A stretch of DNA of 64,000 nucleotides from NCBI GenBank assembly GCA_913055155.1, contig CAJXJR010000002.1, forward strand, positions 188,501 to 252,500, read 5' to 3'. Numbering within the stretch: position 1 is the first letter of the stretch; each line of letters begins with the position of its first letter. This document shows, in pieces, positions 1-64,000 of the stretch. Both the position numbers and the translations under genes were made by a program. Under the pieces are notes generated by a model. That model saw nothing but the letters and a program-made list of their open reading frames with translations, ran no database searches and had not been told where the DNA came from. Origin of the DNA: an uncultured Erythrobacter sp. Its GTDB lineage: Bacteria; Pseudomonadota; Alphaproteobacteria; Sphingomonadales; Sphingomonadaceae.

Positions 1-1012
1 AAAAGTTTCGGAACTCTGCGCTCTCCGGCGATAATTCGACCGCTTTTTCGATAAGTTTAAGCGCCTGCTGATAGCGATCACGATCATGCATCAGCTGCCC
101 AAGGACGAAATGCGCTTCAGCATTTTCGCGATCGTCGTGCAGGACCATACGACACGCTTGCTCTGCAGCTTCGTAATTGCCACGCTTGAGCTGTATCCGC
201 GCCGTGAGCAAAAGGGTCTTCGGATTGCGGGGCTCAAAACGGAGAACTTCGGTCATCTGCCGCAAAGCTTCGACATCGTTGCCCTCATAATGAAGCAGCA
301 TGCCGAGATTGTTGTAGGCATCGACGTAGCGAGGTTTCTGCTGGATCGCCTTCCTGAGCGCGTGTTGCGCCTGGTCAATTTTGCGTTGTTCGCGCAGAAG
401 AGTGCCAAGGTTGTTGTACGCTTCAGGATAGACCTCGCGGATGGCCAGTGCCTCCTGGTAAGCCTTGACCGCTTCGTCTCGCTCGCCGATCAGGCGGAGC
501 GAGTTGCCAAGATTGTTGTAGGCCTCGGCAAATGAAGGATTGGTTTGCAGCGCTTTGCGATAGCAGGCGCAGGCCTCCTCAAATTCCTTCTTCTCGTAAT
601 GCACGATCCCGAGGTTGTTCAGCGCTTGGCTATTCTTGGGATCAAGTTTTATTGCATTCTCAAGGGCCTTTTGAGCCTCTTCCAGCTCACCGGCACCGCG
701 CTGGATCTCTCCGAGATTGGAATAGTAGCTGGGATTCTCCGGAAACAATTCGATGGCCTTCTTAATACTGGCCACTCCCTCGTCATGCTTACCTTGTGCA
801 TGCAGCGCAACACCGAGAATATTATGAGCGTCAGCAAGTGCGGGTTTGTGCTTGATGATTTGGCGGCAAACACGTTCCGCCTGAACATATTTGCCGCGCT
901 CGAAAAGTTTGCCGGCCATATCCAGCGCCTGGGGCTCAGTCATCTTTTGTGAGCCTTTCTGGACGCGCTCGATCATTTCATCGGTCGCTACGGTCTTATT
1001 CTTCTGGGCCAT
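1..1012 (-). CDS. TPR-repeat protein, 3' part outside the window
   Basis: An open frame starts with ATG at 1012 (MAQKNKTVATDEM) and runs leftward off the window without a stop, giving 337 residues here. From about residue 40 it is a regular series of 34-residue tetratricopeptide repeats with the recurring pattern A-(Y/H)-N-N-L-G and a Pro-x-(Y/F)-x-(D/E)-A-Y turn; at least eight repeats are visible. There is no signal peptide, so it is probably cytoplasmic. TPR arrays of this kind bind other proteins, and in alphaproteobacteria they often precede a sulfotransferase or O-GlcNAc-transferase-like domain; that part would lie outside the window, so the activity cannot be named. It lies downstream of the large autotransporter on the same strand, separated from it by a strong hairpin. 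Confidence 0.85.
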   Translation of the reverse strand, partial: MAQKNKTVATDEMIERVQKGSQKMTEPQALDMAGKLFERGKYVQAERVCRQIIKHKPALADAHNILGVALHAQGKHDEGVASIKKAIELFPENPSYYSNLGEIQRGAGELEEAQKALENAIKLDPKNSQALNNLGIVHYEKKEFEEACACYRKALQTNPSFAEAYNNLGNSLRLIGERDEAVKAYQEALAIREVYPEAYNNLGTLLREQRKIDQAQHALRKAIQQKPRYVDAYNNLGMLLHYEGNDVEALRQMTEVLRFEPRNPKTLLLTARIQLKRGNYEAAEQACRMVLHDDRENAEAHFVLGQLMHDRDRYQQALKLIEKAVELSPESAEFRNF

Positions 1013-1052
1013 CCAAGATCCAATGTCGGGAATTTGTATTGTCTAGAGACGA

Positions 1053-1080
1053 CAAAGGGGAGGATCGCTCCTCCCCTTTG
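1053..1080 (-). terminator. Rho-independent-type hairpin after the autotransporter gene
   Basis: A perfect 12-bp inverted repeat (CAAAGGGGAGGA / TCCTCCCCTTTG) with a 4-base loop lies 23 bp past the stop of the autotransporter gene and before the TPR gene. The T-tract on the minus strand is short (CCCCTTTGTCGTCTC), so termination may be partial. Confidence 0.7.
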
Positions 1081-1102
1081 CCTTGGTCGGTTTGGAACCC
1101 AC

Positions 1103-4100
1103 TTACATGCCCGAACCCGGACCGTAGGTGATTTCCACGCGGCGGTTCTGCAGTTCACGCACACCGTCAGCAGTCGGCACGCGCGGCATGCTTTCACCGA
1201 AGGCTTCGCTAGAGATGCGAGCTTCGGGGATTCCGCGATCGGTCAGGTAGGCCTGCACCGATGCATTGCGTCGAGCCGCCAGTCCCATGTTGTACTCCTC
1301 GCTACCCGAACGGTCGGTGTGACCGGCCAGCATGATCGCTGCCGTACCGCAGTCACCGTAGGCGGTGATCGCCGAGTTGAGCACGGTCGCAGCCTCGGGC
1401 GTGATGTCCGACTGATCCCAGTCGAAGAACACGATGTACGGGCCCTGCTCGCAGACCGGAGCCGGCGGCGGAGGCGGCGGCGGCGGAGGCGGAGGCGGCG
1501 GCGGCGGCGGAGGCGGAGGCGGCGGCGGCGGCGGCGGCGGCGGAGGCGGCGGAGCTTCCTCACCACCGAACATGAACCTCAGCGTCGCACCACCCGAGTG
1601 GACCTTGTGGAGATCGCCCATCCAGCCCTCGTAGTCGAGGCGCAGCGACGCACTGTCGCTGAGAGCCACGGCAAGGCTGAAGCCAGCAGCGATGACATCC
1701 TCGTCACGCTGCGGACCAAGGACCGTAAAGGTCGAGCCAGGTGCCGCTGCATAGGACGCCAGGAAGCTGGTCGGTGCATCTTCGAACTGGTGACGCCAGC
1801 CAACGCGAGCCTCAGGGAAGACGTTGCCCATCGGCAGACCCAACTTAAGGCCGAGTTCGCCGGTGGTGTAGTCGTCTTCTGCGTCAAACACGGTCAGGTT
1901 AGCAGCAGTCGTGCCCGTTTCGGTAAAGCCTTCCAGCTCCGCCGAGACGTAGTCGAGCGCGGCATAGGGCGTCAGCGTAGCTCCGCCCACAGGCAGGCGA
2001 TAGCCAAGTTCGGCGCCTGCTGACCAGATGTTGGCATCGGGCGAGGCCGTGGCCACACCGCCGATGTTGCGGACCGAGATGGCACGGCTCGAGTCACCGC
2101 TCAGCTCCGAATAGCTGGCTGCTGCGCGGATGTAGAAGGTGCCCGGATCATAAGCGGCATAGCCACCGATCTGGAAACCGTCCGATTCGAGCGAGCCGGA
2201 CCATTGGTCGAAATCAACATCGTTCTGGACGTAACCACCGCCAAGACCGATCACACCATAGTCACCAACAGCGACGTCAAAGCCCGCTGCGAAGTAGTAC
2301 TGGTCACCCGAGAGGCCGGTCGCATCTTGTGCTGGATCGCTATCAATATCTTCGTTGGCGATATTGGCGGTCGCCCAGATGCCGATACTGTTTTCACGGC
2401 GACACGAGAGCGAACCATCGCTCAGCATCAGCGCGGCGCAGCCGCCCTGATCAGCCAGAATGCCGTTGAAGCGTGCACCCATCCAGCCCAGCGACTGCAG
2501 GTAGGTTGCGTACTGTGCACCATGCAGAGACGACAGAGCCCGAGCATACAACGCATCATCGGAGAGCAGGAACATCTCTTCGACGAGATCGGCAAATCCA
2601 CCAGTCAAAGTCGGCGAATAGACGCCTTCGATGCCGTTCGCAGCCGATTGTTGGTTCGGGTTGAGCGCAAAACGCGCGTCACCGAAGGCAACCCGTGTCA
2701 GCGACAGGTCGACGTTGTTGGCATCGTCATAAACGGCCGCCGCATCAAGGAAGATCGAGCCGGTATCGGTGGTGACCGAACCGAACGTGCCCGTCAGCGT
2801 ACCTGCATTGATGATGTCATTGAAGATGTAACCATCGTCATACAGGCCATTGGGCGTGCTCAGGACCGCCACCAGGTTGCCACCGGTAATGTCTGCCGTG
2901 TTGGCGTCGACAAACGGATAGGCTGCCTCGGCATCGGTTGCCAGCGTTGAGGTGGGCAGTTGCAGCGCCAAGGTGCCACCTGCTTCCACAGTGAAGTCAT
3001 CCACATTCACGGATGCCGGACCGCTATAAGTCGTCGTTCCCGGTTGATCCACCAGCAGAAGCGTACCGCCATCAAGGATCTCGAGGTCCGAAATCAGGCC
3101 GGCGGTCGGGTTGATCGTACCGTCGAGCGAAGTCTGGCCGTTGAAGACACTTACAACATCATCCGGGCTCAGCAGCAGGTTACCGTAGATCGAACCGTTG
3201 CCAGTGAGGTTAATCTGCACTGGATCAGGAGCTTCGGTCACGTCGATGGCACTGCCCCAGGTGACCGTCGCGCCATTGTCGGTGCTGACGCCGGCAAAAA
3301 TGCTGCCGCTATCGTTTGTGATAACCAGCGAGGTTGCCGGGTCGAGCGCCGTAGGCATGATCATAGGCGGAGGTGCGCCATCAGGTTCGCGGACCAGAAT
3401 GCCGGTAGCCGTCGAACTAGCATCGGCCGTCCAGGCCTGAACGTTGATCGAACCACTGTTGGTGATTGTCACGTCGGTGGTGTCGAGACCTTCGACACCG
3501 ATACCGATAGCGGTGGCAGTGTCCGTGGTGGCACCGGTCGCGATAGCAGCAACGCTGAGCGAGCCGCTGTTTTCGATCGTACCATCAAGGCTTGGAAGGG
3601 GCACAAAGGTCGTGGTCGTTGCGCTGACGCTCGAACCCGTCATGATGGCAGTGGTATCGTTGCCATCGAGTACGGCCATGCCGACTGCTTCGACATAGGT
3701 ACCACCAAATGCCGTCGCAACGACGCTCATGGTCCCGTCATTGGAGACGTCGAAGGGCGATGCACCATCGTCCTCAAGCAGATAGCCGACTGCAGTTACA
3801 TCAAGGTCAGCCGAGGTCACCGCCGCAGCCGTACCAGCTGCGGTGACGGCAAAGTCACCCGAATTGCTGAAAGTAGACGAGCCATCAGCAGCGTCGTTGA
3901 CCTGCAAGACGCCGAGCGCTTCGACTTCGACTTCGACAACGTCGCCGCTGGCACTGCCCGCAGCGGAGACGCTGAAGGAGCCAGTGTTGACGAAGCTCGC
4001 CGAGAGATCGTCGCTATCCACGTCCTGATCCACACCGGTGACATAGGCGTAAGCACCGCCGAAGGCATCGCCGGCGGCAGAAGCAGAGCCGGACACGCTC

Positions 4101-7100
4101 AGCGAACCGCTATTGTTCACCGCCAGGGCCACTACATCACCATCCTGCTCGATGCCGAGCACATATGCCGAGGCAGTCGCGCTATGGCTGATGGTTGCAC
4201 TTGCGGTGGCCGCGGCGACCGAAGCCGAGGCCGCGCCGGAAACACTAAGCGAGCCGCTATTGGTCACCGAGGCAAGGGCTTCGCCGTTATCAGCGTCAGC
4301 ATATTGCCCGATGCCAGTCACGTCCGCGTCAGCGTCAGCGCCGGTTACACCAGAAGCATCGGCAGAAACGGCGACATTGAACGTCCCAGCATTGGTGACA
4401 AGCGCTGAGGCATCGCCGAATTCGGAGTCAGCATCCTGGTTGAGAGCAACGTCATCACCGGCGGAAGCTTCTGCCGAGCCCGATGTTGCGGCGGCACTGG
4501 CAGCGAAGGATATGTCAACGACGCCAGTTGAAGCGTTGGCAAAGGTCGCCGTGGCTGACCCACCGGCGCCCGAGGTGGTCGAACCGTTAGCATCCGCACT
4601 CTGCACCAGTATGGAATCTTCCATATAGGCCGTCGCATCGGCCGTGGTTCCAGAAGCGCTGGCGAGGGCAGCCACCGAAATCATGCCGCTGTTCGCAACT
4701 TCAGCCAGCGCATTACCGCCCGCGCCGGCTTCGGCGTCTTGATAGATGACGTCAGAAACCGAGACATAGGCATCAGCCGAAGTGTCAGCTGCGGCGCTGG
4801 CGGTCAGAGCGACATCGAGAGTCCCTGTGTTAGCGAAGCTTACCGTGGCATCACCATTGTCTGCGTCGGCATTCTGAGAAACCAGATAGAATGCCTCGAC
4901 AGTCGCATCAGCACTTCCCGCCGTACCCGACGTATTCTGCGCCACTGCCATAGCCGAAGCGGAAATGTTTACGACGCCGTCATTTGTGATCGTGCTCGAA
5001 GCATCCCCATCATCAGAATCTGCATCCTGATACAAGGCATAAGAGTTTTCTGCGTAAGCGTCCGCGTCAGACGATGTAGCCATCGCATTCGCAGTTGCGA
5101 CCACATTGATCACACCAGTCGACGTGTTTGTCAGCACGTTAGATGCATTGCCGCTGGCAAAAGTGGTGCTGCCCGACACTGAGCTTTCTGCCGATGCATC
5201 TTGCGAAATCGCGGTTTCTGCGGTCGCAGAAGCTGACGCATACGCACCCGTAGCATTAGCCGATGCCAGGTAATCGAAAGTACCGCTATTGGTTAGCGTA
5301 TTGGTCGCATCACCGCCGCCTTCAGCGTCGGCATTCATCGTAATGCCGGAGGTTGCGTAAGCACCGGCGCTCGCATCGTCGTCAGCAATTGCAAGAGCCG
5401 ACACGTCATAGGACCAGACGCCGGTGTTAGCGTTGGTCACCGACGCATTGCCGCCATTGTAGGCGTAGGCATACTGCGAGGCGCCATACTCGAGCGTTGC
5501 GTCAGCTTCGGCGTCACTGGCAGTGCCAGACGTGTTCTGCGCGATGGCACTTGCGGATACGAGCACATTGATCGTGCCGTCGTTGGTCACGCCAACCGAA
5601 GCATCGCCACCATATGCATAGGCACCCTGGTTAATTGGCTCATAAGCAGAAGCGTCCGCTTCTGCCGAGTCGGTGCCCGTAGCCGTTGCTTCGACGATAA
5701 AGTTGTAAACACCGGTCGAGGCGTTCACGAAGGTCGCCGAGGCGTTGCCCGAATCTCCAGGCTGCTCGCTGTCAGCGCTGGCGTACTGATCAATTGCACT
5801 CGAAGCATCTGCAGACGCGTCAGCGTCGGTACCAATCGCCTGGGCAGAAACCACAACGTCGATCGTTCCGCTATTCGCCACCGAAGCGGTCGCGTCGCCG
5901 CCGCCATCAGTATAAACGTCCTGCGAAATCCCATAATACATCTGAGCAGTCGCATCAGCTGAGTCGCCAGTGCTGATTGCCTGCGCTACCGAGTGAATGT
6001 TGATCACACCCGAATTGTCGACCAACGCAGAAGCGTTACCACCCAGATCGGTCTGTGCCGACTGATAGATGGCCGTCGTGACGTAAGCCTCCGCGTCCGC
6101 ATCACCCGTCGTCGCGCTGGCAACAGCGGTTGCCGCGATATTGATGATGCCTGTCGATGAATTGACATAGGCAATCGAGGCACTGCCAGCCGTAGCCGTG
6201 GATGCACTCAGCGAAGCCAATTCGGCCGATGCATAGGCCGAGATGCCGTAATCGATTTCAGCGCTTGCGCTGGCATCAGAACCCGAAGCCGCGGCGTCGG
6301 CAATAATATCGATCGTGCCATTGTTCGCCAGCAGGACATTGGCATCGCCGCCATCATCGGCTTCGGCCTCGAAATAGATACCGGTAGAAATTTCAGCCGT
6401 CGCGTCTGCCGAGGTCGCAGCAGTTGCATCAGCCACTGCCGAAATCTCGATAGAACCGTTGTTGGCCAGGTCTACGCTCGCACCAGCACCATCGTAGCCA
6501 TAGGCGTACTGGCTGACCGCGTTATCAATATCAGCCGAGGCATCGGCGTCAGCTGTGGTGGCAGAAGCCGTCGCCAGAGACCCGATCGTGATCGCGCCGT
6601 CATTAGCGAGACTTGCACTTGCAGCGTTATCCACGCCGTAGGCGCTGGCAGATTGGTAGATGCCACCGGAATTGCTGGCATCAGCACTCGCATCACCACC
6701 CGTGGCAGCGGCATCCGCAACAACCGACACGACACCATCGAGGCTATTCGTGAAGCTCGCACTCGCGGAACCATCGTCGGCAAAGGCATAAACGTCGATG
6801 CCGTCGTCGATGTCTGCACTTGCGTCGGCGATGCCCGAAAGCGCGACAGCATTGGCATCTGCGCTCAGAGCAAGACTGCTGCTGTTTGCAATCGACGCAG
6901 CCGCGCCACCATCCACACCGTCGGCATCGGCCGACACATAGACGCCGTCATCAATGCTCGCATCGGCACTCGCGTCGCCACTGGTCGCCGCGGCATTGGC
7001 CTCCGCCGAAATGGACAACGCGCCGGCATTATCAAGCGAAGCGACGGCCGTATCACCAATCGATTCGATATAAATTCCGCTTCCGATTGCAGCGCTTGCA

Positions 7101-8173
7101 TCGGCCGAAGCGCCGCTTACATCGCCGCTCGCGTTGGCAAGCGCCGAAATTTCGATTTCGCCGCCAACCGCATTGGCAAGCGAAACATCGGCCGGACCAC
7201 TCGCCGCCTCAGCGGCCTGATATACACCTGTGCCAATAAACGCACCCGCCTGCGCGTTCACGTCATTAGCATCGGCCGCAATCGCCGCAATCGTAAGAGA
7301 CCCACTGTTGCCCAGCTCCGCGGATGCCGAAGTTTCCCCGGCCACGTCCTGACCAACACCAGCGCTACCGACAATTGCGACCGCGCCTGCGCTCGCGGAG
7401 GCCGTCGCACCATCGGCCTGCGCAGAAGCCACAACCGAAATCGCCCCATCATTGACAAGCGAAACTCCGGCGTCAGCTGCGCTAGAATCAGCGATTTGCC
7501 CGATACCCACTCCGATTTGCGCCACGCCATAAGCGTCCCCGGAAGCGGCAACAGCATCGCCAACCGCAGAAATCGTAATAGTCGAGTCAAGCGCGTTATC
7601 GATAACGCCGCTCACCAACCCGGGAGACGATGCCTCTTGGAAGACACCCTCGCCAATGACGCCGCCAGCTACTGCACCATCGGCGTCCGAAGCCGAGCCA
7701 TCCGCCAGAACCGTAAGCGCGCCATTGTTATCGATCGTGGGGGTTGCGCTAGAAACGCCCGTCGCCTGCTGATTGACACCGAAGCTCACGACGCCAGCTG
7801 CGTCGGTAGATGTGCCTGTCGCTGTCGCATCGGTAACGCTGGCAACCGCTGCGATCGTCACCGACCCGTCGTTGATCAGCGCGATGTTGGCATCGCCCTC
7901 GCCCGTCGCGGTACCCGTCGCATTTGCCGTTTGCGAAACAGCGCCGCTAGGAACATCGGCTACCTCAGCTATTGCCGTACCCGGTCCCAAATCGGTGACG
8001 CCAAATTCAAAATCGTCACCAACTTGGCTGATCGTCAAAGTGGCGTTGACGTCAGCCTGCGTTGACGACTGCTCGATACCAGGCTCGGTGGTCTGCTGCC
8101 CGATGGCAGGCACGGAGATTGCCAACGCAATGGCCGAAACACCAACAGAGAGAGCACTTCTAGACCTAATCAT
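1103..8173 (-). CDS. Giant autotransporter-like protein with C-terminal OmpA domain
   Basis: A 2356-residue outer-membrane protein. ATG at 8173 is chosen because GGTGGAG lies about 7 bases upstream; a TTG at 8188 is less likely. A signal peptide covers residues 1 to about 26 (MIRSRSALSVG..., cleaved after AIG). Residues about 30-1600 are an Ala/Ser/Asp-rich passenger of roughly 45-residue units with the core (L/V)xNxGxIxIxAxA, typical of beta-solenoid autotransporters. Residues about 1930-2205 look like an autotransporter beta-barrel (GIWATANI..., many alternating aromatic/Gly strands). A run of 30 prolines (2208-2237) leads to an OmpA-like domain (2238-2356) with FFDWDQSDI, GHTDRSGSEEYN and LAARRN, which contain the Asp and Arg that bind diaminopimelate in OmpA. 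This tail would lie in the periplasm and tie the barrel to peptidoglycan. Monocistronic; function probably adhesion or surface layer. Confidence 0.88.
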   Translation of the reverse strand: MIRSRSALSVGVSAIALAISVPAIGQQTTEPGIEQSSTQADVNATLTISQVGDDFEFGVTDLGPGTAIAEVADVPSGAVSQTANATGTATGEGDANIALINDGSVTIAAVASVTDATATGTSTDAAGVVSFGVNQQATGVSSATPTIDNNGALTVLADGSASDADGAVAGGVIGEGVFQEASSPGLVSGVIDNALDSTITISAVGDAVAASGDAYGVAQIGVGIGQIADSSAADAGVSLVNDGAISVVASAQADGATASASAGAVAIVGSAGVGQDVAGETSASAELGNSGSLTIAAIAADANDVNAQAGAFIGTGVYQAAEAASGPADVSLANAVGGEIEISALANASGDVSGASADASAAIGSGIYIESIGDTAVASLDNAGALSISAEANAAATSGDASADASIDDGVYVSADADGVDGGAAASIANSSSLALSADANAVALSGIADASADIDDGIDVYAFADDGSASASFTNSLDGVVSVVADAAATGGDASADASNSGGIYQSASAYGVDNAASASLANDGAITIGSLATASATTADADASADIDNAVSQYAYGYDGAGASVDLANNGSIEISAVADATAATSADATAEISTGIYFEAEADDGGDANVLLANNGTIDIIADAAASGSDASASAEIDYGISAYASAELASLSASTATAGSASIAYVNSSTGIINIAATAVASATTGDADAEAYVTTAIYQSAQTDLGGNASALVDNSGVINIHSVAQAISTGDSADATAQMYYGISQDVYTDGGGDATASVANSGTIDVVVSAQAIGTDADASADASSAIDQYASADSEQPGDSGNASATFVNASTGVYNFIVEATATGTDSAEADASAYEPINQGAYAYGGDASVGVTNDGTINVLVSASAIAQNTSGTASDAEADATLEYGASQYAYAYNGGNASVTNANTGVWSYDVSALAIADDDASAGAYATSGITMNADAEGGGDATNTLTNSGTFDYLASANATGAYASASATAETAISQDASAESSVSGSTTFASGNASNVLTNTSTGVINVVATANAMATSSDADAYAENSYALYQDADSDDGDASSTITNDGVVNISASAMAVAQNTSGTAGSADATVEAFYLVSQNADADNGDATVSFANTGTLDVALTASAAADTSADAYVSVSDVIYQDAEAGAGGNALAEVANSGMISVAALASASGTTADATAYMEDSILVQSADANGSTTSGAGGSATATFANASTGVVDISFAASAAATSGSAEASAGDDVALNQDADSEFGDASALVTNAGTFNVAVSADASGVTGADADADVTGIGQYADADNGEALASVTNSGSLSVSGAASASVAAATASATISHSATASAYVLGIEQDGDVVALAVNNSGSLSVSGSASAAGDAFGGAYAYVTGVDQDVDSDDLSASFVNTGSFSVSAAGSASGDVVEVEVEALGVLQVNDAADGSSTFSNSGDFAVTAAGTAAAVTSADLDVTAVGYLLEDDGASPFDVSNDGTMSVVATAFGGTYVEAVGMAVLDGNDTTAIMTGSSVSATTTTFVPLPSLDGTIENSGSLSVAAIATGATTDTATAIGIGVEGLDTTDVTITNSGSINVQAWTADASSTATGILVREPDGAPPPMIMPTALDPATSLVITNDSGSIFAGVSTDNGATVTWGSAIDVTEAPDPVQINLTGNGSIYGNLLLSPDDVVSVFNGQTSLDGTINPTAGLISDLEILDGGTLLLVDQPGTTTYSGPASVNVDDFTVEAGGTLALQLPTSTLATDAEAAYPFVDANTADITGGNLVAVLSTPNGLYDDGYIFNDIINAGTLTGTFGSVTTDTGSIFLDAAAVYDDANNVDLSLTRVAFGDARFALNPNQQSAANGIEGVYSPTLTGGFADLVEEMFLLSDDALYARALSSLHGAQYATYLQSLGWMGARFNGILADQGGCAALMLSDGSLSCRRENSIGIWATANIANEDIDSDPAQDATGLSGDQYYFAAGFDVAVGDYGVIGLGGGYVQNDVDFDQWSGSLESDGFQIGGYAAYDPGTFYIRAAASYSELSGDSSRAISVRNIGGVATASPDANIWSAGAELGYRLPVGGATLTPYAALDYVSAELEGFTETGTTAANLTVFDAEDDYTTGELGLKLGLPMGNVFPEARVGWRHQFEDAPTSFLASYAAAPGSTFTVLGPQRDEDVIAAGFSLAVALSDSASLRLDYEGWMGDLHKVHSGGATLRFMFGGEEAPPPPPPPPPPPPPPPPPPPPPPPPPPPPPPAPVCEQGPYIVFFDWDQSDITPEAATVLNSAITAYGDCGTAAIMLAGHTDRSGSEEYNMGLAARRNASVQAYLTDRGIPEARISSEAFGESMPRVPTADGVRELQNRRVEITYGPGSGM
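1463..1552 (-). repeat. Triplet repeat encoding 30 consecutive prolines
   Basis: Ninety bases made only of CGG and AGG triplets on the plus strand (CCG/CCT proline codons on the coding strand). The run joins the autotransporter barrel to the OmpA domain and is likely prone to in-frame length change by slippage. Confidence 0.95.
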
Positions 8174-8604
8174 ATAAAACTCCACCAAACCTTGTTATGT
8201 ATGTGCTCCTACTAACCAACCCGATGGCGAGGTCAAGCTTAAGTTCAACACTTTCGGCAGGTTGGCGTGTTTTTACAAGGGCAGGAGGTGTTCATCGTAA
8301 GTAGCTGTTATCAAAAATGTTCGCGCCGACCTCCCCCTTGCGCCCTAGAGATCAAGGCTTGGCACATCCTTGATGGGGTCGGCGTCAAGATTTGGTCGCG
8401 ATGACGCCCCAAAACGAATTCCTGATCCACTGAAACCCATGCTCTTATAACTTGGAGAGCCCGTCTTCGTCCGAGTTGCCGAAGCATCTAAGAGTTCCCG
8501 AGAAAGGGTGAAGGCCAAGAATACCGCTTGCCCCGGGGCGCAAAGGAATCGGTGGGTGCCACTAAGCTGGCAGCCAGTTAGATTGGCGCATGAGGCCAAA
8601 CGGG
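8174..8604. other. Intergenic region upstream of the autotransporter gene
   Basis: About 430 bp between the start of the autotransporter gene and the end of the DUF3237 gene, both on the minus strand. It must hold the autotransporter promoter. It is more A+T-rich near the autotransporter start (8180-8330). I see no convincing gene, hairpin terminator or operator in it. Confidence 0.6.
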
Positions 8605-9078
8605 TCAGGTCACGCGCCACACCCAAAGCTTGATTGAGTTGGCAAATCGCGCCCCTGAACAAATGAAGATCGACTTGTTGAGCCAATCATACTTGCCATC
8701 GGGCGCAATGAATTCGGGCACCGTGCGGAAATAGTATTCGCTCGGGTCAACTTCCTCGCCCGCCACCAGCCGCCGCATCACCTCCACCGGGCCGTGGCGC
8801 AGGCCCTTGTTGCGGATCTGGATCAGTTCGCCATCGTCGGTCTCGATGGCATACATGGCATCGGCCACGGTCACCCCGTCGTGCCGGGTCAGCTGCCAGT
8901 CGGCCGAACTGCCCATCAGCTTGCCAGAAATCCTGGGTCCTTTCACATAGCCGCCGGCTAGGATGGGGATGATCCGCCGCGTGCCGTCATAGGTCTCCCC
9001 GATCTGGCGCGGTTCTTCCAACTCGCCGCCAGCTTCATAGACGAATTCAAGGCCTGGTGGATCGGGCCGTTCACTCAT
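8605..9078 (-). CDS. DUF3237 family protein
   Basis: A 157-residue protein of the DUF3237 family, recognised by GTRRIIPILAGG near residue 28, the central Y-x-I-E-T-D-D-G-E motif, R-x-K-G-x-R-H-G, and the C-terminal SEYYFRT...WLNKSIF pattern. No signal peptide, so cytoplasmic. The biochemical role of the family is not established; members often sit beside oxidative aromatic-degradation genes. A clear GGGAGCAGGAC ribosome-binding site precedes ATG at 9078. It is the last gene of a minus-strand run behind the lignostilbene dioxygenase and the serine hydrolase, which suggests a part in handling products of stilbene cleavage or a related aromatic. A paralogue lies at 27092-27556. Confidence 0.85.
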   Translation of the reverse strand: MSERPDPPGLEFVYEAGGELEEPRQIGETYDGTRRIIPILAGGYVKGPRISGKLMGSSADWQLTRHDGVTVADAMYAIETDDGELIQIRNKGLRHGPVEVMRRLVAGEEVDPSEYYFRTVPEFIAPDGKYDWLNKSIFICSGARFANSIKLWVWRVT

Positions 9079-9225
9079 GTCCTGCTCCCGTTGTTGTTTT
9101 GCCTGCCTTCCTTAGGCAAGCCAGCCGCGCGCACCAAATCTAAACCGCTGGCTGCACCAGATCGACTGCGAACGGGGCTGCGCATTCCGGTGGAATGCCG
9201 CAGCCGGACGCTACATCGAGCTCGA

Positions 9226-10500
9226 TTAGCGAGGCGTGAGCGGCGTGTTCGCAACCTGCTCGAAATAGCTCGCCACCACGTCGTCCAGTTCCGCACCGGG
9301 CGGATAGTGGCTCAGCTTCACGATCACCGTGCGGCTTTGCGGGTGGACATATATGTATTGCCCGGCCAGTCCGATGGCGGAAAAGGCGCCGGGCTCGTTG
9401 CCCAGCTGCCAGGTCTGGAAGCCGTATCCGGGGCGCGGGCTGTCCGGGTCGAGCGGGCGCATGGCTGTCATCGCAGCAACCCAGCCTTCGGGCAGCACGC
9501 GCGTGCCCTGCATCATTCCGTCGTCCAGCATTAGCTGCCCCAACCGCGCGAAATCACGCAGCGTCGCGTTGAAGCCCATGCCCGCCAGAGACCGCCCGAC
9601 ACCTGGCGGTCCGTCCGCCAGCCAGAAGGCGTTGCGTTCCGCACCGATGGGTTGCCACAGCCGCTCGCTGGTCAGCCGCGCCAGCGGCACGCCGGTGGCA
9701 TTCTCCAGCACGCGGCCCAGCACGGCGGTGTCGAGCGTGGCGTAGTTGAAGCTTTCGCCCGGCGCCTCCCTGCGGCCCACCGCCATGCCGAAATCGGCAA
9801 AGCGCGCACGGTTGAGGACGATGGCGGTATCATGGATGCAGGCGGCAAGACTGGGGTTTGCGCCGAAATCGTAGCGTTCGACGATATCGACGCCAGAGCG
9901 CATTTCCAGCAGGTTGCGGATCGTCACTCCGTCATAGCCGCCGCCTGCCAGCGCTGGCCAGTAGCGCGTGGCCGGGTCGTCCAGCGATTCGATCTCGCCG
10001 CGTGCCAGTGCCTGCCCGACCAGCATGGCCACGATCGTCTTCGACATGGAAAAGCCAATATGGCGCTCCTCGGGATCGAAGCGATTGCGGTAGTCCTCGA
10101 ACACGATCTGCCCGTCGCGCAGCACCAGCAGGGCATCGGTATGGGTGGTCAGGGCGAAGGCCTGGTAGTCGCCAGGCATGGTGAAGCCGGCAGCCTCTGC
10201 CCAGGCACGCGGCTGCTCTGCTGCCGCAACGCGGCGATTGGCAAAGACCTCGCTCGCCTCTCGAAAGGTGAAGGAGTTCACCTCCGGATTGAGAAGCTGT
10301 CGTCGCATGGCGATCGTCGCGGGCGAAGGCTCGCGATAGGCAAGGTCCGGGCCCGTGGGTGCCGGGTCCAGTTGAGCCAGCCCCCGGCATCCCTCGGCCA
10401 CGTCCCATGCGCGCCAGGGCTCCGGCGCGCCCTCGTCCTGTGCCAATGTGGGGGCCGAAACCCCCAGCACGCCCAGCGCTGCAAGCGCGGCGCGGATCAT
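9226..10500 (-). CDS. Periplasmic serine hydrolase, class C beta-lactamase fold
   Basis: A 424-residue serine hydrolase of the beta-lactamase/esterase family (Pfam Beta-lactamase, family VIII-like esterases and 6-aminohexanoate-dimer hydrolases). A signal peptide (MIRAALAALGVLGVSAPTLAQ) sends it to the periplasm. The SxxK catalytic motif is GFSMSKTI near residue 155; a Y-A-T motif near residue 245 and GLAGQYIYV near residue 390 fit the other active-site blocks. Its ATG overlaps the stop of the upstream dioxygenase gene (ATGA), so the two are translationally coupled. A likely role is hydrolysis of an ester or amide of an aromatic compound before uptake; the substrate cannot be told from sequence. 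Confidence 0.85.
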   Translation of the reverse strand: MIRAALAALGVLGVSAPTLAQDEGAPEPWRAWDVAEGCRGLAQLDPAPTGPDLAYREPSPATIAMRRQLLNPEVNSFTFREASEVFANRRVAAAEQPRAWAEAAGFTMPGDYQAFALTTHTDALLVLRDGQIVFEDYRNRFDPEERHIGFSMSKTIVAMLVGQALARGEIESLDDPATRYWPALAGGGYDGVTIRNLLEMRSGVDIVERYDFGANPSLAACIHDTAIVLNRARFADFGMAVGRREAPGESFNYATLDTAVLGRVLENATGVPLARLTSERLWQPIGAERNAFWLADGPPGVGRSLAGMGFNATLRDFARLGQLMLDDGMMQGTRVLPEGWVAAMTAMRPLDPDSPRPGYGFQTWQLGNEPGAFSAIGLAGQYIYVHPQSRTVIVKLSHYPPGAELDDVVASYFEQVANTPLTPR

Positions 10501-11978
10501 GCCGGCTCGGCCACTTTCAGCCCGATATCCTCGCTGCGGGCAAAGTTGCCGTGCAGGCCGAAGCGCAGGCGGATGGGGATGTGGACGGTGGCCACCGGCC
10601 CTTTCTCGATATCCAGCGCATCGAAGATCAACAGGTCGGTGTTCCTGTTTTCAAGCCGGTTGCACAGCATCACAATCCAGCCGTCGCCTTCGGGCGCATC
10701 GGGTGTGCGCGGAATGAAGCAGGGTTCCTGCAGGCTTGAAACCGGGCCACACCACCAGTGCTTTTCGTCGCCGGTTTCGAGGTCTTTCAGGAACAGGCAG
10801 TTCATCAGGAACCCGCCGGCGCTGCCGCCTTTCAGTTCGCAGGGGCGGCTCATGTCCATTTCCAGACCCCAGGTGTAGCGGTTCTTCATGCCGGTGAAGC
10901 GATCGTCGATGCGCGGGAACTCGGATGCCGTCTCGGTCAGCGGCACGATTTCTTCGAACTCGTCGGTGTTGCTGGCCAAGTCCACGGTCCAGCGGGTGAG
11001 CTTGCTCATCGCCTGTGCCGGGTTGAAATCGGCACCGTGCACGTCGGGGAAGAAGGGGAACATGTTGTTCTCCGCTTCGGGCACCACGAAGTGCACCTTG
11101 CTGCCGTCTTGCCAGGCATTGACCACGTGGCTGGCAAAGCAGTTGTCGCGCTTGAACCAGCGGATGTCTTCCTGCTTCAGGTCATCCCGGCGCGGGATGA
11201 TGCCGAGGTATACGGGCTTGGTGGTGTCGAAGCCGAAGTGGGGCAGGCCCTTCTCCAGCCGTTCCCAGCTGCCGATCGATGGCACGACGTGCAGCACGAG
11301 GTAATCGGGCGTAATCGCGAAGTCGTGCATCATGCAGTAATAGGGGGTCTTGAACCACACTTCACGCACCAGCTCGTTGTCCGGGCTGATCTCCACCAGC
11401 GCGCAATCGTCGCTGCAGATGCCGCTGGCGGCGTAGCACAGCGCCACCATGTTGCCGGTCGCGGGATCGATCTTGGGGTGGGCGGTGAAGGTCTCGCTCT
11501 TCATCTTGCCGCCCCAGGTTTCGACCTTCTCGCGCTCCATCGTGACAGGGTCCATCACCAGCGAGGGGCTGTCTTCCTTCATCGCCCAAAGCTTGCCCGC
11601 GAAGACCCAGGCGTTGGTGTTGCCCGTTGCGCGGTAGGTGCCCTTGGTAGCGGGATCGTCCGTCAGCGGATTGCGATAGTGGCCCCACAGCGCGCGGCCC
11701 GCCTCGTTCTCCATCAACCAGCGATCGGTCTTGGCCCAGCGCTGGCGGAAATCGACCTGGCCATCATGGATGTGGAAGCGCGAGATCATCCCGTCGCCGT
11801 CGAAGGCAATCGAATCACCTAGCATCGGCGGGAACTGCGGATCGGGCTGCACGCGGAAGAATGCGCCGTCGATCTCTTTCGGGATCTCGCCCTCGTAGGC
11901 AAGGTCCTTGATATCTGCTTCAACGCGACTGGGGGTATTGAAGCCGGTGAAGGTGGGGGTGTCGGGAAATTGCGCCAT
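10497..11978 (-). CDS. Lignostilbene-alpha,beta-dioxygenase (carotenoid oxygenase family)
   Basis: A 493-residue non-haem iron dioxygenase that cleaves the central double bond of hydroxylated stilbenes with O2 to two aromatic aldehydes, for example lignostilbene to vanillin. ATG at 11978 has AAGGAGAGG upstream. The four iron-binding histidines are H167 (TAHPKID), H218 (MMHDFAIT), H284 (FASHVVNAW) and H476 (FGLHGNF). Residues F59, Y101 and K134 match, at the same numbers as I recall them, the pocket residues that hold the substrate 4-hydroxyl in LsdA and NOV1. This argues for a 4-hydroxystilbene substrate rather than a carotenoid. It heads the operon with the serine hydrolase and DUF3237 genes and is divergent from marR, its likely regulator. 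Symbol left empty because several isozymes exist. Confidence 0.92.
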   Translation of the reverse strand: MAQFPDTPTFTGFNTPSRVEADIKDLAYEGEIPKEIDGAFFRVQPDPQFPPMLGDSIAFDGDGMISRFHIHDGQVDFRQRWAKTDRWLMENEAGRALWGHYRNPLTDDPATKGTYRATGNTNAWVFAGKLWAMKEDSPSLVMDPVTMEREKVETWGGKMKSETFTAHPKIDPATGNMVALCYAASGICSDDCALVEISPDNELVREVWFKTPYYCMMHDFAITPDYLVLHVVPSIGSWERLEKGLPHFGFDTTKPVYLGIIPRRDDLKQEDIRWFKRDNCFASHVVNAWQDGSKVHFVVPEAENNMFPFFPDVHGADFNPAQAMSKLTRWTVDLASNTDEFEEIVPLTETASEFPRIDDRFTGMKNRYTWGLEMDMSRPCELKGGSAGGFLMNCLFLKDLETGDEKHWWCGPVSSLQEPCFIPRTPDAPEGDGWIVMLCNRLENRNTDLLIFDALDIEKGPVATVHIPIRLRFGLHGNFARSEDIGLKVAEPA

Positions 11979-11990
11979 CTTTGTCCTCTC

Positions 11991-12029
11991 CTTGCGGAAG
12001 ATTGTATGCTTTACTAACAAAACCGCAAG
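11991..12029. promoter_or_regulatory. Inverted repeat in the dioxygenase/marR divergent promoter
   Basis: The 69-bp gap between the divergent starts of the dioxygenase and marR holds perfect 7-bp arms CTTGCGG (11991-11997) and CCGCAAG (12023-12029) flanking an A+T-rich core. It is a candidate operator for the MarR protein controlling both directions. The inference rests on position and symmetry only. Confidence 0.4.
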
Positions 12030-12047
12030 ACAGACGAGAGCAGGACT

Positions 12048-12521
12048 TTGGCCCAAGCCGCATTGACCGAAAGCAAAACCGACGCGAACGAGGGTGGCGA
12101 TCCCGAATTCGGCCAGCTCGACGGCATCGTGGGCTTCCACATCCGCCTGGCGCATGGCGCCGTCTATCGCCATTTTACCGAGACATTCTCGGAGCTTGGC
12201 TTGACGCAAAAGCAGGTCAGCGTGCTGTGGCTCGTGGGCGAGAACCCCGGCGTCTCGCAAATCGAGCTGGGCAGCCGCCTGCGGATGGACCGGGCCACCA
12301 CCATGACCATCGTCAACCGCCTGCAGGAGCGCGGCTACCTGCGGCGCGAGAAGAGCAGCAGCGATGGGCGCAAGCAGGCGCTCCACCTAACCGCAGACGG
12401 CGAAGCGGCGCTAGAACAGGCCAAAAGCTGTATTGCCGAGCACGAAGCATGGCTAAAAAGCCGCTTCACACCACAAGAAGTCGAAAAACTGGTGGAAATG
12501 CTCGAGAGAATCCACGAATAG
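12048..12521 (+). CDS. MarR family transcriptional regulator
   Basis: A 157-residue winged-helix regulator. The start is TTG at 12048 with GAGCAGGA upstream. The MarR core spans about residues 40-140: LTQKQVSVLWLV, then the recognition helix region RMDRATTMTIVNRLQERGYL and the wing RREKSSSDGRKQALHLT. Members bind small aromatic ligands and release DNA. Its place divergent from the lignostilbene dioxygenase and upstream of an aromatic-acid transporter suggests that it senses a phenolic compound and controls both transcription units, including itself. Confidence 0.92.
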   Translation: MAQAALTESKTDANEGGDPEFGQLDGIVGFHIRLAHGAVYRHFTETFSELGLTQKQVSVLWLVGENPGVSQIELGSRLRMDRATTMTIVNRLQERGYLRREKSSSDGRKQALHLTADGEAALEQAKSCIAEHEAWLKSRFTPQEVEKLVEMLERIHE

Positions 12522-12551
12522 GGACCCTTCAGGGAGAAGGACAAAGTCAAT

Positions 12552-13925
12552 ATGGCCGGACCGACAAGCGGGGGCGCGAACCCCATCAATGTGATCAACG
12601 ACGGTGCCATGAACTGGCGCCAGTGGGCGGTAGTGGTGCTGATGGTGCTGCTGAACGCGCTCGACGGGTTCGACGTGCTTTCCAGCGCCTTTGCCGCGCC
12701 GGGTATTACGGCGGACTGGGGCATCCCGCGTAGCGAACTGGGCATCGTCCTTTCGGCAGAACTGGTAGGCATGGGCTTTGGCTCGGTGCTGCTGGGCGGC
12801 GCGGCGGACAAGTTCGGTCGCAAGAACACCATGATCGCCTGCCTCGTCTTGATGGCCATCGGTATGTGGATGGCCGGCCATGCCAATGGCGTAGGCGACA
12901 TGTTCGTATATCGCTTCATCACCGGAATCGGCATCGGCGGCATGCTGGCCGCCACCAACGCCGTTACGGCCGAAAGCACAAACAACAAGTGGCGCAAGGC
13001 CGCCATCGCGGTCTACGTCGCGGGCTATCCGTTGGGCGCGATCCTGGGCGGCATTGCCGCTTCAGAATGGCTGCTGGACACCTATGGCTGGCGCGGCGTG
13101 TTCGATTTCGGCGCTATCGTCACCGCGGCGCTGATCCCGGTTGTGTTCCTGGTGGTGCCGGAAACTGCTGCCTACCAGGCCGCCAAGAACAACCTTGCAG
13201 GCGTCAACAGGACGCTGCACGCCTTCGGCAAGCCGCCGATCGAGAACCTGCCTGCGGTGGATACCTCGGCAGCCAAGCCGAAGGTGACCGACATCCTGTC
13301 GAACCCGAAGCTGCGTCCGGTCACCCTGCTGCTGGCCTTCGGCTACATGTTCCACACCGTCACCTTCTACTACATCCTGAAATTCGCGGTGCAGATCGTG
13401 GCCGACTACCCGCCGGGCTACCCGCCCAGCGATGCCGCCACCGTGCTTACCTGGGCCAATGTCGGCGGCTTCTTCGGCAGCGCGCTTTTCGGCTTCGTGA
13501 TGGCGCGCCTGGGCATCAAGTGGCCGACCGCGCTGATGTTGCTGATCGGCTCTGTCGCAGTCATCAGCTTTGGCCTTGGCCGCGATACGCTGGATGGCTG
13601 GCAGTGGGCCACCATCCTCACCGGCTTCTTCACCAATGCCGCGATCAGCGGATACTATGCCGCCTTTGCGCGCGGCTTCCCCGCCTATGCCCGCGCCACC
13701 GGCACCGGCTTCGTGCTGGGGGTCGGTCGCCTTGGCGCGGCAGGCAGCCCGCTGATTGCCGGCGCGCTGTTTGCCTTGCTGGGCAACGATGAACTGCTGG
13801 TGGTTTCCACCATCATGGCCATGGGTTCGGTGATCTCGCTGATCCTGTTCCTGATGCTGCCCGAACGCGAAGGCGACGAACTGGTAGGCGCAGCAGACCT
13901 GCCCGCCGGTACGCCGCTCGACTGA
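12552..13925 (+). CDS. MFS transporter, aromatic acid:H+ symporter family
   Basis: A 457-residue inner-membrane permease with about 12 hydrophobic segments. The DGFD motif (38-41) in the first membrane helix and GAADKFGRK in the loop between helices 2 and 3 are signatures of the aromatic acid:H+ symporter (AAHS) family (PcaK, BenK, VanK types). A GGGAGAAGG ribosome-binding site precedes ATG at 12552, 30 bp after marR. It probably imports an aromatic acid related to stilbene cleavage products such as vanillate or 4-hydroxybenzoate; the exact substrate is not readable. frmA follows after 19 bp. Confidence 0.9.
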   Translation: MAGPTSGGANPINVINDGAMNWRQWAVVVLMVLLNALDGFDVLSSAFAAPGITADWGIPRSELGIVLSAELVGMGFGSVLLGGAADKFGRKNTMIACLVLMAIGMWMAGHANGVGDMFVYRFITGIGIGGMLAATNAVTAESTNNKWRKAAIAVYVAGYPLGAILGGIAASEWLLDTYGWRGVFDFGAIVTAALIPVVFLVVPETAAYQAAKNNLAGVNRTLHAFGKPPIENLPAVDTSAAKPKVTDILSNPKLRPVTLLLAFGYMFHTVTFYYILKFAVQIVADYPPGYPPSDAATVLTWANVGGFFGSALFGFVMARLGIKWPTALMLLIGSVAVISFGLGRDTLDGWQWATILTGFFTNAAISGYYAAFARGFPAYARATGTGFVLGVGRLGAAGSPLIAGALFALLGNDELLVVSTIMAMGSVISLILFLMLPEREGDELVGAADLPAGTPLD

Positions 13926-13944
13926 TATCTAGGAGAATCCTGAC

Positions 13945-15057
<1,113 letters not shown>

Positions 15058-15182
15058 GGTCCACCCCGCCAGGACCAAATTCATTCTTTCACATTGCTGA
15101 AAATTTCGGCTATGTGATGAAACCAAGAGAATCGCGCTCGGCGAGAGGTTGTCGTGCGCCCCATACGAGAGGACCAGATCGC

Positions 15183-15566
15183 ATGTTCAATCACGTGTTT
15201 GTCGGCACCAACGACATCGAAGCCAGCCGCAAGTTCTACGATGCCACGATGAAGGTTCTGGGCTTTGAAGGCCACCCGCTGCCGCACGGCACGGTCTACC
15301 CCAGCGAGAACGGTTCGTTCATCACCGCCAAGCCCGCCGACGGCGAAGCGGCGACCTGCATGAACGGCTTCACTTTCGGCTTCAAGGCGGCCGACTATGC
15401 CACGGTCGACGCCTGGTACGAGGCCGGCCTTGCCAACGGCGGCACCGACGAAGGCGCGCCGGGCTTCCGTCCCAGCTCGCCGGGCAACATGTACGGTGCC
15501 TACCTGCGCGACCCGGACGGCCACAAGATCTGCGCCTACACGCCCAACGTGGGCCCCAAGGAGTAA
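15183..15566 (+). CDS. VOC (glyoxalase/bleomycin-resistance fold) protein
   Basis: A 127-residue vicinal-oxygen-chelate protein: FNHVFVGTNDIEASRKFYDA at the N-terminus and GAYLRDPDGHKICAY at the C-terminus are the paired beta-alpha-beta-beta-beta signatures. GAGAGGA lies upstream of ATG at 15183. Cytoplasmic. VOC proteins of this size are glutathione- or metal-dependent isomerases, lyases or transferases. Its place between frmA and fghA suggests a glutathione-adduct or alpha-dicarbonyl substrate, but the reaction is unknown. The next gene is a paralogue. Confidence 0.88.
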   Translation: MFNHVFVGTNDIEASRKFYDATMKVLGFEGHPLPHGTVYPSENGSFITAKPADGEAATCMNGFTFGFKAADYATVDAWYEAGLANGGTDEGAPGFRPSSPGNMYGAYLRDPDGHKICAYTPNVGPKE

Positions 15567-15661
15567 GCATAAGCGGCCATTTTCCCGCCCGGACCGGCCA
15601 GGCCGGTCCGGCGGGGAACCGACGGCCTGCTGCTACCGTATATCCGGGGGAGACAGCGACA

Positions 15662-16051
15662 ATGTACAGTCACATGATGGTCGGCTCGAACGACCTCGAA
15701 AAGTCCCGGACGTTCTACGATGCGGTGTTCACCGCGATCGGCGGGCGCAAGGGCTCGATGGATCCAAAGGGGCGGCTGATATACGCGCACAAGGATTCGC
15801 TGTTCCTGGTCACCAAGCCGATCAATGGCGAACCGGCCTGCGTCTCCAACGGCGGCACCATCGGCTTTGCCATGGACAGCCCCGAACAGGCCGATGCCTG
15901 GCACGCAGCAGGCGTGGCCGCGGGCGGCACGCCAATCGAAGACCCGCCCGGCCCGCGAGTGTCGAACGGGCGCAAGCTTTACCTGGCCTACCTGCGTGAT
16001 CCCGATGGCCACAAGCTGTGCGCCCTGCACATGCTGGGCGCGGAAGGATGA
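15662..16051 (+). CDS. VOC family protein, second copy
   Basis: A 129-residue VOC protein related to the preceding one (MYSHMMVGSNDLEKSRTFYDA; YLAYLRDPDGHKLCALH). A GGGGGAG site precedes ATG at 15662. The stop lies just upstream of the preferred start of fghA, so it is co-transcribed with the formaldehyde genes. Proteins of this subgroup have been annotated loosely as lactoylglutathione lyases; whether it acts on S-hydroxymethyl- or S-formyl-glutathione or another aldehyde adduct cannot be told. It shares the YLRDPDGHK core with its neighbour but differs in the middle, so a recent tandem duplication is unlikely. Confidence 0.88.
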   Translation: MYSHMMVGSNDLEKSRTFYDAVFTAIGGRKGSMDPKGRLIYAHKDSLFLVTKPINGEPACVSNGGTIGFAMDSPEQADAWHAAGVAAGGTPIEDPPGPRVSNGRKLYLAYLRDPDGHKLCALHMLGAEG

Positions 16052-16053
16052 AC

Positions 16054-16887
16054 ATGGAAACAGTCAGCGAAACCAAGTGCTTCGGGGGCAATCAGGGCGT
16101 CTACACCCACGATAGCGAGGCGACCGGCACGCCGATGACCTTCCAGGTTTTCGTGCCCGAGCACACGCCCGGCGACAAGCTGCCGGTGCTGTGGTGGCTT
16201 TCCGGCCTGACCTGCACGCACGAAAACGCGATGACCAAGTGTCACTACCACCAGGCCTGTGCCGAACACGGCATTATCCTGGTCGGCCCGGACACCTCCC
16301 CGCGCGGAGAAGGCGTGCCCGACGACGAGGCCTACGATTTCGGCCAGGGCGCCGGGTTCTACGTCAATGCCACGCAGGACCCATGGGCAAAGCACTTCCA
16401 CATGCGCCGCTATGTGGAAGAGGAACTGCCTGCGATGGTGGCGGAGAATTTCCCGGTCGACATGGATCGCCAGGCAATCTCGGGCCACTCGATGGGCGGC
16501 CACGGCGCGCTGACCGTGTCCTTGCGCAATCCCGGTCGTTTCCGCTCGACCAGTGCCTTCTCCCCGATCGTCAGCCCGCTCAACTGCCCGTGGGGCGAAA
16601 AGGCGCTGACAGGCTATATCGGCGACGACAAGGACGCATGGCGCGAATACGATGCCTGCGCCCTGATCGAAGACGGCGCCCGGCTGGGTAACCTGTTGGT
16701 GGACCAGGGCCGGGCCGACAATTTCCTCGACGAACAGCTGAAGACGTGGCTGCTGGAAGAGGCCGTACGCAAGGCGGGCATGGATGCGACGATCCGCATG
16801 CAGGAAGGCTACGACCATTCCTACTTCTTCGTCTCCACCTTCATCGCCGACCATATCAAATGGCACGCAGAAAGGCTCAAGGCATGA
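16054..16887 (+). CDS. fghA: S-formylglutathione hydrolase
   Basis: A 277-residue alpha/beta-hydrolase (esterase D family) that hydrolyses S-formylglutathione to formate and glutathione. The nucleophile is S146 in GHSMGGHGAL, with the acid probably in VDQGRADNF and the base in GYDHSYFF. ATG at 16054 is preferred since GGAAGG lies 6 bases upstream; ATG at 16048 in the same frame is too close to that site. It follows the second VOC gene directly and its stop overlaps fdsG (ATGA), so formate made here is passed to the formate dehydrogenase from the same transcript. Confidence 0.95.
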   Translation: METVSETKCFGGNQGVYTHDSEATGTPMTFQVFVPEHTPGDKLPVLWWLSGLTCTHENAMTKCHYHQACAEHGIILVGPDTSPRGEGVPDDEAYDFGQGAGFYVNATQDPWAKHFHMRRYVEEELPAMVAENFPVDMDRQAISGHSMGGHGALTVSLRNPGRFRSTSAFSPIVSPLNCPWGEKALTGYIGDDKDAWREYDACALIEDGARLGNLLVDQGRADNFLDEQLKTWLLEEAVRKAGMDATIRMQEGYDHSYFFVSTFIADHIKWHAERLKA

Positions 16888-17312
16888 GCGACAAGAGCGA
16901 AATCCTGGGCGAGATCATCGCCCGCCACCACCATCGCGAGGGGCCGCTACTGCCGATCCTCAACGACGTGCAGGCCGAACTCGGCTGTGTCGATGCGGAA
17001 AGCGAAGCGCTGATCGCCAAGGGCCTGAACCTTTCCCGCGCCGACGTGCACGGCGTGGTCAGCTTCTACCATGACTACAAGACCGAGGCCGACGCCCGCC
17101 CGGTAGTGCAGGTGTGCCGCGCAGAGGCGTGCAAGGCGCGCGGCGTGGAAGCCATCATCGATAACGCCACCAGGGCTGCCGGAGAGCGCGTGAAGATCGA
17201 GACGGTCTATTGCCTCGGCCTGTGCAGCGCCGGGCCTGCCGCGCGCACGGGTGACGACCTGCATATCCGCCTCGACGCCGAAGGCATCACCAAGCTGGTA
17301 GAAGACGCATGA
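16884..17312 (+). CDS. fdsG: NAD-dependent formate dehydrogenase, gamma subunit
   Basis: A 142-residue NuoE-like subunit carrying one [2Fe-2S] cluster. The four cysteines are seen as VCRAEAC and YCLGLC. The helical N-terminal part (ILGEIIARHHHREGPLLPIL) matches the NuoE/FdsG thioredoxin-like family. It passes electrons between the FMN and the Fe-S chain of the soluble molybdenum formate dehydrogenase FdsABG. The start overlaps the fghA stop, and its own stop overlaps the fdsB start, both by ATGA. Confidence 0.93.
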   Translation: MSDKSEILGEIIARHHHREGPLLPILNDVQAELGCVDAESEALIAKGLNLSRADVHGVVSFYHDYKTEADARPVVQVCRAEACKARGVEAIIDNATRAAGERVKIETVYCLGLCSAGPAARTGDDLHIRLDAEGITKLVEDA

Positions 17313-18868
17313 CCAAGGTTCGCATTTCCGACGACGCCCTTGCCCGCGCAGGCGGGGCAGACAAGCTGGCCGCAGCCTTCGAAGCCAAGGGCTGCGAGGT
17401 GCAGCGCACCTCCAGCTGGGGCATGCAGTGGCTGGAACCGCTGGTGGAGATCGATGGCAAGGGCTTCGGCCCCGCGACGCTGACCGACGTCGACGCCATC
17501 CTCGATGGCACCAGCGACAAGGCCATCGGCCTGATCGAGGAGCACCCCTTCATCGCCGGGCAGACGCGCTTTACCTTTGCGCGCGCGGGCAAGACCCGTC
17601 CGCTGAGCCTGGAAGACTACGAAGCTACCGGCGGCTGGGCGGGCCTGAAGCGCGCCCGCCAGATCGGCAGCGAAGCAATTGTCGAAGAAGTGAAGGAATC
17701 CGGCCTGCGCGGTCGCGGCGGCGCGGGCTTCCCCACCGGGATCAAGTGGGACACCGTGCGCAAGGCGGAAGCCGACCAGAAGTACATCGTGTGCAACGCC
17801 GACGAAGGCGACAGCGGCACCTTTGCCGACCGCATGGTGATGGAAGGCGATCCCTTCCAGCTGATCGAAGGCATGGCCATCGCCGGCGAAGCCGTGGGGG
17901 CGACACGCGGCTATGTCTACCTGCGCAGCGAATACCCTGATGCCATCCGCAAGATGAACGCGGCGATCGAGCTGTGCGCGGATATCATCGCACCGTTCGT
18001 GTGCGAAGTGCGCGTGGGGGCGGGCGCCTATGTCTGCGGCGAGGAAACCAGCCTGCTGAACAGCCTCGAAGGCAAGCGCGGCGAAGTGCGCGCGAAGCCG
18101 CCGTTGCCCGCTCTGGAAGGCTTCCTTGGCAAGCCGACGGTCGTCAACAACGTGCTGAGCCTTGCTGCTGTCCCGCACATCCTCACGGAAGGCGGCGCTG
18201 CGGCATACAAGGATGTGGGCTTCGGGCGTTCGCGCGGCACCATGCCGATCCAGCTGGCCGGTAACATCAAGCACGGCGGCCTGTACGAGATCGGCTTTGG
18301 CGTGACGCTGGGCGACCTCGTGAACACGATCGGCGGCGGCACGGCATCGGGCCGTCCGGTAAAGGCGGTGCAGGTGGGTGGCCCGCTGGGCGCCTATATC
18401 CACCCCGACCAGTTTGACATCGTGTTCGACTATGAGACCTTTACCGAGGCCGACGCGCTGATCGGCCATGCGGGCGTGACCGTGTTCGACGACACGGCGG
18501 ATATGCTGGGCATGGCGCGCTTCGCGATGGAATTCTGCGCGGCGGAAAGCTGCGGCAAGTGCACGCCATGCCGCATCGGCGCAGTGCGCGGAGTGGAAAT
18601 CCTCGACCGGATCAAGGCCGGCGGTCGCAAGCGCGACCGGCTGGAACTGATGCCGCAGATGCATAACACGCAGAAGGACCAGGGCCGCGATGCAGGCGAC
18701 GAGATCGGCCTGCTGACAGACCTGTGCGAGACGATGAAGTTCGGCTCGCTCTGCGCGCTGGGCGGCTTCACACCCTACCCGGTGATGAGCGCGCTCAAGC
18801 ACTGGCCGGAAGACTTCACCCGCAACCCCGAACTGGTCGAGAAGGCCATGTCGGAGCCTGCCGAATGA
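17309..18868 (+). CDS. fdsB: NAD-dependent formate dehydrogenase, beta subunit
   Basis: A 519-residue NuoF-like flavoprotein that binds FMN and NAD+ and carries a [4Fe-4S] cluster. The N-terminal 120 residues form a NuoE-type thioredoxin-like domain; then come the glycine-rich FMN/NAD segments (GLRGRGGAGFPTG, NADEGDSGTFADR, GAGAYVCGEETSLLNSLEG). The cluster cysteines are C415, C418, C421 (ESCGKCTPCRIG) and C482 (SLCALGG). It reduces NAD+ with electrons from formate oxidised at FdsA. Length is usual for the family. Confidence 0.95.
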   Translation: MTKVRISDDALARAGGADKLAAAFEAKGCEVQRTSSWGMQWLEPLVEIDGKGFGPATLTDVDAILDGTSDKAIGLIEEHPFIAGQTRFTFARAGKTRPLSLEDYEATGGWAGLKRARQIGSEAIVEEVKESGLRGRGGAGFPTGIKWDTVRKAEADQKYIVCNADEGDSGTFADRMVMEGDPFQLIEGMAIAGEAVGATRGYVYLRSEYPDAIRKMNAAIELCADIIAPFVCEVRVGAGAYVCGEETSLLNSLEGKRGEVRAKPPLPALEGFLGKPTVVNNVLSLAAVPHILTEGGAAAYKDVGFGRSRGTMPIQLAGNIKHGGLYEIGFGVTLGDLVNTIGGGTASGRPVKAVQVGGPLGAYIHPDQFDIVFDYETFTEADALIGHAGVTVFDDTADMLGMARFAMEFCAAESCGKCTPCRIGAVRGVEILDRIKAGGRKRDRLELMPQMHNTQKDQGRDAGDEIGLLTDLCETMKFGSLCALGGFTPYPVMSALKHWPEDFTRNPELVEKAMSEPAE

Positions 18869-18878
18869 GGACTGGCTC

Positions 18879-19409
18879 GTGATCCTGGGCGCGGTCCTGG
18901 CCGGCGGCAAGTCCTCACGCTTCGGCAGCGACAAGGCGCTGGCGGAACTGGACGGTCGCACGCTGATCGCGCGCGCGGTGGATACGCTTTCTGGTTTTTG
19001 CGAATACGTGATCGTGGTGGGCCGCGAACTCGCGCCCGCCCCGACCATTCCCGACTGGCCCCGACCCGGCATGGGTCCACTGGGCGGCATCGCCGCTGCC
19101 CTGCGCTACGCCGAGGACGAGGATTACGAAAGCGTACTGACCTGTGGGGTGGATTCGGTGGCCCTGCCGCAAACGCTGCTGGCAGACCTCTCCCCGCCTC
19201 CGGCATACCTTGAAAATCAGCCCGTGATCGGGCATTGGAAAAGCAGTAACGCATCGCTCGTTTCGGCCATCCTCCAGAGTGAAGGACGCCATTCGATGCT
19301 CGCATTCGCAAAGGCCGCCAGGGCGCGGGCCGTGAAATGCACTGATGCACCAGCAAACATCAACACACCCGCAGATCTTGCGGCGATGGAGCAAGCCCAT
19401 GGGATATGA
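18879..19409 (+). CDS. mobA: Molybdenum cofactor guanylyltransferase-like protein
   Basis: A 176-residue nucleotidyltransferase. The start is GTG at 18879 with GAGGA upstream. The signature LAGGKSSRFGSDKAL is the GTP-binding loop of MobA, and GMGPLGGIAAAL and the CGVDS segment match the MobA Mg/GTP motifs. MobA adds GMP to molybdopterin, giving the bis-MGD cofactor that FdsA needs. It sits between fdsB and fdsA and overlaps the fdsA start, so the cofactor enzyme is made with its client. The usual D-x-P metal motif reads GVDS here, a small departure. A related MobA-like cofactor nucleotidyltransferase is the alternative. Confidence 0.85.
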   Translation: MILGAVLAGGKSSRFGSDKALAELDGRTLIARAVDTLSGFCEYVIVVGRELAPAPTIPDWPRPGMGPLGGIAAALRYAEDEDYESVLTCGVDSVALPQTLLADLSPPPAYLENQPVIGHWKSSNASLVSAILQSEGRHSMLAFAKAARARAVKCTDAPANINTPADLAAMEQAHGI

Positions 19410-22254
19410 ACCCCAAAAGGATTTCGGCACCCCCGCAGTGGAGTCGGAAGATAAAGTCACCCTGACCATCGACGGCCGCGAAGTCACCGTGCCCGCCGGC
19501 ACCAGCGTGATGCGCGCCGCAAGCGAGAGCGGCGGCCATATCCCCAAGCTGTGCGCCACCGACAACGTCAAGGCCTTTGGCTCGTGCCGCCTGTGCCTGG
19601 TGGAGATCGAGGGTGCGCGCGGCACTCCTGCCAGCTGCACCACCCCGGTGGCCGAAGGCATGGTGGTCAAGACGCAGACCCCGCGGCTGGAAAAGCTGCG
19701 CCGCGGCGTGATGGAGCTGTACATCTCGGATCACCCGCTGGACTGCCTCACCTGCTCCGCCAACAACGACTGCGAACTGCAGGACGAAGCCGCCGCCGTG
19801 GGCCTGCGCGACGTGCGTTATGGCTATGAAGGCGCCAACCACCTGGGCACCACGCCCGATGTCTCCAACCCCTATTTCCTGTTCGCGCCCGACAAGTGCA
19901 TCGTCTGCAGCCGCTGCGTGCGTGCCTGTGGCGAAGTGCAGGGCACCTTTGCGCTGACCGTGGACGGGCGCGGTTTTGCCAGCGTGATCAGCGCCGGGCA
20001 GGACGAAGACAATTTCCTCTCTTCCGAATGCGTTTCCTGTGGCGCCTGTGTGCAGGCCTGCCCCACCAGCGCGCTGATGGAAAAGAGCGTGAAGGAACAC
20101 GGCAAGCCGGAACGCGCTGTCGTCACCACTTGCGCATATTGCGGCGTGGGCTGCACCTTCCGCGCAGAGATGAAGGGCGAACAGCTGGTGCGTATGGTGC
20201 CCTACAAGGACGGCAAGGCCAACCGCGGCCACAGCTGCGTGAAGGGCCGCTTCGCCTATGGGTATGCCAACCACCAGGATCGCATCACCAAGCCGATGAT
20301 ACGCGAGAAGATCACCGATCCCTGGCGCGAAGTCAGCTGGGAAGAGGCGCTCGAGTTCACCAGCAACAAGATCAACGCGATCAAGGCCGAGCACGGCGCC
20401 AGGGCGCTGGGTGGCATTACCTCCAGCCGCTGCACCAACGAGGAGACCTTCCTCGTGCAGAAGCTGATCCGTTCGGTTTTCGGTTCCAACAACACCGATA
20501 CCTGCGCGCGCGTTTGTCACTCGCCCACCGGCTATGGCCTGAAGACGACCTTCGGCACCTCGGCAGGCACGCAGGACTTTGACAGCGTGCAGCATACCGA
20601 CGTGGCCCTGGTGATCGGCGCCAACCCGACCGACGGCCACCCCGTCTTCGCCAGCCGCCTGAAGAAGCGCCTGCGCGAAGGGGCCAAGCTGATCGTGATC
20701 GACCCGCGCCGCATCGACCTGGTGCGCAGCCCGCATGTCGAGGCCGCGCATCACCTGCCGCTGCAGCCCGGCACCAACGTGGCCGTGCTCACCGCAATGG
20801 CGCATGTAATCGTCACCGAAGGGCTGGAGAACCGCAAGTTCATCGAGGAACGCTGCGAGATCGACGCCTACGAGGAATGGGCGCGCTTCGTTGCCGAGGA
20901 ACGCCACAGCCCGGAAGTGCTGGAAGCCGTGACCCGCGTTCCCGCCGAAGACCTGCGCGCCGCCGCGCGCCTCTATGCCACGGGCGGCAACGGCGCGATC
21001 TACTACGGCCTCGGCGTGACCGAGCACTCGCAGGGTTCCTCCACCGTGATGGCGATTGCCAACCTCGCCATGGTGACGGGCAACATCGGTCGCAAGGGCG
21101 TGGGCGTGAACCCGCTGCGCGGCCAGAACAACGTGCAGGGCGCCTGCGACATGGGCTCCTTCCCGCACGAACTGCCCGGCTATCGCCACCTGTCGGACGA
21201 CGCCACGCGCGAACTGTTCGAGAAGGACTGGGGCGTTCAACTGGACCCGGAGCCGGGCCTGCGCATCAACAACATGCTCGATGCCGCCGTGGATGGCAGC
21301 TTCAAGGCGATCTACATTCAGGGTGAGGACATTCTGCAGTCCGATCCCAACACCCAGCACGTGGCCGATGGCCTTTCGGCGATGGACTGCGTGATCGTGC
21401 ACGATCTCTTCCTCAACGAGACCGCCAACTACGCCCACGTGTTCCTGCCGGGCTCCACCTTCCTGGAGAAGAACGGCACCTTCACCAATGCCGAACGTCG
21501 CATCCAGCCGGTGCGCAAGGTGATGGAGCCGGCCAACGGCTATGAAGACTGGCAGGTCACCCAACTGCTGGCCAATGCGCTGGGTGCGGAATGGAACTAT
21601 ACCCACCCGAGCGAGATCCTCGACGAGATCGCCCGCCTCACCGGCAGCTTTGCCGGCGTTTCGTGGGACATGCTGAACGAGCGCGGCAGCGTGCAGTGGC
21701 CGGTGAACGAGAAGCATCCGGACGGCTCGCCCGTCATGCACATGGAAGGCTTCGTGCGCGGCAAGGGCCTGTTCGTGGTGACCGACTATGTCCCCACCGA
21801 CGAAAAGACCGGCCCGCGCTTCCCGCTGCTGCTGACCACCGGTCGCATCCTCAGCCAGTACAACGTCGGCGCGCAGACGCGGCGCACGGCCAACACCGTG
21901 TGGCACGAGGAAGACCTGCTGGAAATGCACCCGGTCGATGCCGAAAACCGCGGGCTGAAGGATGGCGACTGGACCAAGCTGGCCAGCCGCACGGGTGAAA
22001 CCACGCTGCGCGTGAAGGTCACCGATCGCGTGGCACCGGGCGTGGTCTACACCACCTTCCACCACCCGGCGACGCAGGCCAACGTGGTCACCACAGACTT
22101 CTCCGACTGGGCCACCAACTGCCCCGAATACAAGGTGACGGCCGTGCAGGTGACGCCCAGCAACGGCCCGACCGACTGGCAGGAAGACTACCAGGAGCTG
22201 ACCGAGCGCAGCCGCCGCATCGCGGGCGAAGATTCGATGGAGCCGGCTGAATGA
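19399..22254 (+). CDS. fdsA: NAD-dependent formate dehydrogenase, alpha (molybdenum) subunit
   Basis: A 951-residue catalytic subunit that oxidises formate to CO2 at a bis-MGD molybdenum centre. ATG at 19399 has GGAG upstream and overlaps the end of mobA. The order is a [2Fe-2S] ferredoxin domain (CATDNVKAFGSCRLC), a His/Cys cluster region (DCLTCSANNDCEL), two [4Fe-4S] clusters (CIVCSRCVRAC and CVSCGACVQACP), a further cluster (CAYCGVGC), then the molybdopterin oxidoreductase domain. C373 in ARVCHSPT is the predicted molybdenum ligand, and the following His is the catalytic one in the family. The size fits FdsA of Rhodobacter and Cupriavidus. Confidence 0.96.
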   Translation: MGYEPQKDFGTPAVESEDKVTLTIDGREVTVPAGTSVMRAASESGGHIPKLCATDNVKAFGSCRLCLVEIEGARGTPASCTTPVAEGMVVKTQTPRLEKLRRGVMELYISDHPLDCLTCSANNDCELQDEAAAVGLRDVRYGYEGANHLGTTPDVSNPYFLFAPDKCIVCSRCVRACGEVQGTFALTVDGRGFASVISAGQDEDNFLSSECVSCGACVQACPTSALMEKSVKEHGKPERAVVTTCAYCGVGCTFRAEMKGEQLVRMVPYKDGKANRGHSCVKGRFAYGYANHQDRITKPMIREKITDPWREVSWEEALEFTSNKINAIKAEHGARALGGITSSRCTNEETFLVQKLIRSVFGSNNTDTCARVCHSPTGYGLKTTFGTSAGTQDFDSVQHTDVALVIGANPTDGHPVFASRLKKRLREGAKLIVIDPRRIDLVRSPHVEAAHHLPLQPGTNVAVLTAMAHVIVTEGLENRKFIEERCEIDAYEEWARFVAEERHSPEVLEAVTRVPAEDLRAAARLYATGGNGAIYYGLGVTEHSQGSSTVMAIANLAMVTGNIGRKGVGVNPLRGQNNVQGACDMGSFPHELPGYRHLSDDATRELFEKDWGVQLDPEPGLRINNMLDAAVDGSFKAIYIQGEDILQSDPNTQHVADGLSAMDCVIVHDLFLNETANYAHVFLPGSTFLEKNGTFTNAERRIQPVRKVMEPANGYEDWQVTQLLANALGAEWNYTHPSEILDEIARLTGSFAGVSWDMLNERGSVQWPVNEKHPDGSPVMHMEGFVRGKGLFVVTDYVPTDEKTGPRFPLLLTTGRILSQYNVGAQTRRTANTVWHEEDLLEMHPVDAENRGLKDGDWTKLASRTGETTLRVKVTDRVAPGVVYTTFHHPATQANVVTTDFSDWATNCPEYKVTAVQVTPSNGPTDWQEDYQELTERSRRIAGEDSMEPAE

Positions 22255-22535
22255 GCAAGGACACGCAGGCAACGCTGTTGCGCTTTGCCAACCAGATCGC
22301 CAAGAACTTCGTGGCCATCGGCCATGACAAGGCGGTGCTGGCAACGGCGGACCATATCGAGAGCTTCTGGGACCCCCGCATGAAGAACGCGATCTTCACT
22401 GGCGACCGTTCGGGGCTGGATCCGATCGCCGAAGAAGCAATCGAACACCTGCTGGAGAAGGGCCATCCGGGCACGCAAACCCGTGCCACCGATTTCTCCA
22501 AGCACGGCGACCTGCACAATTCGGATGCCGGATAG
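22251..22535 (+). CDS. fdsD: Formate dehydrogenase delta subunit
   Basis: A 94-residue protein of the FdsD family: IAKNFVAIGHDKAVLATADHI followed by FWDPRMK is the family core. It is a small accessory subunit needed for full activity in other FdsABG systems. It overlaps fdsA by ATGA and its 3' end overlaps fdhD by 11 bp, so the whole unit is tightly coupled. No membrane segment. Confidence 0.93.
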   Translation: MSKDTQATLLRFANQIAKNFVAIGHDKAVLATADHIESFWDPRMKNAIFTGDRSGLDPIAEEAIEHLLEKGHPGTQTRATDFSKHGDLHNSDAG

Positions 22536-23301
22536 ACCGGTCCAGTTCGCTGCCGACGGCAGCGTGACAACAATCGAGCGCGATTGGGTTCCCGAAGTCC
22601 CGGTCGCGCTCGAATACAATGGGCTGTCCTATGCGGTGATGATGGCCACGCCATCGGACCTTGAGGATTTCGCCCGCGGCTTTGCGCTGACCGAAGGACT
22701 GGCGAAAACACCTGCCGATGTCACCGATATTGCCGTGGTCGAAGTCGAAAAGGGCTGGATCGCGCGCACGCAGCTGACCGGGCTCGGCATCGAGAAGCTG
22801 ACCGAGCGCGTGCGCACCCGCGTGGCGGAATCGAGCTGCGGGCTGTGCGGGATCGAGAACCTCGAGGCGGTCAGCACCCCGCTTCCCAGGGTCGCGGCGC
22901 ACAAGGCGCTGGACCCGCAAGCGATATTCACCGCCCTCGCCGCCTTGCGCGACCACCAGCCGCTGACCAGGGCAACCGGCGCGGCCCATGCCGCCGCCTT
23001 CTGCGCGATGGACGGCACGATCCTCCACGCCCGCGAAGACGTGGGGCGGCACAATGCCATGGACAAGCTGGTCGGTGCCCTCGCCGCTGCGGGGCAGGAC
23101 GCCGCAAACGGCTTCATCCTCTCCAGCGCGCGCTGTTCCTACGAAATCGTCGAGAAGGCCGTGCGCGCCGGGGCGCATACGCTGGTCACTATCTCGTTGC
23201 CCACATCGATGGCGGTGGAACGGGCGAAAGCGGCAGGCCTCAGCCTGTGGTGCCTGGCGCGCGATGACAGCGTGCTGTGCGTGAATTCGCCTACCGACTA
23301 A
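22525..23301 (+). CDS. fdhD: Sulfurtransferase/cofactor chaperone FdhD (FdsC)
   Basis: A 258-residue FdhD family protein that delivers sulfur to, and protects, the Mo cofactor of formate dehydrogenase before insertion. The start is ATG at 22525, inside fdsD. The conserved cysteine loop is SSCGLCGIEN; REDVGRHNAMDKLVG and LSSARCSYEIVEKA are the other family blocks. In Fds operons the gene is called fdsC. It ends the plus-strand C1 operon; its last 11 bp overlap the end of metW on the opposite strand. Confidence 0.95.
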   Translation: MPDRPVQFAADGSVTTIERDWVPEVPVALEYNGLSYAVMMATPSDLEDFARGFALTEGLAKTPADVTDIAVVEVEKGWIARTQLTGLGIEKLTERVRTRVAESSCGLCGIENLEAVSTPLPRVAAHKALDPQAIFTALAALRDHQPLTRATGAAHAAAFCAMDGTILHAREDVGRHNAMDKLVGALAAAGQDAANGFILSSARCSYEIVEKAVRAGAHTLVTISLPTSMAVERAKAAGLSLWCLARDDSVLCVNSPTD

Positions 23302-23881
23302 GCCGGAACACCGCGTGTTCCGCGCGCCAGTTGGCGTTCCCGCCACCAATTTCGCGCCCTGCGGCAAAGAACCAGCTGCCTTTCACCTGCACGCCGCGTT
23401 CGGCCAGGAATTCTCGGAAGTCCGCAATCGTCAGGTGGTGGATATTCGCCGTGTCGTACCAGCGCGCGGGCAGGTGGCGCGAGATCGGCATGCGGCCGTC
23501 CTTCAGCAGCGACAGGCGCATGCGCCAGTAGGCGAAATTGGGAAAGCTGACGAAGGCCTCTCGCCCCACGCGCAGCAGCTGGTCGAGCAGCCAGTCGGGC
23601 CGCTGGGCGGTCTGCAGCGTCTGGCTGAGCACGGCGACATCGAAGGCACCGTCGGGGTAATCGGCCAGGTCGCGGTTGGCATCGCCCTGCACCACGCTGA
23701 GCCCGCGCGAGACGGCCCTTGCCACCTCTTCGGCATCGATCTCGATCCCGCGTGCATCACAGCCGCGCTCGGTCTCCAGCACCTGCATCAGGTCGCCCGA
23801 GCCGCAGCCGACATCGAGCACCCGCGCGCCTTGCGGCACGAGGCTGGCGATCCTGGCGAGGTCGGGTCGCAGGCTGCTCAT
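23291..23881 (-). CDS. metW: Methionine biosynthesis protein MetW
   Basis: A 196-residue class I methyltransferase-fold protein. Motif I is [12 protein letters not shown] and the post-I acidic residue is in [18 protein letters not shown] and [11 protein letters not shown] follow. MetW works with MetX in proteobacterial methionine synthesis and is thought to bring the acyltransferase to full activity. ATG at 23881 overlaps the metX stop (ATGA). It is convergent with fdhD with an 11-bp overlap, leaving no room for a separate terminator between them. Confidence 0.93.
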
Positions 23882-24981
23882 CCGAGGAAGCCCTCCACCA
23901 CCCGGTCCAGCGCGGGCACGTCGAGCAGGAAGCTGTCGTGGCCATAGGGCGCGGAGAGTTCGACAAAACTGACGGGCGCCGCCACAGCGTTCAGGGCGTG
24001 CACCACTTCGCGCATGTCGGCAGTGGTATAAAGCCAGTCGGTATCGAAGCTGACGAGGCAGAAGCGCGTGTCCTTCGCGCCCCTGAAGGCATCGGCCAGC
24101 AGTCCGCCGTGCTCCTCCGCCAGGTCGAAATAATCCATCGCGCGGGTGATGTAGAGGTAGCTGTTGGCATCGAAGCGGTCGGTGAAGCTGATGCCCTGGT
24201 AGCGCAGGTAGCTTTCCACCTGGAAATCCGCATCGAAGCCGAAGCTCTTCGCCTCCCGGTCCTGCAGGCGGCGACCGAATTTTGCGGTCAGCCCTTCTTC
24301 CGAAAGGTAGGTGATATGCGCCGCCATGCGCGCGACGGCCAGCCCCTTGGTTGGGGCCTCGCCATCGTAATAGTCGCCGCCCTGCCAGTTGGGATCGGCC
24401 ATGATCGCCTGCCGGCCCATCTCGTGGAAAGCGATGTTCTGTGCCGAATGGCGCGCGGTGGTGGCGATTGCCAGCACGCGGTCCGTCCGCTCGGGAAAAT
24501 TGGCGGCGCAGGACAGCGCCTGCATCCCGCCCATCGATCCGCCGACGACAGCGTGCAGCCGCTCGATCCCCAGCGCATCGAGCATGGCCATCTGCGCGCG
24601 CACCATGTCGCGAATGGTGATGACGGGAAAGTCCATGGCATAGGGCTTGCCACCCGGCCCCATGCTCGCGGGGCCGGTGGAGCCAAGGCAAGAGCCGATC
24701 ACATTGGCGCAGATCACGTGGAAACGGTTCGTATCGATCGGCTTGCCGGGCCCGACCATGCGTTCCCACCAGCCGGGCTTACCCGTCACGGGGTTGGTGC
24801 CTGCCACGAACTGGTCGCCTGTCAACGCATGGAAAACGAGCACGGCGTTGGACTTGTCCGCCGCCAGTTCGCCGAATGTCTCGTAGGCGACTTCCACGCC
24901 CGCAAGTTCGCGCCCGCTGTCCAGCGGCAGCGGCTGATCGAGCACCAGGGTGCGGAAGTCTATTGCGGTTGTCGTGGCCAT
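23878..24981 (-). CDS. metX: Homoserine O-acyltransferase
   Basis: A 367-residue alpha/beta-hydrolase-fold acyltransferase that makes O-acetyl- (or O-succinyl-) homoserine for methionine synthesis. The nucleophile serine is in [11 protein letters not shown]; the acid is in the FDTDWLY region and the base in [11 protein letters not shown] at 24981 (MATTTAIDF) is chosen; a GTG 18 bp upstream is possible. LTGDQFV and GSCLGSTGP are MetX family motifs. Sequence cannot settle acetyl versus succinyl specificity. The leader carries a hairpin near the start. Confidence 0.94.
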
Positions 24982-24989
24982 GATCCTGT

Positions 24990-25009
24990 CCTCGCGCACT
25001 TGGGCGAGG
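24990..25009 (-). promoter_or_regulatory. Hairpin in the metX leader covering the ribosome-binding site
   Basis: In the metX mRNA a 6-bp stem CCTCGC/GCGAGG with an 8-base loop ends 8 bases before the ATG, and its 3' arm contains the GAGG that would serve as ribosome-binding site. It could dampen translation. A TTGACA at 25025-25020 on the same strand may be the -35 element. No known SAM riboswitch motif was recognised. Confidence 0.3.
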
Positions 25010-25078
25010 TAAAGCAGACTGTCAATCGCTGCAAAGGGCGGCTATGCGCGCCTTTCAGTTGTATTGAAGACCTGTCCG

Positions 25079-26185
25079 ATGCCCGAATCCATGCGCCCGA
25101 AAATGAAGCCCTATGTCGAGGCGATCCACGCCTATGTGCCGGGCAAGAGCGCAGGCGCGGACGGCAAGCCGCTGGTAAAGCTGTCGGCCAACGAGAACCC
25201 GCTGGGCTGTTCCCCCGATGCACTGGCGGCACTGGCCGAGGTCAGTTCGCCTGCAGCCTACCCCGATCCGGATTCGAAGGCGCTGCGCACGGCAATCGGC
25301 GAGCTGTACGGGATCGACCCAGCACGCGTGGTGTGCGGAACCGGTTCGGACGAACTGCTCAACCTCGCCGCCCAGGCCTATGCCGGACCGGGGGACGAGG
25401 TGATGTTCAGCCGCTTCAGCTTCTCGGTCTACGATATCGCGGCAAGGCGCTGCGGGGCGGCGCCGGTGGAAGTGGACGATGCCGAGTTCACTGCCGACGT
25501 GGATGCATTGCTGGCGCGGGTGAGCGAGGCGACCCGCGTGGTGTTCATCGCCAACCCCAACAATCCCACGGGCACCTTCCTGCCGCGCGGCGAGCTTGCC
25601 CGGCTGCACGCGGGCCTGCCGGCCGACGTGCTGCTGGTGGTGGACCAGGCCTATGGCGAATATGTGCCTGCCGAAATGGACGATGGCGGGCTGGATCTGG
25701 CCGCAGCACATGAAAACGTGCTGGTCACGCGCACCTTCTCGAAGATCTATGGCCTTGCCGGCGAACGCATCGGCTGGGGCACCGGGGCGCCGCACCTGGT
25801 CGACGCGCTGAACCGCATCAGAGGGCCCTTCAACGTCACCACAAGCGGACAGCGTGCTGCCCTCGCCGCCGTGGGTGACCAGGACTTTGTCAAACGTAGT
25901 CGCGAGCATAACGCACGGGTGCGCGAGCGCTTTGCCGCGCAGCTGGAAGCGCTGGGCAACCACGGCCTGCGCGTGGTGCCGAGCGAGGCGAACTTCCTGC
26001 TGGTGCTGTTCGAAGGCGCCCTTTCGGCCGAGGCCGCAATGGGCGGCATTGCCGAAGCGGGTTACGCCGTGCGGCACCTGCCGGGACAGGGCCTGCCCCA
26101 GGCGCTGCGCATCACTATCGGTTCGGAGGCGCAGATGGACGAAATCGCCGAGACCCTGCGGCGGTTGTGCGAGGGCGCGCAATGA
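25079..26185 (+). CDS. hisC: Histidinol-phosphate / aromatic aminotransferase
   Basis: A 368-residue class I/II PLP aminotransferase. Features are [45 protein letters not shown] and [17 protein letters not shown], in which the Lys binds PLP. ATG at 25079 is used; a TTG at 25064 in frame is less likely. It is coupled to the downstream prephenate dehydrogenase (ATGA), and this hisC-tyrA-metXW neighbourhood is common in alphaproteobacteria. It can act in histidine synthesis and as the transaminase of tyrosine/phenylalanine synthesis; the context favours at least the latter. Confidence 0.9.
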
Positions 26186-27090
26186 GCTTCAGCCACGTTG
26201 CCATCATCGGCCTCGGCCTGCTGGGCGGCTCGATCGGCCTCGCGGTCGAGGAGCACCTGCCCGACGTCAAGACCACCGGTTATGACGCCGATCCCAAGGT
26301 GCGCGAACGCGCCCGCCAGCGCGGGCTGGCCGGAACCATTGCCGACGATCCGGCAGAGGCCGTGCGCGGGGCAGACTTGGTGATCCTGTGCGTGCCGGTG
26401 GGCGCGATGGAGGAGGCGGCAAAGGCGATTGCCCCGGGGCTCGATCGACAGGCGGTCATCAGCGACGTCGGCTCGTCAAAGGAGAGCGTGGCGAAGAGCC
26501 TGGCCAAGGCCCTTCCCGGACATACCATCATCCCCGCCCACCCTGTCGCCGGCACGGAGCAGAGCGGGCCGGACGCGGGCTTTGCCAGCCTGTTCCAGCA
26601 GCGTTGGTGCATCGTCACTCCGCCCAAGGGCGCGCAGGAAGACAGCGTGGCGGCCCTCGCCCGCTTCTGGCAGCAGCTCGGCTCCACCGTCGAGGTCATG
26701 ACCCCCGAACATCATGACATGGTGCTGGCCGTCACCAGCCACATCCCCCACCTCATCGCCTACACCATCGTCGGCACGGCCAGCGACCTGGAGAAGGTGA
26801 CGCGCGGCGAGGTCATCAAGTATTCCGCCGGGGGTTTCCGCGATTTCACCCGCATCGCCGCGTCGGATGCGGTAATGTGGCGCGACGTCTTCCTCAACAA
26901 TCGCGAGGCGGTGCTCGACATGCTCGACAGCTTCCTCGACGATCTGGAAGCCATGCGCCGCGCCATTCGCAAGGGCAATGGCGAGGCCATGCTCGAACTG
27001 TTCAGCAAGACCCGCGCTATTCGCCGTTCGATCGTCGAACAGGGCCAGGACGACGCGCGACCGGACTTCGGCCGCCACGATCACGGCTAG
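26182..27090 (+). CDS. Prephenate/arogenate dehydrogenase
   Basis: A 302-residue TyrA-family enzyme that oxidatively decarboxylates prephenate or arogenate in tyrosine synthesis. The N-terminal NAD(P) site is [12 protein letters not shown]; the catalytic His region is [10 protein letters not shown], with SHIPHL and [10 protein letters not shown] further on. There is no ACT or chorismate mutase domain, so it is probably the cyclohexadienyl dehydrogenase type (tyrC in other species). The start overlaps the hisC stop. It is convergent with the DUF3237 gene, whose stop is 1 bp away. Confidence 0.92.
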
Positions 27091-27091
27091 C

Positions 27092-27556
27092 TCAATCGAC
27101 GCGGTAGACGGACAGCTTCACGGTGGCGCCGACCTTGCCGCCATGGGCCAGGAACAGCGACCGGTTGACCCAGGCATAGTCGGGATGGCCGCTGTCGAGC
27201 CGGATGGCCGTGCGCATGTAGTATTCGGAGGCCGGCACCTGTTCACCCGCAGCGATGCGCGCCGCCACTTCGGCAGAAGCATGGCGGATGCCACGGCTGA
27301 CGACTTCGATCACGGCGCCGTCATGAGTCTCGATCCCGTAGCGGGCGTCCAGCTCGGCCACCCCATTGGCGGTGACAGTCTGCCAGTCTGCACCGACGTC
27401 GAGGATCCGGCCCTCGATCAGCGGGCCGCTCACGCTGCCGCCAACGATGGGAATGATCCGGCGCGTGCCGGTAGAACAGCTGCCCATTTCATGCGGCGGC
27501 AACAGGTCCACCACGAAATCGCAGGCATGGGTAAGGCCGGGTGCAGGGGCAGCCAT
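27092..27556 (-). CDS. DUF3237 family protein, second copy
   Basis: A 154-residue DUF3237 protein, paralogous to that at 8605-9078: shared GTRRIIPI, the I-E-T-x-D-G stretch, RGIRHAS, SEYYMRT and W-(L/V)-N-(K/R)-S. Cytoplasmic, function unknown. Its ATG overlaps the stop of the flavin monooxygenase upstream by one base (TGATG), so the two are made together. The pairing of each DUF3237 copy with an oxygenase suggests that the family binds or processes oxygenated aromatics, which is inference. Confidence 0.85.
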   Translation of the reverse strand: MAAPAPGLTHACDFVVDLLPPHEMGSCSTGTRRIIPIVGGSVSGPLIEGRILDVGADWQTVTANGVAELDARYGIETHDGAVIEVVSRGIRHASAEVAARIAAGEQVPASEYYMRTAIRLDSGHPDYAWVNRSLFLAHGGKVGATVKLSVYRVD

Positions 27557-28848
27557 CAGGCAGCCAGCTCGACAACCTTGGCGCCTTCGGGAATGGTGCG
27601 CGGGGCCGCGTTCAGCGTGTCACGCGCGAAACCCGCCGCCTTTTGGTAGGCAAGCATGAATTCGCTGCGCTCGGCAGGCGGGATCACCTCGTCGATGTTC
27701 TCGAAAACACCGCCGCAACGCTCTTCCACCATATTCAGCAGGCCAAAAGGGCCGGCGCCGCGGTTGCGCAGGGCCAGGCCGCCGACCGGGCCGCACATCT
27801 CTTGGTCATAAGCCGCAAGGCTGGCTTGCGAGACGCCGTGATCCAGCATGATGCGACCGATCACCCGGGCATCGATGATCGCCTGCGAAGCGCCGTTGGA
27901 GCCGGTGGGATACATCGGGTGCGCCGCATCGCCCAGCAGCGCGACCGGGCCATCGACCCAAGTCGGCAGCGGATCGCGGTCGATCATCGGATTCTCGTAG
28001 ACCTTCTCGGACTTCTGCAGCAGCTCCGGCAGGTTGAACCAGTCGTATACGAAATCGCTGAAGTCGTGCGCGAAATCAGCAAGGTGAGCCTCGCGGAACC
28101 AGCCGGACTTGGTCCAGTCATGGGTATCGTCGAAGGTCTTCTCGGCAATCCAGTTGATGTCTGCCAAGCCGTTCTTGTCGGGGTGCGAGATGGGATAGAA
28201 CACCACGCGGTGCCGGCTGGTGCCAAGCCCGACGAAGGACGAGCCCGAGCGGATCGGGACGCTGCGCGCGGTGCCGCGCCACATGATCGTGCCGCCCCAG
28301 TGGATGTCGGGCTGGTCCGGGTGCATCTGCGCGCGCACTTCGGAATGGATACCTTCCGCCCCGAACAGCAGCGCACCGGAAACCTCGCCACTGGTGCCGT
28401 CCGCGCGAACCAGTTGTGCGGTCACCGATCCATCCGCCTCCTTGCGATAACCCGTGATCTTGTGCCCCAATTGCACTGCATCCCGGCCAAGCCGTTCAAG
28501 CACCCTCGCGTAGAGCATCAGGTGGAACTTGCCGCGATGCACGGCATACTGGTGCCAGTTGTACCCGGCCAGCTTGCCGCGCGGTTCCGAATAGATATCC
28601 TTGCCGTTCAGTCCCACCAGTGCCCATTCGCGCGCCGGGATGCCGACCTCGTCCAGCTCGCCTTCGCCGATGCCGAGGTCTTCCAGTTCGCGAATGGCGT
28701 TGGGCTGGATATTGATGCCGACGCCCAGCGGCTTCAGCTCGCGCACGCTTTCGTAAACCGTGCAGGGCACGCCGATCTGGTGAAGCGTTAGCGCTAGGGT
28801 AAGGCCTGCGATGCCGCCGCCTGCGATCAACACGTGATCGTGCTGCAT
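27556..28848 (-). CDS. FAD-dependent aromatic monooxygenase
   Basis: A 430-residue group A flavoprotein hydroxylase (PHBH / salicylate hydroxylase / 6-hydroxynicotinate 3-monooxygenase type). It has the Rossmann motif IAGGGIAGLTLAL, a GADG-like block (LLFGAEGIHSEVR) and GDAAHPMYPTGSNGASQAI, which binds the FAD ribose. NAD(P)H-dependent ring hydroxylation or decarboxylative hydroxylation is expected; substrate unknown. It is the first gene of a two-gene unit with DUF3237. The 240 bp upstream of the start should hold its promoter and that of the small plus-strand genes. Confidence 0.9.
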   Translation of the reverse strand: MQHDHVLIAGGGIAGLTLALTLHQIGVPCTVYESVRELKPLGVGINIQPNAIRELEDLGIGEGELDEVGIPAREWALVGLNGKDIYSEPRGKLAGYNWHQYAVHRGKFHLMLYARVLERLGRDAVQLGHKITGYRKEADGSVTAQLVRADGTSGEVSGALLFGAEGIHSEVRAQMHPDQPDIHWGGTIMWRGTARSVPIRSGSSFVGLGTSRHRVVFYPISHPDKNGLADINWIAEKTFDDTHDWTKSGWFREAHLADFAHDFSDFVYDWFNLPELLQKSEKVYENPMIDRDPLPTWVDGPVALLGDAAHPMYPTGSNGASQAIIDARVIGRIMLDHGVSQASLAAYDQEMCGPVGGLALRNRGAGPFGLLNMVEERCGGVFENIDEVIPPAERSEFMLAYQKAAGFARDTLNAAPRTIPEGAKVVELAA

Positions 28849-29091
28849 GAATTGTGTCTCCGGTCGACTGGAGGGAGAAATTGCGGCTTTCGCGCCGCGT
28901 TATTACCCCTCGCCTATCGCCCCCCACCGACCCAGACAACGGTTTTTAAGATTACCTGTGAAACGGTATTTCGTGAGACTAATTCCCTGATCTGCCCAAG
29001 GTCGGCCTTGGCAACGTCAGGATCGGGTAACCTTCGGGAAACGCACGACCATTATGCCTCGCTATGTCTCAAGCAAGGCGAGTGCCGATCG

Positions 29092-29265
29092 ATGCAAACC
29101 GATGATCGCGGTATGGGCAAGCTGCTGGAATACATATTCTCCAGCGAGCCCGGTTCCTTCGTATTCTGGGGGCTGATCGCCTTCGTAATCCTCACGCGGA
29201 AGAACAAGAGCTGGGTAGACCACGACGCCTGGATTCCCTTTTATCGCCGGGATGACGAGAAGTGA
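29092..29265 (+). CDS. Small membrane protein, function unknown
   Basis: A 57-residue open frame (MQTDDRGMGKLLEYIF...) with one hydrophobic segment, about residues 20-35 (SFVFWGLIAFVILT), followed by a basic, then aromatic/acidic cytoplasmic tail (WVDHDAWIPFYRRDDEK). ATG at 29092 is tentative; ATG at 29113 is possible. The stop overlaps the start of the next small gene (GTGA), which supports both being real. No family recognised. Confidence 0.6.
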   Translation: MQTDDRGMGKLLEYIFSSEPGSFVFWGLIAFVILTRKNKSWVDHDAWIPFYRRDDEK

Positions 29266-29459
29266 CGCAGCAAAGCGAGACGACCGGCATCACCATTGAA
29301 GCCGGATTGACGGCGGAAGGCCAATCGACGCTGAGCGATCCGCTGGTGCAGGCGCTGATCGTCGCCGCGGCGATTTCCTATGTCGTGGGCCGTTTCGTGA
29401 TCGGTCCGCGCGATCCCCAAGAGCCGCGCAAGTGGTGGGACATGCGCCGGATCGACTAG
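29262..29459 (+). CDS. Small membrane protein, function unknown
   Basis: A 65-residue frame from GTG at 29262 with one membrane segment, about residues 28-47 (LVQALIVAAAISYVVGRFVI), and a short charged tail (GPRDPQEPRKWWDMRRID). It overlaps the preceding small gene by 4 bp and ends 17 bp before the convergent trxB stop. No family recognised; it may form a two-component small membrane pair with its neighbour. Confidence 0.6.
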   Translation: MTQQSETTGITIEAGLTAEGQSTLSDPLVQALIVAAAISYVVGRFVIGPRDPQEPRKWWDMRRID

Positions 29460-29475
29460 GCGCGCACAGCTACCG

Positions 29476-30441
29476 CTACTCCGCCGCTTCCTTCGTAGCG
29501 TGTTCCAGCGTGGCCAGGAACCGTTCGGCATCCAGCGCCGCCATGCAGCCCGTGCCCGCCGCCGTCACCGCCTGGCGATAGACATGGTCCATCACGTCGC
29601 CGCACGCGAACACGCCGGGAATGGCGGTCTTGGGCGTGCCCGGCTCCACTTCCAGGTAGCCGGCAGCATCCATCGGCAGCTTGCCCTTGAACAGCTCTGT
29701 CGCAGGCGCGTGGCCGATGGCGACAAAGGCGCCGTCGACTTCCAGCTCGCTCTTCTCGCCCGTTACCGTGTCGACCAGTTCCAGTTTGGCCAGCGCACCG
29801 TTCTCGCCCGCCACGAAGCGTTCGACCGTCTTGTTCCACAAAGGCGTGATCTTGTCATGCGACAGCAGGCGGTCCTGCAGGATCTTCTCGCTGCGCAGTT
29901 CGTCGCGACGGTGGATCAGGGTGACATCGTCGGAATGGTTGGTGAGGTAGAGCGCTTCCTCGACTGCCGTGTTGCCGCCGCCGATCACCGCCACCTTCTT
30001 GCCGCGATAGAAGAACCCGTCGCAGGTGGCGCAGGCCGACACGCCCTTGCCGCCCAGTTCCTGCTCGCCCGGCACGCCCAGCCACTTGGCCTGCGCGCCG
30101 GTAGCGATCACCAGCACGTCACCCACGTATTCGTCACCGGAATCGCCCACGGCGCGGAACGGAGAGCCGCCCTCCAGGTCCACCTCCACGATCGTGTCCC
30201 ACATCATGCGCGTGCCGACATTTTCCGCCTGCGCCTGCATCTGCTGCATCAGCCACGGGCCCTGGATCACGTCGGCAAAGCCGGGATAGTTCTCCACGTC
30301 GGTGGTGATGGTCAGTTGCCCGCCGGGCTGCAGGCCCTGCACGACAATCGGCTCCATCCCCGCGCGTGCGCCATAGATGGCGGCGGAATAGCCGGCCGGG
30401 CCGGAACCGATGATGAGCATGCGGGTGGTGTGGGTGGTCAT
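29476..30441 (-). CDS. trxB: Thioredoxin reductase
   Basis: A 321-residue NADPH:thioredoxin oxidoreductase. The FAD site is IIGSGPAGYSAAIYGARAG, the redox pair C137/C140 is in ACATCDGFFY, and the NADPH site is VAVIGGGNTAVEEALYL; the C-terminal FAD block is GVFACGDVMD. Cytoplasmic dimer by family. It stands alone between a convergent small gene and the NTF2-like protein, which is upstream on the same strand. Confidence 0.96.
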   Translation of the reverse strand: MTTHTTRMLIIGSGPAGYSAAIYGARAGMEPIVVQGLQPGGQLTITTDVENYPGFADVIQGPWLMQQMQAQAENVGTRMMWDTIVEVDLEGGSPFRAVGDSGDEYVGDVLVIATGAQAKWLGVPGEQELGGKGVSACATCDGFFYRGKKVAVIGGGNTAVEEALYLTNHSDDVTLIHRRDELRSEKILQDRLLSHDKITPLWNKTVERFVAGENGALAKLELVDTVTGEKSELEVDGAFVAIGHAPATELFKGKLPMDAAGYLEVEPGTPKTAIPGVFACGDVMDHVYRQAVTAAGTGCMAALDAERFLATLEHATKEAAE

Positions 30442-30518
30442 GGTCGAGTCGAGTCCTTGGTGTGAGCCTTCGACCTAGGAAGCCGCCCGATTCGGTGCAA
30501 GCAGGGCGCGAGGGGTTC

Positions 30519-32375
30519 TCAACCGTCCCAGCCCCTGCCCTGCCCGTATGGCACCCGCACCACCAGTTCCTCGCTCGCCACGGGGGCGCCGTGGGCCAGT
30601 TTTACCAGCCGGGCGTGGAGGTCGGTCCAGGGGGAGGAGCGGGGGGCGCGGTGTTCCTCGGCGAAGCTGCCGCGGCCGTCGTTCGACCAGGTCGAGAGGC
30701 CAAGGCCCAGCCCGCGTGCCTCGTCGACCAGCCAGGGACGCACGCCGCCATAGCTGAGGCCTGTGTGCAGGGCGGCGATATCGGACACTTCGTGACCGTT
30801 CACCCGGTCGTGCCCGGTGGCTTCAGCATCCATCACCGCGCTCATCACGGCAAGGCGTTCGGCGGGTGTGGGTGTGCGCAGCATGTCGGCGCTGCCGGTG
30901 AAGCCTGCTGCCAGCACGTCGCGCACCAGCGGGGGCCAGAACATGGTGTAAGTCGCCTCTGCCAAGTCGCGGCCTTGTGCGGGGGCCTGCGGGCGACCGG
31001 TGACGGCTTCGATCTCGGTGATGAGGCCGTTCTCCAGCTTCCAGCGCAGGGCCATCTGCGCGAACAGGCCGCGCTCGTCGATGGCGCCGAACCAGCCGCC
31101 CTGATTGTGTTCGGGATCGGCCAGGTGGACCTGCCAATCGCGGGTTCCGTCGAAGGTCCACCAGTTGCCGGTGCCGGGTTTCACCGGAACGCCGTTCTCG
31201 GTGTAGCGCACGTCCTGCGCCAAGGGCAGGTCACACGGGCAATTGCGCGCCATGGCATCGAGGATGCGGTCGGTCATCGCATCGTATTCGGCAGGCGTGG
31301 CGAGCGTGACCGGCTGCGGCGCAGGCTTTGGCGGGGTGTAGTCGAGGCTGACTGTCATCGTGCTGCCGGGAAACACGTGGCGCGTGCCGAAGGGCACTTC
31401 GATGAAGGTCATTTCGACATAGCGGAAAGACCCGTTGATGATCTTGAAGCCCTCGTTGGCATGGTGGCTGCGCGGGGTGCGGAAATAGGGCGGCAGGTTC
31501 CACACGGTGCCGTCGTCGAAGTTGATCGTCTCCAGCGCGCCGTCGAAATCGTAAAAGCCGCTTCCCAGCACCGCGCCGCGCTCCACGTCCACCACCAGCG
31601 TCTTGCGGTCGCGGATCTTGGTGACGAAGGCCATCAGCCCCAATTCGTACTGTTCCTTGGCCTGCAAGGTGATGAAGCGGGTGGTGGCATCGGAATGGCC
31701 GTAGTTCTCCACCGCCGGCTGGGCCACGGTCTTGCGCGCGTGCTCGATCCGCTCGCAATCGGGGCGGAAGGGGTAGATGCCGGCGCCATCGTTGCGCTCG
31801 AGCGCCTGGAAATACATGTAGCTGACCGCCTGCAGCGCCTCGCGGCTCTGGCGCTGGGCGGGCGGGATGGGCTCCAGCCAGACGGGGTCGGGCGCGCCCA
31901 GCGCCTCGTAGGCAGCGGCGCCGTTGGGATCGCGGGCGATGAACTGCTCGGCCTCGGTGATGCGATGGTCCGCGTCCACCTTCAGGCGCAGCACGAACAC
32001 GCAGCCGCCGCCCTGTTCGTAGGAGTTGGCGACAAGTCCCACTTCGCCATGCTGCGGATCGGCGTAGTAATGCTTGTAGCTGCCGAAGCGCACGGTGGTC
32101 TTCCACGCGGCCTCGCCCAGCGGCAGCACCTGGTCGTTCTCGGCAAACACGCAATCAGGATGAAACGGCGCGCGCGACGGGTCACCGGCAACCAGCGCGG
32201 CACAGTAGAGGTCGGTGATCGCCTCCAGCTCCTCGCGCGTGGCAACGATCGGCGTCTCTTCCACCCACGGCTCGGCCGACGCATTGGCAGTGTCCTGCGC
32301 GGCCAGCGGTGCGGTGATGGCACCGGCGGCGGTAGCCGCACCTCCGACCAGCAGTGAACGACGTGCAATCTTCAT
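30519..32375 (-). CDS. Tat-exported protein with repeated NTF2/SnoaL-like domains
   Basis: A 618-residue protein beginning with a twin-arginine signal (MKIARRSLLVGGAATAAGAI...) that ends near AAQD, so it is likely folded before export to the periplasm. The rest contains three or more NTF2/SnoaL-type cone domains: about residues 50-165 (LEAITDLYCAAL...HPDCVF), 175-330 (LQAVSYMYFQAL...RPDCERI) and 350-480 (YDAMTDRILDAM...W-F-G-A-I-D-E-R-G), with a degenerate C-terminal part. SnoaL-like enzymes include isomerases, cyclases and the LdpA formaldehyde lyase of lignin dimer degradation. No catalytic residues can be assigned. It may be structural or enzymatic; the region contains several aromatic oxidation genes. 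Confidence 0.7.
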   Translation of the reverse strand: MKIARRSLLVGGAATAAGAITAPLAAQDTANASAEPWVEETPIVATREELEAITDLYCAALVAGDPSRAPFHPDCVFAENDQVLPLGEAAWKTTVRFGSYKHYYADPQHGEVGLVANSYEQGGGCVFVLRLKVDADHRITEAEQFIARDPNGAAAYEALGAPDPVWLEPIPPAQRQSREALQAVSYMYFQALERNDGAGIYPFRPDCERIEHARKTVAQPAVENYGHSDATTRFITLQAKEQYELGLMAFVTKIRDRKTLVVDVERGAVLGSGFYDFDGALETINFDDGTVWNLPPYFRTPRSHHANEGFKIINGSFRYVEMTFIEVPFGTRHVFPGSTMTVSLDYTPPKPAPQPVTLATPAEYDAMTDRILDAMARNCPCDLPLAQDVRYTENGVPVKPGTGNWWTFDGTRDWQVHLADPEHNQGGWFGAIDERGLFAQMALRWKLENGLITEIEAVTGRPQAPAQGRDLAEATYTMFWPPLVRDVLAAGFTGSADMLRTPTPAERLAVMSAVMDAEATGHDRVNGHEVSDIAALHTGLSYGGVRPWLVDEARGLGLGLSTWSNDGRGSFAEEHRAPRSSPWTDLHARLVKLAHGAPVASEELVVRVPYGQGRGWDG

Positions 32376-33268
32376 GATCTTCCTCTCCCCTCAGGCGCGG
32401 GAGACTAGGTCAAATGGCCTGCGTGTCCAGAAAAGAACGGCAGCATCGGGCCGCTGGCGACGGGCGGGGTGCGGAGCGGTTGCCATTGCGGCAGGTGCAG
32501 CGGCACGCTGCCCATGCAGCGTAAAGATGCAGGGCATCACAAGCAGCACCTTTGAACGGAAAATGGCGCGCCTCCGTCGATACGGCCGGTTCGCAGTTCC
32601 AGAGGGGCACTTTCTCGTGTGCAGTATTCTTTTCTGCTTCAGCGTCGCAAATCGCGCAACACTTGTGTTGATGCCAACAGTCGCAGTTGGCGCCCGTCGC
32701 GAATTCTGGACACGGGTATTGAAATCTTGAGTGGCGTCGGCGCAGGGCCCACTCGATCAAGCCTAAGTCTGGATGCAAGACCCATGCGATCGATTGTAAC
32801 ATCCAAGGCCCCATCACGCGCCAGACGCTGGGGTTGCGACCGCCTTCAGACGCGGCGATTCGGTGTGTGTACGAATGCTTGCTTTGCTCAGTAAGTCGAC
32901 TGGAATGTCGGCTTTGCGCACTGAGATCTTGGGAAATTTCACCTGTATTACCGGGGCGTTCGGCATAGGCGTCGAGGTCGAGGGAAATCTGGCTACATTT
33001 TGATGACCATGGATAAGCCGTTGATCGACGAGTATCTTCGTGGGTATCAACACGGCGAAAGTCAGCGCGTGCAATGAACCGCAAGACCGTTGCCGGGCTT
33101 GCGTCACAAGATTGCTGAGACATAAAACTCTCTAATCGTAAGATTAAGGGCAACGCCACTGAGCTGCCGCTAATTTCGCGGCAGGCATAAGGTCTTGGGT
33201 AAAAAGGCCATCTGGCTTGACCAAGATTCGGGTCACTGCCAAGCGGCATGAAGTCCGGTTGGAGAGAA
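32376..33268. other. Gene-poor stretch upstream of the rml operon
   Basis: About 890 bp without a supportable gene between the Tat-exported protein and rmlA. Composition is mixed and less G+C-rich than the neighbours, especially 32880-33180. A small palindrome TAATC-GTAA-GATTA lies at 33133-33146, about 120 bp before rmlA, and could be part of its promoter. Long frames here are cysteine-rich and lack codon bias. Confidence 0.5.
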
Positions 33269-34168
33269 ATGGCTGAGGGTATGGAACGCCAATCACGAAG
33301 AGGCATAATTCTGGCCGGCGGTTCAGGCACCCGCCTTTACCCCCTTACGCGGGGCGTTTCGAAACAGCTGATGCCTGTTTTCGACAAGCCAATGATCTAT
33401 TATCCGCTGTCGACCCTGATGATGGCGGGAATTCGTGATATCCTAGTCATCACCACCCCCGAAGACCAAGCACAGTTCCAGCGCCTACTGGGCGACGGGT
33501 CGGATTTCGGCGTGGCGCTTAGTTATGCGGTGCAGCCTAGCCCGGACGGGCTAGCGCAGGCCTTTCACATCGGCGCGGATTTCGTGCGCGGACATTCCAG
33601 CGCGCTGGTGCTGGGTGACAACATCTTCTACGGCCACGGCCTGCCTGAACTGCTGTCCAACGCCACCGCGCGCGATCAGGGCGCTAGTGTGTTCGCCTAC
33701 CGCGTGAACAACCCTGAGGCTTACGGCGTTGTCGATTTCGATGAGCACGGCAAGGCTCGCTCGCTGGAGGAAAAGCCTGCCCGACCGAAGTCGCACTATG
33801 CCGTCACCGGCCTCTATTTTTACGACGATACCGTGGTCGATCGGGCGCGGGACCTGAAGCCGTCGCGGCGCGGAGAGCTGGAGATCACCGACCTCAACCG
33901 CCTCTATCTCGACGACGGGCTGCTGTCGGTTGAGATCATGGGGCGCGGCTTTGCCTGGCTCGACACCGGCACCCACGGCTCGCTGCTCGATGCCGCCAGC
34001 TATGTACGCATCACCGAGGAACGACAGGGCCTGAAGATATGCTGCCCCGAGGAAATCGCCTGGCGGCAGGGCTTCATCGACGATACCAGGCTGGAGGAGA
34101 TCGCAGCACCGCTCAAGAAGTCGGGCTATGGCGAATACCTGCTCGCACTGCTGGCAGAAGGTCGCTGA
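33269..34168 (+). CDS. rmlA: Glucose-1-phosphate thymidylyltransferase
   Basis: A 299-residue nucleotidyltransferase that makes dTDP-glucose, the first step to dTDP-L-rhamnose. The signature is [20 protein letters not shown] near residue 14, with [13 protein letters not shown] and [13 protein letters not shown] at 33269 is chosen, with GGAGAG just upstream; ATG at 33248 is possible. It is the first gene of a tightly packed rmlA-C-D-B operon; the stop overlaps rmlC (TGATG). Confidence 0.96.
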
Positions 34169-34713
34169 TGAAGATCGTTCGCTGCGACATCGACGGGCCG
34201 CTGATAATCGAACCGCAGGTTTTCGGAGACGAACGCGGCTTTTTCATGGAGAGCTGGAACGCAGCCAAGTTTGCGGAGGCAGGGCTGGATATCGCCTTCG
34301 TGCAGGACAACCACTCGCGCTCGCAGAAAGGCGTGCTGCGCGGGATGCATTTCCAGAACCCCGGACCGCAGGGCAAGCTGGTGCGCGTAGTCAGCGGCGC
34401 GGTATATGACGTGGCGGTAGACTTGCGCCGTTCCTCCCCCACCTTCGGCAAATGGATGGGCGTGGAACTTTCGGCGCAGAACAAGCGCATGTTCTGGGTA
34501 CCGCAGGGCTTTGCCCACGGCTTCCTGACGCTCGAGGACGGCACCGATTTCCTCTACAAGTGCGATGCGCCCTATGCGCCGCAGAATGAGCATTCGCTGG
34601 CCTGGGACGATCCCGCTGTCGGCATAGAATGGCCGTTGGACAGCATCGATGTGCAGCTGTCTGCCAAGGACCGCGCAGGCAAGGCGCTGGGCGAAGTGGA
34701 GGCCTTTGCATGA
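34168..34713 (+). CDS. rmlC: dTDP-4-dehydrorhamnose 3,5-epimerase
   Basis: A 181-residue cupin-fold epimerase. GVLRGMHFQNP holds the catalytic His, and DVAVDLRRSSPTFGKW and WVPQGFAHGFL are family blocks with the second conserved His. It acts between RmlB and RmlD. It starts on the last base of the rmlA stop and its stop overlaps rmlD (ATGA). Confidence 0.96.
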   Translation: MKIVRCDIDGPLIIEPQVFGDERGFFMESWNAAKFAEAGLDIAFVQDNHSRSQKGVLRGMHFQNPGPQGKLVRVVSGAVYDVAVDLRRSSPTFGKWMGVELSAQNKRMFWVPQGFAHGFLTLEDGTDFLYKCDAPYAPQNEHSLAWDDPAVGIEWPLDSIDVQLSAKDRAGKALGEVEAFA

Positions 34714-35558
34714 AAGTCCTGATCACCGGTGCGAAAGGCCAGCTGGGCCGCGGCCTCATCGCCTCTGCCCCTGCCACTGCAGAGCTGCATCCGGTCGATA
34801 TCGACGATTGCGACCTGACCGATGCGGAGGCGATCACTGCGCTGGTGCGTGAATTGGCACCCGATCTCGTCATCAACGCCGCCGCCTACACCGCAGTCGA
34901 CAAGGCTGAAGAGGACGAGGACACCGCACGTGCTATCAATGCCGGCGCGGTGGCCGCGCTGGTGGCCGCGCATCCGGGCAAGCTGGTGCACGTCTCGACC
35001 GATTTCGTGTTCGACGGCACGTCCAGCCGCGCCTATCGCCCGGACGATCCGCGCAATCCGCTGTCCGCCTATGGCCGCACCAAGGCTGAGGGTGAGGACC
35101 ACTTGCGCGATACTGACATCCTGGTGCGCACGGCATGGGTCTATACCGCCGGCGGCGCGAATTTCGTGCGCACCATGCTGCGACTGATGGTGGAAAAGCC
35201 CGCGCTGAACGTGGTGACGGACCAGATCGGCGCACCAACTTGGGCGCCGGGCCTTGCGCAGACCATTTGGGCGCTCGTCAAAAAAGATGCCTACGGCACT
35301 TTCCACCACAGCGATGCGGGCGTTGCCAGCTGGTACGATTTCGCCGTCGCCATTCAGGAAGAGGCGCTGGCGCTAGGCCTGCTGCACAAGGCCATCCCTG
35401 TAAGGCCAATCCAGACAAGCGCCTATCCCACACCGGCAAAACGCCCGGCCTTCTCGCTGCTCGATTGCAGCAAGACGCGCGATCTGCTGGGAGACGGATA
35501 CACGCACTGGCGCACAAACCTGCGCACCATGCTGAAAGAGGAAAAGGCCCTTGGCTAA
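34710..35558 (+). CDS. rmlD: dTDP-4-dehydrorhamnose reductase
   Basis: A 282-residue short-chain dehydrogenase of the RmlD type, giving dTDP-L-rhamnose with NAD(P)H. The nucleotide site is LITGAKGQLGRGL; the catalytic Y-x3-K is in SAYGRTKAEGE. STDFVFDG and DQIGAPTWAPGLA are RmlD family motifs. ATG at 34710 overlaps the rmlC stop. The last 8 bp overlap rmlB. Confidence 0.95.
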   Translation: MKVLITGAKGQLGRGLIASAPATAELHPVDIDDCDLTDAEAITALVRELAPDLVINAAAYTAVDKAEEDEDTARAINAGAVAALVAAHPGKLVHVSTDFVFDGTSSRAYRPDDPRNPLSAYGRTKAEGEDHLRDTDILVRTAWVYTAGGANFVRTMLRLMVEKPALNVVTDQIGAPTWAPGLAQTIWALVKKDAYGTFHHSDAGVASWYDFAVAIQEEALALGLLHKAIPVRPIQTSAYPTPAKRPAFSLLDCSKTRDLLGDGYTHWRTNLRTMLKEEKALG

Positions 35559-36615
35559 CCTGCTTGTAACCGGCGGTGCCGGCTTCATCGGCGGCAACTT
35601 CGTGCATTACTGGGGGCAGCAGCACCCTGACGATGCGATTATCGTTCTCGACTGCCTGACTTACGCCGGTAATGAATCGACCATCGCAGGCGTGGACCAG
35701 GCCGAGCTGGTGGTGGGCGACATCCGCGACACAGCGCTGGTCGAGAATTTGCTGCGCGACCATGCGATCGACACGCTGGTGCACTTCGCTGCCGAAAGCC
35801 ATGTTGACCGCTCGATCAGCGGCCCGGATATCTTCATCGACACGAATATCCTTGGCACCAACAGTCTCCTGAAGGCTGCACGCAAGGTATGGCTGGACGA
35901 AGGCTCCGGACAACCGCATCGCTTTCACCATATCTCGACAGATGAGGTCTACGGCTCGCTGGGCCCCGAAGATCCCGCTTTCAGCGAAACCACGCAGTAC
36001 CAGCCGAATTCGCCCTATTCGGCCTCGAAGGCGAGCTCGGACCACCTGGTGCGCGCGTACCACCATACCTTCGGGCTGGACGTCACCACGACCAACTGCT
36101 CGAACAACTACGGACCGTATCAGTATCCCGAGAAGCTGATCCCGCTGTTCCTGCTGAACGCGCTCCACGGACGCGACCTGCCGATCTACGGCGATGGCAT
36201 GAACGTGCGCGACTGGTTGCACGTGGAAGACCACTGCCGCGGTATCGAGGCCTGCCTCGACAAGGGCAAGCCGGGCGAGACCTACAATATCGGCGGGGGC
36301 GAGGAACTGCCCAACATGGAGGTGATCGACCGGATCTGCATGGAGGTTGATCGGGCCTTCGCCGAAGTCGACGGGCTGGCCGAGCGCTATCCCGATGCCC
36401 CGGCTGCCAAGGGCAGCAGTACTTTCGACCTCAAGACCTTTGTCACAGATCGCAAGGGCCACGATCGTCGCTATGCCATCGACGAGACCAAGGCGCGCGA
36501 CGAACTGGGCTACCTTGCGCAACACGATTTCGAGGGCGGTCTCAGCGAGACCTTGCGCTGGTACCTCGACAACGAGGAATGGTGGCGCCCACTAGCAGAG
36601 CGTCAAAAGCGTTGA
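35551..36615 (+). CDS. rmlB: dTDP-glucose 4,6-dehydratase
   Basis: A 354-residue extended SDR. TTG at 35551 is the start, with GAGGAAAAGG upstream. The NAD site is LVTGGAGFIGGNF; the active-site residues are in STDEVYG (Thr-Asp-Glu) and PYSASKASSDH (Tyr/Lys). NCSNNYGPYQYPEKLIP is typical of RmlB. It makes dTDP-4-keto-6-deoxyglucose, the branch intermediate for L-rhamnose. It ends the rml operon; I see no strong terminator directly after it. Confidence 0.96.
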   Translation: MANLLVTGGAGFIGGNFVHYWGQQHPDDAIIVLDCLTYAGNESTIAGVDQAELVVGDIRDTALVENLLRDHAIDTLVHFAAESHVDRSISGPDIFIDTNILGTNSLLKAARKVWLDEGSGQPHRFHHISTDEVYGSLGPEDPAFSETTQYQPNSPYSASKASSDHLVRAYHHTFGLDVTTTNCSNNYGPYQYPEKLIPLFLLNALHGRDLPIYGDGMNVRDWLHVEDHCRGIEACLDKGKPGETYNIGGGEELPNMEVIDRICMEVDRAFAEVDGLAERYPDAPAAKGSSTFDLKTFVTDRKGHDRRYAIDETKARDELGYLAQHDFEGGLSETLRWYLDNEEWWRPLAERQKR

Positions 36616-36959
36616 AACATCAACGAGAAAGTCGTCCTGCTCCACCCCCCAAAAAATTCGGACCTTTGTTGATGCCTGGGCGCACGCACCATACTCCAGA
36701 GCGGCAATGCGGCTAGCAATCACGAGCTGAACTTTTTGGAAGCAGGCCTCTTAAGCCGCTGTATTGGTGGACTGTGTCCCTCCAAGCCGGAATTTGCGCA
36801 GAGAGCGGCCTTTGAGATTGCAACGAGTTTACGGGAAGAACCGCACGTCTTGGGCAAGCACAAGCATTCATGAAGGCGCTATTCGAGAAGATGCTGCATG
36901 TGCGTTATAAACCCTGCAGATTTTGAAACGTCATCTCGGAACGTGAAAGAGACGCTGTC
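36616..36959. other. Intergenic stretch between rmlB and the small secreted protein gene
   Basis: About 340 bp without a supportable gene. The sequence is irregular in codon usage in every frame. It should hold the end of the rml transcript and the promoter of the small gene at 36960. No transposase or repeat was recognised. Confidence 0.5.
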
Positions 36960-37202
36960 ATGAAGAAAATCGTGCTTGGGCTGACCGCGGCGAGTCTTAT
37001 GGCCGGCTCCACTCTGGCCGCGGCGCAGACTGTCCCGTTTGATCGGGCAGCTGCTAGCTTCGAAGAAGCGGAAGCGCTTGGAGCAGAGGGCAACATTAGT
37101 GCGGCTCTTCTTGTTTTGCTCTTCGGCGCCGGCGCAGTGGGGATCATTGCTCTGATGGAAAACAATGATGGCGAAAACGCGGATCTGCCGGTCAGCCCCT
37201 AG
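36960..37202 (+). CDS. Small exported membrane protein, function unknown
   Basis: An 80-residue protein with a clear signal peptide (MKKIVLGLTAASLMAGSTLAAAQ), a short acidic/alanine-rich stretch, one hydrophobic segment (ISAALLVLLFGAGAVGIIALM, about residues 48-68) and an acidic tail (ENNDGENADLPVSP). Small proteins of this build occur next to exopolysaccharide genes in sphingomonads, but no named family is recognised. A strong terminator follows after about 30 bp, which supports a monocistronic gene. Confidence 0.72.
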   Translation: MKKIVLGLTAASLMAGSTLAAAQTVPFDRAAASFEEAEALGAEGNISAALLVLLFGAGAVGIIALMENNDGENADLPVSP

Positions 37203-37233
37203 TAGCCTCGAGTAAATCGTCTCGAGCAATTTC

Positions 37234-37257
37234 AAACCCCGCTTCGGCGGGGTTTTT
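37234..37257 (+). terminator. Rho-independent terminator after the small exported protein gene
   Basis: A perfect 9-bp stem AAACCCCGC / GCGGGGTTT with a TTCG loop, followed by TT, lies 32 bp past the stop. It is the clearest intrinsic terminator in the window. Confidence 0.9.
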
Positions 37258-37378
37258 CATGCGCTGGAAACTGGCAACTTGGAGCTCTGCTGAGCGGCAT
37301 TAAAAGCATTCGGTTCGGCGTGAACGCCCATTCCTTTGCAGGCTGCATGGCTTGACGACTAGCGGACAAGGCAATGGG

Positions 37379-37441
37379 CTCGATGTCGTGATCGCACTCC
37401 GCACCATCCGCGTCATGATTACGGGCTTTGGCGCGAAGTAG
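37379..37441 (+). pseudogene. Relic: last 20 codons of an undecaprenyl-phosphate sugar transferase
   Basis: The 63 bases encode LDVVIALRTIRVMITGFGAK and a stop, matching the C-terminus of the intact sugar transferase ending at 58197 (LDIVIALRTLRVILTGFGAK). The differences are largely synonymous or conservative, which shows that it was once under protein selection. Nothing upstream of 37379 resembles the rest of the enzyme. The relic's 3' part (37419-37441) is read on the other strand as the end of the glycosyltransferase gene. Confidence 0.85.
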
Positions 37442-38708
37442 CCAACAAGGCAGACGAGGCCGCTGCTGCGTTATCTGCGGCCTCGTTCAGCAAGCGATCC
37501 CAATCAGCAATGCGTGCCGCCCTGGAAAGGTACTCCTCACAGTACCGCCGACCGTTTGCACCCAGGCGTAGTCGCAGCGCTGTGTCATTGGCAAGATCAC
37601 TTAGATAGTGCGAAACACCAGTTGTATCGCCTTTCGCGAAACTCTTGCCGCATTCCGCTTCCGCAACCAGTCTGGCGATTTCACCATTGATATCACCGAT
37701 GAATATGATCGGTCTTCCGGCAGCAACAGCGCCGTAGAACTTGCTGGGTACGATCAAGCCCTCGAGCTCTGGTTCGAGAGACAGCCAATGAATATCGGCC
37801 ACAGCAAGACTGAGTTGGAGTTCTCGGCGTGGGCGGTAGCCTCTCACGTGGAAACGCGCACCAATATCAGGTTCTGCGGCGACGTCGGGCAGCAAGGACT
37901 GTTTTACGCCCCCTCCAATAAAGAGGAATTGCAGGTTCCTTTGACCATCGGCGATGAGACGAAGGCCGGCATTGAGCATTGTATCCAGATCGTGGGCTCG
38001 GCCGAGGTTGCCTGAGTATCCGACAACCACGCTATCTTCCGGAAGACCCCATTCCTTGCGCAACGAATTGTTCGCGACAGGGAGAGGTGCGAGCGCCTTC
38101 TCGTCGGCCCAATTTTGTATGACAGTGACTTTGTCGGGAGCGATGCCTCTCTCCTCAACACGGCGCTTCATGACCGCGCCGATACAGACATTCTTGTAAG
38201 CCACCTTCCACGACCGATCGCGCAGGAAGCGCATCGCGCGGATGGCAACATTTCCTGGCGAACCGATGCCCAGGCTCGTTGCGACCTCGGGATAGATATC
38301 CTGCAGCCAATTGACGACACGAGCTCCTTTGAGCCTTGCAATGAGACTGACAAGCACGCTGAGCAAGGGCGGGTCGGTCAGGCAAACGATCACGTCGCCG
38401 CGCTTGAACACACGGGCGGCGACAACGAGTACGCCAAGATAGAAAATCAGGAAATTTAGCAGCCGTCCCCAAAGCTTCGGATTACCCGCGCTGAGACCAG
38501 GAACGCGGATCACATCGACATTCTGAAGGTCGCGTTCTTCAGGGTCTTCGCCAGCTGTGTGTATGCTTGCACTGGTAATTACCAGGCACTCGCGTGACGA
38601 AGTATCGAGACCACTCAGCAGATCACTCAGCATCATTGAGGTTGCCGATTGATCCGGGTGGAAGAACCGATTGATGAAAATCAGCTTCAAGGTTGCCTCA
38701 GCCTGCAC
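37419..38708 (-). CDS. GT4-type glycosyltransferase (WbuB-like)
   Basis: A 429-residue glycosyltransferase with GT-B fold. The N-terminal part has FINRFFHPDQSATSMML, typical of WbuB-like GT4 enzymes; a hydrophobic stretch (LLNFLIFYLGVLVVAARVF) may touch the membrane; NWLQDIYPEVA and VVGYSGNLGRAHDLDTML are family blocks; the nucleotide-sugar site is near ELEGLIVPSKFYGAVAAGRPIIF. GTG at 38708 has CAGGG upstream. Donor and acceptor unknown; it probably adds a sugar (fucosamine-type in relatives) in polysaccharide assembly. It lies antisense to its neighbours, and its last codons and stop come from the antisense of the sugar-transferase relic. Confidence 0.88.
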   Translation of the reverse strand: MQAEATLKLIFINRFFHPDQSATSMMLSDLLSGLDTSSRECLVITSASIHTAGEDPEERDLQNVDVIRVPGLSAGNPKLWGRLLNFLIFYLGVLVVAARVFKRGDVIVCLTDPPLLSVLVSLIARLKGARVVNWLQDIYPEVATSLGIGSPGNVAIRAMRFLRDRSWKVAYKNVCIGAVMKRRVEERGIAPDKVTVIQNWADEKALAPLPVANNSLRKEWGLPEDSVVVGYSGNLGRAHDLDTMLNAGLRLIADGQRNLQFLFIGGGVKQSLLPDVAAEPDIGARFHVRGYRPRRELQLSLAVADIHWLSLEPELEGLIVPSKFYGAVAAGRPIIFIGDINGEIARLVAEAECGKSFAKGDTTGVSHYLSDLANDTALRLRLGANGRRYCEEYLSRAARIADWDRLLNEAADNAAAASSALLATSRQSP

Positions 38709-38859
38709 ATGTACCCTGCTACTGGACGCTTAAGCCAACGCTTGGCAAGAACATATGCGGAGCACCAATGCATTTGGCTGGCTTCTACAAGACGCAATCT
38801 CGATCGCTGCAAACCTTGATCTCGGCTGGTCGGGTCCAGGCGGGTAGAGGCGCCATACG

Positions 38860-39391
38860 ATGCCAGAAACACCGACGCGACCTGCTGCGGCAACCAAGGA
38901 CCGGCAATGGTACGTCGCGCAAACCCAGCCCCGCAAGGAAAGACTCGCGCTTGAACACCTTGGCCGGCAGGGTTTCACCAGCTTCCTCCCGCTGGTGAAA
39001 CGGCCCCGCAAGACAGCAGGGAAGGTGGCCTTCGCCAGCACGCCTCTTTTTCCCGGCTACATTTTTCTCCTTCGACCGTGAGCGCGATCGGTGGCGTTCG
39101 ATTAATGGAACAATCGGCGTGATCCGGCTCGTGAGCTTCGGCGAGCACCCGGAACCGCGCCCGGGCGGTTTTGTCGAAACGTTCATGAGCAAGGTTGGCG
39201 ATAGCGACGATTGCCCGCTCGAGGCGCAGTTGCCAGACGGTGCACCTGTCCGGGTCATTGGGGGTATCTTTGACGACCTGACCGGTTCGCTCCTTTCATC
39301 CAGGCCGCAGGAGCGGGTTGTTGTGCTTCTCGGCCTTTTCTCCGGACCGAGGCGCGTTACCCTTCCGCGCAAGCCTGCTAGTAAGCCTTAT
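38860..39391 (+). pseudogene. NusG/RfaH-like antiterminator, frameshifted
   Basis: Two frames together match the intact NusG-like protein at 58269-58802. The first (MPETPTRPAA..., QWYVAQTQPRKERLALEHL, PLFPGYIF) runs to about 39070; the second continues SFDRERDRWRSINGTIG and covers GGIFDDLTGSLLSSRPQERV. Compared with the intact copy, 4 bases replace 6 between the codons for GYIF and FD, a net 2-base loss that puts a TGA at 39079. The remaining sequence is well preserved, so inactivation looks recent. A programmed frameshift cannot be excluded but no slippery site stands out. Confidence 0.85.
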
Positions 39392-39881
39392 CGGGCATTG
39401 GGCGATCAGCCGCGAAAGCGTCTGCCACTCGGGCGCTCACCAACAACCTCACGAACTGTCCAAATATCAGACGCTCGCGCTGCTTCTCATTGTGCTTTGT
39501 GGCCAAGTCGATACTCTCATGTAAGAAGCACGATTCGCGACCCGTCGTGTTTCAACAGGGGGCGGCTGTTGGCGACTTGCCGGCAGTCGCTCTTTTCTTG
39601 CAGCGCTCATCGAACCCATGCCAGCAGATGCTCGAGCACGAAACACCGTGCTCGAAGCACCAGGCCGCGATCATGACAGCTGCAAGGAAGGTGAGCTGCG
39701 GTCCGGATATCGGCATCGAGGTGGGATATCGGCAGCGCATGTTTCAAGAGATGCAGCCTGTTGGAGCGGGACATACAGGAATGTGCCGCAAAGGCATCTC
39801 CCCTGCCCTCGACAAAAAAGACAGGGTTCCAACCAGGCGGCGTTACCGAGATTTTTACCTTGATGGCCCTATCTGGTCGCG
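39392..39881. other. Stretch without a supportable gene before the diguanylate cyclase
   Basis: About 490 bp following the nusG-like pseudogene. Frames are short and without codon bias. It probably contains the promoter of the diguanylate cyclase. No repeat or terminator with a U-tract was seen. Confidence 0.5.
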
Positions 39882-40898
39882 ATGCGGAATTCGACGAGAA
39901 CTGACCGGCGAAAGGCAACGCCAGAGGCATTGCGCCTCGAGCATCCGCTGTTCATCAATGTGTCGAGGCCAGCGGCTTCGGCGTTCATTTGCGCCGCCAC
40001 CTTGCTGGTCATCCTTGCCAGCAGGGTAGCCCCCATGTCGGCCAGCTATGGACCGACCTACTTGCTGATCTGCGCTTTTGCTGCCTGGTTCGTCGGCAAC
40101 CGGTTTGCCGTGATCCTCGGACTATTTATTGTCGCGGTGCAAAGCTCGAGCGGCCAGTTGATCAATTTGCACACTGCAATGCCCTCAGACATCATCGATC
40201 TGCTTTTTCAACTCGGCAGTGCCGCGGCAGTGATCTTGATGCTTGGCGTGGCTCGTGTCGCACTCGAAATCGAATGGCGATTTGCCCGAATTGATCCCCT
40301 GACAGGCGCGCTGAACAGAGCAGCATTCTTCGAAGCCATCGAGAAAAGAGCCACGCAAACAGGCATGGCAGTGCTGATCTTCGCTGACCTTGATGGGCTC
40401 AAACAACTCAATGACAACCTGGGTCACGAAAGAGGCGACGATGCCTTGCGCACATTCGCTGAACGCGTGCGCGGATCCATCCGGTCAGATGATCTGTTCG
40501 CGCGAATTGGAGGCGATGAGTTTGTCATCTTTTTCAAGGTGAACGCCCTTTCAGAGGCAAATCTTGTGGCCGAGCGGTTAAACAAGGCACTGAACCTCGA
40601 CGCTCGCAGGAGCGACACGGATCTCGCTTGCAGCCTGGGCATTCTGGTCTTGCCGCACGGTTCAAAAAACATTGATGCTGAATTCGGAAAAGCCGACGCC
40701 CTCATGTACCAGGCAAAGCGCCAGCGGTCCGGCGCAGTAATGGCGGTTTCGCGGGATGATAACGGGCCACAGGTCGTGCCTTTTCCGGCAGCCGCTTGCT
40801 CCGCGGCTCGTCGTCCAGCCCCGAAGAGCGGCTTGGGCAAGATTGGCGCCGTGGTATCGCCTGTTGCTCTAAAGCCCGAGCCGAAAATCCTTGGGTAA
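39882..40898 (+). CDS. Membrane-bound diguanylate cyclase
   Basis: A 338-residue GGDEF protein that makes c-di-GMP from two GTP. The N-terminal 125 residues contain about four membrane segments (ASAFICAATLLVILAS, TYLLICAFAAWFVG, FAVILGLFIVAV, LFQLGSAAAVILMLGVA). The cyclase domain runs from about 145 (RIDPLTGALNRAAFF) with the catalytic IGGDEF at about 208-213. An RSDD sequence exactly five residues before GGDEF is an inhibitory I-site (RxxD), so the enzyme should be product-inhibited. The C-terminal 50 residues are Pro/Ala-rich and probably disordered. It is in the polysaccharide region and may control it. Confidence 0.92.
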   Translation: MRNSTRTDRRKATPEALRLEHPLFINVSRPAASAFICAATLLVILASRVAPMSASYGPTYLLICAFAAWFVGNRFAVILGLFIVAVQSSSGQLINLHTAMPSDIIDLLFQLGSAAAVILMLGVARVALEIEWRFARIDPLTGALNRAAFFEAIEKRATQTGMAVLIFADLDGLKQLNDNLGHERGDDALRTFAERVRGSIRSDDLFARIGGDEFVIFFKVNALSEANLVAERLNKALNLDARRSDTDLACSLGILVLPHGSKNIDAEFGKADALMYQAKRQRSGAVMAVSRDDNGPQVVPFPAAACSAARRPAPKSGLGKIGAVVSPVALKPEPKILG

Positions 40899-41457
40899 TA
40901 GGACGCCTTCTGCGCTGCAGGTTTGATACCCCCAGCATCAGAGGAGTGTGTCTGGCTGCGGCCGAGCGACCAATAGGGATCGGCAAAGAAACGGCGTGAT
41001 GCCAGCGCTGAGGCGCGGATGCTGCCGAAATGCAGGCGACAAGGGAGAAGGCCCGCGCCGCCGGATACTGGCGGATCCTCGCGCCCTGCCTCACAGACGA
41101 TCAGCTTGCGTCCCGCATGAACGAATGTGCGCGAGTTTCTGCGAAGCAACAGACAGATTGTCGGGTAACGTTTCGCACAGCGCTGGCCAAAACCCGCGAC
41201 CCAACCTATCAGAAAGACGACAACTATGGTGTGCAATCCATTGGAAATGTGAAGCATCCAGAGTGCGGCGCTTGAGGGGGAGCTTTGCGCCAACCTCGAA
41301 ATCCGAAATGGATCAGAAACTCCTCGGAACATGGATGGTTTGGGAGCGCCGCCACATTGAAGCTGAAGATACTCGACTCGATGCCCAATGTTCCGTCGCG
41401 ATGCACCTTGGCCGCTGCGAACTCCTTGCCGGACCAAGCCAAGTTTGAGGTATAAGC
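40899..41457. other. Stretch without a supportable gene before the hybrid kinase
   Basis: About 560 bp. Frames on both strands cover it but lack codon bias and family motifs. It should hold the promoter of the histidine kinase gene. No hairpin with a U-tract was recognised. Confidence 0.5.
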
Positions 41458-43416
41458 ATGCCTAAGAACATCCAGTTCGATGACCCCTTCGCCGCTTTAG
41501 AGGCTATTGGCAGGCAAGTTGGAGTCTGGCGCTGGGATATGAGGGGAAACCAGAGTCAATGGAGCTCTCATCTCTATAAAATGCTGGGATATAAGCCCAC
41601 GGACTTCGATGGTTCCTTCGAATCCTTTGAAGGCATGGTCCATCCAGATGATCGGCAAGACATCACCGATGCCTTGGACGATTTTATTCGAAACGGCTCC
41701 CCATATCGGCTGGAAATCAGGATGCGGCACAAGCAGGGGCACTACCTGCATCTCTTGACGCAAGGAGCCTTCGAAGAGTCCCGAGGTGACGGCCGCAATG
41801 TGATGGTCGGAACAGTGGTCGACGTAACCGCTGAAATCGAGGCACATGAAACTGCAGCAAGACAAGCTGCTTTCTTGAAATCAATGGCTGAAGCCGTCCC
41901 CGGAGCGATATTTCGCTACCGCAGCTGGCCTGACGGTAGCGATGCGGTCGAATTCATAAGCTCCGGATGTGATGAAATTTGGGAAGTGAGCGCTGCGGAC
42001 ATCCGCGGCGACCCGACAACGCTCTGGTCCATGGTGCTGCCCGAGGACCTGAGGCAGATGCAGGCAACAATCGAGCGGTCGGCAAAAAGTCTCGCTCCCT
42101 GGTTTTGCGAATGGCGGATTGAAACGCCCTCGGGCAGGACAAAACATCTCGAAGGTCGCGGGATGCCAGAGCAACAGGAAGACGGATCGATCATCTGGAA
42201 CAGCCTGATTCTTGACGTCACGAATTCTGTCGAGACCAGGAAACAACTGGCAATACAGGAACGAGAACTCGCGCGGCTTAAGAAGACCGAGGCCCTTAAT
42301 CGATTGTCAGAGGGGATCGCGCACGATTTCAACAATCTGTTGGCGATAATCATGGGTAATGCCGAACTCTTGCCGCGCGTGAAAAATTCTGAGCAGCACA
42401 AAACAATTTCGGAAGAGGTGATAAGTGCCTGCCAGAGAGGCGCGAAATTAACCGAGCATATCCTCGCTTTCTCTCGCAATATGCCTTCCGAACCGGCCCG
42501 CGTTGACACCCGCGGACTATTCAAAAGTGTAACCTTCCTGCTTCAGCGAGTTATCCCAAAAACTATCGATCTTCGTTATTCGATTGCCGATGATATTTCC
42601 CCTGTCGCAATCGACGAGTCTCTACTTGAATCCGCGATTTTGAATCTGTGCCTGAATGCTCGAGACGCGATGCCGAATGGCGGTGAACTTGTCCTCTCTG
42701 CAAGCAATACAAGGGTGGCGGAGGATCAGCTCTGGGAAGGTCCTCTTGGATTGCCAGCGGGTGAGTATGTAAAAATCACGATCAAGGATACCGGCATAGG
42801 AATTCCCGAAGGTGATCTGGAGGCGGTCCTGGAGCCTTTCTATACAACCAAGGAGCCAGGCAGGGGATCGGGCCTCGGATTGGCGATGGTGCACAGTTTA
42901 GTCCAGCAATCAAACGGAGCGATGGAGATCCATTCCAAGCTCAATGCTGGCACATTAATTGAACTCTTGTTGCCGGTCAGCGACGCTAGCCAATCGAAAG
43001 ACGAGGCACCTCACTCCCAGCAGGAAATCACCAGGCCAGCAAAAGCCTCGCTGCGTATTGCTGTCGTAGAGGACGAATTGGCGATCCTGCGAGCACTCGA
43101 GGCGAACCTGAAACTCGATGGACATGAGGTGCTCTGCTTCCTGGACGGGAGTTCATTCTCAGAACACATCTCTCGAAACACAGACGAGATAGATCTCCTG
43201 CTGACCGATCTCGTCATGCCTGGCTCGGTTCAAGGATTAGACCTCGCGTCGAGGATGAGGGAATTGTCCCCCCACACGAAGGTTATCGTTATGACGGGGT
43301 ATAGTCCGAGCGAACGTTTGGCCATTGAAGGCCATGAAGACGATTTAACGGTTCTGCAAAAACCCATTTCGTACGAGACCCTGACTCAAGCCATCAATGA
43401 CCTGATCCTTGAATAG
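41458..43416 (+). CDS. Hybrid sensor histidine kinase, PAS-PAS-HK-receiver
   Basis: A 652-residue kinase with no membrane segment. Two PAS domains occupy about residues 15-125 (GVWRWDMRGNQSQWSSHLYK...PDDRQDI) and 140-260; the dimerisation/phosphoacceptor site is H289 in EGIAHDFNNLL; the ATPase domain has the N-box NLCLNARDAMP and G-boxes DTGIGIPEG and GRGSGLGLAM. A receiver domain follows from about 535, with D584 in LLLTDLVMPG as phosphoacceptor. It is a cytoplasmic sensor, likely of light, redox or a ligand; no conserved flavin-binding Cys motif stands out. It faces the FixJ-type regulator with 17 bp between the stops. Base composition is less G+C-rich than in the metabolic regions. Confidence 0.92.
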   Translation: MPKNIQFDDPFAALEAIGRQVGVWRWDMRGNQSQWSSHLYKMLGYKPTDFDGSFESFEGMVHPDDRQDITDALDDFIRNGSPYRLEIRMRHKQGHYLHLLTQGAFEESRGDGRNVMVGTVVDVTAEIEAHETAARQAAFLKSMAEAVPGAIFRYRSWPDGSDAVEFISSGCDEIWEVSAADIRGDPTTLWSMVLPEDLRQMQATIERSAKSLAPWFCEWRIETPSGRTKHLEGRGMPEQQEDGSIIWNSLILDVTNSVETRKQLAIQERELARLKKTEALNRLSEGIAHDFNNLLAIIMGNAELLPRVKNSEQHKTISEEVISACQRGAKLTEHILAFSRNMPSEPARVDTRGLFKSVTFLLQRVIPKTIDLRYSIADDISPVAIDESLLESAILNLCLNARDAMPNGGELVLSASNTRVAEDQLWEGPLGLPAGEYVKITIKDTGIGIPEGDLEAVLEPFYTTKEPGRGSGLGLAMVHSLVQQSNGAMEIHSKLNAGTLIELLLPVSDASQSKDEAPHSQQEITRPAKASLRIAVVEDELAILRALEANLKLDGHEVLCFLDGSSFSEHISRNTDEIDLLLTDLVMPGSVQGLDLASRMRELSPHTKVIVMTGYSPSERLAIEGHEDDLTVLQKPISYETLTQAINDLILE

Positions 43417-43433
43417 TGGATTGCTGGAGCTGG

Positions 43434-44087
43434 TCAGGAATCGATATTTTCAATCCCCAATTCTCCCAACACACGAACCAGGTCGGGCAAGTTTCGCGCT
43501 TCCATTTTGGTTATGATGCTCTTCCGGTGGGCCTCTACCGTCCTGGAGCTTACATCGAGTTTTTCTGCGATTTCAGGACCAGTGAGTCCGTTGTAAAGTT
43601 CGACGGCGATCCCCTTTTCCCTTGGCGTAAGCCTGTTCAGGAATTCCCTGTTTGCAACGGTCTTCTTGTTCGCCGCGAAATCTTGCGAAGAGCGAGCAAG
43701 CGCAGCGCGTATTTTCGCGGCCAGGTCGCTGACCAAAACCGGCTTTTCGACAAAATCTATCGCTCCCTTATGGATTGCCTGAACGGCATCAGGGATGGTT
43801 CCATGCGAGCTGAACATGAAAATGGCGATGCCGCGCGCCCTGTCCGGCAACCTCTCAAGTACTTCGATTCCACTCAGGCCAGGCATCCTCAGATCCAGGA
43901 CAACGCAATCGGGAGTCTCGAACTCCAGGGCATCGAGGAAGTCCTGTCCGTCGACAAACGGTCGGCACGAAAAGCCTTCGAGTTGAAGATTTCGAGATAG
44001 CATCTTGCGGACGCCCGCTTCGTCATCAACAACTGCCACAACCGCTTTCTTTTCGGCTGCGTCCCCGATGAACTCCTCTTGCTTCAT
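43434..44087 (-). CDS. FixJ/LuxR-family response regulator
   Basis: A 217-residue two-domain regulator. The receiver has the acidic pair VVDDEAG, phosphoacceptor D65 (VVLDLRMPG) and the conserved Lys in VEKPVLV; the C-terminal LuxR-type HTH reads LTPREKGIAVELYNG, GPEIAEKLDVSSRTVEAHR. It is probably phosphorylated through the facing hybrid kinase, directly or by phosphorelay, and binds DNA as a dimer. Targets are unknown; nearby c-di-GMP and polysaccharide genes are candidates. The 310 bp upstream should hold its promoter. Confidence 0.93.
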   Translation of the reverse strand: MKQEEFIGDAAEKKAVVAVVDDEAGVRKMLSRNLQLEGFSCRPFVDGQDFLDALEFETPDCVVLDLRMPGLSGIEVLERLPDRARGIAIFMFSSHGTIPDAVQAIHKGAIDFVEKPVLVSDLAAKIRAALARSSQDFAANKKTVANREFLNRLTPREKGIAVELYNGLTGPEIAEKLDVSSRTVEAHRKSIITKMEARNLPDLVRVLGELGIENIDS

Positions 44088-44397
44088 CTGTTGGTTCGGA
44101 CCTTCTCACGATGTTGGCGACCAGCGCTGTAGAGCCATGTGCGCTCTAGGGAAAGATGCACGCCCCCCAATTCCAGCCCCCGATTGCGTCCTTGGCTTAG
44201 GCGACCGGGAGTTTGCAGCGCAACATTGGAGGCCATGCCTTGGCTTACCTTGGCGCCAACCCTCGACCAGCTGATCGATCGGGTAATTGATCTGCTATGT
44301 AGTTTGTCCCCTCGGGAACGGGCCAGCGAAGATCGACAATTTCCGCGGTAGGAGCTCAAGGCCCTGGCGAGTGATAGCTTCTTTCCCCCTGACGAAA
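44088..44397. other. Intergenic region between the response regulator and PilZ genes
   Basis: About 310 bp, upstream of the FixJ-type gene and downstream of the PilZ gene, both minus strand. A 7-bp hairpin CCCCTGA/TCAGGGG (44386-44404) includes the PilZ stop codon and may act as a weak terminator, though no U-tract follows. No gene seen. Confidence 0.45.
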
Positions 44398-45054
44398 TCA
44401 GGGGCGCTGGGCGGATTGGCCTTCACCTGGCTGCACAGAACCTTGGGCCATGGCGGCGCAATTCTGATCGATCACCCAGCGCGCGAGTTCGACGAACGAG
44501 AGGGCTCGATGAAAGTTCAGGCGTGCGGTGCCGCCTTGAGTCCAACATACCGTAGCCCGGCGGGGACTAAGCCCGGGTATTTTCACATCGACCACGTCAC
44601 CGAGCATGACGTAAGAGGCTTGGACCTTCAATCCTCGCTGTGAAATGTCCTTCAGCTCGAATTTGATATCTCGACCGTCGATGGCGAGATACCCCTCGCC
44701 TTGCATTTCCAACCTGGGGGCCCGGGATCGCTTACCATCGAAAAACGCCTTCCCCATCTGCTTGAGGAAGTGGTCTACGTCGATGGTCTGCGCGAATTCG
44801 ATGCCCACCTGCCCATCCCTCGACCAGGCGACGACGCCATCAATGGTGGCCGACGGGCCGCACTGAACAGTGACCTGCGTTCCAGCGGCGAAGGCAGTGT
44901 AGACCTGCCCCATCATGCCTTTGGGAGAGAGGTTCTTGACCAAACAAAATCCCGTGAAACCAGAAGCTTCTATCAAGACCGGGCGAAACAATGTCGCAGT
45001 CCGGCCATCTGCACGCTTCTCTTCTGGTTTCAAATTCGTCGGTTTGGTTGCCAT
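44398..45054 (-). CDS. Protein with two PilZ-like domains
   Basis: A 218-residue protein. ATG at 45054 (MATKPTNLKPEEKRADGR) is preferred; ATG at 45120 is in frame, but the extra residues look like translated leader. The first PilZ-like domain has R-x-x-G-R...RPVLIE and NLSPKGMMGQV; the second has RAPRLEMQGEGYLAI and DISQRGLKVQ, the R-x3-R / D/N-x-S-x-x-G pattern of c-di-GMP binding. The second copy is the closer match. It is a likely c-di-GMP receptor for nearby attachment or polysaccharide functions, lying between the diguanylate cyclase and the GGDEF-EAL protein. Confidence 0.8.
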   Translation of the reverse strand: MATKPTNLKPEEKRADGRTATLFRPVLIEASGFTGFCLVKNLSPKGMMGQVYTAFAAGTQVTVQCGPSATIDGVVAWSRDGQVGIEFAQTIDVDHFLKQMGKAFFDGKRSRAPRLEMQGEGYLAIDGRDIKFELKDISQRGLKVQASYVMLGDVVDVKIPGLSPRRATVCWTQGGTARLNFHRALSFVELARWVIDQNCAAMAQGSVQPGEGQSAQRP

Positions 45055-45654
45055 CTCGGTTGTTCCCCAACTCGTTCTTGTATCCCCGAAGGTGAGGAAA
45101 GACCGATGAGCGCGGCTCATTCCCCTGTCCTAGGCTTAAGAGCCTGAATTTACCCTTCTGCTTTTGTCGCCCTCAGGGTTTGGACGGAGGCGGTTGGGCT
45201 GGGATGTTTGCTGGCCGTTAACCACAGGTGCCTCCCGGCAGGGCTTGGCCGCATCAGGCTAACTGAAAGGATATGGTGTGCGGTCGGAGTGTTCGCTTCT
45301 GCCGGCCTTCATGCGCCGGCGGTTGGGGCAGCTGAAAGTCACAGGAGGCAAGCCTTGGCTGGCAAGGCAAGGCCATCGCACATGCAGCCTGAAACAGCGC
45401 CTCAGCCCATATCGTAGAAACAGCGCGAGCACGCTGCGGGCAAAGGCATACGGTCAAGAGCCTTGGATGAACGCCTGCATGTGTGAGCTCAAAGAGGGAA
45501 TGGACGCCGTGCTCCCGAGTTAACGTCGATGCGCGGGCGCACCACAGCGGATGGCAAGAGGCCTAACGCGACCTTCTCCATTTTTCAGGTAAATCAATCT
45601 TAACGCACCAAGCGATACGCATGCCCTCACTGATCGCAGCAAAGTGGGTTCGAT
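45055..45654. other. Divergent intergenic region between PilZ and GGDEF-EAL genes
   Basis: About 600 bp that must hold divergent promoters. Short frames at 45208-45523 have no recognisable family. A small hairpin CCTTG-GCTGG-CAAGG lies near 45353-45367. Nothing else supportable. Confidence 0.45.
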
Positions 45655-47922
45655 ATGAGGGACGTTCCTGTGGAAGACAGTGATGCTTCTCGCCTGGTAA
45701 AATCACTCGAGGCAAGTGAGGATGGTGTCGCAAAGTCTTTAGACAGGATGGTCAGGCACTGCGCGAACGAGTTCTCGAGTAAGGTCGTTCTCGTTACGGC
45801 GCTTGACGACAACGCACAGCACTTTCTGGCAAGAGTTGGTGTGGATGAACGAGGCTCGCCAAGGGAAGTATCGTTCTGCCATCACGCCCTGTTGGAGGAG
45901 GGCCCCCTCCTTATTCGGGATACCCTTAAGGACGGGCGTTTCAGGGCAAACCCGTTGGTCATGTATCCTCCGTACGTGCGCTCGTATCTCGGTATCCCAA
46001 TTCGAGCTCCCGAAGGCCGTTTTCTGGGCACCATTTGTCTGCTTGACGATAAGCCCGAGCAATTCACGGCAGAGAATGTCGAGACCTTGAGGCGTTATGC
46101 AAGCGGCGTGGAGGATATGCTTAGGCTCCATGAGCTCAATATTAAGTCGCAGCAATTGTCACGCGAGATAGAGAAGCAAAACCGGCTGCTGGAAGAAAAG
46201 AACCGCATCTTCCGGCAAGCTGAGAAAGCAGCTCATGTCGGGTCTTGGGAACTCGACCTGGAGACTGGAAAGCTGTCGTGGACCGATGGAGTTTATGCGA
46301 TCCACGGCCTCGACAATACCGAAGAGGTTTCAGTCGAAGAGGCGATCAGCTTTTACGACGAGGAAGACCAGGTCCGCGTGAAGGAGTGCATCGAGAGAGC
46401 CATATCGCATCAAGATGGTTATGCTCTTGATGCGACCCTCACCGCCAGAGACGGTGCTGTTAAGAGGGTTCATTCCAAAGGCGAATTTCTGCCCCGATCT
46501 GAAGATTTCCCAGCCCGTCTCGTTGGAGTGATCAAGGACGTAAGCGATAGCTACCAAGCTGAAATCGCGCTTCGCCATGCAGCAGAGCATGATAGCTTGA
46601 CCGAGCTCTACAATCGTTATGCCTTTGACAGACTTTTGAGGACTTCTCTCACGCGCGCAAAAGCCCAGGGGCAAGACATCTGTCTACTGCTCATCGATCT
46701 TGATGGCTTCAAAGATGTCAATGACACCCTGGGACACATGGTCGGTGACATCGTCCTTGAAGATACTGCTCTTCGAATTGCGAAAGCTGCTCCCAAGGGC
46801 AGCATCGCATCCAGATGGGGAGGTGACGAATTCGCAGTGATACTTCCCCTCGGCGTAGACGCCTCCGAAGCGCAGGCACTCGGCAACCTGATCCTGCAAT
46901 CGATATGCCAGCGAAGCGAAGTATCCGGCCACGTTATCGATGTTGGTGCCACAGCTGGCCTGGTTTGCGGTGCGGCAGAATTGAACTGCAAGGAACTGAT
47001 CCGCAGAGCCGATACGGCGCTCTTTTACGGAAAAAAGCACGAACCGGGAAAGGTTCATGTCTATTCCGCTTCCGTTGAGCAGGAAAATCTCGTCAGGCGC
47101 AAGGCGATCGGCGAAGTGAAGAGCGCCATCCGTGAGCAACGCCTCTATCCCGGCTATCAGCCGATCGTCGAGCTCTCCTCCAGACAGGTCGTTGGTTACG
47201 AAGCCCTGATGCGCCTCAACACACGCGAAGGGAAGAGGCTGACTGCGACAGAGGTTTACCCGGCATTGCTTGACTGCACCATGTCACGTGAGATCAGCAA
47301 CTGCATGCTGGATAGGGTCTCAAGTGAGGCCACGAGATTGAAACAGGTTTCTCCAAACTTCGGTTTCGTTAGCATCAATGCGAGTGAAGCAGACCTTCTT
47401 TCGGAAGGGTTCGCGGATAGACTAACTGATGCAACATCGCGTGCCGGCTTGGGCTTGTCCGATCTCATCCTGGAAGTCACAGAAACTGTTTTACTCGTTG
47501 AGAACTCAGGACCCCTGAGCAGGGTGTTGTGGAACCTGCGGGAGAGGGGTGTGAAAATTGCGCTGGATGATTTCGGGACTGGATATTCCTCGCTCAGCCA
47601 CCTGAGAGATTTCCCGATCGACAAGGTGAAGATCGACGGGAGCTTCGTTCGTACTCTAGTCGATGATCATCAATCCCGGGCCATCGTCCAGGCACTCATC
47701 GGAATGGCCACCACAATGAATATCGATGTCGTGGCTGAAGGCATCGAGACCGAAGCTCAGCGCAATCTCCTTGGTCAGATGGGGTGCCGGTTCGGCCAAG
47801 GCTATTTGTTCGGTGCTGCACAAGACATCGGCAGAGTTGAATTGATGAGCCTCGAGAATGGGCACGCTGGGAAAGAGAAACCTCTTCAGCCGAATGCAGA
47901 TGGATTGCGCCTTGCGGTCTAG
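45655..47922 (+). CDS. GAF-PAS-GGDEF-EAL c-di-GMP turnover protein
   Basis: A 755-residue soluble protein. The GAF domain covers about residues 20-165 (FCHHALLEEGPLLIRDTLKD, YLGIPIRAPEGRFLGTICLLD). A coiled segment (LSREIEKQNRLLEEKNRIF) leads to a PAS domain (about 195-300, HVGSWELDLETGKLSWTDG). The GGDEF domain has an intact RWGGDEF near 388 but PKGS in place of the inhibitory RxxD. The EAL domain has GYEALMRLN near 515, ILEVTETVLL, ALDDFGTGYSSL and VAEGIETEAQ, so the phosphodiesterase residues appear complete. Either activity may dominate. It probably reads a small ligand through GAF/PAS and adjusts c-di-GMP near the polysaccharide genes. Confidence 0.94.
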   Translation: MRDVPVEDSDASRLVKSLEASEDGVAKSLDRMVRHCANEFSSKVVLVTALDDNAQHFLARVGVDERGSPREVSFCHHALLEEGPLLIRDTLKDGRFRANPLVMYPPYVRSYLGIPIRAPEGRFLGTICLLDDKPEQFTAENVETLRRYASGVEDMLRLHELNIKSQQLSREIEKQNRLLEEKNRIFRQAEKAAHVGSWELDLETGKLSWTDGVYAIHGLDNTEEVSVEEAISFYDEEDQVRVKECIERAISHQDGYALDATLTARDGAVKRVHSKGEFLPRSEDFPARLVGVIKDVSDSYQAEIALRHAAEHDSLTELYNRYAFDRLLRTSLTRAKAQGQDICLLLIDLDGFKDVNDTLGHMVGDIVLEDTALRIAKAAPKGSIASRWGGDEFAVILPLGVDASEAQALGNLILQSICQRSEVSGHVIDVGATAGLVCGAAELNCKELIRRADTALFYGKKHEPGKVHVYSASVEQENLVRRKAIGEVKSAIREQRLYPGYQPIVELSSRQVVGYEALMRLNTREGKRLTATEVYPALLDCTMSREISNCMLDRVSSEATRLKQVSPNFGFVSINASEADLLSEGFADRLTDATSRAGLGLSDLILEVTETVLLVENSGPLSRVLWNLRERGVKIALDDFGTGYSSLSHLRDFPIDKVKIDGSFVRTLVDDHQSRAIVQALIGMATTMNIDVVAEGIETEAQRNLLGQMGCRFGQGYLFGAAQDIGRVELMSLENGHAGKEKPLQPNADGLRLAV

Positions 47923-48200
47923 GCCCTGAACTCGGCTCGATTATCTTTCTATGCGCAGTTGCCTCAGGCCAAGGTCAGTTTCGTGGCGAATCACCGCTAG
48001 ACGCTTCAGGTGCTCGGCCCTGCGAGCAGAGCGTTAATCACGATCCTCGTCCACCCTTACAAATTCTTCGCCATCATAGGCATCACATCTTATTGAAACC
48101 TAGACTTTGTTTTGCCCTATCGTGAATTCACTCGCTTGCAATACTAAATATCTATAACTGCCCGGTAATAATTTCCCGAGGCGACGAAGATCAAAGAATT

Positions 48201-48836
48201 ATGAAGCGTTTTCTGAACGAGACTGCGGGCGCGAGTGCGGCTGAGCATACCCTGATCCTGGTGGTGATCGGTCTGGGCATCGTGACCGCGGCTACGGCGT
48301 TCGGAGATAGCGTCGGGAACGCCATGAGCAATACTGCCGATTTGATCGCTGGTGAAAATGAGGATCAAGGCAGTGGGACGGGCACCGGCTCTTCCGGCGG
48401 GGGCGGCTTGCCCAGTGGCGGGGGAGGTTTGCCTAGCGGCGGGTCCGGCGGCAGTGGCTCGCCAGGCGGTGGGTCCGGTGACGACACCTCCGGTGGCGGA
48501 AGTTCGCCCAGTGGGGGATCGGGCGAAGATACCTCGGGAGACGGAAGTACGCCCGGTGGAAGTTCCGGCGGCGGAAAGGGCTCGTCTGGCGGCGGGGCCG
48601 GTGGCGGCAACGGCTCGTCTGGCGGCGGGACCGGTGGAGGCAACGGCAACGGCTCGCCTGGCGGTGGATCCGGTGGCGGCAACGGCTCGTCTGGCGGTGG
48701 GTCCGGTGGCGGCAGCATTCCAAGCGGCGACGGATCCGGAGAAGAAGGTACGGGCGGCGAGGAGCAAACGCCGGGGTGCGACGACGACAAGCCTGGCGGA
48801 GGCAAGTCCAAGAAGTGCGACACCCCTTCTAGCTAA
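48201..48836 (+). CDS. Flp-pilin-like protein with long Gly/Ser-rich tail
   Basis: A 211-residue protein. Residues 1-50 read like a Flp/Fap pilin: a short basic leader (MKRFLNETAGASAAE), then the hydrophobic helix HTLILVVIGLGIVTAATAF. The usual Glu-Tyr after the prepilin cleavage site is Glu-His here. From residue 55 the protein is about 150 residues of Gly/Ser/Pro-rich, mildly acidic repeats (GSSGGGxGGGNG type) ending in a Cys-containing charged tail (GCDDDKPGGGKSKKCDTPSS). Normal Flp pilins stop after about 60 residues. No pilus assembly genes are in the window. The tail may be a surface-exposed, flexible or glycosylated extension. Confidence 0.75.
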   Translation: MKRFLNETAGASAAEHTLILVVIGLGIVTAATAFGDSVGNAMSNTADLIAGENEDQGSGTGTGSSGGGGLPSGGGGLPSGGSGGSGSPGGGSGDDTSGGGSSPSGGSGEDTSGDGSTPGGSSGGGKGSSGGGAGGGNGSSGGGTGGGNGNGSPGGGSGGGNGSSGGGSGGGSIPSGDGSGEEGTGGEEQTPGCDDDKPGGGKSKKCDTPSS

Positions 48837-49140
48837 ACCTTTGATTGCGCAAGGCAGCAACCGGTTGCGGACACTAGCTCCGCAGATTGCTGGAATGATT
48901 GCCGACAATGCAGTTGATCATGGCTCCGAAAAGGGCTCGGAGTATTCGGTGATACAACACACGCCCCTCTTGGCATCCTTGGCTACCGAAACGTGGCCGG
49001 ATCCCACCCGAACTGCAGATTGATCGCTTTCAACTCCGAGCGTTGCAGGCAGCAGATCGAGCGACACGTCCGCACTTGATCCGGCAATCCGGCCTTTCGG
49101 CAGCTTCCATATTGCCCGAGGCGCAACCCATCACTAGAAG
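48837..49140. other. Leader region upstream of the polysaccharide export operon
   Basis: About 300 bp between the pilin-like gene and wza. It should hold the promoter and possibly a long untranslated leader for the wza operon. A 6-bp hairpin CTCCGA/TCGGAG (48924-48942) is present without a U-tract. No recognisable ops element (RfaH target) was found. Confidence 0.45.
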
Positions 49141-49866
49141 ATGGCGATCATGATCCAGCCTAAATTCCCCTTGGGCGGCAATTCTCTGCGCGTTCTCGTG
49201 TTTGCCGCCATCTCCCTCGCTCTGGCAGCCTGTTCAGGCTCGCGAAGCGACTATGTTTCCTACGACACAACCGGCTTTGGAACGCCCGACGCTCCATCTG
49301 TGACGCGCTTGACCCAGGATTATCGCATTGCCCCGCTCGACAAGCTGACGATCAATGTCTTCCAGGTCGATCAACTGTCTGGCGAATACCAGGTCGACCT
49401 GACAGGCAATATCTCGATGCCGCTTGTTGGTAATGTCAGCGCGGTAGACAGGACGACAGCAGAGCTGGAGGAACACCTCGCTGCCGTCCTTTCCGAAGAC
49501 TACCTCAGGGATCCCGACGTCACGGTGGGCATTACCGAAGCGACCGGAAGCGCGATCACAATCGAAGGTTCGGTCAACCGACCTGGCGTCTATCCGACAT
49601 TCGGGAACCTTACGCTGCTGCAGGCCATGGCCATGGGTGGTGGCCTTGATGAGTTCGCAAACCCGAAAACTGTCGTCGTCTTCCGCCAGATCGATGGGCA
49701 ACGCATGGCAGCCGGTTTTGACCTCACGACGATCAGACGCGGCGAGGATCCGGATCCTGAGATCTATCGTGGCGATATTATCGTGGTCGATGGCTCGAAC
49801 ACGCGCCGCGCCTGGCGTGACGTAATCCAGACGGTTCCGATCTTCAGCATATTCCGGCCCTTCTGA
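49141..49866 (+). CDS. wza: Polysaccharide export lipoprotein, Wza family
   Basis: A 241-residue outer-membrane lipoprotein. The signal peptide ends in the lipobox LALAAC with lipidation at C31. The polysaccharide export (Poly_export) domain is seen as YRIAPLDKLTINVFQVDQLSG and SMPLVGNVSAVDRTTAEL; the following SLBB domain is ITIEGSVNRPGVYPTFGN, with LLQAMAMGGGL. It is shorter than E. coli Wza (about 380 residues) and has one SLBB domain, as in GumB/ExoF-type proteins. It forms the outer-membrane channel for polysaccharide, together with the Wzc-like kinase next to it. The start could also be ATG at 49150. Confidence 0.93.
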   Translation: MAIMIQPKFPLGGNSLRVLVFAAISLALAACSGSRSDYVSYDTTGFGTPDAPSVTRLTQDYRIAPLDKLTINVFQVDQLSGEYQVDLTGNISMPLVGNVSAVDRTTAELEEHLAAVLSEDYLRDPDVTVGITEATGSAITIEGSVNRPGVYPTFGNLTLLQAMAMGGGLDEFANPKTVVVFRQIDGQRMAAGFDLTTIRRGEDPDPEIYRGDIIVVDGSNTRRAWRDVIQTVPIFSIFRPF

Positions 49867-49894
49867 ACTTCCGGCTCTTCCAAGGCACAACACA

Positions 49895-52105
49895 TTGACC
49901 GATCAGAATTTACCCGAAGAGGTCTATTACGAACGCCTGCCGACCGAGCGGCGCCGTGATTTCTACAGCGAGGGCAGTTACGACGAAGCCTTTGAGGATG
50001 ACTTGCCGGCGATTTCGCTCGCCGAGATCCTCAGCATCCTGTGGGCGCGCCGCTTGTGGCTCGTGGCGGCAGGTCTTGCCGGTCTCCTGCTTGCGCTTGG
50101 CTATTCGCTCAGCCAGACGCCGCTTTACCGTTCGACGGCCACGATCGAACTCAACCCGCCGACCGTCCCCATCCTTTCCGGCGGTTCAGGGTCGGCCGAG
50201 GAAATGGTCGTACCGGCAACCGATTATGAATTCCAGGAAACCCAGATCGGTATTCTGCGCAGTCGCGCTCTGGCCGAGCGCGTGGTCCAGGATCTGGATC
50301 TCGTTTCTGCGACCGAACCGGATGCTTCCAGTACGCAGCCGAGCGTAGAGGTTGCCGCATCCGCCATAGGAACCGGGCTTTCTGTCCAGCCAACAGCCAA
50401 TTCGCGGCTGGTCGAGCTCTCGTATGTCTCGCCCAATCCAGCGGAGGCTGCGCGCCTGGTGAATGGCTTTGCAGCTTCCTACGTTCAGCTGACGCTTGAC
50501 CGAAAATACGAAGCCACGATTGCGGCGCGCGACTTTCTCGAAGAGCGTATTGCCACCGTACGCAATGACGTGAACGAGGCAGAGCGCGAGCTTATTGAAT
50601 ATGCACAGGCCAATGGAATTGTCCTGTTGGGCGGTGAAGACGGCGAACAGGGCAGTGCCGGCAGCCTTACCGGAAACTCGCTTGCCACGCTCAATTCTGC
50701 GCTCGCAGCTGCACAGCAGAGGCGGATCGCCGCAGAGCAGCGCTTTCGCCAGGCGGACTCGATCGGCGAAGTCAATTCAAGCACGGCTGCGCTGCGCCAG
50801 GAGCTGGCAAGCCTCCAGGCCGAATACGAAGAAAAGTCGACTTATCTGCAGGACAGCTTTCCTGACATGGTTCGGCTTCGCAGCCGGATCGACGAACTCA
50901 ATCGCCAGATCGAGGCAGAGACCTCGCGTTCTATCGCGGCACTCCGGGCCGAATACCAGGCTGCCCTTGCAGAGGAAAATTCGCTGTCGCAGCGCGTCGC
51001 GCAATTGAGTTCGGAAGCTCTGGGTGAACGCGCGGACTCGGTCCAGTACAACATCCTTCAGCGAGAGCTCGACACAAATCGCGCCCTCTACGACGCTCTT
51101 TTGGCGCGCTATAATGAGGTTAGCGTTGCATCGGGTATCGGCTCGGCACAGGCAGCCATTGTCGATAGCGGACAGGTGCCACAAGTCCCCTTCTCTCCCA
51201 ACACCATCCGCAACTCCGTGCTCGGCTTGCTGCTAGGCCTTGCCCTCGGTGCGGGTCTTGCGATCCTCTATGATCGCCTCACCAACACCATCAAGACCAA
51301 GGATGACATCAAGCAGAAGCTGAACCTGGCAGCGCTGGGCGCAATCCCGAAGAAGGAAAAGCACAAGGAACTCAGCGACGACCTTACCGACCCACATTCG
51401 GAAATTTACGAAGCCTATGCCAATCTGCGCACGACCTTGCAGCTGTCGACGACGGGTGGTTTTCCGAAGACCCTGCTGGTGACCAGCTCCAACCCAGAAG
51501 AAGGCAAGTCGACGACGAGCTACTCCATTGCCATGCAGCTGGCGGCGGTAGGCAAGCGCGTCCTTCTGATAGATGCCGACATGCGCAAGCCAACCTTTGC
51601 GGTAGACCAGCGTGAGGACCAGGGCCTTGCCAGCCTGCTGACATCGGATAGCCCAGCTTCCGATCATGTGCTTCGCACGTCGCACGAGACCCTGTTCCTG
51701 ATGCCAAGCGGCCCGTTACCACCCAACCCCGCCAACATTATCCGTCCGGGCAGGTTGTCCGAGATTTTTGAAGAGCTGTCGCCAAACTTCGATGTCATCG
51801 TCGTCGATGCGCCGCCGACGCTGGGTTTTGCAGATTCGCAGCTGCTGGGTTCCGCCTGCCAGGGGACGCTCTTCACCATTGAGAGTGGCAAGACGCGGAC
51901 ACGCGCCGCTCTTACCGCAATCAATCAGCTGCAGATATCCGGCGTTCGCCTTCTGGGGGCGGTGCTGACCAAGGCGCCGCTGACTGCCGAGGACTATAGC
52001 TACAGTTACAAGTATTACAGCCAGCCGGTTACCGATAGCCGGGTGATCAATCTCTTGTCGGGCCCAGAGGATGCGGACGGGAAATGGCCAAAGGCCGATC
52101 TCTGA
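49895..52105 (+). CDS. wzc: Polysaccharide co-polymerase / BY-kinase, Wzc family
   Basis: A 736-residue inner-membrane protein. TTG at 49895 with CCAAGG upstream is the start. An N-terminal cytosolic stretch leads to a first membrane helix (about 53-72, LWLVAAGLAGLLLALGYSL), a periplasmic Wzz domain with coiled coil (about 80-430), and a second helix (about 435-452, SVLGLLLGLALGAGLAIL). The cytosolic BY-kinase has Walker A at about 529-541 (SSNPEEGKSTTS), Walker A' VLLIDADMRKP and Walker B VIVVDAPP near 633, and a C-terminal tyrosine cluster (DYSYSYKYYS, about 700). It autophosphorylates on these tyrosines and controls chain length and export with Wza. Confidence 0.95.
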   Translation: MTDQNLPEEVYYERLPTERRRDFYSEGSYDEAFEDDLPAISLAEILSILWARRLWLVAAGLAGLLLALGYSLSQTPLYRSTATIELNPPTVPILSGGSGSAEEMVVPATDYEFQETQIGILRSRALAERVVQDLDLVSATEPDASSTQPSVEVAASAIGTGLSVQPTANSRLVELSYVSPNPAEAARLVNGFAASYVQLTLDRKYEATIAARDFLEERIATVRNDVNEAERELIEYAQANGIVLLGGEDGEQGSAGSLTGNSLATLNSALAAAQQRRIAAEQRFRQADSIGEVNSSTAALRQELASLQAEYEEKSTYLQDSFPDMVRLRSRIDELNRQIEAETSRSIAALRAEYQAALAEENSLSQRVAQLSSEALGERADSVQYNILQRELDTNRALYDALLARYNEVSVASGIGSAQAAIVDSGQVPQVPFSPNTIRNSVLGLLLGLALGAGLAILYDRLTNTIKTKDDIKQKLNLAALGAIPKKEKHKELSDDLTDPHSEIYEAYANLRTTLQLSTTGGFPKTLLVTSSNPEEGKSTTSYSIAMQLAAVGKRVLLIDADMRKPTFAVDQREDQGLASLLTSDSPASDHVLRTSHETLFLMPSGPLPPNPANIIRPGRLSEIFEELSPNFDVIVVDAPPTLGFADSQLLGSACQGTLFTIESGKTRTRAALTAINQLQISGVRLLGAVLTKAPLTAEDYSYSYKYYSQPVTDSRVINLLSGPEDADGKWPKADL

Positions 52106-53241
52106 TACTGTTCCTCGCGGCACTGGGCTTCATGGTGCTAAGCGCCCTGACCTTGTTCTGGAACAAGGGTTGGCAAGCTCCCCAATTTGTCGGGACCGCG
52201 CTGCAAGAGCATCCCGATCGCGTGATGACTGCAGAAGCCCGCGAATTTGGCGAAAGCCTGGTTCAGGCTGGCAGCGTTGATACGCGCCGTTCGCAGTCAT
52301 TCCTTGCGAAGGCGCCGCTTGAAGAAGAGCCGTTTGTCATTGCGGGCGCAAATCTCGATCCTGATCAGGAAATCGAGCGGTCCGAAAGTCTTCTGCGCAT
52401 AGCCGTGAGGCGCAATCCACGCTCGCGCGAGGCGCGGCTGCTCCTGCTTGACCGCCTTGCGAGGCGGGGTGACGTCACCGGGGCTGTGGCGCAGGTCGAG
52501 GTTCTCACCCGGCTGCTGCCAAGCGAAGGAAGGGCCATGATGAGCGACGCTCTCGTCGCCCTGGTGAATGAGCCTTCGCTTCGCCGAGAGACGCTTGCAG
52601 CCATCGAAGGCAATACGACCAAGCTTGAGATGTTGCGGGCTCTCTCCCGCAACGGGGCCAATGCTTCTGTCCTGCTTGAAAGTATCGAAACCCTCGGCCA
52701 GTTGGATCTTGGCGAAAGGCGGGACGATTTCGTCGCGTCGCTCGTCAATCCGCTTTTAAGGGCCGGCGACTGGCAAGGCGCTCTGCGCGTGTGGACTTAC
52801 TTCAACCCGACCGCCTCTGCCGGCGACGACCTCGTTCTCGACCCTCAATTTGCAGGAGAATTCGGCCCACCCTTCGGCTGGGAAGTGAGATCCAACAGCA
52901 ATGGTTATGCCCGCCTTGGCGATCGCGGTCTTGAAGGCGAGTTTTACGGCCGCAGCAATACCGAGCTTGCCAGGCAGGTCCTGTTCCTCGATCCTGGAGA
53001 CTATAGCCTCACCATTCGGAGCGAAACGCTCGGCGAAGGCATCCGCCTCCTGGTAGCTTGCCCTCAGGAAGGGACCATCCTCGAAGAGCCGCTCGATGAT
53101 CGGTCCAAGACCATGCAATTCTCCCTGACGGGTGATTGCCCGGCGCCTGCCTTGCGTATCCTTGGGCGGGCATCCGATCCGCCACGTGCGAGCGCCTTTG
53201 CAATTTCGGAAATTGAGCTTGAGCGCGCGTCAAATGACTGA
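52084..53241 (+). CDS. Membrane-anchored TPR-like protein of the polysaccharide operon
   Basis: A 385-residue protein with one N-terminal membrane helix (SLILFLAALGFMVLSALTLFW) and a periplasmic body. Residues about 95-240 are helical and repeat-like (LLRIAVRRNPRSREARLLLLDRL), resembling TPR units; the C-terminal part (about 250-380) looks like a beta-sandwich with FGWEVRSNSNGYARLGDRG and two conserved-looking cysteines. It overlaps wzc by 22 bp and the ligase gene by 8 bp, so it belongs to the export/assembly operon. No named family is recognised; a role in chain-length control or attachment is inference. Confidence 0.75.
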   Translation: MAKGRSLILFLAALGFMVLSALTLFWNKGWQAPQFVGTALQEHPDRVMTAEAREFGESLVQAGSVDTRRSQSFLAKAPLEEEPFVIAGANLDPDQEIERSESLLRIAVRRNPRSREARLLLLDRLARRGDVTGAVAQVEVLTRLLPSEGRAMMSDALVALVNEPSLRRETLAAIEGNTTKLEMLRALSRNGANASVLLESIETLGQLDLGERRDDFVASLVNPLLRAGDWQGALRVWTYFNPTASAGDDLVLDPQFAGEFGPPFGWEVRSNSNGYARLGDRGLEGEFYGRSNTELARQVLFLDPGDYSLTIRSETLGEGIRLLVACPQEGTILEEPLDDRSKTMQFSLTGDCPAPALRILGRASDPPRASAFAISEIELERASND

Positions 53242-54550
53242 TGCGATCAAAAAAAGGGGCCTGCCTCTCTTTCTGGGACTTTGCCTTTTGATGGGCGGTG
53301 CCAGCAACGGCGGCTTTCTTGAAAACTTCCTGCTCCAGATTGGCGGTATCATCCTCGCCGTCCTGGCTATCACGTCGCGGCCAGACGGCGCCGAAGCGAC
53401 GCTCGACCGCTTCTTGCCGTGGATCCTTCTCTTCTGGGCCTGCATCGTAGCCGTGCAATTCATCCCGCTTCCGGTGTCGCTATGGGCGGCACTACCGGGT
53501 CGTCTCGAGCTAACCGAAGAGCTCGCCTTGCTCGGGGTCGAACCTGCGCCGGCCATGGTCACTTTGAGTTACCATGACAGCTTCTCATCGCTTGCCTGGG
53601 CTTTGCCAGCCCTTGGATTTGCAGTGGCCCTGGCGGCCCAAAAAGACCTTCACGAGAGGTCCCTCGCCTTGGCACTTATCACCTGCGCTTTCCTGGCCAT
53701 CGCACTCGGGCTCATTCAGTTTCTGGGCGATCCACAATCTGCCGCCTACCTGTACCGCATTACCAACCGCGGCTTGATGGTTGGCTTCTTTGCCAATGCC
53801 AACCACATGGCGACCCTGCTGCTCGTCACTCTTCCATTCCTCGCGGCGCTGACGCGCTCGCTCATGGATGAACGTGGACACCAGAGGCGCGAGCTTCTGA
53901 TCATCTGGATCCTGCTTGCCGGCTTTATTGTCATCGGTCTTGCCTTGGTCGGCTCACTGACGGGCTACGCCTTGGCCGCCCCTGTCATCGCCCTGTCAGC
54001 AGTAATCATGTTCCCCCGAGCCGGCCGCCTGCTCAAGATGGCGATCATACCGGCCGTGGCACTGGGCGCCGCGATTATAGCCCTCACCGACGAAGGCGGT
54101 AACGTCTTTGCCGAAGAGGACACGCTTTCTCAGCGGGATCGCCAACAGATATTTTCAACGACGATCGCTGCGGCTCAAGATTTCTGGCCTGTCGGCACAG
54201 GTCTTGGAACCTTCCGCGACATCTACGACAATTACGAGGAGCAGGATGCTGTCGACCGGGTTTATGTCAATCACGCGCATAGCGATTACCTCGAGATCGG
54301 TCTCGAGTTCGGACTTGCCGGCCTGATTGGCATTATCGCCTTTGTTGCATGGTGGCTGTGGAGGTTGCGCACCCTCTGGCCTGTGATGGCGAGGCAGCCG
54401 TTTACTCAGGCCGCCGCCATTGGCAGCGGCATTATCCTCGTCCACTCGCTTTGGGATTACCCCCTGCGTACCGCGGCTCTCAGCTCGGTCTTTGCCCTAT
54501 CCTGCGTCATTCTCGCGCGTGCGGCTGTGGCAAGGTCGACGCGCTCCTAG
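53234..54550 (+). CDS. O-antigen ligase / polymerase-like membrane protein
   Basis: A 438-residue protein with 10 or more hydrophobic segments. ATG at 53234 overlaps the preceding stop. The Wzy_C / O-antigen ligase domain lies about residues 190-370; YVNHAHSDYLEIGLEFGLAGLIG carries the conserved His and the motif seen in WaaL and Wzy proteins; GTGLGTFRDIYDNY precedes it in the periplasmic loop. It either polymerises repeat units or transfers the polymer to an acceptor; the position beside wza/wzc favours polymerase (Wzy-type). No terminator follows directly. Confidence 0.87.
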   Translation: MTDAIKKRGLPLFLGLCLLMGGASNGGFLENFLLQIGGIILAVLAITSRPDGAEATLDRFLPWILLFWACIVAVQFIPLPVSLWAALPGRLELTEELALLGVEPAPAMVTLSYHDSFSSLAWALPALGFAVALAAQKDLHERSLALALITCAFLAIALGLIQFLGDPQSAAYLYRITNRGLMVGFFANANHMATLLLVTLPFLAALTRSLMDERGHQRRELLIIWILLAGFIVIGLALVGSLTGYALAAPVIALSAVIMFPRAGRLLKMAIIPAVALGAAIIALTDEGGNVFAEEDTLSQRDRQQIFSTTIAAAQDFWPVGTGLGTFRDIYDNYEEQDAVDRVYVNHAHSDYLEIGLEFGLAGLIGIIAFVAWWLWRLRTLWPVMARQPFTQAAAIGSGIILVHSLWDYPLRTAALSSVFALSCVILARAAVARSTRS

Positions 54551-54824
54551 CACCAAGGGATCCAGACAATGAGGAGAGCGTCAAGCCAAGCCGCTGGCCA
54601 GGCCTGGCGCGAGAGCCTGAGGATTTTTCAGACCGGGACATGTCCATGCCTTGCGATCGTGCCCCATTCGAACTAGTCCTTTAATCCAAAAGGATAGCTT
54701 CCCTTTATCCGCCGGCTCATGAAAGCCTTTCGCACATGCAGTGCGAAGCCTTGCGGCGCATAAGACGGCAGATCCCATCAGATCTATGCTCAACATTTGT
54801 CGGCACGAGATTGCGAGGAATTTC

Positions 54825-55973
54825 ATGAGGAAGAAGGCTCTCATCACCGGCGTTACCGGACAGGATGGAGCTTACCTTGCTGAACTTCTTCTTGCCAAGG
54901 GTTACGAGGTTCACGGCGTCAAGCGCCGCTCATCGTCGTTCAACACGGGGCGCATAGACAGCATATACGAAGACCCGCACACGCAGGACCAGCAAATGTT
55001 CCTGCACTACGGCGACCTGACGGATTCGACCAATCTTGTCCGCCTGCTGAGCGAAATCCGGCCAGACGAAGTCTACAACCTAGCAGCGCAAAGCCATGTC
55101 GCTGTCAGCTTCGAGACGCCGGAATATACCGCCAATGCCGACGCCATCGGGACGCTGCGACTGCTCGAGGCAATCCGTATTCTCGGTCTCGAGAAAGAGA
55201 CCCGTTTCTACCAGGCATCGACAAGTGAACTCTATGGCCTCGTGCAAGAGGTGCCACAAACCGAGACGACGCCCTTCTATCCGCGGTCTCCCTATGCAGC
55301 AGCCAAGCTCTATGCCTACTGGATCACGGTGAATTACCGCGAGGCTTACGGCATGCATGCCTCCAACGGCATTCTCTTCAACCATGAAAGCCCGCTGCGC
55401 GGCGAAACCTTTGTGACCCGCAAGATCACGCGCGCTGCCGCTGCCATCTCGCTGGGCATGCAGGACAAGCTTTTTCTCGGCAATCTCGATGCCAAGCGCG
55501 ACTGGGGGCACGCCCGCGAATATGTGCGCGGCATGTGGCTGATGGTGCAGCAGGACGAACCGGACGACTATGTCCTTGCGACCGGCGAGACGACAAGCGT
55601 TCGCGATTTTGTCAGGTGGTCGTTCCAGGAAGTCGGCATCGATCTGGAATTCAGGGGCAGCGGCGAAGAGGAGGTCGCCGTCGATACGGCTACGGGCAAG
55701 ACCCTGGTAGAGGTTGATCCTGCCTATTTCCGTCCAACGGAGGTAGACCTTCTGCTTGGCGATCCGACCAAGGCCCGCGAGAAGCTGGGGTGGCGCCACG
55801 ACTTTTCGGCGAGGGAACTCGCCCAGGAGATGGTAAGCGCAGATCTACGCCTCATGAAGGAAACGCCATTCGCGCCGCATTCGCTTGAGGATGAAGATGG
55901 TGGTAGGCGAAACCCGAACAACGGGATTGGCGTATTTCATCGCAGCGAAAACAGGCTGACGGGCGGCAAATGA
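54825..55973 (+). CDS. gmd: GDP-mannose 4,6-dehydratase
   Basis: A 382-residue extended SDR. ATG at 54825 has GCGAGGA upstream. The NADP site is [18 protein letters not shown]; the catalytic residues are in QASTSELYG (Thr, Glu) and [12 protein letters not shown] (Tyr, Lys); [17 protein letters not shown] is a Gmd hallmark. It makes GDP-4-keto-6-deoxymannose. About 20 extra C-terminal residues after the family end ([20 protein letters not shown]) are unusual but common in some alphaproteobacteria. It overlaps fcl by ATGA. Confidence 0.96.
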
Positions 55974-56914
55974 GTTTCGATCTTGCAGGCATGAAGGTTT
56001 ACGTCGCTGGCCATAACGGCATGGTCGGTGGAGCACTCGTCCGGCGCCTGCAGCAAGAGCCCTGCGAGGTCGTCACGGCGCCAAGAGAAGTTGACCTGCG
56101 CGAGCAGGATGCTGTTCGCCAGTGGTTTGCCGACAATAGGCCTGATGCAGTGATCCTTGCCGCGGCAAAAGTCGGCGGAATCTGGGCCAACGACAACGCG
56201 CCCGCCGAATTTCTGTACGACAATCTCGCCATCGAAATGAACGTCATTGAGGCATCGCGCCAGGCGCAGGTTCGCAAGCTCCTGTTCCTCGGATCGTCGT
56301 GCATCTATCCGCGCGATGCAGAGCAACCTTTGTCGGAAGATGCGTTGCTCACCGGACCGCTTGAGCCAACCAACGAATGGTATGCCATCGCCAAGATTGC
56401 CGGCATCAAGCTTTGCCAGTCCTATCGCCGGCAATATGGCTGCGACTTCATCAGCGCCATGCCGACCAATCTCTATGGTCCCGGCGACAATTTCGATCTC
56501 GCGACGAGCCATGTACTTCCAGCGCTGATACGCAAGGCCCACGAGGCTCGCGAGGAGCAGGCGCCTCTTAGTGTGTGGGGTAGCGGCAAGCCTCTGCGCG
56601 AGTTCCTGCATGTCGATGACCTGGCCGACGCATGCGTTTTCCTGCTTCAGAATTACAGCGACGAAGCCCCCATCAATGTCGGATCGGGCCAGGAAGTCAG
56701 CATTCGCGAGCTCGCCGAGACGATCGCGCACATTGTCGGCTGCCCGGATGCTCTCGAATTCGACGCTTCGAAGCCAGACGGAACCCCGCGCAAGCTGCTC
56801 GATTGCTCGGCTCTAAGCTCGCTCGGCTGGTCACCCAGGATCTCGCTCGCTGAAGGCATCCGCGATGCCTACAGCCACTACCTCGCCGGCGTCAGGGACG
56901 AGGCAGCTGTGTGA
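55970..56914 (+). CDS. fcl: GDP-L-fucose synthase
   Basis: A 314-residue bifunctional epimerase/reductase that turns the Gmd product into GDP-L-fucose. The NADP motif is [16 protein letters not shown]; the catalytic blocks are [13 protein letters not shown] (Ser, Cys) and [11 protein letters not shown] (Tyr, Lys), with [10 protein letters not shown]. Also called wcaG. It is coupled at both ends to neighbours by short overlaps, so L-fucose is a likely component of the polysaccharide along with L-rhamnose from the rml genes. Confidence 0.96.
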
Positions 56915-58197
56915 TGATGTACCAATTTCGCCTAGACGAATATAAAGTTCACAGGAGCATCTTTCACAGGCTTCGCACTCAGCTGGCATGGAGCCTCACG
57001 GCTTCGGTGGTCATTCCGCTGGCGATTTATGTGCTCCTAAGGGGGGAGTCGGTACTCAATGCGACCGGGACCCATTTTTCGATAGCGGTGGCGCTTATCG
57101 CCTCTTGCGTGACATTGCTTGTCCTCCGGCAAGTTGGCGGCATCTTCCGACTGGAGCAATCGAAATGGGTGCTTCCGGTCCTGCTCACGGCCTGGGGAAC
57201 GCTTTCTGCCACCCTCTTGTCTTTTCGCCTCCCGTACAGCGCAACCTTTTTACTGATAAGCTTGCCGATCACGATTATTTCTTTCTATGTCCTGACGGCG
57301 TTGATGGTGCGCCACAGGCGGGCGATCTGCTACGTCATCCCGATCGGCCGGGCGACAGATACCGATTTCGCGTCTCGCCTGCAGATACGCATCCTCGAGC
57401 GGCCCCGCTTCCCGGCAGAGGCGAAGGCGGTCATCGTTGCAGACCTGCATGCTGACCTCGGAGAAGAGTGGGAACGCTTCCTCACCGAGGCATCGCTTCA
57501 GGGCTATCCCATCTTTCATGTGACGCAGCTGCGCGAGGCCATGACTGGAAAGGTCCAGTTTGATCACCTTTCCGAGAACAGTTTCGGCGCCATGATCCCG
57601 GCGCTGACCTACAAGAAGGTCAAGACTGTCATCGACATTGTCAGCGCGCTTTGCCTGCTGCCGATCCTTCTGCCGGTCATGCTGGTCATCGCTTTCGCCA
57701 TCAAGCTGGACTCTCCGGGACCGGCATTCTTCACGCAGAGGCGGATGGGTTATCGCGGGAAGATATTCAGGATGATCAAGTTCCGCACCATGACGGTGAC
57801 GGAAGACGGAAGCGACGGTTCAGCCAGTATGACCGATGCCAACGACCAGCGTATAACGAGGATTGGCAGGTTGCTGCGCCCCATGCGCATCGACGAGTTG
57901 CCACAGGTGTTCAACATCCTTGCAGGCGAGATGAGCTGGATCGGTCCTCGGCCAGAGGCCGTGAGCCTTTCGGCCCAGTATGAAAATGAAATTCCCAACT
58001 ACCGCTACCGCCATCTCGTCCGGCCCGGAATAAGCGGGTGGGCGCAGGTCCATCAGGGTCACGTCACGACGGTCGACGATGTCCACGACAAGCTTCGCTA
58101 CGACTTCTACTACGTGAAGAACATATCGCTATGGCTCGATATCGTGATCGCTCTGCGAACCTTGCGCGTTATACTTACGGGCTTTGGCGCCAAGTGA
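56914..58197 (+). CDS. Undecaprenyl-phosphate sugar phosphotransferase
   Basis: A 427-residue bacterial sugar transferase of the polyisoprenyl-phosphate hexose-1-phosphate type (WcaJ/WbaP/ExoY). The N-terminal half has about four membrane helices (residues 30-130); a fifth, re-entrant, helix lies at about 232-258 (IVSALCLLPILLPVMLVIAFAI). The catalytic domain has SPGPAFFTQRRMGYRGKIFRMIKFRTM, RIDELPQVFNILAGEMSWIGPRPE and LVRPGISGWAQV. It loads the first sugar on the lipid carrier and so starts repeat-unit synthesis. The start could be GTG at 56911. A relic of a second copy is at 37379-37441. The NusG-like gene follows after 71 bp. Confidence 0.94.
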   Translation: MMYQFRLDEYKVHRSIFHRLRTQLAWSLTASVVIPLAIYVLLRGESVLNATGTHFSIAVALIASCVTLLVLRQVGGIFRLEQSKWVLPVLLTAWGTLSATLLSFRLPYSATFLLISLPITIISFYVLTALMVRHRRAICYVIPIGRATDTDFASRLQIRILERPRFPAEAKAVIVADLHADLGEEWERFLTEASLQGYPIFHVTQLREAMTGKVQFDHLSENSFGAMIPALTYKKVKTVIDIVSALCLLPILLPVMLVIAFAIKLDSPGPAFFTQRRMGYRGKIFRMIKFRTMTVTEDGSDGSASMTDANDQRITRIGRLLRPMRIDELPQVFNILAGEMSWIGPRPEAVSLSAQYENEIPNYRYRHLVRPGISGWAQVHQGHVTTVDDVHDKLRYDFYYVKNISLWLDIVIALRTLRVILTGFGAK

Positions 58198-58268
58198 TGC
58201 CCACGCTCTGATCAGAAATTTGGGCGCTCCTCGACGGCGTTCTTTCGAGCGCGTAGAAGAGCAAGGCA

Positions 58269-58802
58269 ATGACGATACGAACCCAGACAACGGCCAGCGA
58301 GATCACGGGTCAGCGATGGTATGTCGCGCAGACCCAGCCCGGCAAGGAGCGCCTCGCCCGCGAGCATCTCGAACGCCAGGGCTTCGCCAGCTTTCTTCCT
58401 CTCATCAAGCGTCCTCTCAAATCGGCGCGCAAGGTGACGTTTGCCAACAGGCCGCTCTTCCCGGGCTACATCTTCACAGGCTTTGACGTTCGGCATGACA
58501 GGTGGCGCTCGATCAACGGAACGATCGGCATCATGCGCCTTGTCAGTTTCGGCGATCATCCATCGCCCGTTCCGGAAGGCTTCGTCGAAGGCTTGATGGC
58601 AAGGGTCGGCAGCGAAGACCACTATCCTCTCGAAGCCGAACTCCCGGATGGAGCGCCTGTGCGGGTGGTCGGCGGGATTTTCGACGACCTTACAGGGACG
58701 CTTCTCTCTTCAAGGCCGCAAGAGCGGGTGGTCGTGCTTCTCGACCTGCTCTCCGGACCGAGGCGGGTCCAGATGCGCCGCAACCAGTTGATCGGCGCCT
58801 AG
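58269..58802 (+). CDS. NusG/RfaH-like transcription antiterminator
   Basis: A 177-residue NusG-family paralogue. The NGN domain has RWYVAQTQPGKERLAREHL, FLPLIKRP and PLFPGYIFTGF; a C-terminal KOW-type barrel is seen as PLEAELPDGAPVRVVGGIFDDLTG. It is distinct from the housekeeping NusG and resembles specialised paralogues (RfaH, UpxY, LoaP) that let RNA polymerase read through long polysaccharide operons. It follows the sugar transferase, in the same order as the broken copies at 37.4-39.4 kb. The target element in RNA is not recognised. Confidence 0.9.
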   Translation: MTIRTQTTASEITGQRWYVAQTQPGKERLAREHLERQGFASFLPLIKRPLKSARKVTFANRPLFPGYIFTGFDVRHDRWRSINGTIGIMRLVSFGDHPSPVPEGFVEGLMARVGSEDHYPLEAELPDGAPVRVVGGIFDDLTGTLLSSRPQERVVVLLDLLSGPRRVQMRRNQLIGA

Positions 58803-58897
58803 CCAGCGGCCACACGTCCCCCATCGGCGAGTGATTGAAGCAACCCGCTGTCGGACAAGCAGAAGCGCCCGTGTTCAAGGACCGGGCCCAAAAGAGA

Positions 58898-58932
58898 GCT
58901 GAGCGGCCGGACTTCCTGTCCGACCGCTCAGC
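58898..58932 (-). terminator. Terminator hairpin between nusG-like and adhesin genes
   Basis: A 15-bp inverted repeat with one mismatch (GCTGAGCGGCCGGAC / GTCCGACCGCTCAGC) and a 5-base loop lies between convergent genes. On the minus strand TCTCTTTT follows, so it best fits as terminator of the adhesin operon; it may also stop transcription from the plus strand. Confidence 0.8.
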
Positions 58933-58964
58933 CTTGTTGCCCTGATCGTGCTCCAGCCAGCGCT

Positions 58965-61745
58965 CTACCAGGTCAATTGCGCTCCCGCCCGCGTGGCGAC
59001 GTTGGCAGACACCGAGCGATCGATGATGGGATCGCGGTAGCGCGTCGAGACGCCGATACTTGCATTGAGGCTGATCCGGCCGTTGTTGCCGAAGACGTCT
59101 TCGGCAACGACGCCGGCAGCTGAGAGCGAAAAGGCGTTGGCACCTTCAAAATTGCCCCAGTTGAAGGAAATGCCGCCGCTTTCGCCAGCCACCAGGTCCG
59201 GGCTTTCCATGGCAATTGCCAGGGCGACACCCTGCCGGTTTTCGAGCGTCGAGGTGAGCACCGTTCCACCATCTGTGGCGATATTGCCTTGCGCATCGGT
59301 TGTGACCAGCGACAGCGGCCCTGCCTGCAAGGCCCTGCTCGTCGGCGAAGTGATGCCCGGCATGGTGACAGTGTTGGTCGCCGTGCCGACCATGATCTGG
59401 TCCGGGCGAAGGGTCGTCGCGCCGCTTCCGATTGCCGTGGATCCCGCGAAGGTCGCAGAAGCCGACGGCCCGATCGCCAGGGCATTGTCGGCCCTCGCGA
59501 TTGCGGCGTTACCGACCGCAACGGCGCTGTTGCCGACTGCCTCTGCATTGGCGCTGAGTGCCGTTGCAGCTTCACCCTCGGCAAGATTGTTGAGGCCGAC
59601 AGCAACGGTGCCGTCTCCGGTGGCGGTATTGTCGGCGCCGATGGCAACTGCGCCCGTGCCCGTGGCAAGGTTGGGATCGCCGATGGCGACAGCCCCGTCG
59701 CCGCTGGCGACGTTCGCCAGGCCAATCGATACCGCTGCACCGTTCTGCGCCAGGGCCTGCGAGCCGATGGCAACACTGTCGGCGCTTGTCGCCGTGGCAC
59801 CTGTCCCGATCGCGATGGAATCAGAGGCAGCTGCCAGGGCGAGCGTGCCGATCGAATTGGCGTTCAGGCCTGCAGCGACAGCGCCGGTGCCCATGGCATT
59901 GGAGGACACGCCAAGGGCCGTACTTTCGGTGCCAAGCGCCATCGATGTAACGCCAGACGCATATGCGCCGGTTCCGACAGCCAGCGAGTTGATACCCTCG
60001 GCCCAGGCAGACGTGCCAAAGGCGCTGGCACTTTCACTCGAGGCAAGGGCGCCATCGCCGATTGCATTCGACGAAGCTCCAAGAGCCGTGCTGGCACTGC
60101 CGATGGCCAGGGATTCGACGCCCTCTGCGCTGCTGGCATAGCCAAGAGCCGAAGACTGGGCGCCTGTCGAAGAGGCCCGGTCGCCGATGGCTACAGACCT
60201 TGTGGCAAGTGCACGGCTGCGATTGCCGATAGCAACCGAGGTGCCGCCCTTGGCAGAGGCCGAGACGCCAAGGGCAATCGCAGCCAGGCCTGCCGCATTG
60301 TTGTTCTGGCCAATTGCCAGCGTGCCGTCACCGGTCGCGGTATTGTTTTCGCCAATCGCGACCGCGCCCGTTCCTGTGGCAACATTGGGATCGCCGATCG
60401 CGACAGCGCCGTTGCCGCTGGCAATGTTCGCCAGGCCGATGGATACCGCAGCACCGTTCTGGGCCAGGGCCATGGTGCCGATGGCGACACTGTCCTGGCT
60501 GGTCGCCATCGAAAGCGTGCCCATGGCAATCGAATTGGTTTCCATCGCCAGGGCCTGGTCGCCGATGGCCGTCGTCGACGTAGCCATGGCCGTGCTCGTA
60601 TTGCCGATCGCGACACTGTCTTCACCGACCGCCGTCGAGAGCGTGCCCATGGCAATCGAATTGGCTTCCATCGCCAGCGCCTGGTCACCGATGGCTGTCG
60701 ATGACGCCGCCATCGCCGTGCTCGCGTTGCCGATCGCGACACTTTCTTCACCGACCGCGGTCGAAAGCGTGCCCATGGCAATCGAATTGGCTTCCATCGC
60801 CAGCGCCTGGTCACCGATGGCTGTCGACGATGCCGCCATCGCCGTGCTTGCATTGCCCATGGCAAGCGAAGCATCGCCCAGGGCGCTGCTTCCAGCCCCA
60901 AAGGCAGATGCCTGTTCGCCCGAGGCGAGGCTTCCAGCGCCGACGGCCGTCGCATCGACATTGGTGGCCTGGGCATTTTGTCCGAGCGCTGTCGACGACA
61001 CGCCGCTCGCAAGAGCGCCGTCACCGATGGCAAGACTGAAATCGGCAAGCGCCTGCGAGCCATTGCCAATGGCGATGGCACTGGCCGAACCTGTCACTGC
61101 GTCGAGGCCACCGAAGCCGGCACCGGCGATTTCGCCGCCGCCGATGGTGATGCCGCGATAGAAGGTCGTGCCGCCGCTGTCGCCGAGCGTGATGCCGCCG
61201 TTGAAAGCGGAAATCCCGTTGGCGCTCGTGATCGTGTTGGCGGCAAGATTGTTGGCGTAGAGCTGGCCGTTGACGCTCAATGCGCCGTTGAACTCGGAGT
61301 CGCCTCCGTTGACGCGGATGCCGCCATCCTCAACCCTGATGCCGCCAAGAACGTCGAGGTTACATTCTGGCAGGTCACGGTTGACGATATCGCGAATGAC
61401 GTACGCCGAGACGGCAGTTGCCGAGCCGGCAGCCTGGGTAATTGGGTTGGAGTAAAGAGTGTTCGCTGAGATCTGGAGCGCAAAATACTCGGTGTCGGTC
61501 TGCTGGATACATTCTGCGCCTGCAGCCGTGGTCACCTGCGTCGCCGAATAATCGGTGTAGTCCGAGCCGCTGCCATTGAAGGTCGTGCCGCTTTCGGGGC
61601 CATCCTGCGCAAGCGCCGGGACGGGGGTGACGCAGAGCGCGGCGAGCGAACACGACAGCAAAAGCCTTGCCCCGCCATGCCTGGCCTTTGCGAAAAGGGC
61701 GACAGGATCGCCTGCAGCCTGCGTGTTCTGTTTTGTGTTATCCAT
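58965..61745 (-). CDS. YadA-like trimeric autotransporter adhesin
   Basis: A 926-residue surface adhesin. ATG at 61745 is chosen over 61748 for the distance to GAGGG. A long N-terminal extension precedes the signal peptide core (LLLSCSLAALCVTPVPALAQ). After a unique region (to about 200) come more than 35 head repeats of 14 residues with the pattern (S/T)xAIGxxAxAxGxx, the left-handed beta-roll of YadA. The last 85 residues (RQGVALAIAMESPDL...THRYRD-like strands ending RAGAQLTW) resemble the YadA anchor that trimerises into a 12-strand barrel; a short neck near residue 840 links them. It binds surfaces or host/matrix ligands. It is co-transcribed after the OMP gene. Confidence 0.9.
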   Translation of the reverse strand: MDNTKQNTQAAGDPVALFAKARHGGARLLLSCSLAALCVTPVPALAQDGPESGTTFNGSGSDYTDYSATQVTTAAGAECIQQTDTEYFALQISANTLYSNPITQAAGSATAVSAYVIRDIVNRDLPECNLDVLGGIRVEDGGIRVNGGDSEFNGALSVNGQLYANNLAANTITSANGISAFNGGITLGDSGGTTFYRGITIGGGEIAGAGFGGLDAVTGSASAIAIGNGSQALADFSLAIGDGALASGVSSTALGQNAQATNVDATAVGAGSLASGEQASAFGAGSSALGDASLAMGNASTAMAASSTAIGDQALAMEANSIAMGTLSTAVGEESVAIGNASTAMAASSTAIGDQALAMEANSIAMGTLSTAVGEDSVAIGNTSTAMATSTTAIGDQALAMETNSIAMGTLSMATSQDSVAIGTMALAQNGAAVSIGLANIASGNGAVAIGDPNVATGTGAVAIGENNTATGDGTLAIGQNNNAAGLAAIALGVSASAKGGTSVAIGNRSRALATRSVAIGDRASSTGAQSSALGYASSAEGVESLAIGSASTALGASSNAIGDGALASSESASAFGTSAWAEGINSLAVGTGAYASGVTSMALGTESTALGVSSNAMGTGAVAAGLNANSIGTLALAAASDSIAIGTGATATSADSVAIGSQALAQNGAAVSIGLANVASGDGAVAIGDPNLATGTGAVAIGADNTATGDGTVAVGLNNLAEGEAATALSANAEAVGNSAVAVGNAAIARADNALAIGPSASATFAGSTAIGSGATTLRPDQIMVGTATNTVTMPGITSPTSRALQAGPLSLVTTDAQGNIATDGGTVLTSTLENRQGVALAIAMESPDLVAGESGGISFNWGNFEGANAFSLSAAGVVAEDVFGNNGRISLNASIGVSTRYRDPIIDRSVSANVATRAGAQLTW
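59585..60478 (-). repeat. Duplicated segment within the adhesin head
   Basis: Two copies of about 178 bp (59585-59762 and 60300-60478) encode nearly the same block: ALAQNGAAVSIGLAN, SG(N/D)GAVAIGDPN, ATGTGAVAIG, NNTATGDGT. They point to internal duplication of a four-repeat unit. Confidence 0.8.
60480..60858 (-). repeat. 126-bp tandem repeat, three copies, in the adhesin head
   Basis: The sequence CCCATGGCAATCGAATTGG recurs at 60520, 60646 and 60772, exactly 126 bp apart, and the surrounding DNA is nearly identical. Each unit encodes three 14-residue head repeats (42 residues). This is a likely site of copy-number change by recombination. Confidence 0.9.
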
Positions 61746-61790
61746 CATTTCCCTCTGTTATAAAGATTGCCCGCCGACACTCACCGGCGT

Positions 61791-62564
61791 TTACTCACCG
61801 CCAAACCGCAGCCGCAAACCCGCGGTCGCGACAGACTGATTGTTCTCGATTTCGAGCCCGGCCGGGACGAGAGAGACCAGCACCCCTGCATCGTCAAATG
61901 CAGAGCGATACTGGTACTGGCCAAACAGATCGACGTTCTGCGACAGGGCTACACTCACACCGGCAATCGCCTGCCATGCGAAGCCACCATCGTCGGCATC
62001 GACAATCGGCACGTCAGAGGGGCTGTAGTTGATATTGCTCCACTGGTAGCCGAGCCCGACACCGATGTAGGGCTCGACACCGCCTCCCTTGTTGAGATCG
62101 TAGAGCACGTTGGCAAAGCCGCCGTAGGTATCGATGCTTCCGCGTCCATCGGCGATGACGGCGCCGACGCTCGGATTGTTCGTGCTTGGGGCCGTGCGGG
62201 TCAGGACCGCGACGTCGACGCTGTCGATGACAGCGCCGCCGACGGCGAGGCCGGAATGCGTGTCGACGTCCACCTGGCTGTAAAACACGTCGAGCTCGAG
62301 GCGCAGCCCGTTGTCGAGGGCATAGCCCACCTGGCTGGCGATGTTGACGCCATCGTCGAACTCGGTGCGCCATTCGAGCGGCGTGCCTGCGGGTATGGCA
62401 TCGAAGTCTTCGGTCGCGGGAATTGTCGAGGTGATCTCGCCGCTGTTTTGCGAATCTTCGGCAAAGGCGAGGCCTGCGCTGACAGAGACATAGGCTTCAC
62501 CCGCATGCGCGCTGGCTGGGGCAAGGAGGGCGAAGGCAAAAAGCCCCTTTGCTATCATTTTCAT
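61791..62564 (-). CDS. Outer-membrane beta-barrel protein
   Basis: A 257-residue protein with signal peptide MKMIAKGLFAFALLAPASAHA and about eight amphipathic strands (AYVSVSAGLAFAE, LRLELDVFYSQVDV, YGGFANVLYDL, EPYIGVGLGYQWSNINY, FAWQAIAGVSVALS, VDLFGQYQYRS) ending in LRLRFGGE. It belongs to the small OMP_b-brl / Omp25-like barrels. AGGG lies 9 bases before ATG at 62564. It is the first gene of the unit with the adhesin, 45 bp downstream, and may assist its assembly or share its surface role. Confidence 0.85.
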   Translation of the reverse strand: MKMIAKGLFAFALLAPASAHAGEAYVSVSAGLAFAEDSQNSGEITSTIPATEDFDAIPAGTPLEWRTEFDDGVNIASQVGYALDNGLRLELDVFYSQVDVDTHSGLAVGGAVIDSVDVAVLTRTAPSTNNPSVGAVIADGRGSIDTYGGFANVLYDLNKGGGVEPYIGVGLGYQWSNINYSPSDVPIVDADDGGFAWQAIAGVSVALSQNVDLFGQYQYRSAFDDAGVLVSLVPAGLEIENNQSVATAGLRLRFGGE

Positions 62565-63788
62565 AAGAATATCCCTGGCGAAGCAATGTGGCGTAGATCA
62601 ACACCTGTCGTCAATATGATGTTCCGCGATTTTTCTAGGCGGCCTTTAGGGGGTGTCCTTCAATGGAGCAGGCCTTGCCCCGCCAATCCCTTTGCAGCGA
62701 TCATGATCTGCCGCGCCGCGCGAAAGCGCGGCTTCCCTCAAGGGATGGCATGCAGGCAGGTGACGACAAATTGAGGGCAGCTACTGCCTATAGGTCGCAG
62801 CTGCCCTCAGGGGTTTGAGCAAATCGGGTCGCAAACTTTGCTCTGATCAATTGATTGCACATTTTAGCTTTCTTTTCAAGGTCATCTGAGCTTCGAGCCC
62901 GGTAATTCCACTTCGGTGGCAATTCCATCCCTGGCGCAGATGGTCGCGCCGGCACGGCCTTGCGTCGGTCATGCATCCTGTCTCCCGGGCAGGCATGCCT
63001 GCATGCGGACTGCTTGAATGGCGCCGATGCAAGGAGTAGGAGCCTTGCCAGCCGCGGGTCGCAGGGCAGGTTGTTGGCGCCTGAGGGCGACATGATCTGC
63101 CCGCGGCGGCGTCTTCAAATCAATCTTGTCGCGATGCCGATGGAGGCCTGCCATGCGCCATGGCCGAGCCGTAACGACAATGTCTTGCGGCTGCATCGCT
63201 GCGCCGCTCGCCTGGATCGAACCACCCGCCAATTCCGTCCGAGCGGAAGCGCGGTGGAGGCTCGTGACGCAGGCCTTTGGCGAGCTTCGAAATTTGGTCG
63301 CACAACGCTTGCGCCGTGTGCAACAATCTGGTCATTGATTGTGGCAACAAGGCCTTGGCGCCTGATGCCTTTTCGCGCTGCGGGGAAGCGATTCCCTCGC
63401 AGTGCGGTAGCTATCGAGGGACATCAAATTTTTCCGATGGATTGCTGCCAGGAAGCTCCCGCCCGCAGGCCCGTCCGGGCCGAGGATTTCGCACGCCGGG
63501 AAGCGAAGCTGAAGCGCCGGAGGCGGGACATCGCGTGCGGTCAACAAACATTCTTTTCTGCGCTATCGGTTGGCCTACGGCCAGCTTCGCTTCCGCTACT
63601 TGAGCGCAAATCGTGTTTATCGCGCTACCGCTTCGCTGCTTGAGCGCAAATCGACGTTATCGCGCGTGGGTGAGTGTCAGTGCGCCTCAAAAACGCCGCA
63701 CGGCAGGGAACTGAGCGCCTTTGATTAGATGCAATCACGGTGACCTGACCGCTTCCTTCTGAATGCACCAAGATATCTGGATACAAAG
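62565..63788. other. 1.2-kb stretch without a supportable gene
   Basis: The promoter of the OMP gene lies at its left end. Other structures are an inverted repeat GAGGGCAGCT/AGCTGCCCTC (62773-62808), a UUCG-loop hairpin AATTCCAC-TTCG-GTGGCAATT (62904-62924), a 14-bp palindrome GCAGGCATGCCTGC (62989-63002) and a two-copy 40-bp direct repeat (63589-63665). Frames up to 227 codons occur but have no family motif, so I do not call a gene. Confidence 0.5.
63589..63665. repeat. Imperfect 40-bp direct repeat, two copies
   Basis: CTTGAGCGCAAATCG and the following TTATCGCGC recur with a spacing of exactly 40 bp (63599 and 63639 onward). It lies about 130 bp upstream of the nucleotide-sugar dehydrogenase start. 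Possible regulatory or recombination scar. Confidence 0.7.
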
Positions 63789-64000
63789 ATGCAAGACCGT
63801 AGCGACCTCCTAGAAGGCGTGATCCAAAAGTTCGCGGATCAGTCCGCAATCATTGGGGTTGTCGGGCTGGGCTACGTGGGCCAACCCCTTGCCCTGCGAT
63901 ATGCCGAGATTGGCTACCGCGTGCTCGGGTTCGATATATCCGAGACGCTGGTCAATTCCCTGAATTCGGGACGCAGCCCTATCCAGCATATCGAGGACAA
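63789..64000 (+). CDS. Nucleotide-sugar dehydrogenase, 5' end only
   Basis: The first 70 codons run off the right edge. The Rossmann motif IIGVVGLGYVGQPLALRYA and the following GYRVLGFDIS are diagnostic of the UDP-glucose/UDP-N-acetyl-mannosamine dehydrogenase family (Ugd, WbpA/WecC types). The start MQDRSDLLEGVIQKF with an N-terminal extension and SPIQHIED resembles the WbpA/TviB group, which oxidises UDP-GlcNAc or UDP-GalNAc at C6. It would supply a sugar acid for the same surface polysaccharide. Confidence 0.9.
   Translation, partial: MQDRSDLLEGVIQKFADQSAIIGVVGLGYVGQPLALRYAEIGYRVLGFDISETLVNSLNSGRSPIQHIED

What the first reader, a model, noticed from the sequence alone, without database searches (positions are those of the whole stretch)
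8605..23301. Lignostilbene cleavage linked to a full formaldehyde-to-CO2 pathway
The dioxygenase has the iron histidines (167, 218, 284, 476) and the 4-hydroxyl pocket residues F59, Y101 and K134 of true lignostilbene dioxygenases. Divergent from it lie an aromatic-acid transporter and frmA, fghA, fdsGBAD and fdhD. In sphingomonads lignostilbenes arise by loss of formaldehyde from beta-1 and beta-5 lignin dimers, so a joint locus would process both products. The linkage of the two halves into one response is inference.
Basis: partly seen in the sequence, partly recalled or inferred. Interest (0 to 1): 0.7.

Follow-up and report, generated by a model that had tools for sequence, protein, structure and literature searches.

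The report
Lignin-dimer cleavage wired to formaldehyde oxidation
This bacterium carries, in one neighbourhood and apparently under one repressor, the enzymes that break lignin dimers and the enzymes that burn off the formaldehyde which that breakdown releases.

Summary
The genes are real and correctly named. The dioxygenase is an LsdD/NOV1-type lignostilbene dioxygenase; the operon opposite it encodes FrmA, FghA, FdsGBAD, MobA and FdhD, and no second FrmA, FghA or FdsA passed threshold in this genome. A conserved DesR-type operator separates it from lsdD. The formaldehyde-releasing side (pcfL, ferD, ligW) lies 6-9 kb left of the window. Operator-like sites also precede pcfL, ldpA and ligM. The order MarR-MFS-frmA-fghA-fdsG-fdsB-mobA is intact in 30 of 30 fds-linked loci, while the other flank varies. 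In 5 of 32 genomes where frmA is unlinked from lsdD, frmA carries its own operator; in 13 genomes without lsdD it never does. Best reading: one aromatic-responsive repressor couples dimer cleavage with oxidation of its formaldehyde. Biochemistry and regulator are published separately; the shared operon and the frmA/pcfL/ldpA operators I did not find in print. No expression data exist for this organism, and the effector (vanillate or stilbene) is open.

The parts
8605..9078 (-). DUF3237 protein, recurrent neighbour of lsdD; role unknown
   Evidence: PF11578, 145 bits; within 10 kb of the lsdD end in 26 of 30 fds-linked loci
9226..10500 (-). beta-lactamase-fold serine hydrolase, 4 bp overlap with lsdD; role unknown
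   Evidence: PF00144; within 600 bp after lsdD in 11 of 30 fds-linked loci
10497..11978 (-). lsdD, lignostilbene dioxygenase (LsdD/NOV1 type), 493 aa
12001..12021 (.). predicted DesR/Saro_0803-type operator; contains GTATGCTTTACTAAC, 11 of 15 identical to the SYK-6 DesR site IR-R
   Evidence: PMC6888825
11991..12029 (.). outer inverted repeat CTTGCGG/CCGCAAG flanking the operator; the minus strand reads TTGCGG-N16-TACAAT, a possible lsdD promoter
   Evidence: promoter reading is by eye, the strict consensus scan found none
12048..12521 (+). desR/Saro_0803-type MarR repressor gene, 157 aa, TTG start
   Evidence: NF053777 250.5 bits, cut-off 200; ligand- and DNA-contact residues
12552..13925 (+). 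aromatic acid:H+ symport family MFS transporter
   Evidence: TIGR00895, 278 bits, below cut-off
13945..15057 (+). frmA, S-(hydroxymethyl)glutathione dehydrogenase
   Evidence: TIGR02818; only match at E<=1e-150 in the genome
15183..15566 (+). VOC/glyoxalase-fold protein 1
   Evidence: PF00903
15662..16051 (+). VOC/glyoxalase-fold protein 2
   Evidence: PF00903
16048..16887 (+). fghA, S-formylglutathione hydrolase
   Evidence: TIGR02821
16884..17312 (+). fdsG, formate dehydrogenase gamma subunit
   Evidence: best family NF004638 (PRK05988), 149 bits, below cut-off 198
17309..18868 (+). fdsB, formate dehydrogenase beta subunit (NuoF-like)
   Evidence: TIGR01959, below cut-off; position
18879..19409 (+). 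mobA, molybdenum cofactor guanylyltransferase
   Evidence: TIGR02665, below cut-off
19399..22254 (+). fdsA, formate dehydrogenase alpha subunit
   Evidence: TIGR01591, 914 over 666 bits; only match over cut-off in the genome
22251..22535 (+). fdsD, formate dehydrogenase delta subunit
   Evidence: PF11390
22525..23301 (+). fdhD, sulfurtransferase for formate dehydrogenase
   Evidence: TIGR00129, 174 over 141 bits

Best explanation
The locus is a feed-forward catabolic and detoxification unit of lignin-dimer breakdown. A DesR/Saro_0803-type MarR repressor binds one operator between lsdD and its own gene and shuts off both sides: lsdD, and the operon desR-MFS-frmA-VOC-VOC-fghA-fdsGB-mobA-fdsAD-fdhD. 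Its operator-like sites also precede pcfL (same contig, 9 kb left of the window), ldpA and ligM on other contigs. When an aromatic effector appears (a stilbene, or vanillate), repression is lifted. PcfL and LdpA then turn beta-5 and beta-1 dimers into a stilbene plus formaldehyde. LsdD cleaves the stilbene to vanillin-type aldehydes, and FrmA, FghA and Fds burn the formaldehyde to CO2 with gain of NADH. The cell thus anticipates formaldehyde from its aromatic co-products. Shown by sequence here: gene content, order, conservation, operator-like sites. Shown by others in relatives: DesR binding and vanillate release, Saro_0803 binding and resveratrol release, formaldehyde release by PcfL, formaldehyde build-up without FdhA. 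Inferred: that all of this operates together in this organism.
For: (1) Regulator identity: NF053777 equivalog; the four resveratrol-pocket residues F30/F43/F47/W61 and K55, R82, R91, D106, R108, K109, Q110 match those reported for Saro_0803, A87 is T. SYK-6 desR is the gene next to lsdD, 60% identical. (2) Operator: 77 of 80 lsdD loci have the site with at most 3 mismatches; the SYK-6 copy contains IR-R, needed for DesR binding. The same pattern run on SYK-6 gave 5 hits, 3 of them equal in sequence to the published DesR sites IR-R, IR-M and IR-B; the reversed-pattern control there also gave 5. (3) In this genome, sites lie before lsdD|marR, pcfL, ldpA, ligM and the lig operon, 5 of 8 distinct places (11 rows); the reversed-pattern control gave 1. 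(4) Linkage: of 80 named loci (79 genomes), 39 have intact frmA directly after MFS, 5 are cut by the contig end, 4 too short, 31 without, 1 with a remnant. (5) The order MarR-MFS-frmA-fghA-fdsG-fdsB-mobA is kept in 30 of 30 fds-linked loci, while the window's hydrolase follows lsdD directly in 11 of 30. (6) In 13 genomes without the regulator over cut-off and without any LsdD relative above 34% identity, frmA has no MarR, aromatic MFS or fds within the 15 kb held and no operator near it, 0 of 13. (7) Where frmA is unlinked from lsdD, 5 of 32 genomes have an operator 26-76 bp upstream of frmA. (8) In N. aromaticivorans fdhA is among the DC-A candidates from RNA-Seq plus RB-TnSeq, and its deletion raises extracellular formaldehyde.
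Against: 31 of 80 lsdD loci have no frmA within the DNA held (up to 10 kb), and 27 of 32 unlinked frmA genes examined show no operator, so coupling is not universal. frmA is present in 138 of 149 family genomes, so it also has a life without lsdD. One regulator genome (G058) has regulator and MFS but no lsdD match. In SYK-6 the fds genes are convergent with the MFS, not in the DesR operon. pcfL lacks the site in 8 of 25 evaluable loci. No expression, binding or enzyme data exist for this organism. Orthology of the pcfL copy to Saro_0796 rests on position and 40% identity to the presumed LdpA; the Saro sequence itself was not compared. Published DesR effectors are vanillate and syringate, published Saro_0803 effector is resveratrol, so the signal is unresolved.
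Confidence: 0.7

Rival explanations
1. The formaldehyde operon mainly serves one-carbon units from methoxyl groups and general formaldehyde stress; a vanillate-sensing DesR-type repressor controls it together with O-demethylation, and the link to stilbene cleavage is secondary.
For: SYK-6 DesR responds to vanillate and syringate and controls ligM-metF-ligH (PMC6888825). An operator-like site lies before ligM in this genome. Five Sphingobium-type loci have fds, but no frmA, near lsdD.
Against: LigM passes the methyl group to tetrahydrofolate, not to formaldehyde (PMC6888825). The sites before pcfL and ldpA tie the same motif to the two formaldehyde-releasing lyases. In N. aromaticivorans the candidates rise on DC-A relative to vanillin.
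Confidence: 0.35
2. Mere inheritance of neighbours: lsdD-marR-MFS landed next to a housekeeping frmA-fghA operon in an ancestor, with no functional coupling.
For: In lsdD-free genomes 4 of 13 frmA loci have metW/metX beyond fghA, the genes that follow fdhD in the window, so the aromatic block was probably joined to an old frmA site. Many relatives lack the linkage.
Against: 5' order intact in 30 of 30 while the 3' side varies; MFS-frmA gaps of 8-174 bp in 45 loci, partial frmA included; five relocated frmA genes carry the operator; three linked ones have an extra site before frmA.
Confidence: 0.12
3. The dioxygenase acts chiefly on other substrates such as resveratrol-type stilbenes or vinylphenols, so formaldehyde is not its stoichiometric partner.
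For: [quoted passage not shown]
Against: pcfL-ferD-ligW lies in the same neighbourhood, and an lsdD deletion of N. aromaticivorans accumulates the beta-5 stilbene.
Confidence: 0.12

Closest known systems
Novosphingobium aromaticivorans pcfL-ferD-ligW-lsdD region (Saro_0796-0803) with unlinked fdhA, fghA and formate dehydrogenase (PMC11323797)
   Same: Orthologous enzymes by position and similarity, same divergent lsdD|MarR arrangement, same chemistry; formaldehyde oxidation shown there to matter during growth with DC-A
   Different: There FdhA is Saro_0874, the hydrolase Saro_2822 and the formate dehydrogenase Saro_0732-0735, by locus number all away from lsdD; here they form one operon headed by the MarR gene
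DesR regulon of Sphingobium SYK-6 (PMC6888825)
   Same: Same regulator position beside lsdD, same operator type, ligM as a target, a tie to one-carbon metabolism
   Different: SYK-6 DesR was tested on desB, ligM, desR and desA, with C1 genes metF-ligH; here glutathione-dependent formaldehyde oxidation and formate dehydrogenase are in the regulator's own operon and pcfL/ldpA carry sites
Saro_0803-nov1 system (PMC10046596)
   Same: Orthologous repressor with the same pocket and DNA-contact residues (except A87T), site over the -10 region of lsdD
   Different: Only the nov1 promoter was studied in the sections read; no link to formaldehyde genes is made there

Membership tests
LsdD/NOV1 lignostilbene dioxygenase | Four iron histidines | tested here: met
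   H167, H218, H284, H476
LsdD/NOV1 lignostilbene dioxygenase | F59, Y101, K134 pocket residues | tested here: met
   but 3 of 5 family members of this genome have them
LsdD/NOV1 lignostilbene dioxygenase | High similarity and same gene context as SYK-6 lsdD | tested here: met
   75% to L045, L045 N-terminus equals 6XM6, same divergent MarR
LsdD/NOV1 lignostilbene dioxygenase | Cleavage of lignostilbenes | not testable with these tools
   needs enzyme assay
DesR/Saro_0803 MarR repressor | Equivalog score over the curated cut-off | tested here: met
   NF053777 250.5 over 200
DesR/Saro_0803 MarR repressor | Residues needed for ligand and DNA binding in Saro_0803 | tested here: met
   11 of the 12 positions checked identical; A87 is T
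DesR/Saro_0803 MarR repressor | IR-type operator between regulator and lsdD | tested here: met
   11 of 15 with IR-R; 1 match in the window, none in 100 shuffles
DesR/Saro_0803 MarR repressor | Release by vanillate or resveratrol | not testable with these tools
   needs EMSA
Glutathione-dependent formaldehyde oxidation (FrmA-FghA) | FrmA and FghA equivalogs | tested here: met
   TIGR02818 and TIGR02821 over cut-off
Soluble NAD-dependent formate dehydrogenase FdsGBAD | Alpha, beta, gamma and delta subunits plus FdhD | tested here: met
   TIGR01591, PF11390 and TIGR00129 pass; G and B assigned below equivalog cut-offs and by position
PcfL gamma-formaldehyde lyase (gene left of window, C2:179433-180179) | NTF2/SnoaL fold family, moderate similarity to LdpA, position by ferD and ligW | tested here: met
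   40% to presumed SYK-6 LdpA (paper reports 44% for PcfL to LdpA)
PcfL gamma-formaldehyde lyase (gene left of window, C2:179433-180179) | Formaldehyde release from phenylcoumarans | not testable with these tools
   needs enzyme assay

The most novel reading that the evidence does not exclude
A single repressor uses the aromatic co-product of deformylation (stilbene or vanillate) as a proxy for formaldehyde. It induces, in one regulon, the formaldehyde-releasing lyases (pcfL, ldpA), the stilbene dioxygenase and the complete formaldehyde-to-CO2 pathway. Selection has kept the wiring either by operon fusion or by giving a relocated frmA block its own operator.
Probability: 0.5. Interest if true: 0.6.

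Novelty: new variant of a known kind. Interest (0 to 1): 0.5.

Why it matters
Deformylating lyases release a toxic one-carbon compound in step with each dimer opened. In the papers I saw, its removal was tied to dimer breakdown only through an unlinked gene (fdhA) in one strain. Here a defined operator-repressor circuit can be tested directly. In my view it would also matter for engineering lignin funnelling, where formaldehyde must be removed. It also joins two separately named regulators, DesR and Saro_0803, into one orthologous family.

Tried and rejected
F59/Y101/K134 as proof of lignostilbene specificity: rejected, 3 of 5 paralogues have them. Stilbene versus vanillate as effector from pocket residues: not decidable, because SYK-6 DesR and the window protein share F30, F43, F47 and W61. 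An operator before frmA in every unlinked genome: not found, 27 of 32 lack one. A strict sigma-70 scan found no promoter in 10400-23600 (0 found, 1.9 expected in shuffles); of 6 terminator-like sites (10.0 expected) none lies on the plus strand within 12048-23301. Sites before rmuC and at a poly(A)-polymerase-type gene are probably chance. A Green Chem 2025 paper on an unusual SYK-6 repressor of dimer catabolism was seen only as a reference and the LdpA structure paper is not held; whether either bears on this is unknown. No structure prediction was run.

Limits of the survey: the 80 named loci are the best 80 of 219 relatives, so they lean to close relatives; L027 and L066 come from one genome. 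The count of 24 family genomes with the regulator over cut-off (16 with frmA within 2 kb, 6 not, 2 undetermined in fragmented assemblies) was read by eye. Of the 32 lsdD loci without intact linked frmA, 30 were searched for frmA elsewhere (L028 and L050 were not); 5 further frmA rows of that search were not fetched. One of the 30 (L027's genome) was dropped from the unlinked count on checking, because its frmA is the linked copy of L066. The operator matrix was trained on lsdD|marR sites, so counts for those two families are by construction, and divergent neighbours share a site. Gene calls in loci are my own codon-usage calls, not curated.
Full report
What is there. The window lies at G000:C2:188501-252500 of a 3.1 Mb genome. 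On the minus strand are lsdD (10497-11978), a serine hydrolase of beta-lactamase fold overlapping it by 4 bp, and a DUF3237 protein. On the plus strand, starting 69 bp from the lsdD start codon, run a MarR gene (12048-12521), an aromatic-acid symport family MFS transporter, frmA, two VOC genes, fghA, fdsG, fdsB, mobA, fdsA, fdsD and fdhD. Most overlap or lie within 30 bp of each other; the two larger gaps are 125 and 95 bp on either side of the first VOC gene. FrmA (E<=1e-150), FghA and the formate dehydrogenase alpha subunit (over cut-off) each occur once in this genome, so this operon is its whole glutathione-dependent formaldehyde route at those thresholds.

The MarR protein scores 250.5 against NF053777, 'Saro_0803 family transcriptional regulator' (cut-off 200). 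Saro_0803 represses nov1 (lsdD) and is released by resveratrol (PMC10046596; abstract, passages and sections 3.2, 3.4, 3.5 read). In SYK-6 the same position beside lsdD (SLG_12860) is held by SLG_12870, which is DesR: a repressor of ligM, desB and itself, released by vanillate and syringate (PMC6888825; abstract, the Results sections on regulator identification, DesR binding and effectors, the Discussion and passages read). The window protein is 60% identical to the SYK-6 one. It keeps the four Saro_0803 ligand residues and the DNA-binding residues examined there, except A87, which is T.

The operator. The lsdD|MarR intergenic regions of the loci share a block around TTTGTTAGTAAAGCATACAAT; 77 of 80 loci have it with at most 3 mismatches. 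Of the three exceptions, L027 and L028 have no MarR gene beside lsdD and L039 has a 4-mismatch copy. The SYK-6 copy contains IR-R, the sequence needed for DesR binding. A pattern derived from the lsdD sites, run over SYK-6, gave five hits; three are equal in sequence to the published DesR sites IR-R, IR-M and IR-B, although the reversed-pattern control also gave five there. In the window's own genome the pattern has 8 distinct places (11 rows; control 1): lsdD|MarR; 16 bp before pcfL; 23 bp before ldpA; 47 bp before ligM (NF047885, 814 over 580); before an operon with ligA and ligB; before rmuC; at a poly(A)-polymerase-type gene; and one weak place whose genes were not examined. Across the loci, sites above 8 bits within 200 bp upstream were found for MarR 60 of 60, LSD 56 of 81, the SDR family c8 26 of 42, the MFS c17 24 of 27 and PcfL/LdpA c13 23 of 32, against 17 among the other 1136 of 1378 upstream regions. 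By gene, pcfL had it in 17 of 25 evaluable and ldpA in 6 of 7.

The source of formaldehyde. Left of the window on the same contig lie, in order, an MFS gene, pcfL (C2:179433-180179), ferD, ligW, an unassigned gene, a second MFS and a benzoylformate decarboxylase-type enzyme. This resembles the order of the Saro_0795-0800 region as inferred from relatives and the published locus numbers. ldpA lies on contig C4, 73% identical to the SYK-6 protein at the position expected for SLG_12650. Papers show that PcfL releases formaldehyde and that a strain without FdhA accumulates it on DC-A; the five candidates from RNA-Seq and RB-TnSeq are, as I read the text, pcfL, lsdD, ferD, ligW and fdhA (PMC11323797; passages and two sections read). 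In that strain fdhA, fghA and the formate dehydrogenase are, by locus number, unlinked from lsdD.

Is the linkage more than chance? Of 80 named loci, 39 have intact frmA directly behind the MFS, 5 are cut there by the contig end, 4 are too short, 31 have none and 1 (L059) keeps a 38-residue remnant. fds follows on the same strand in 30, lies in opposite orientation in 5 (Sphingobium-type loci including SYK-6) and is absent in 45, 12 of which hold less than 6 kb on that side. In all 30, the order MarR-MFS-frmA-fghA-fdsG-fdsB-mobA is intact on one strand, whereas the window's hydrolase directly follows lsdD in 11 of 30. In 149 genomes of the family, 24 have the regulator over cut-off; frmA lies within 2 kb in 16, elsewhere in 6, undetermined in 2, while frmA itself occurs in 138 of 149. 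In 13 genomes with frmA but without the regulator over cut-off, none has an LsdD relative above 34% identity (5 have no match at E<=1e-20). There frmA has no MarR, aromatic MFS or fds within the 15 kb held and no site near it; fghA is in the stretch in 9 of 13. In 4 of them metW-metX lie beyond fghA, as they follow fdhD in the window, so the aromatic block seems to have been joined to an old frmA-fghA site.

A natural test. Among 32 genomes with lsdD but frmA elsewhere (29 plus G051, G003 and G076), 5 have the operator 26-76 bp upstream of frmA: G051, G003 and the genomes of L047, L055 and L071. In four of these the moved unit is the block frmA-VOC-(fghA)-fdsG-fdsB-(mobA)-fdsA, fghA and mobA not being found in G051. 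In G003 the surroundings resemble those of lsdD-free genomes that have no site. Three linked loci (L011, L054, L078) have an extra site before frmA. Against this, 27 of the 32 have none. For scale, sites above 14 bits within 600 bp were found for 0 of 155 genes in the lsdD-free regions, and for 73 of 1111 genes outside the five site-bearing families in the lsdD loci, 60 of which are the MFS whose 600 bp reach across MarR to the lsdD site.

How it most likely works. An aromatic effector frees the repressor; both sides of the promoter region fire; lyases, dioxygenase and the formaldehyde-to-CO2 operon rise together. The effector is unresolved: vanillate for DesR, resveratrol for Saro_0803; the DC-A over vanillin induction in N. 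aromaticivorans leans to a dimer or stilbene there. Shared control in this organism is inference from sequence; the steps in relatives are shown by others.

Verdict. The kind of pathway and the kind of regulator are known. The operon fusion with the complete formaldehyde route, and the predicted operators before pcfL, ldpA and relocated frmA, I did not find in print in searches of an open-access library that lacks most subscription journals.

Noticed in passing
G000:C2:185609-187180 (L130:17109-18680), just left of the window: A benzoylformate decarboxylase-type enzyme (NF005485, 630 over 493 bits) sits between the pcfL-ferD-ligW cluster and lsdD; its cluster (c18) holds 28 gene calls across the loci. 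Its substrate is unknown; TPP enzymes of this type can also join aldehydes (recalled), which would be striking next to formaldehyde and vanillin.
   Followed up: partly
window 1103-8188 (-): A 2361-residue repetitive Ala/Asp-rich surface protein with an autotransporter-like region, a long run of prolines and an OmpA-like C-terminus (reading by eye) lies between the two halves of the dimer locus.
   Followed up: no
window 8605-10500 (-): DUF3237 and a beta-lactamase-fold hydrolase recur beside lsdD in many loci; neither has a role in the dimer pathways that I saw described.
   Followed up: partly
window 12048-12521 and L045: DesR (SYK-6) and Saro_0803 (Novosphingobium), published under different names with different effectors, are by position and sequence family the same orthologous regulator.
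   Followed up: yes
L059:7936-8049 (-): A 38-residue fragment of frmA (84% identical) remains right behind the MFS gene in a Novosphingobium locus without intact frmA there, a trace of lost linkage.
   Followed up: partly
G000:C2:74503-76404 and C2:97459-99946: Two other carotenoid-oxygenase paralogues each sit next to a SnoaL/NTF2-type gene, the same enzyme pairing as LdpA or PcfL with LSD; they may be further dimer pathways.
   Followed up: no
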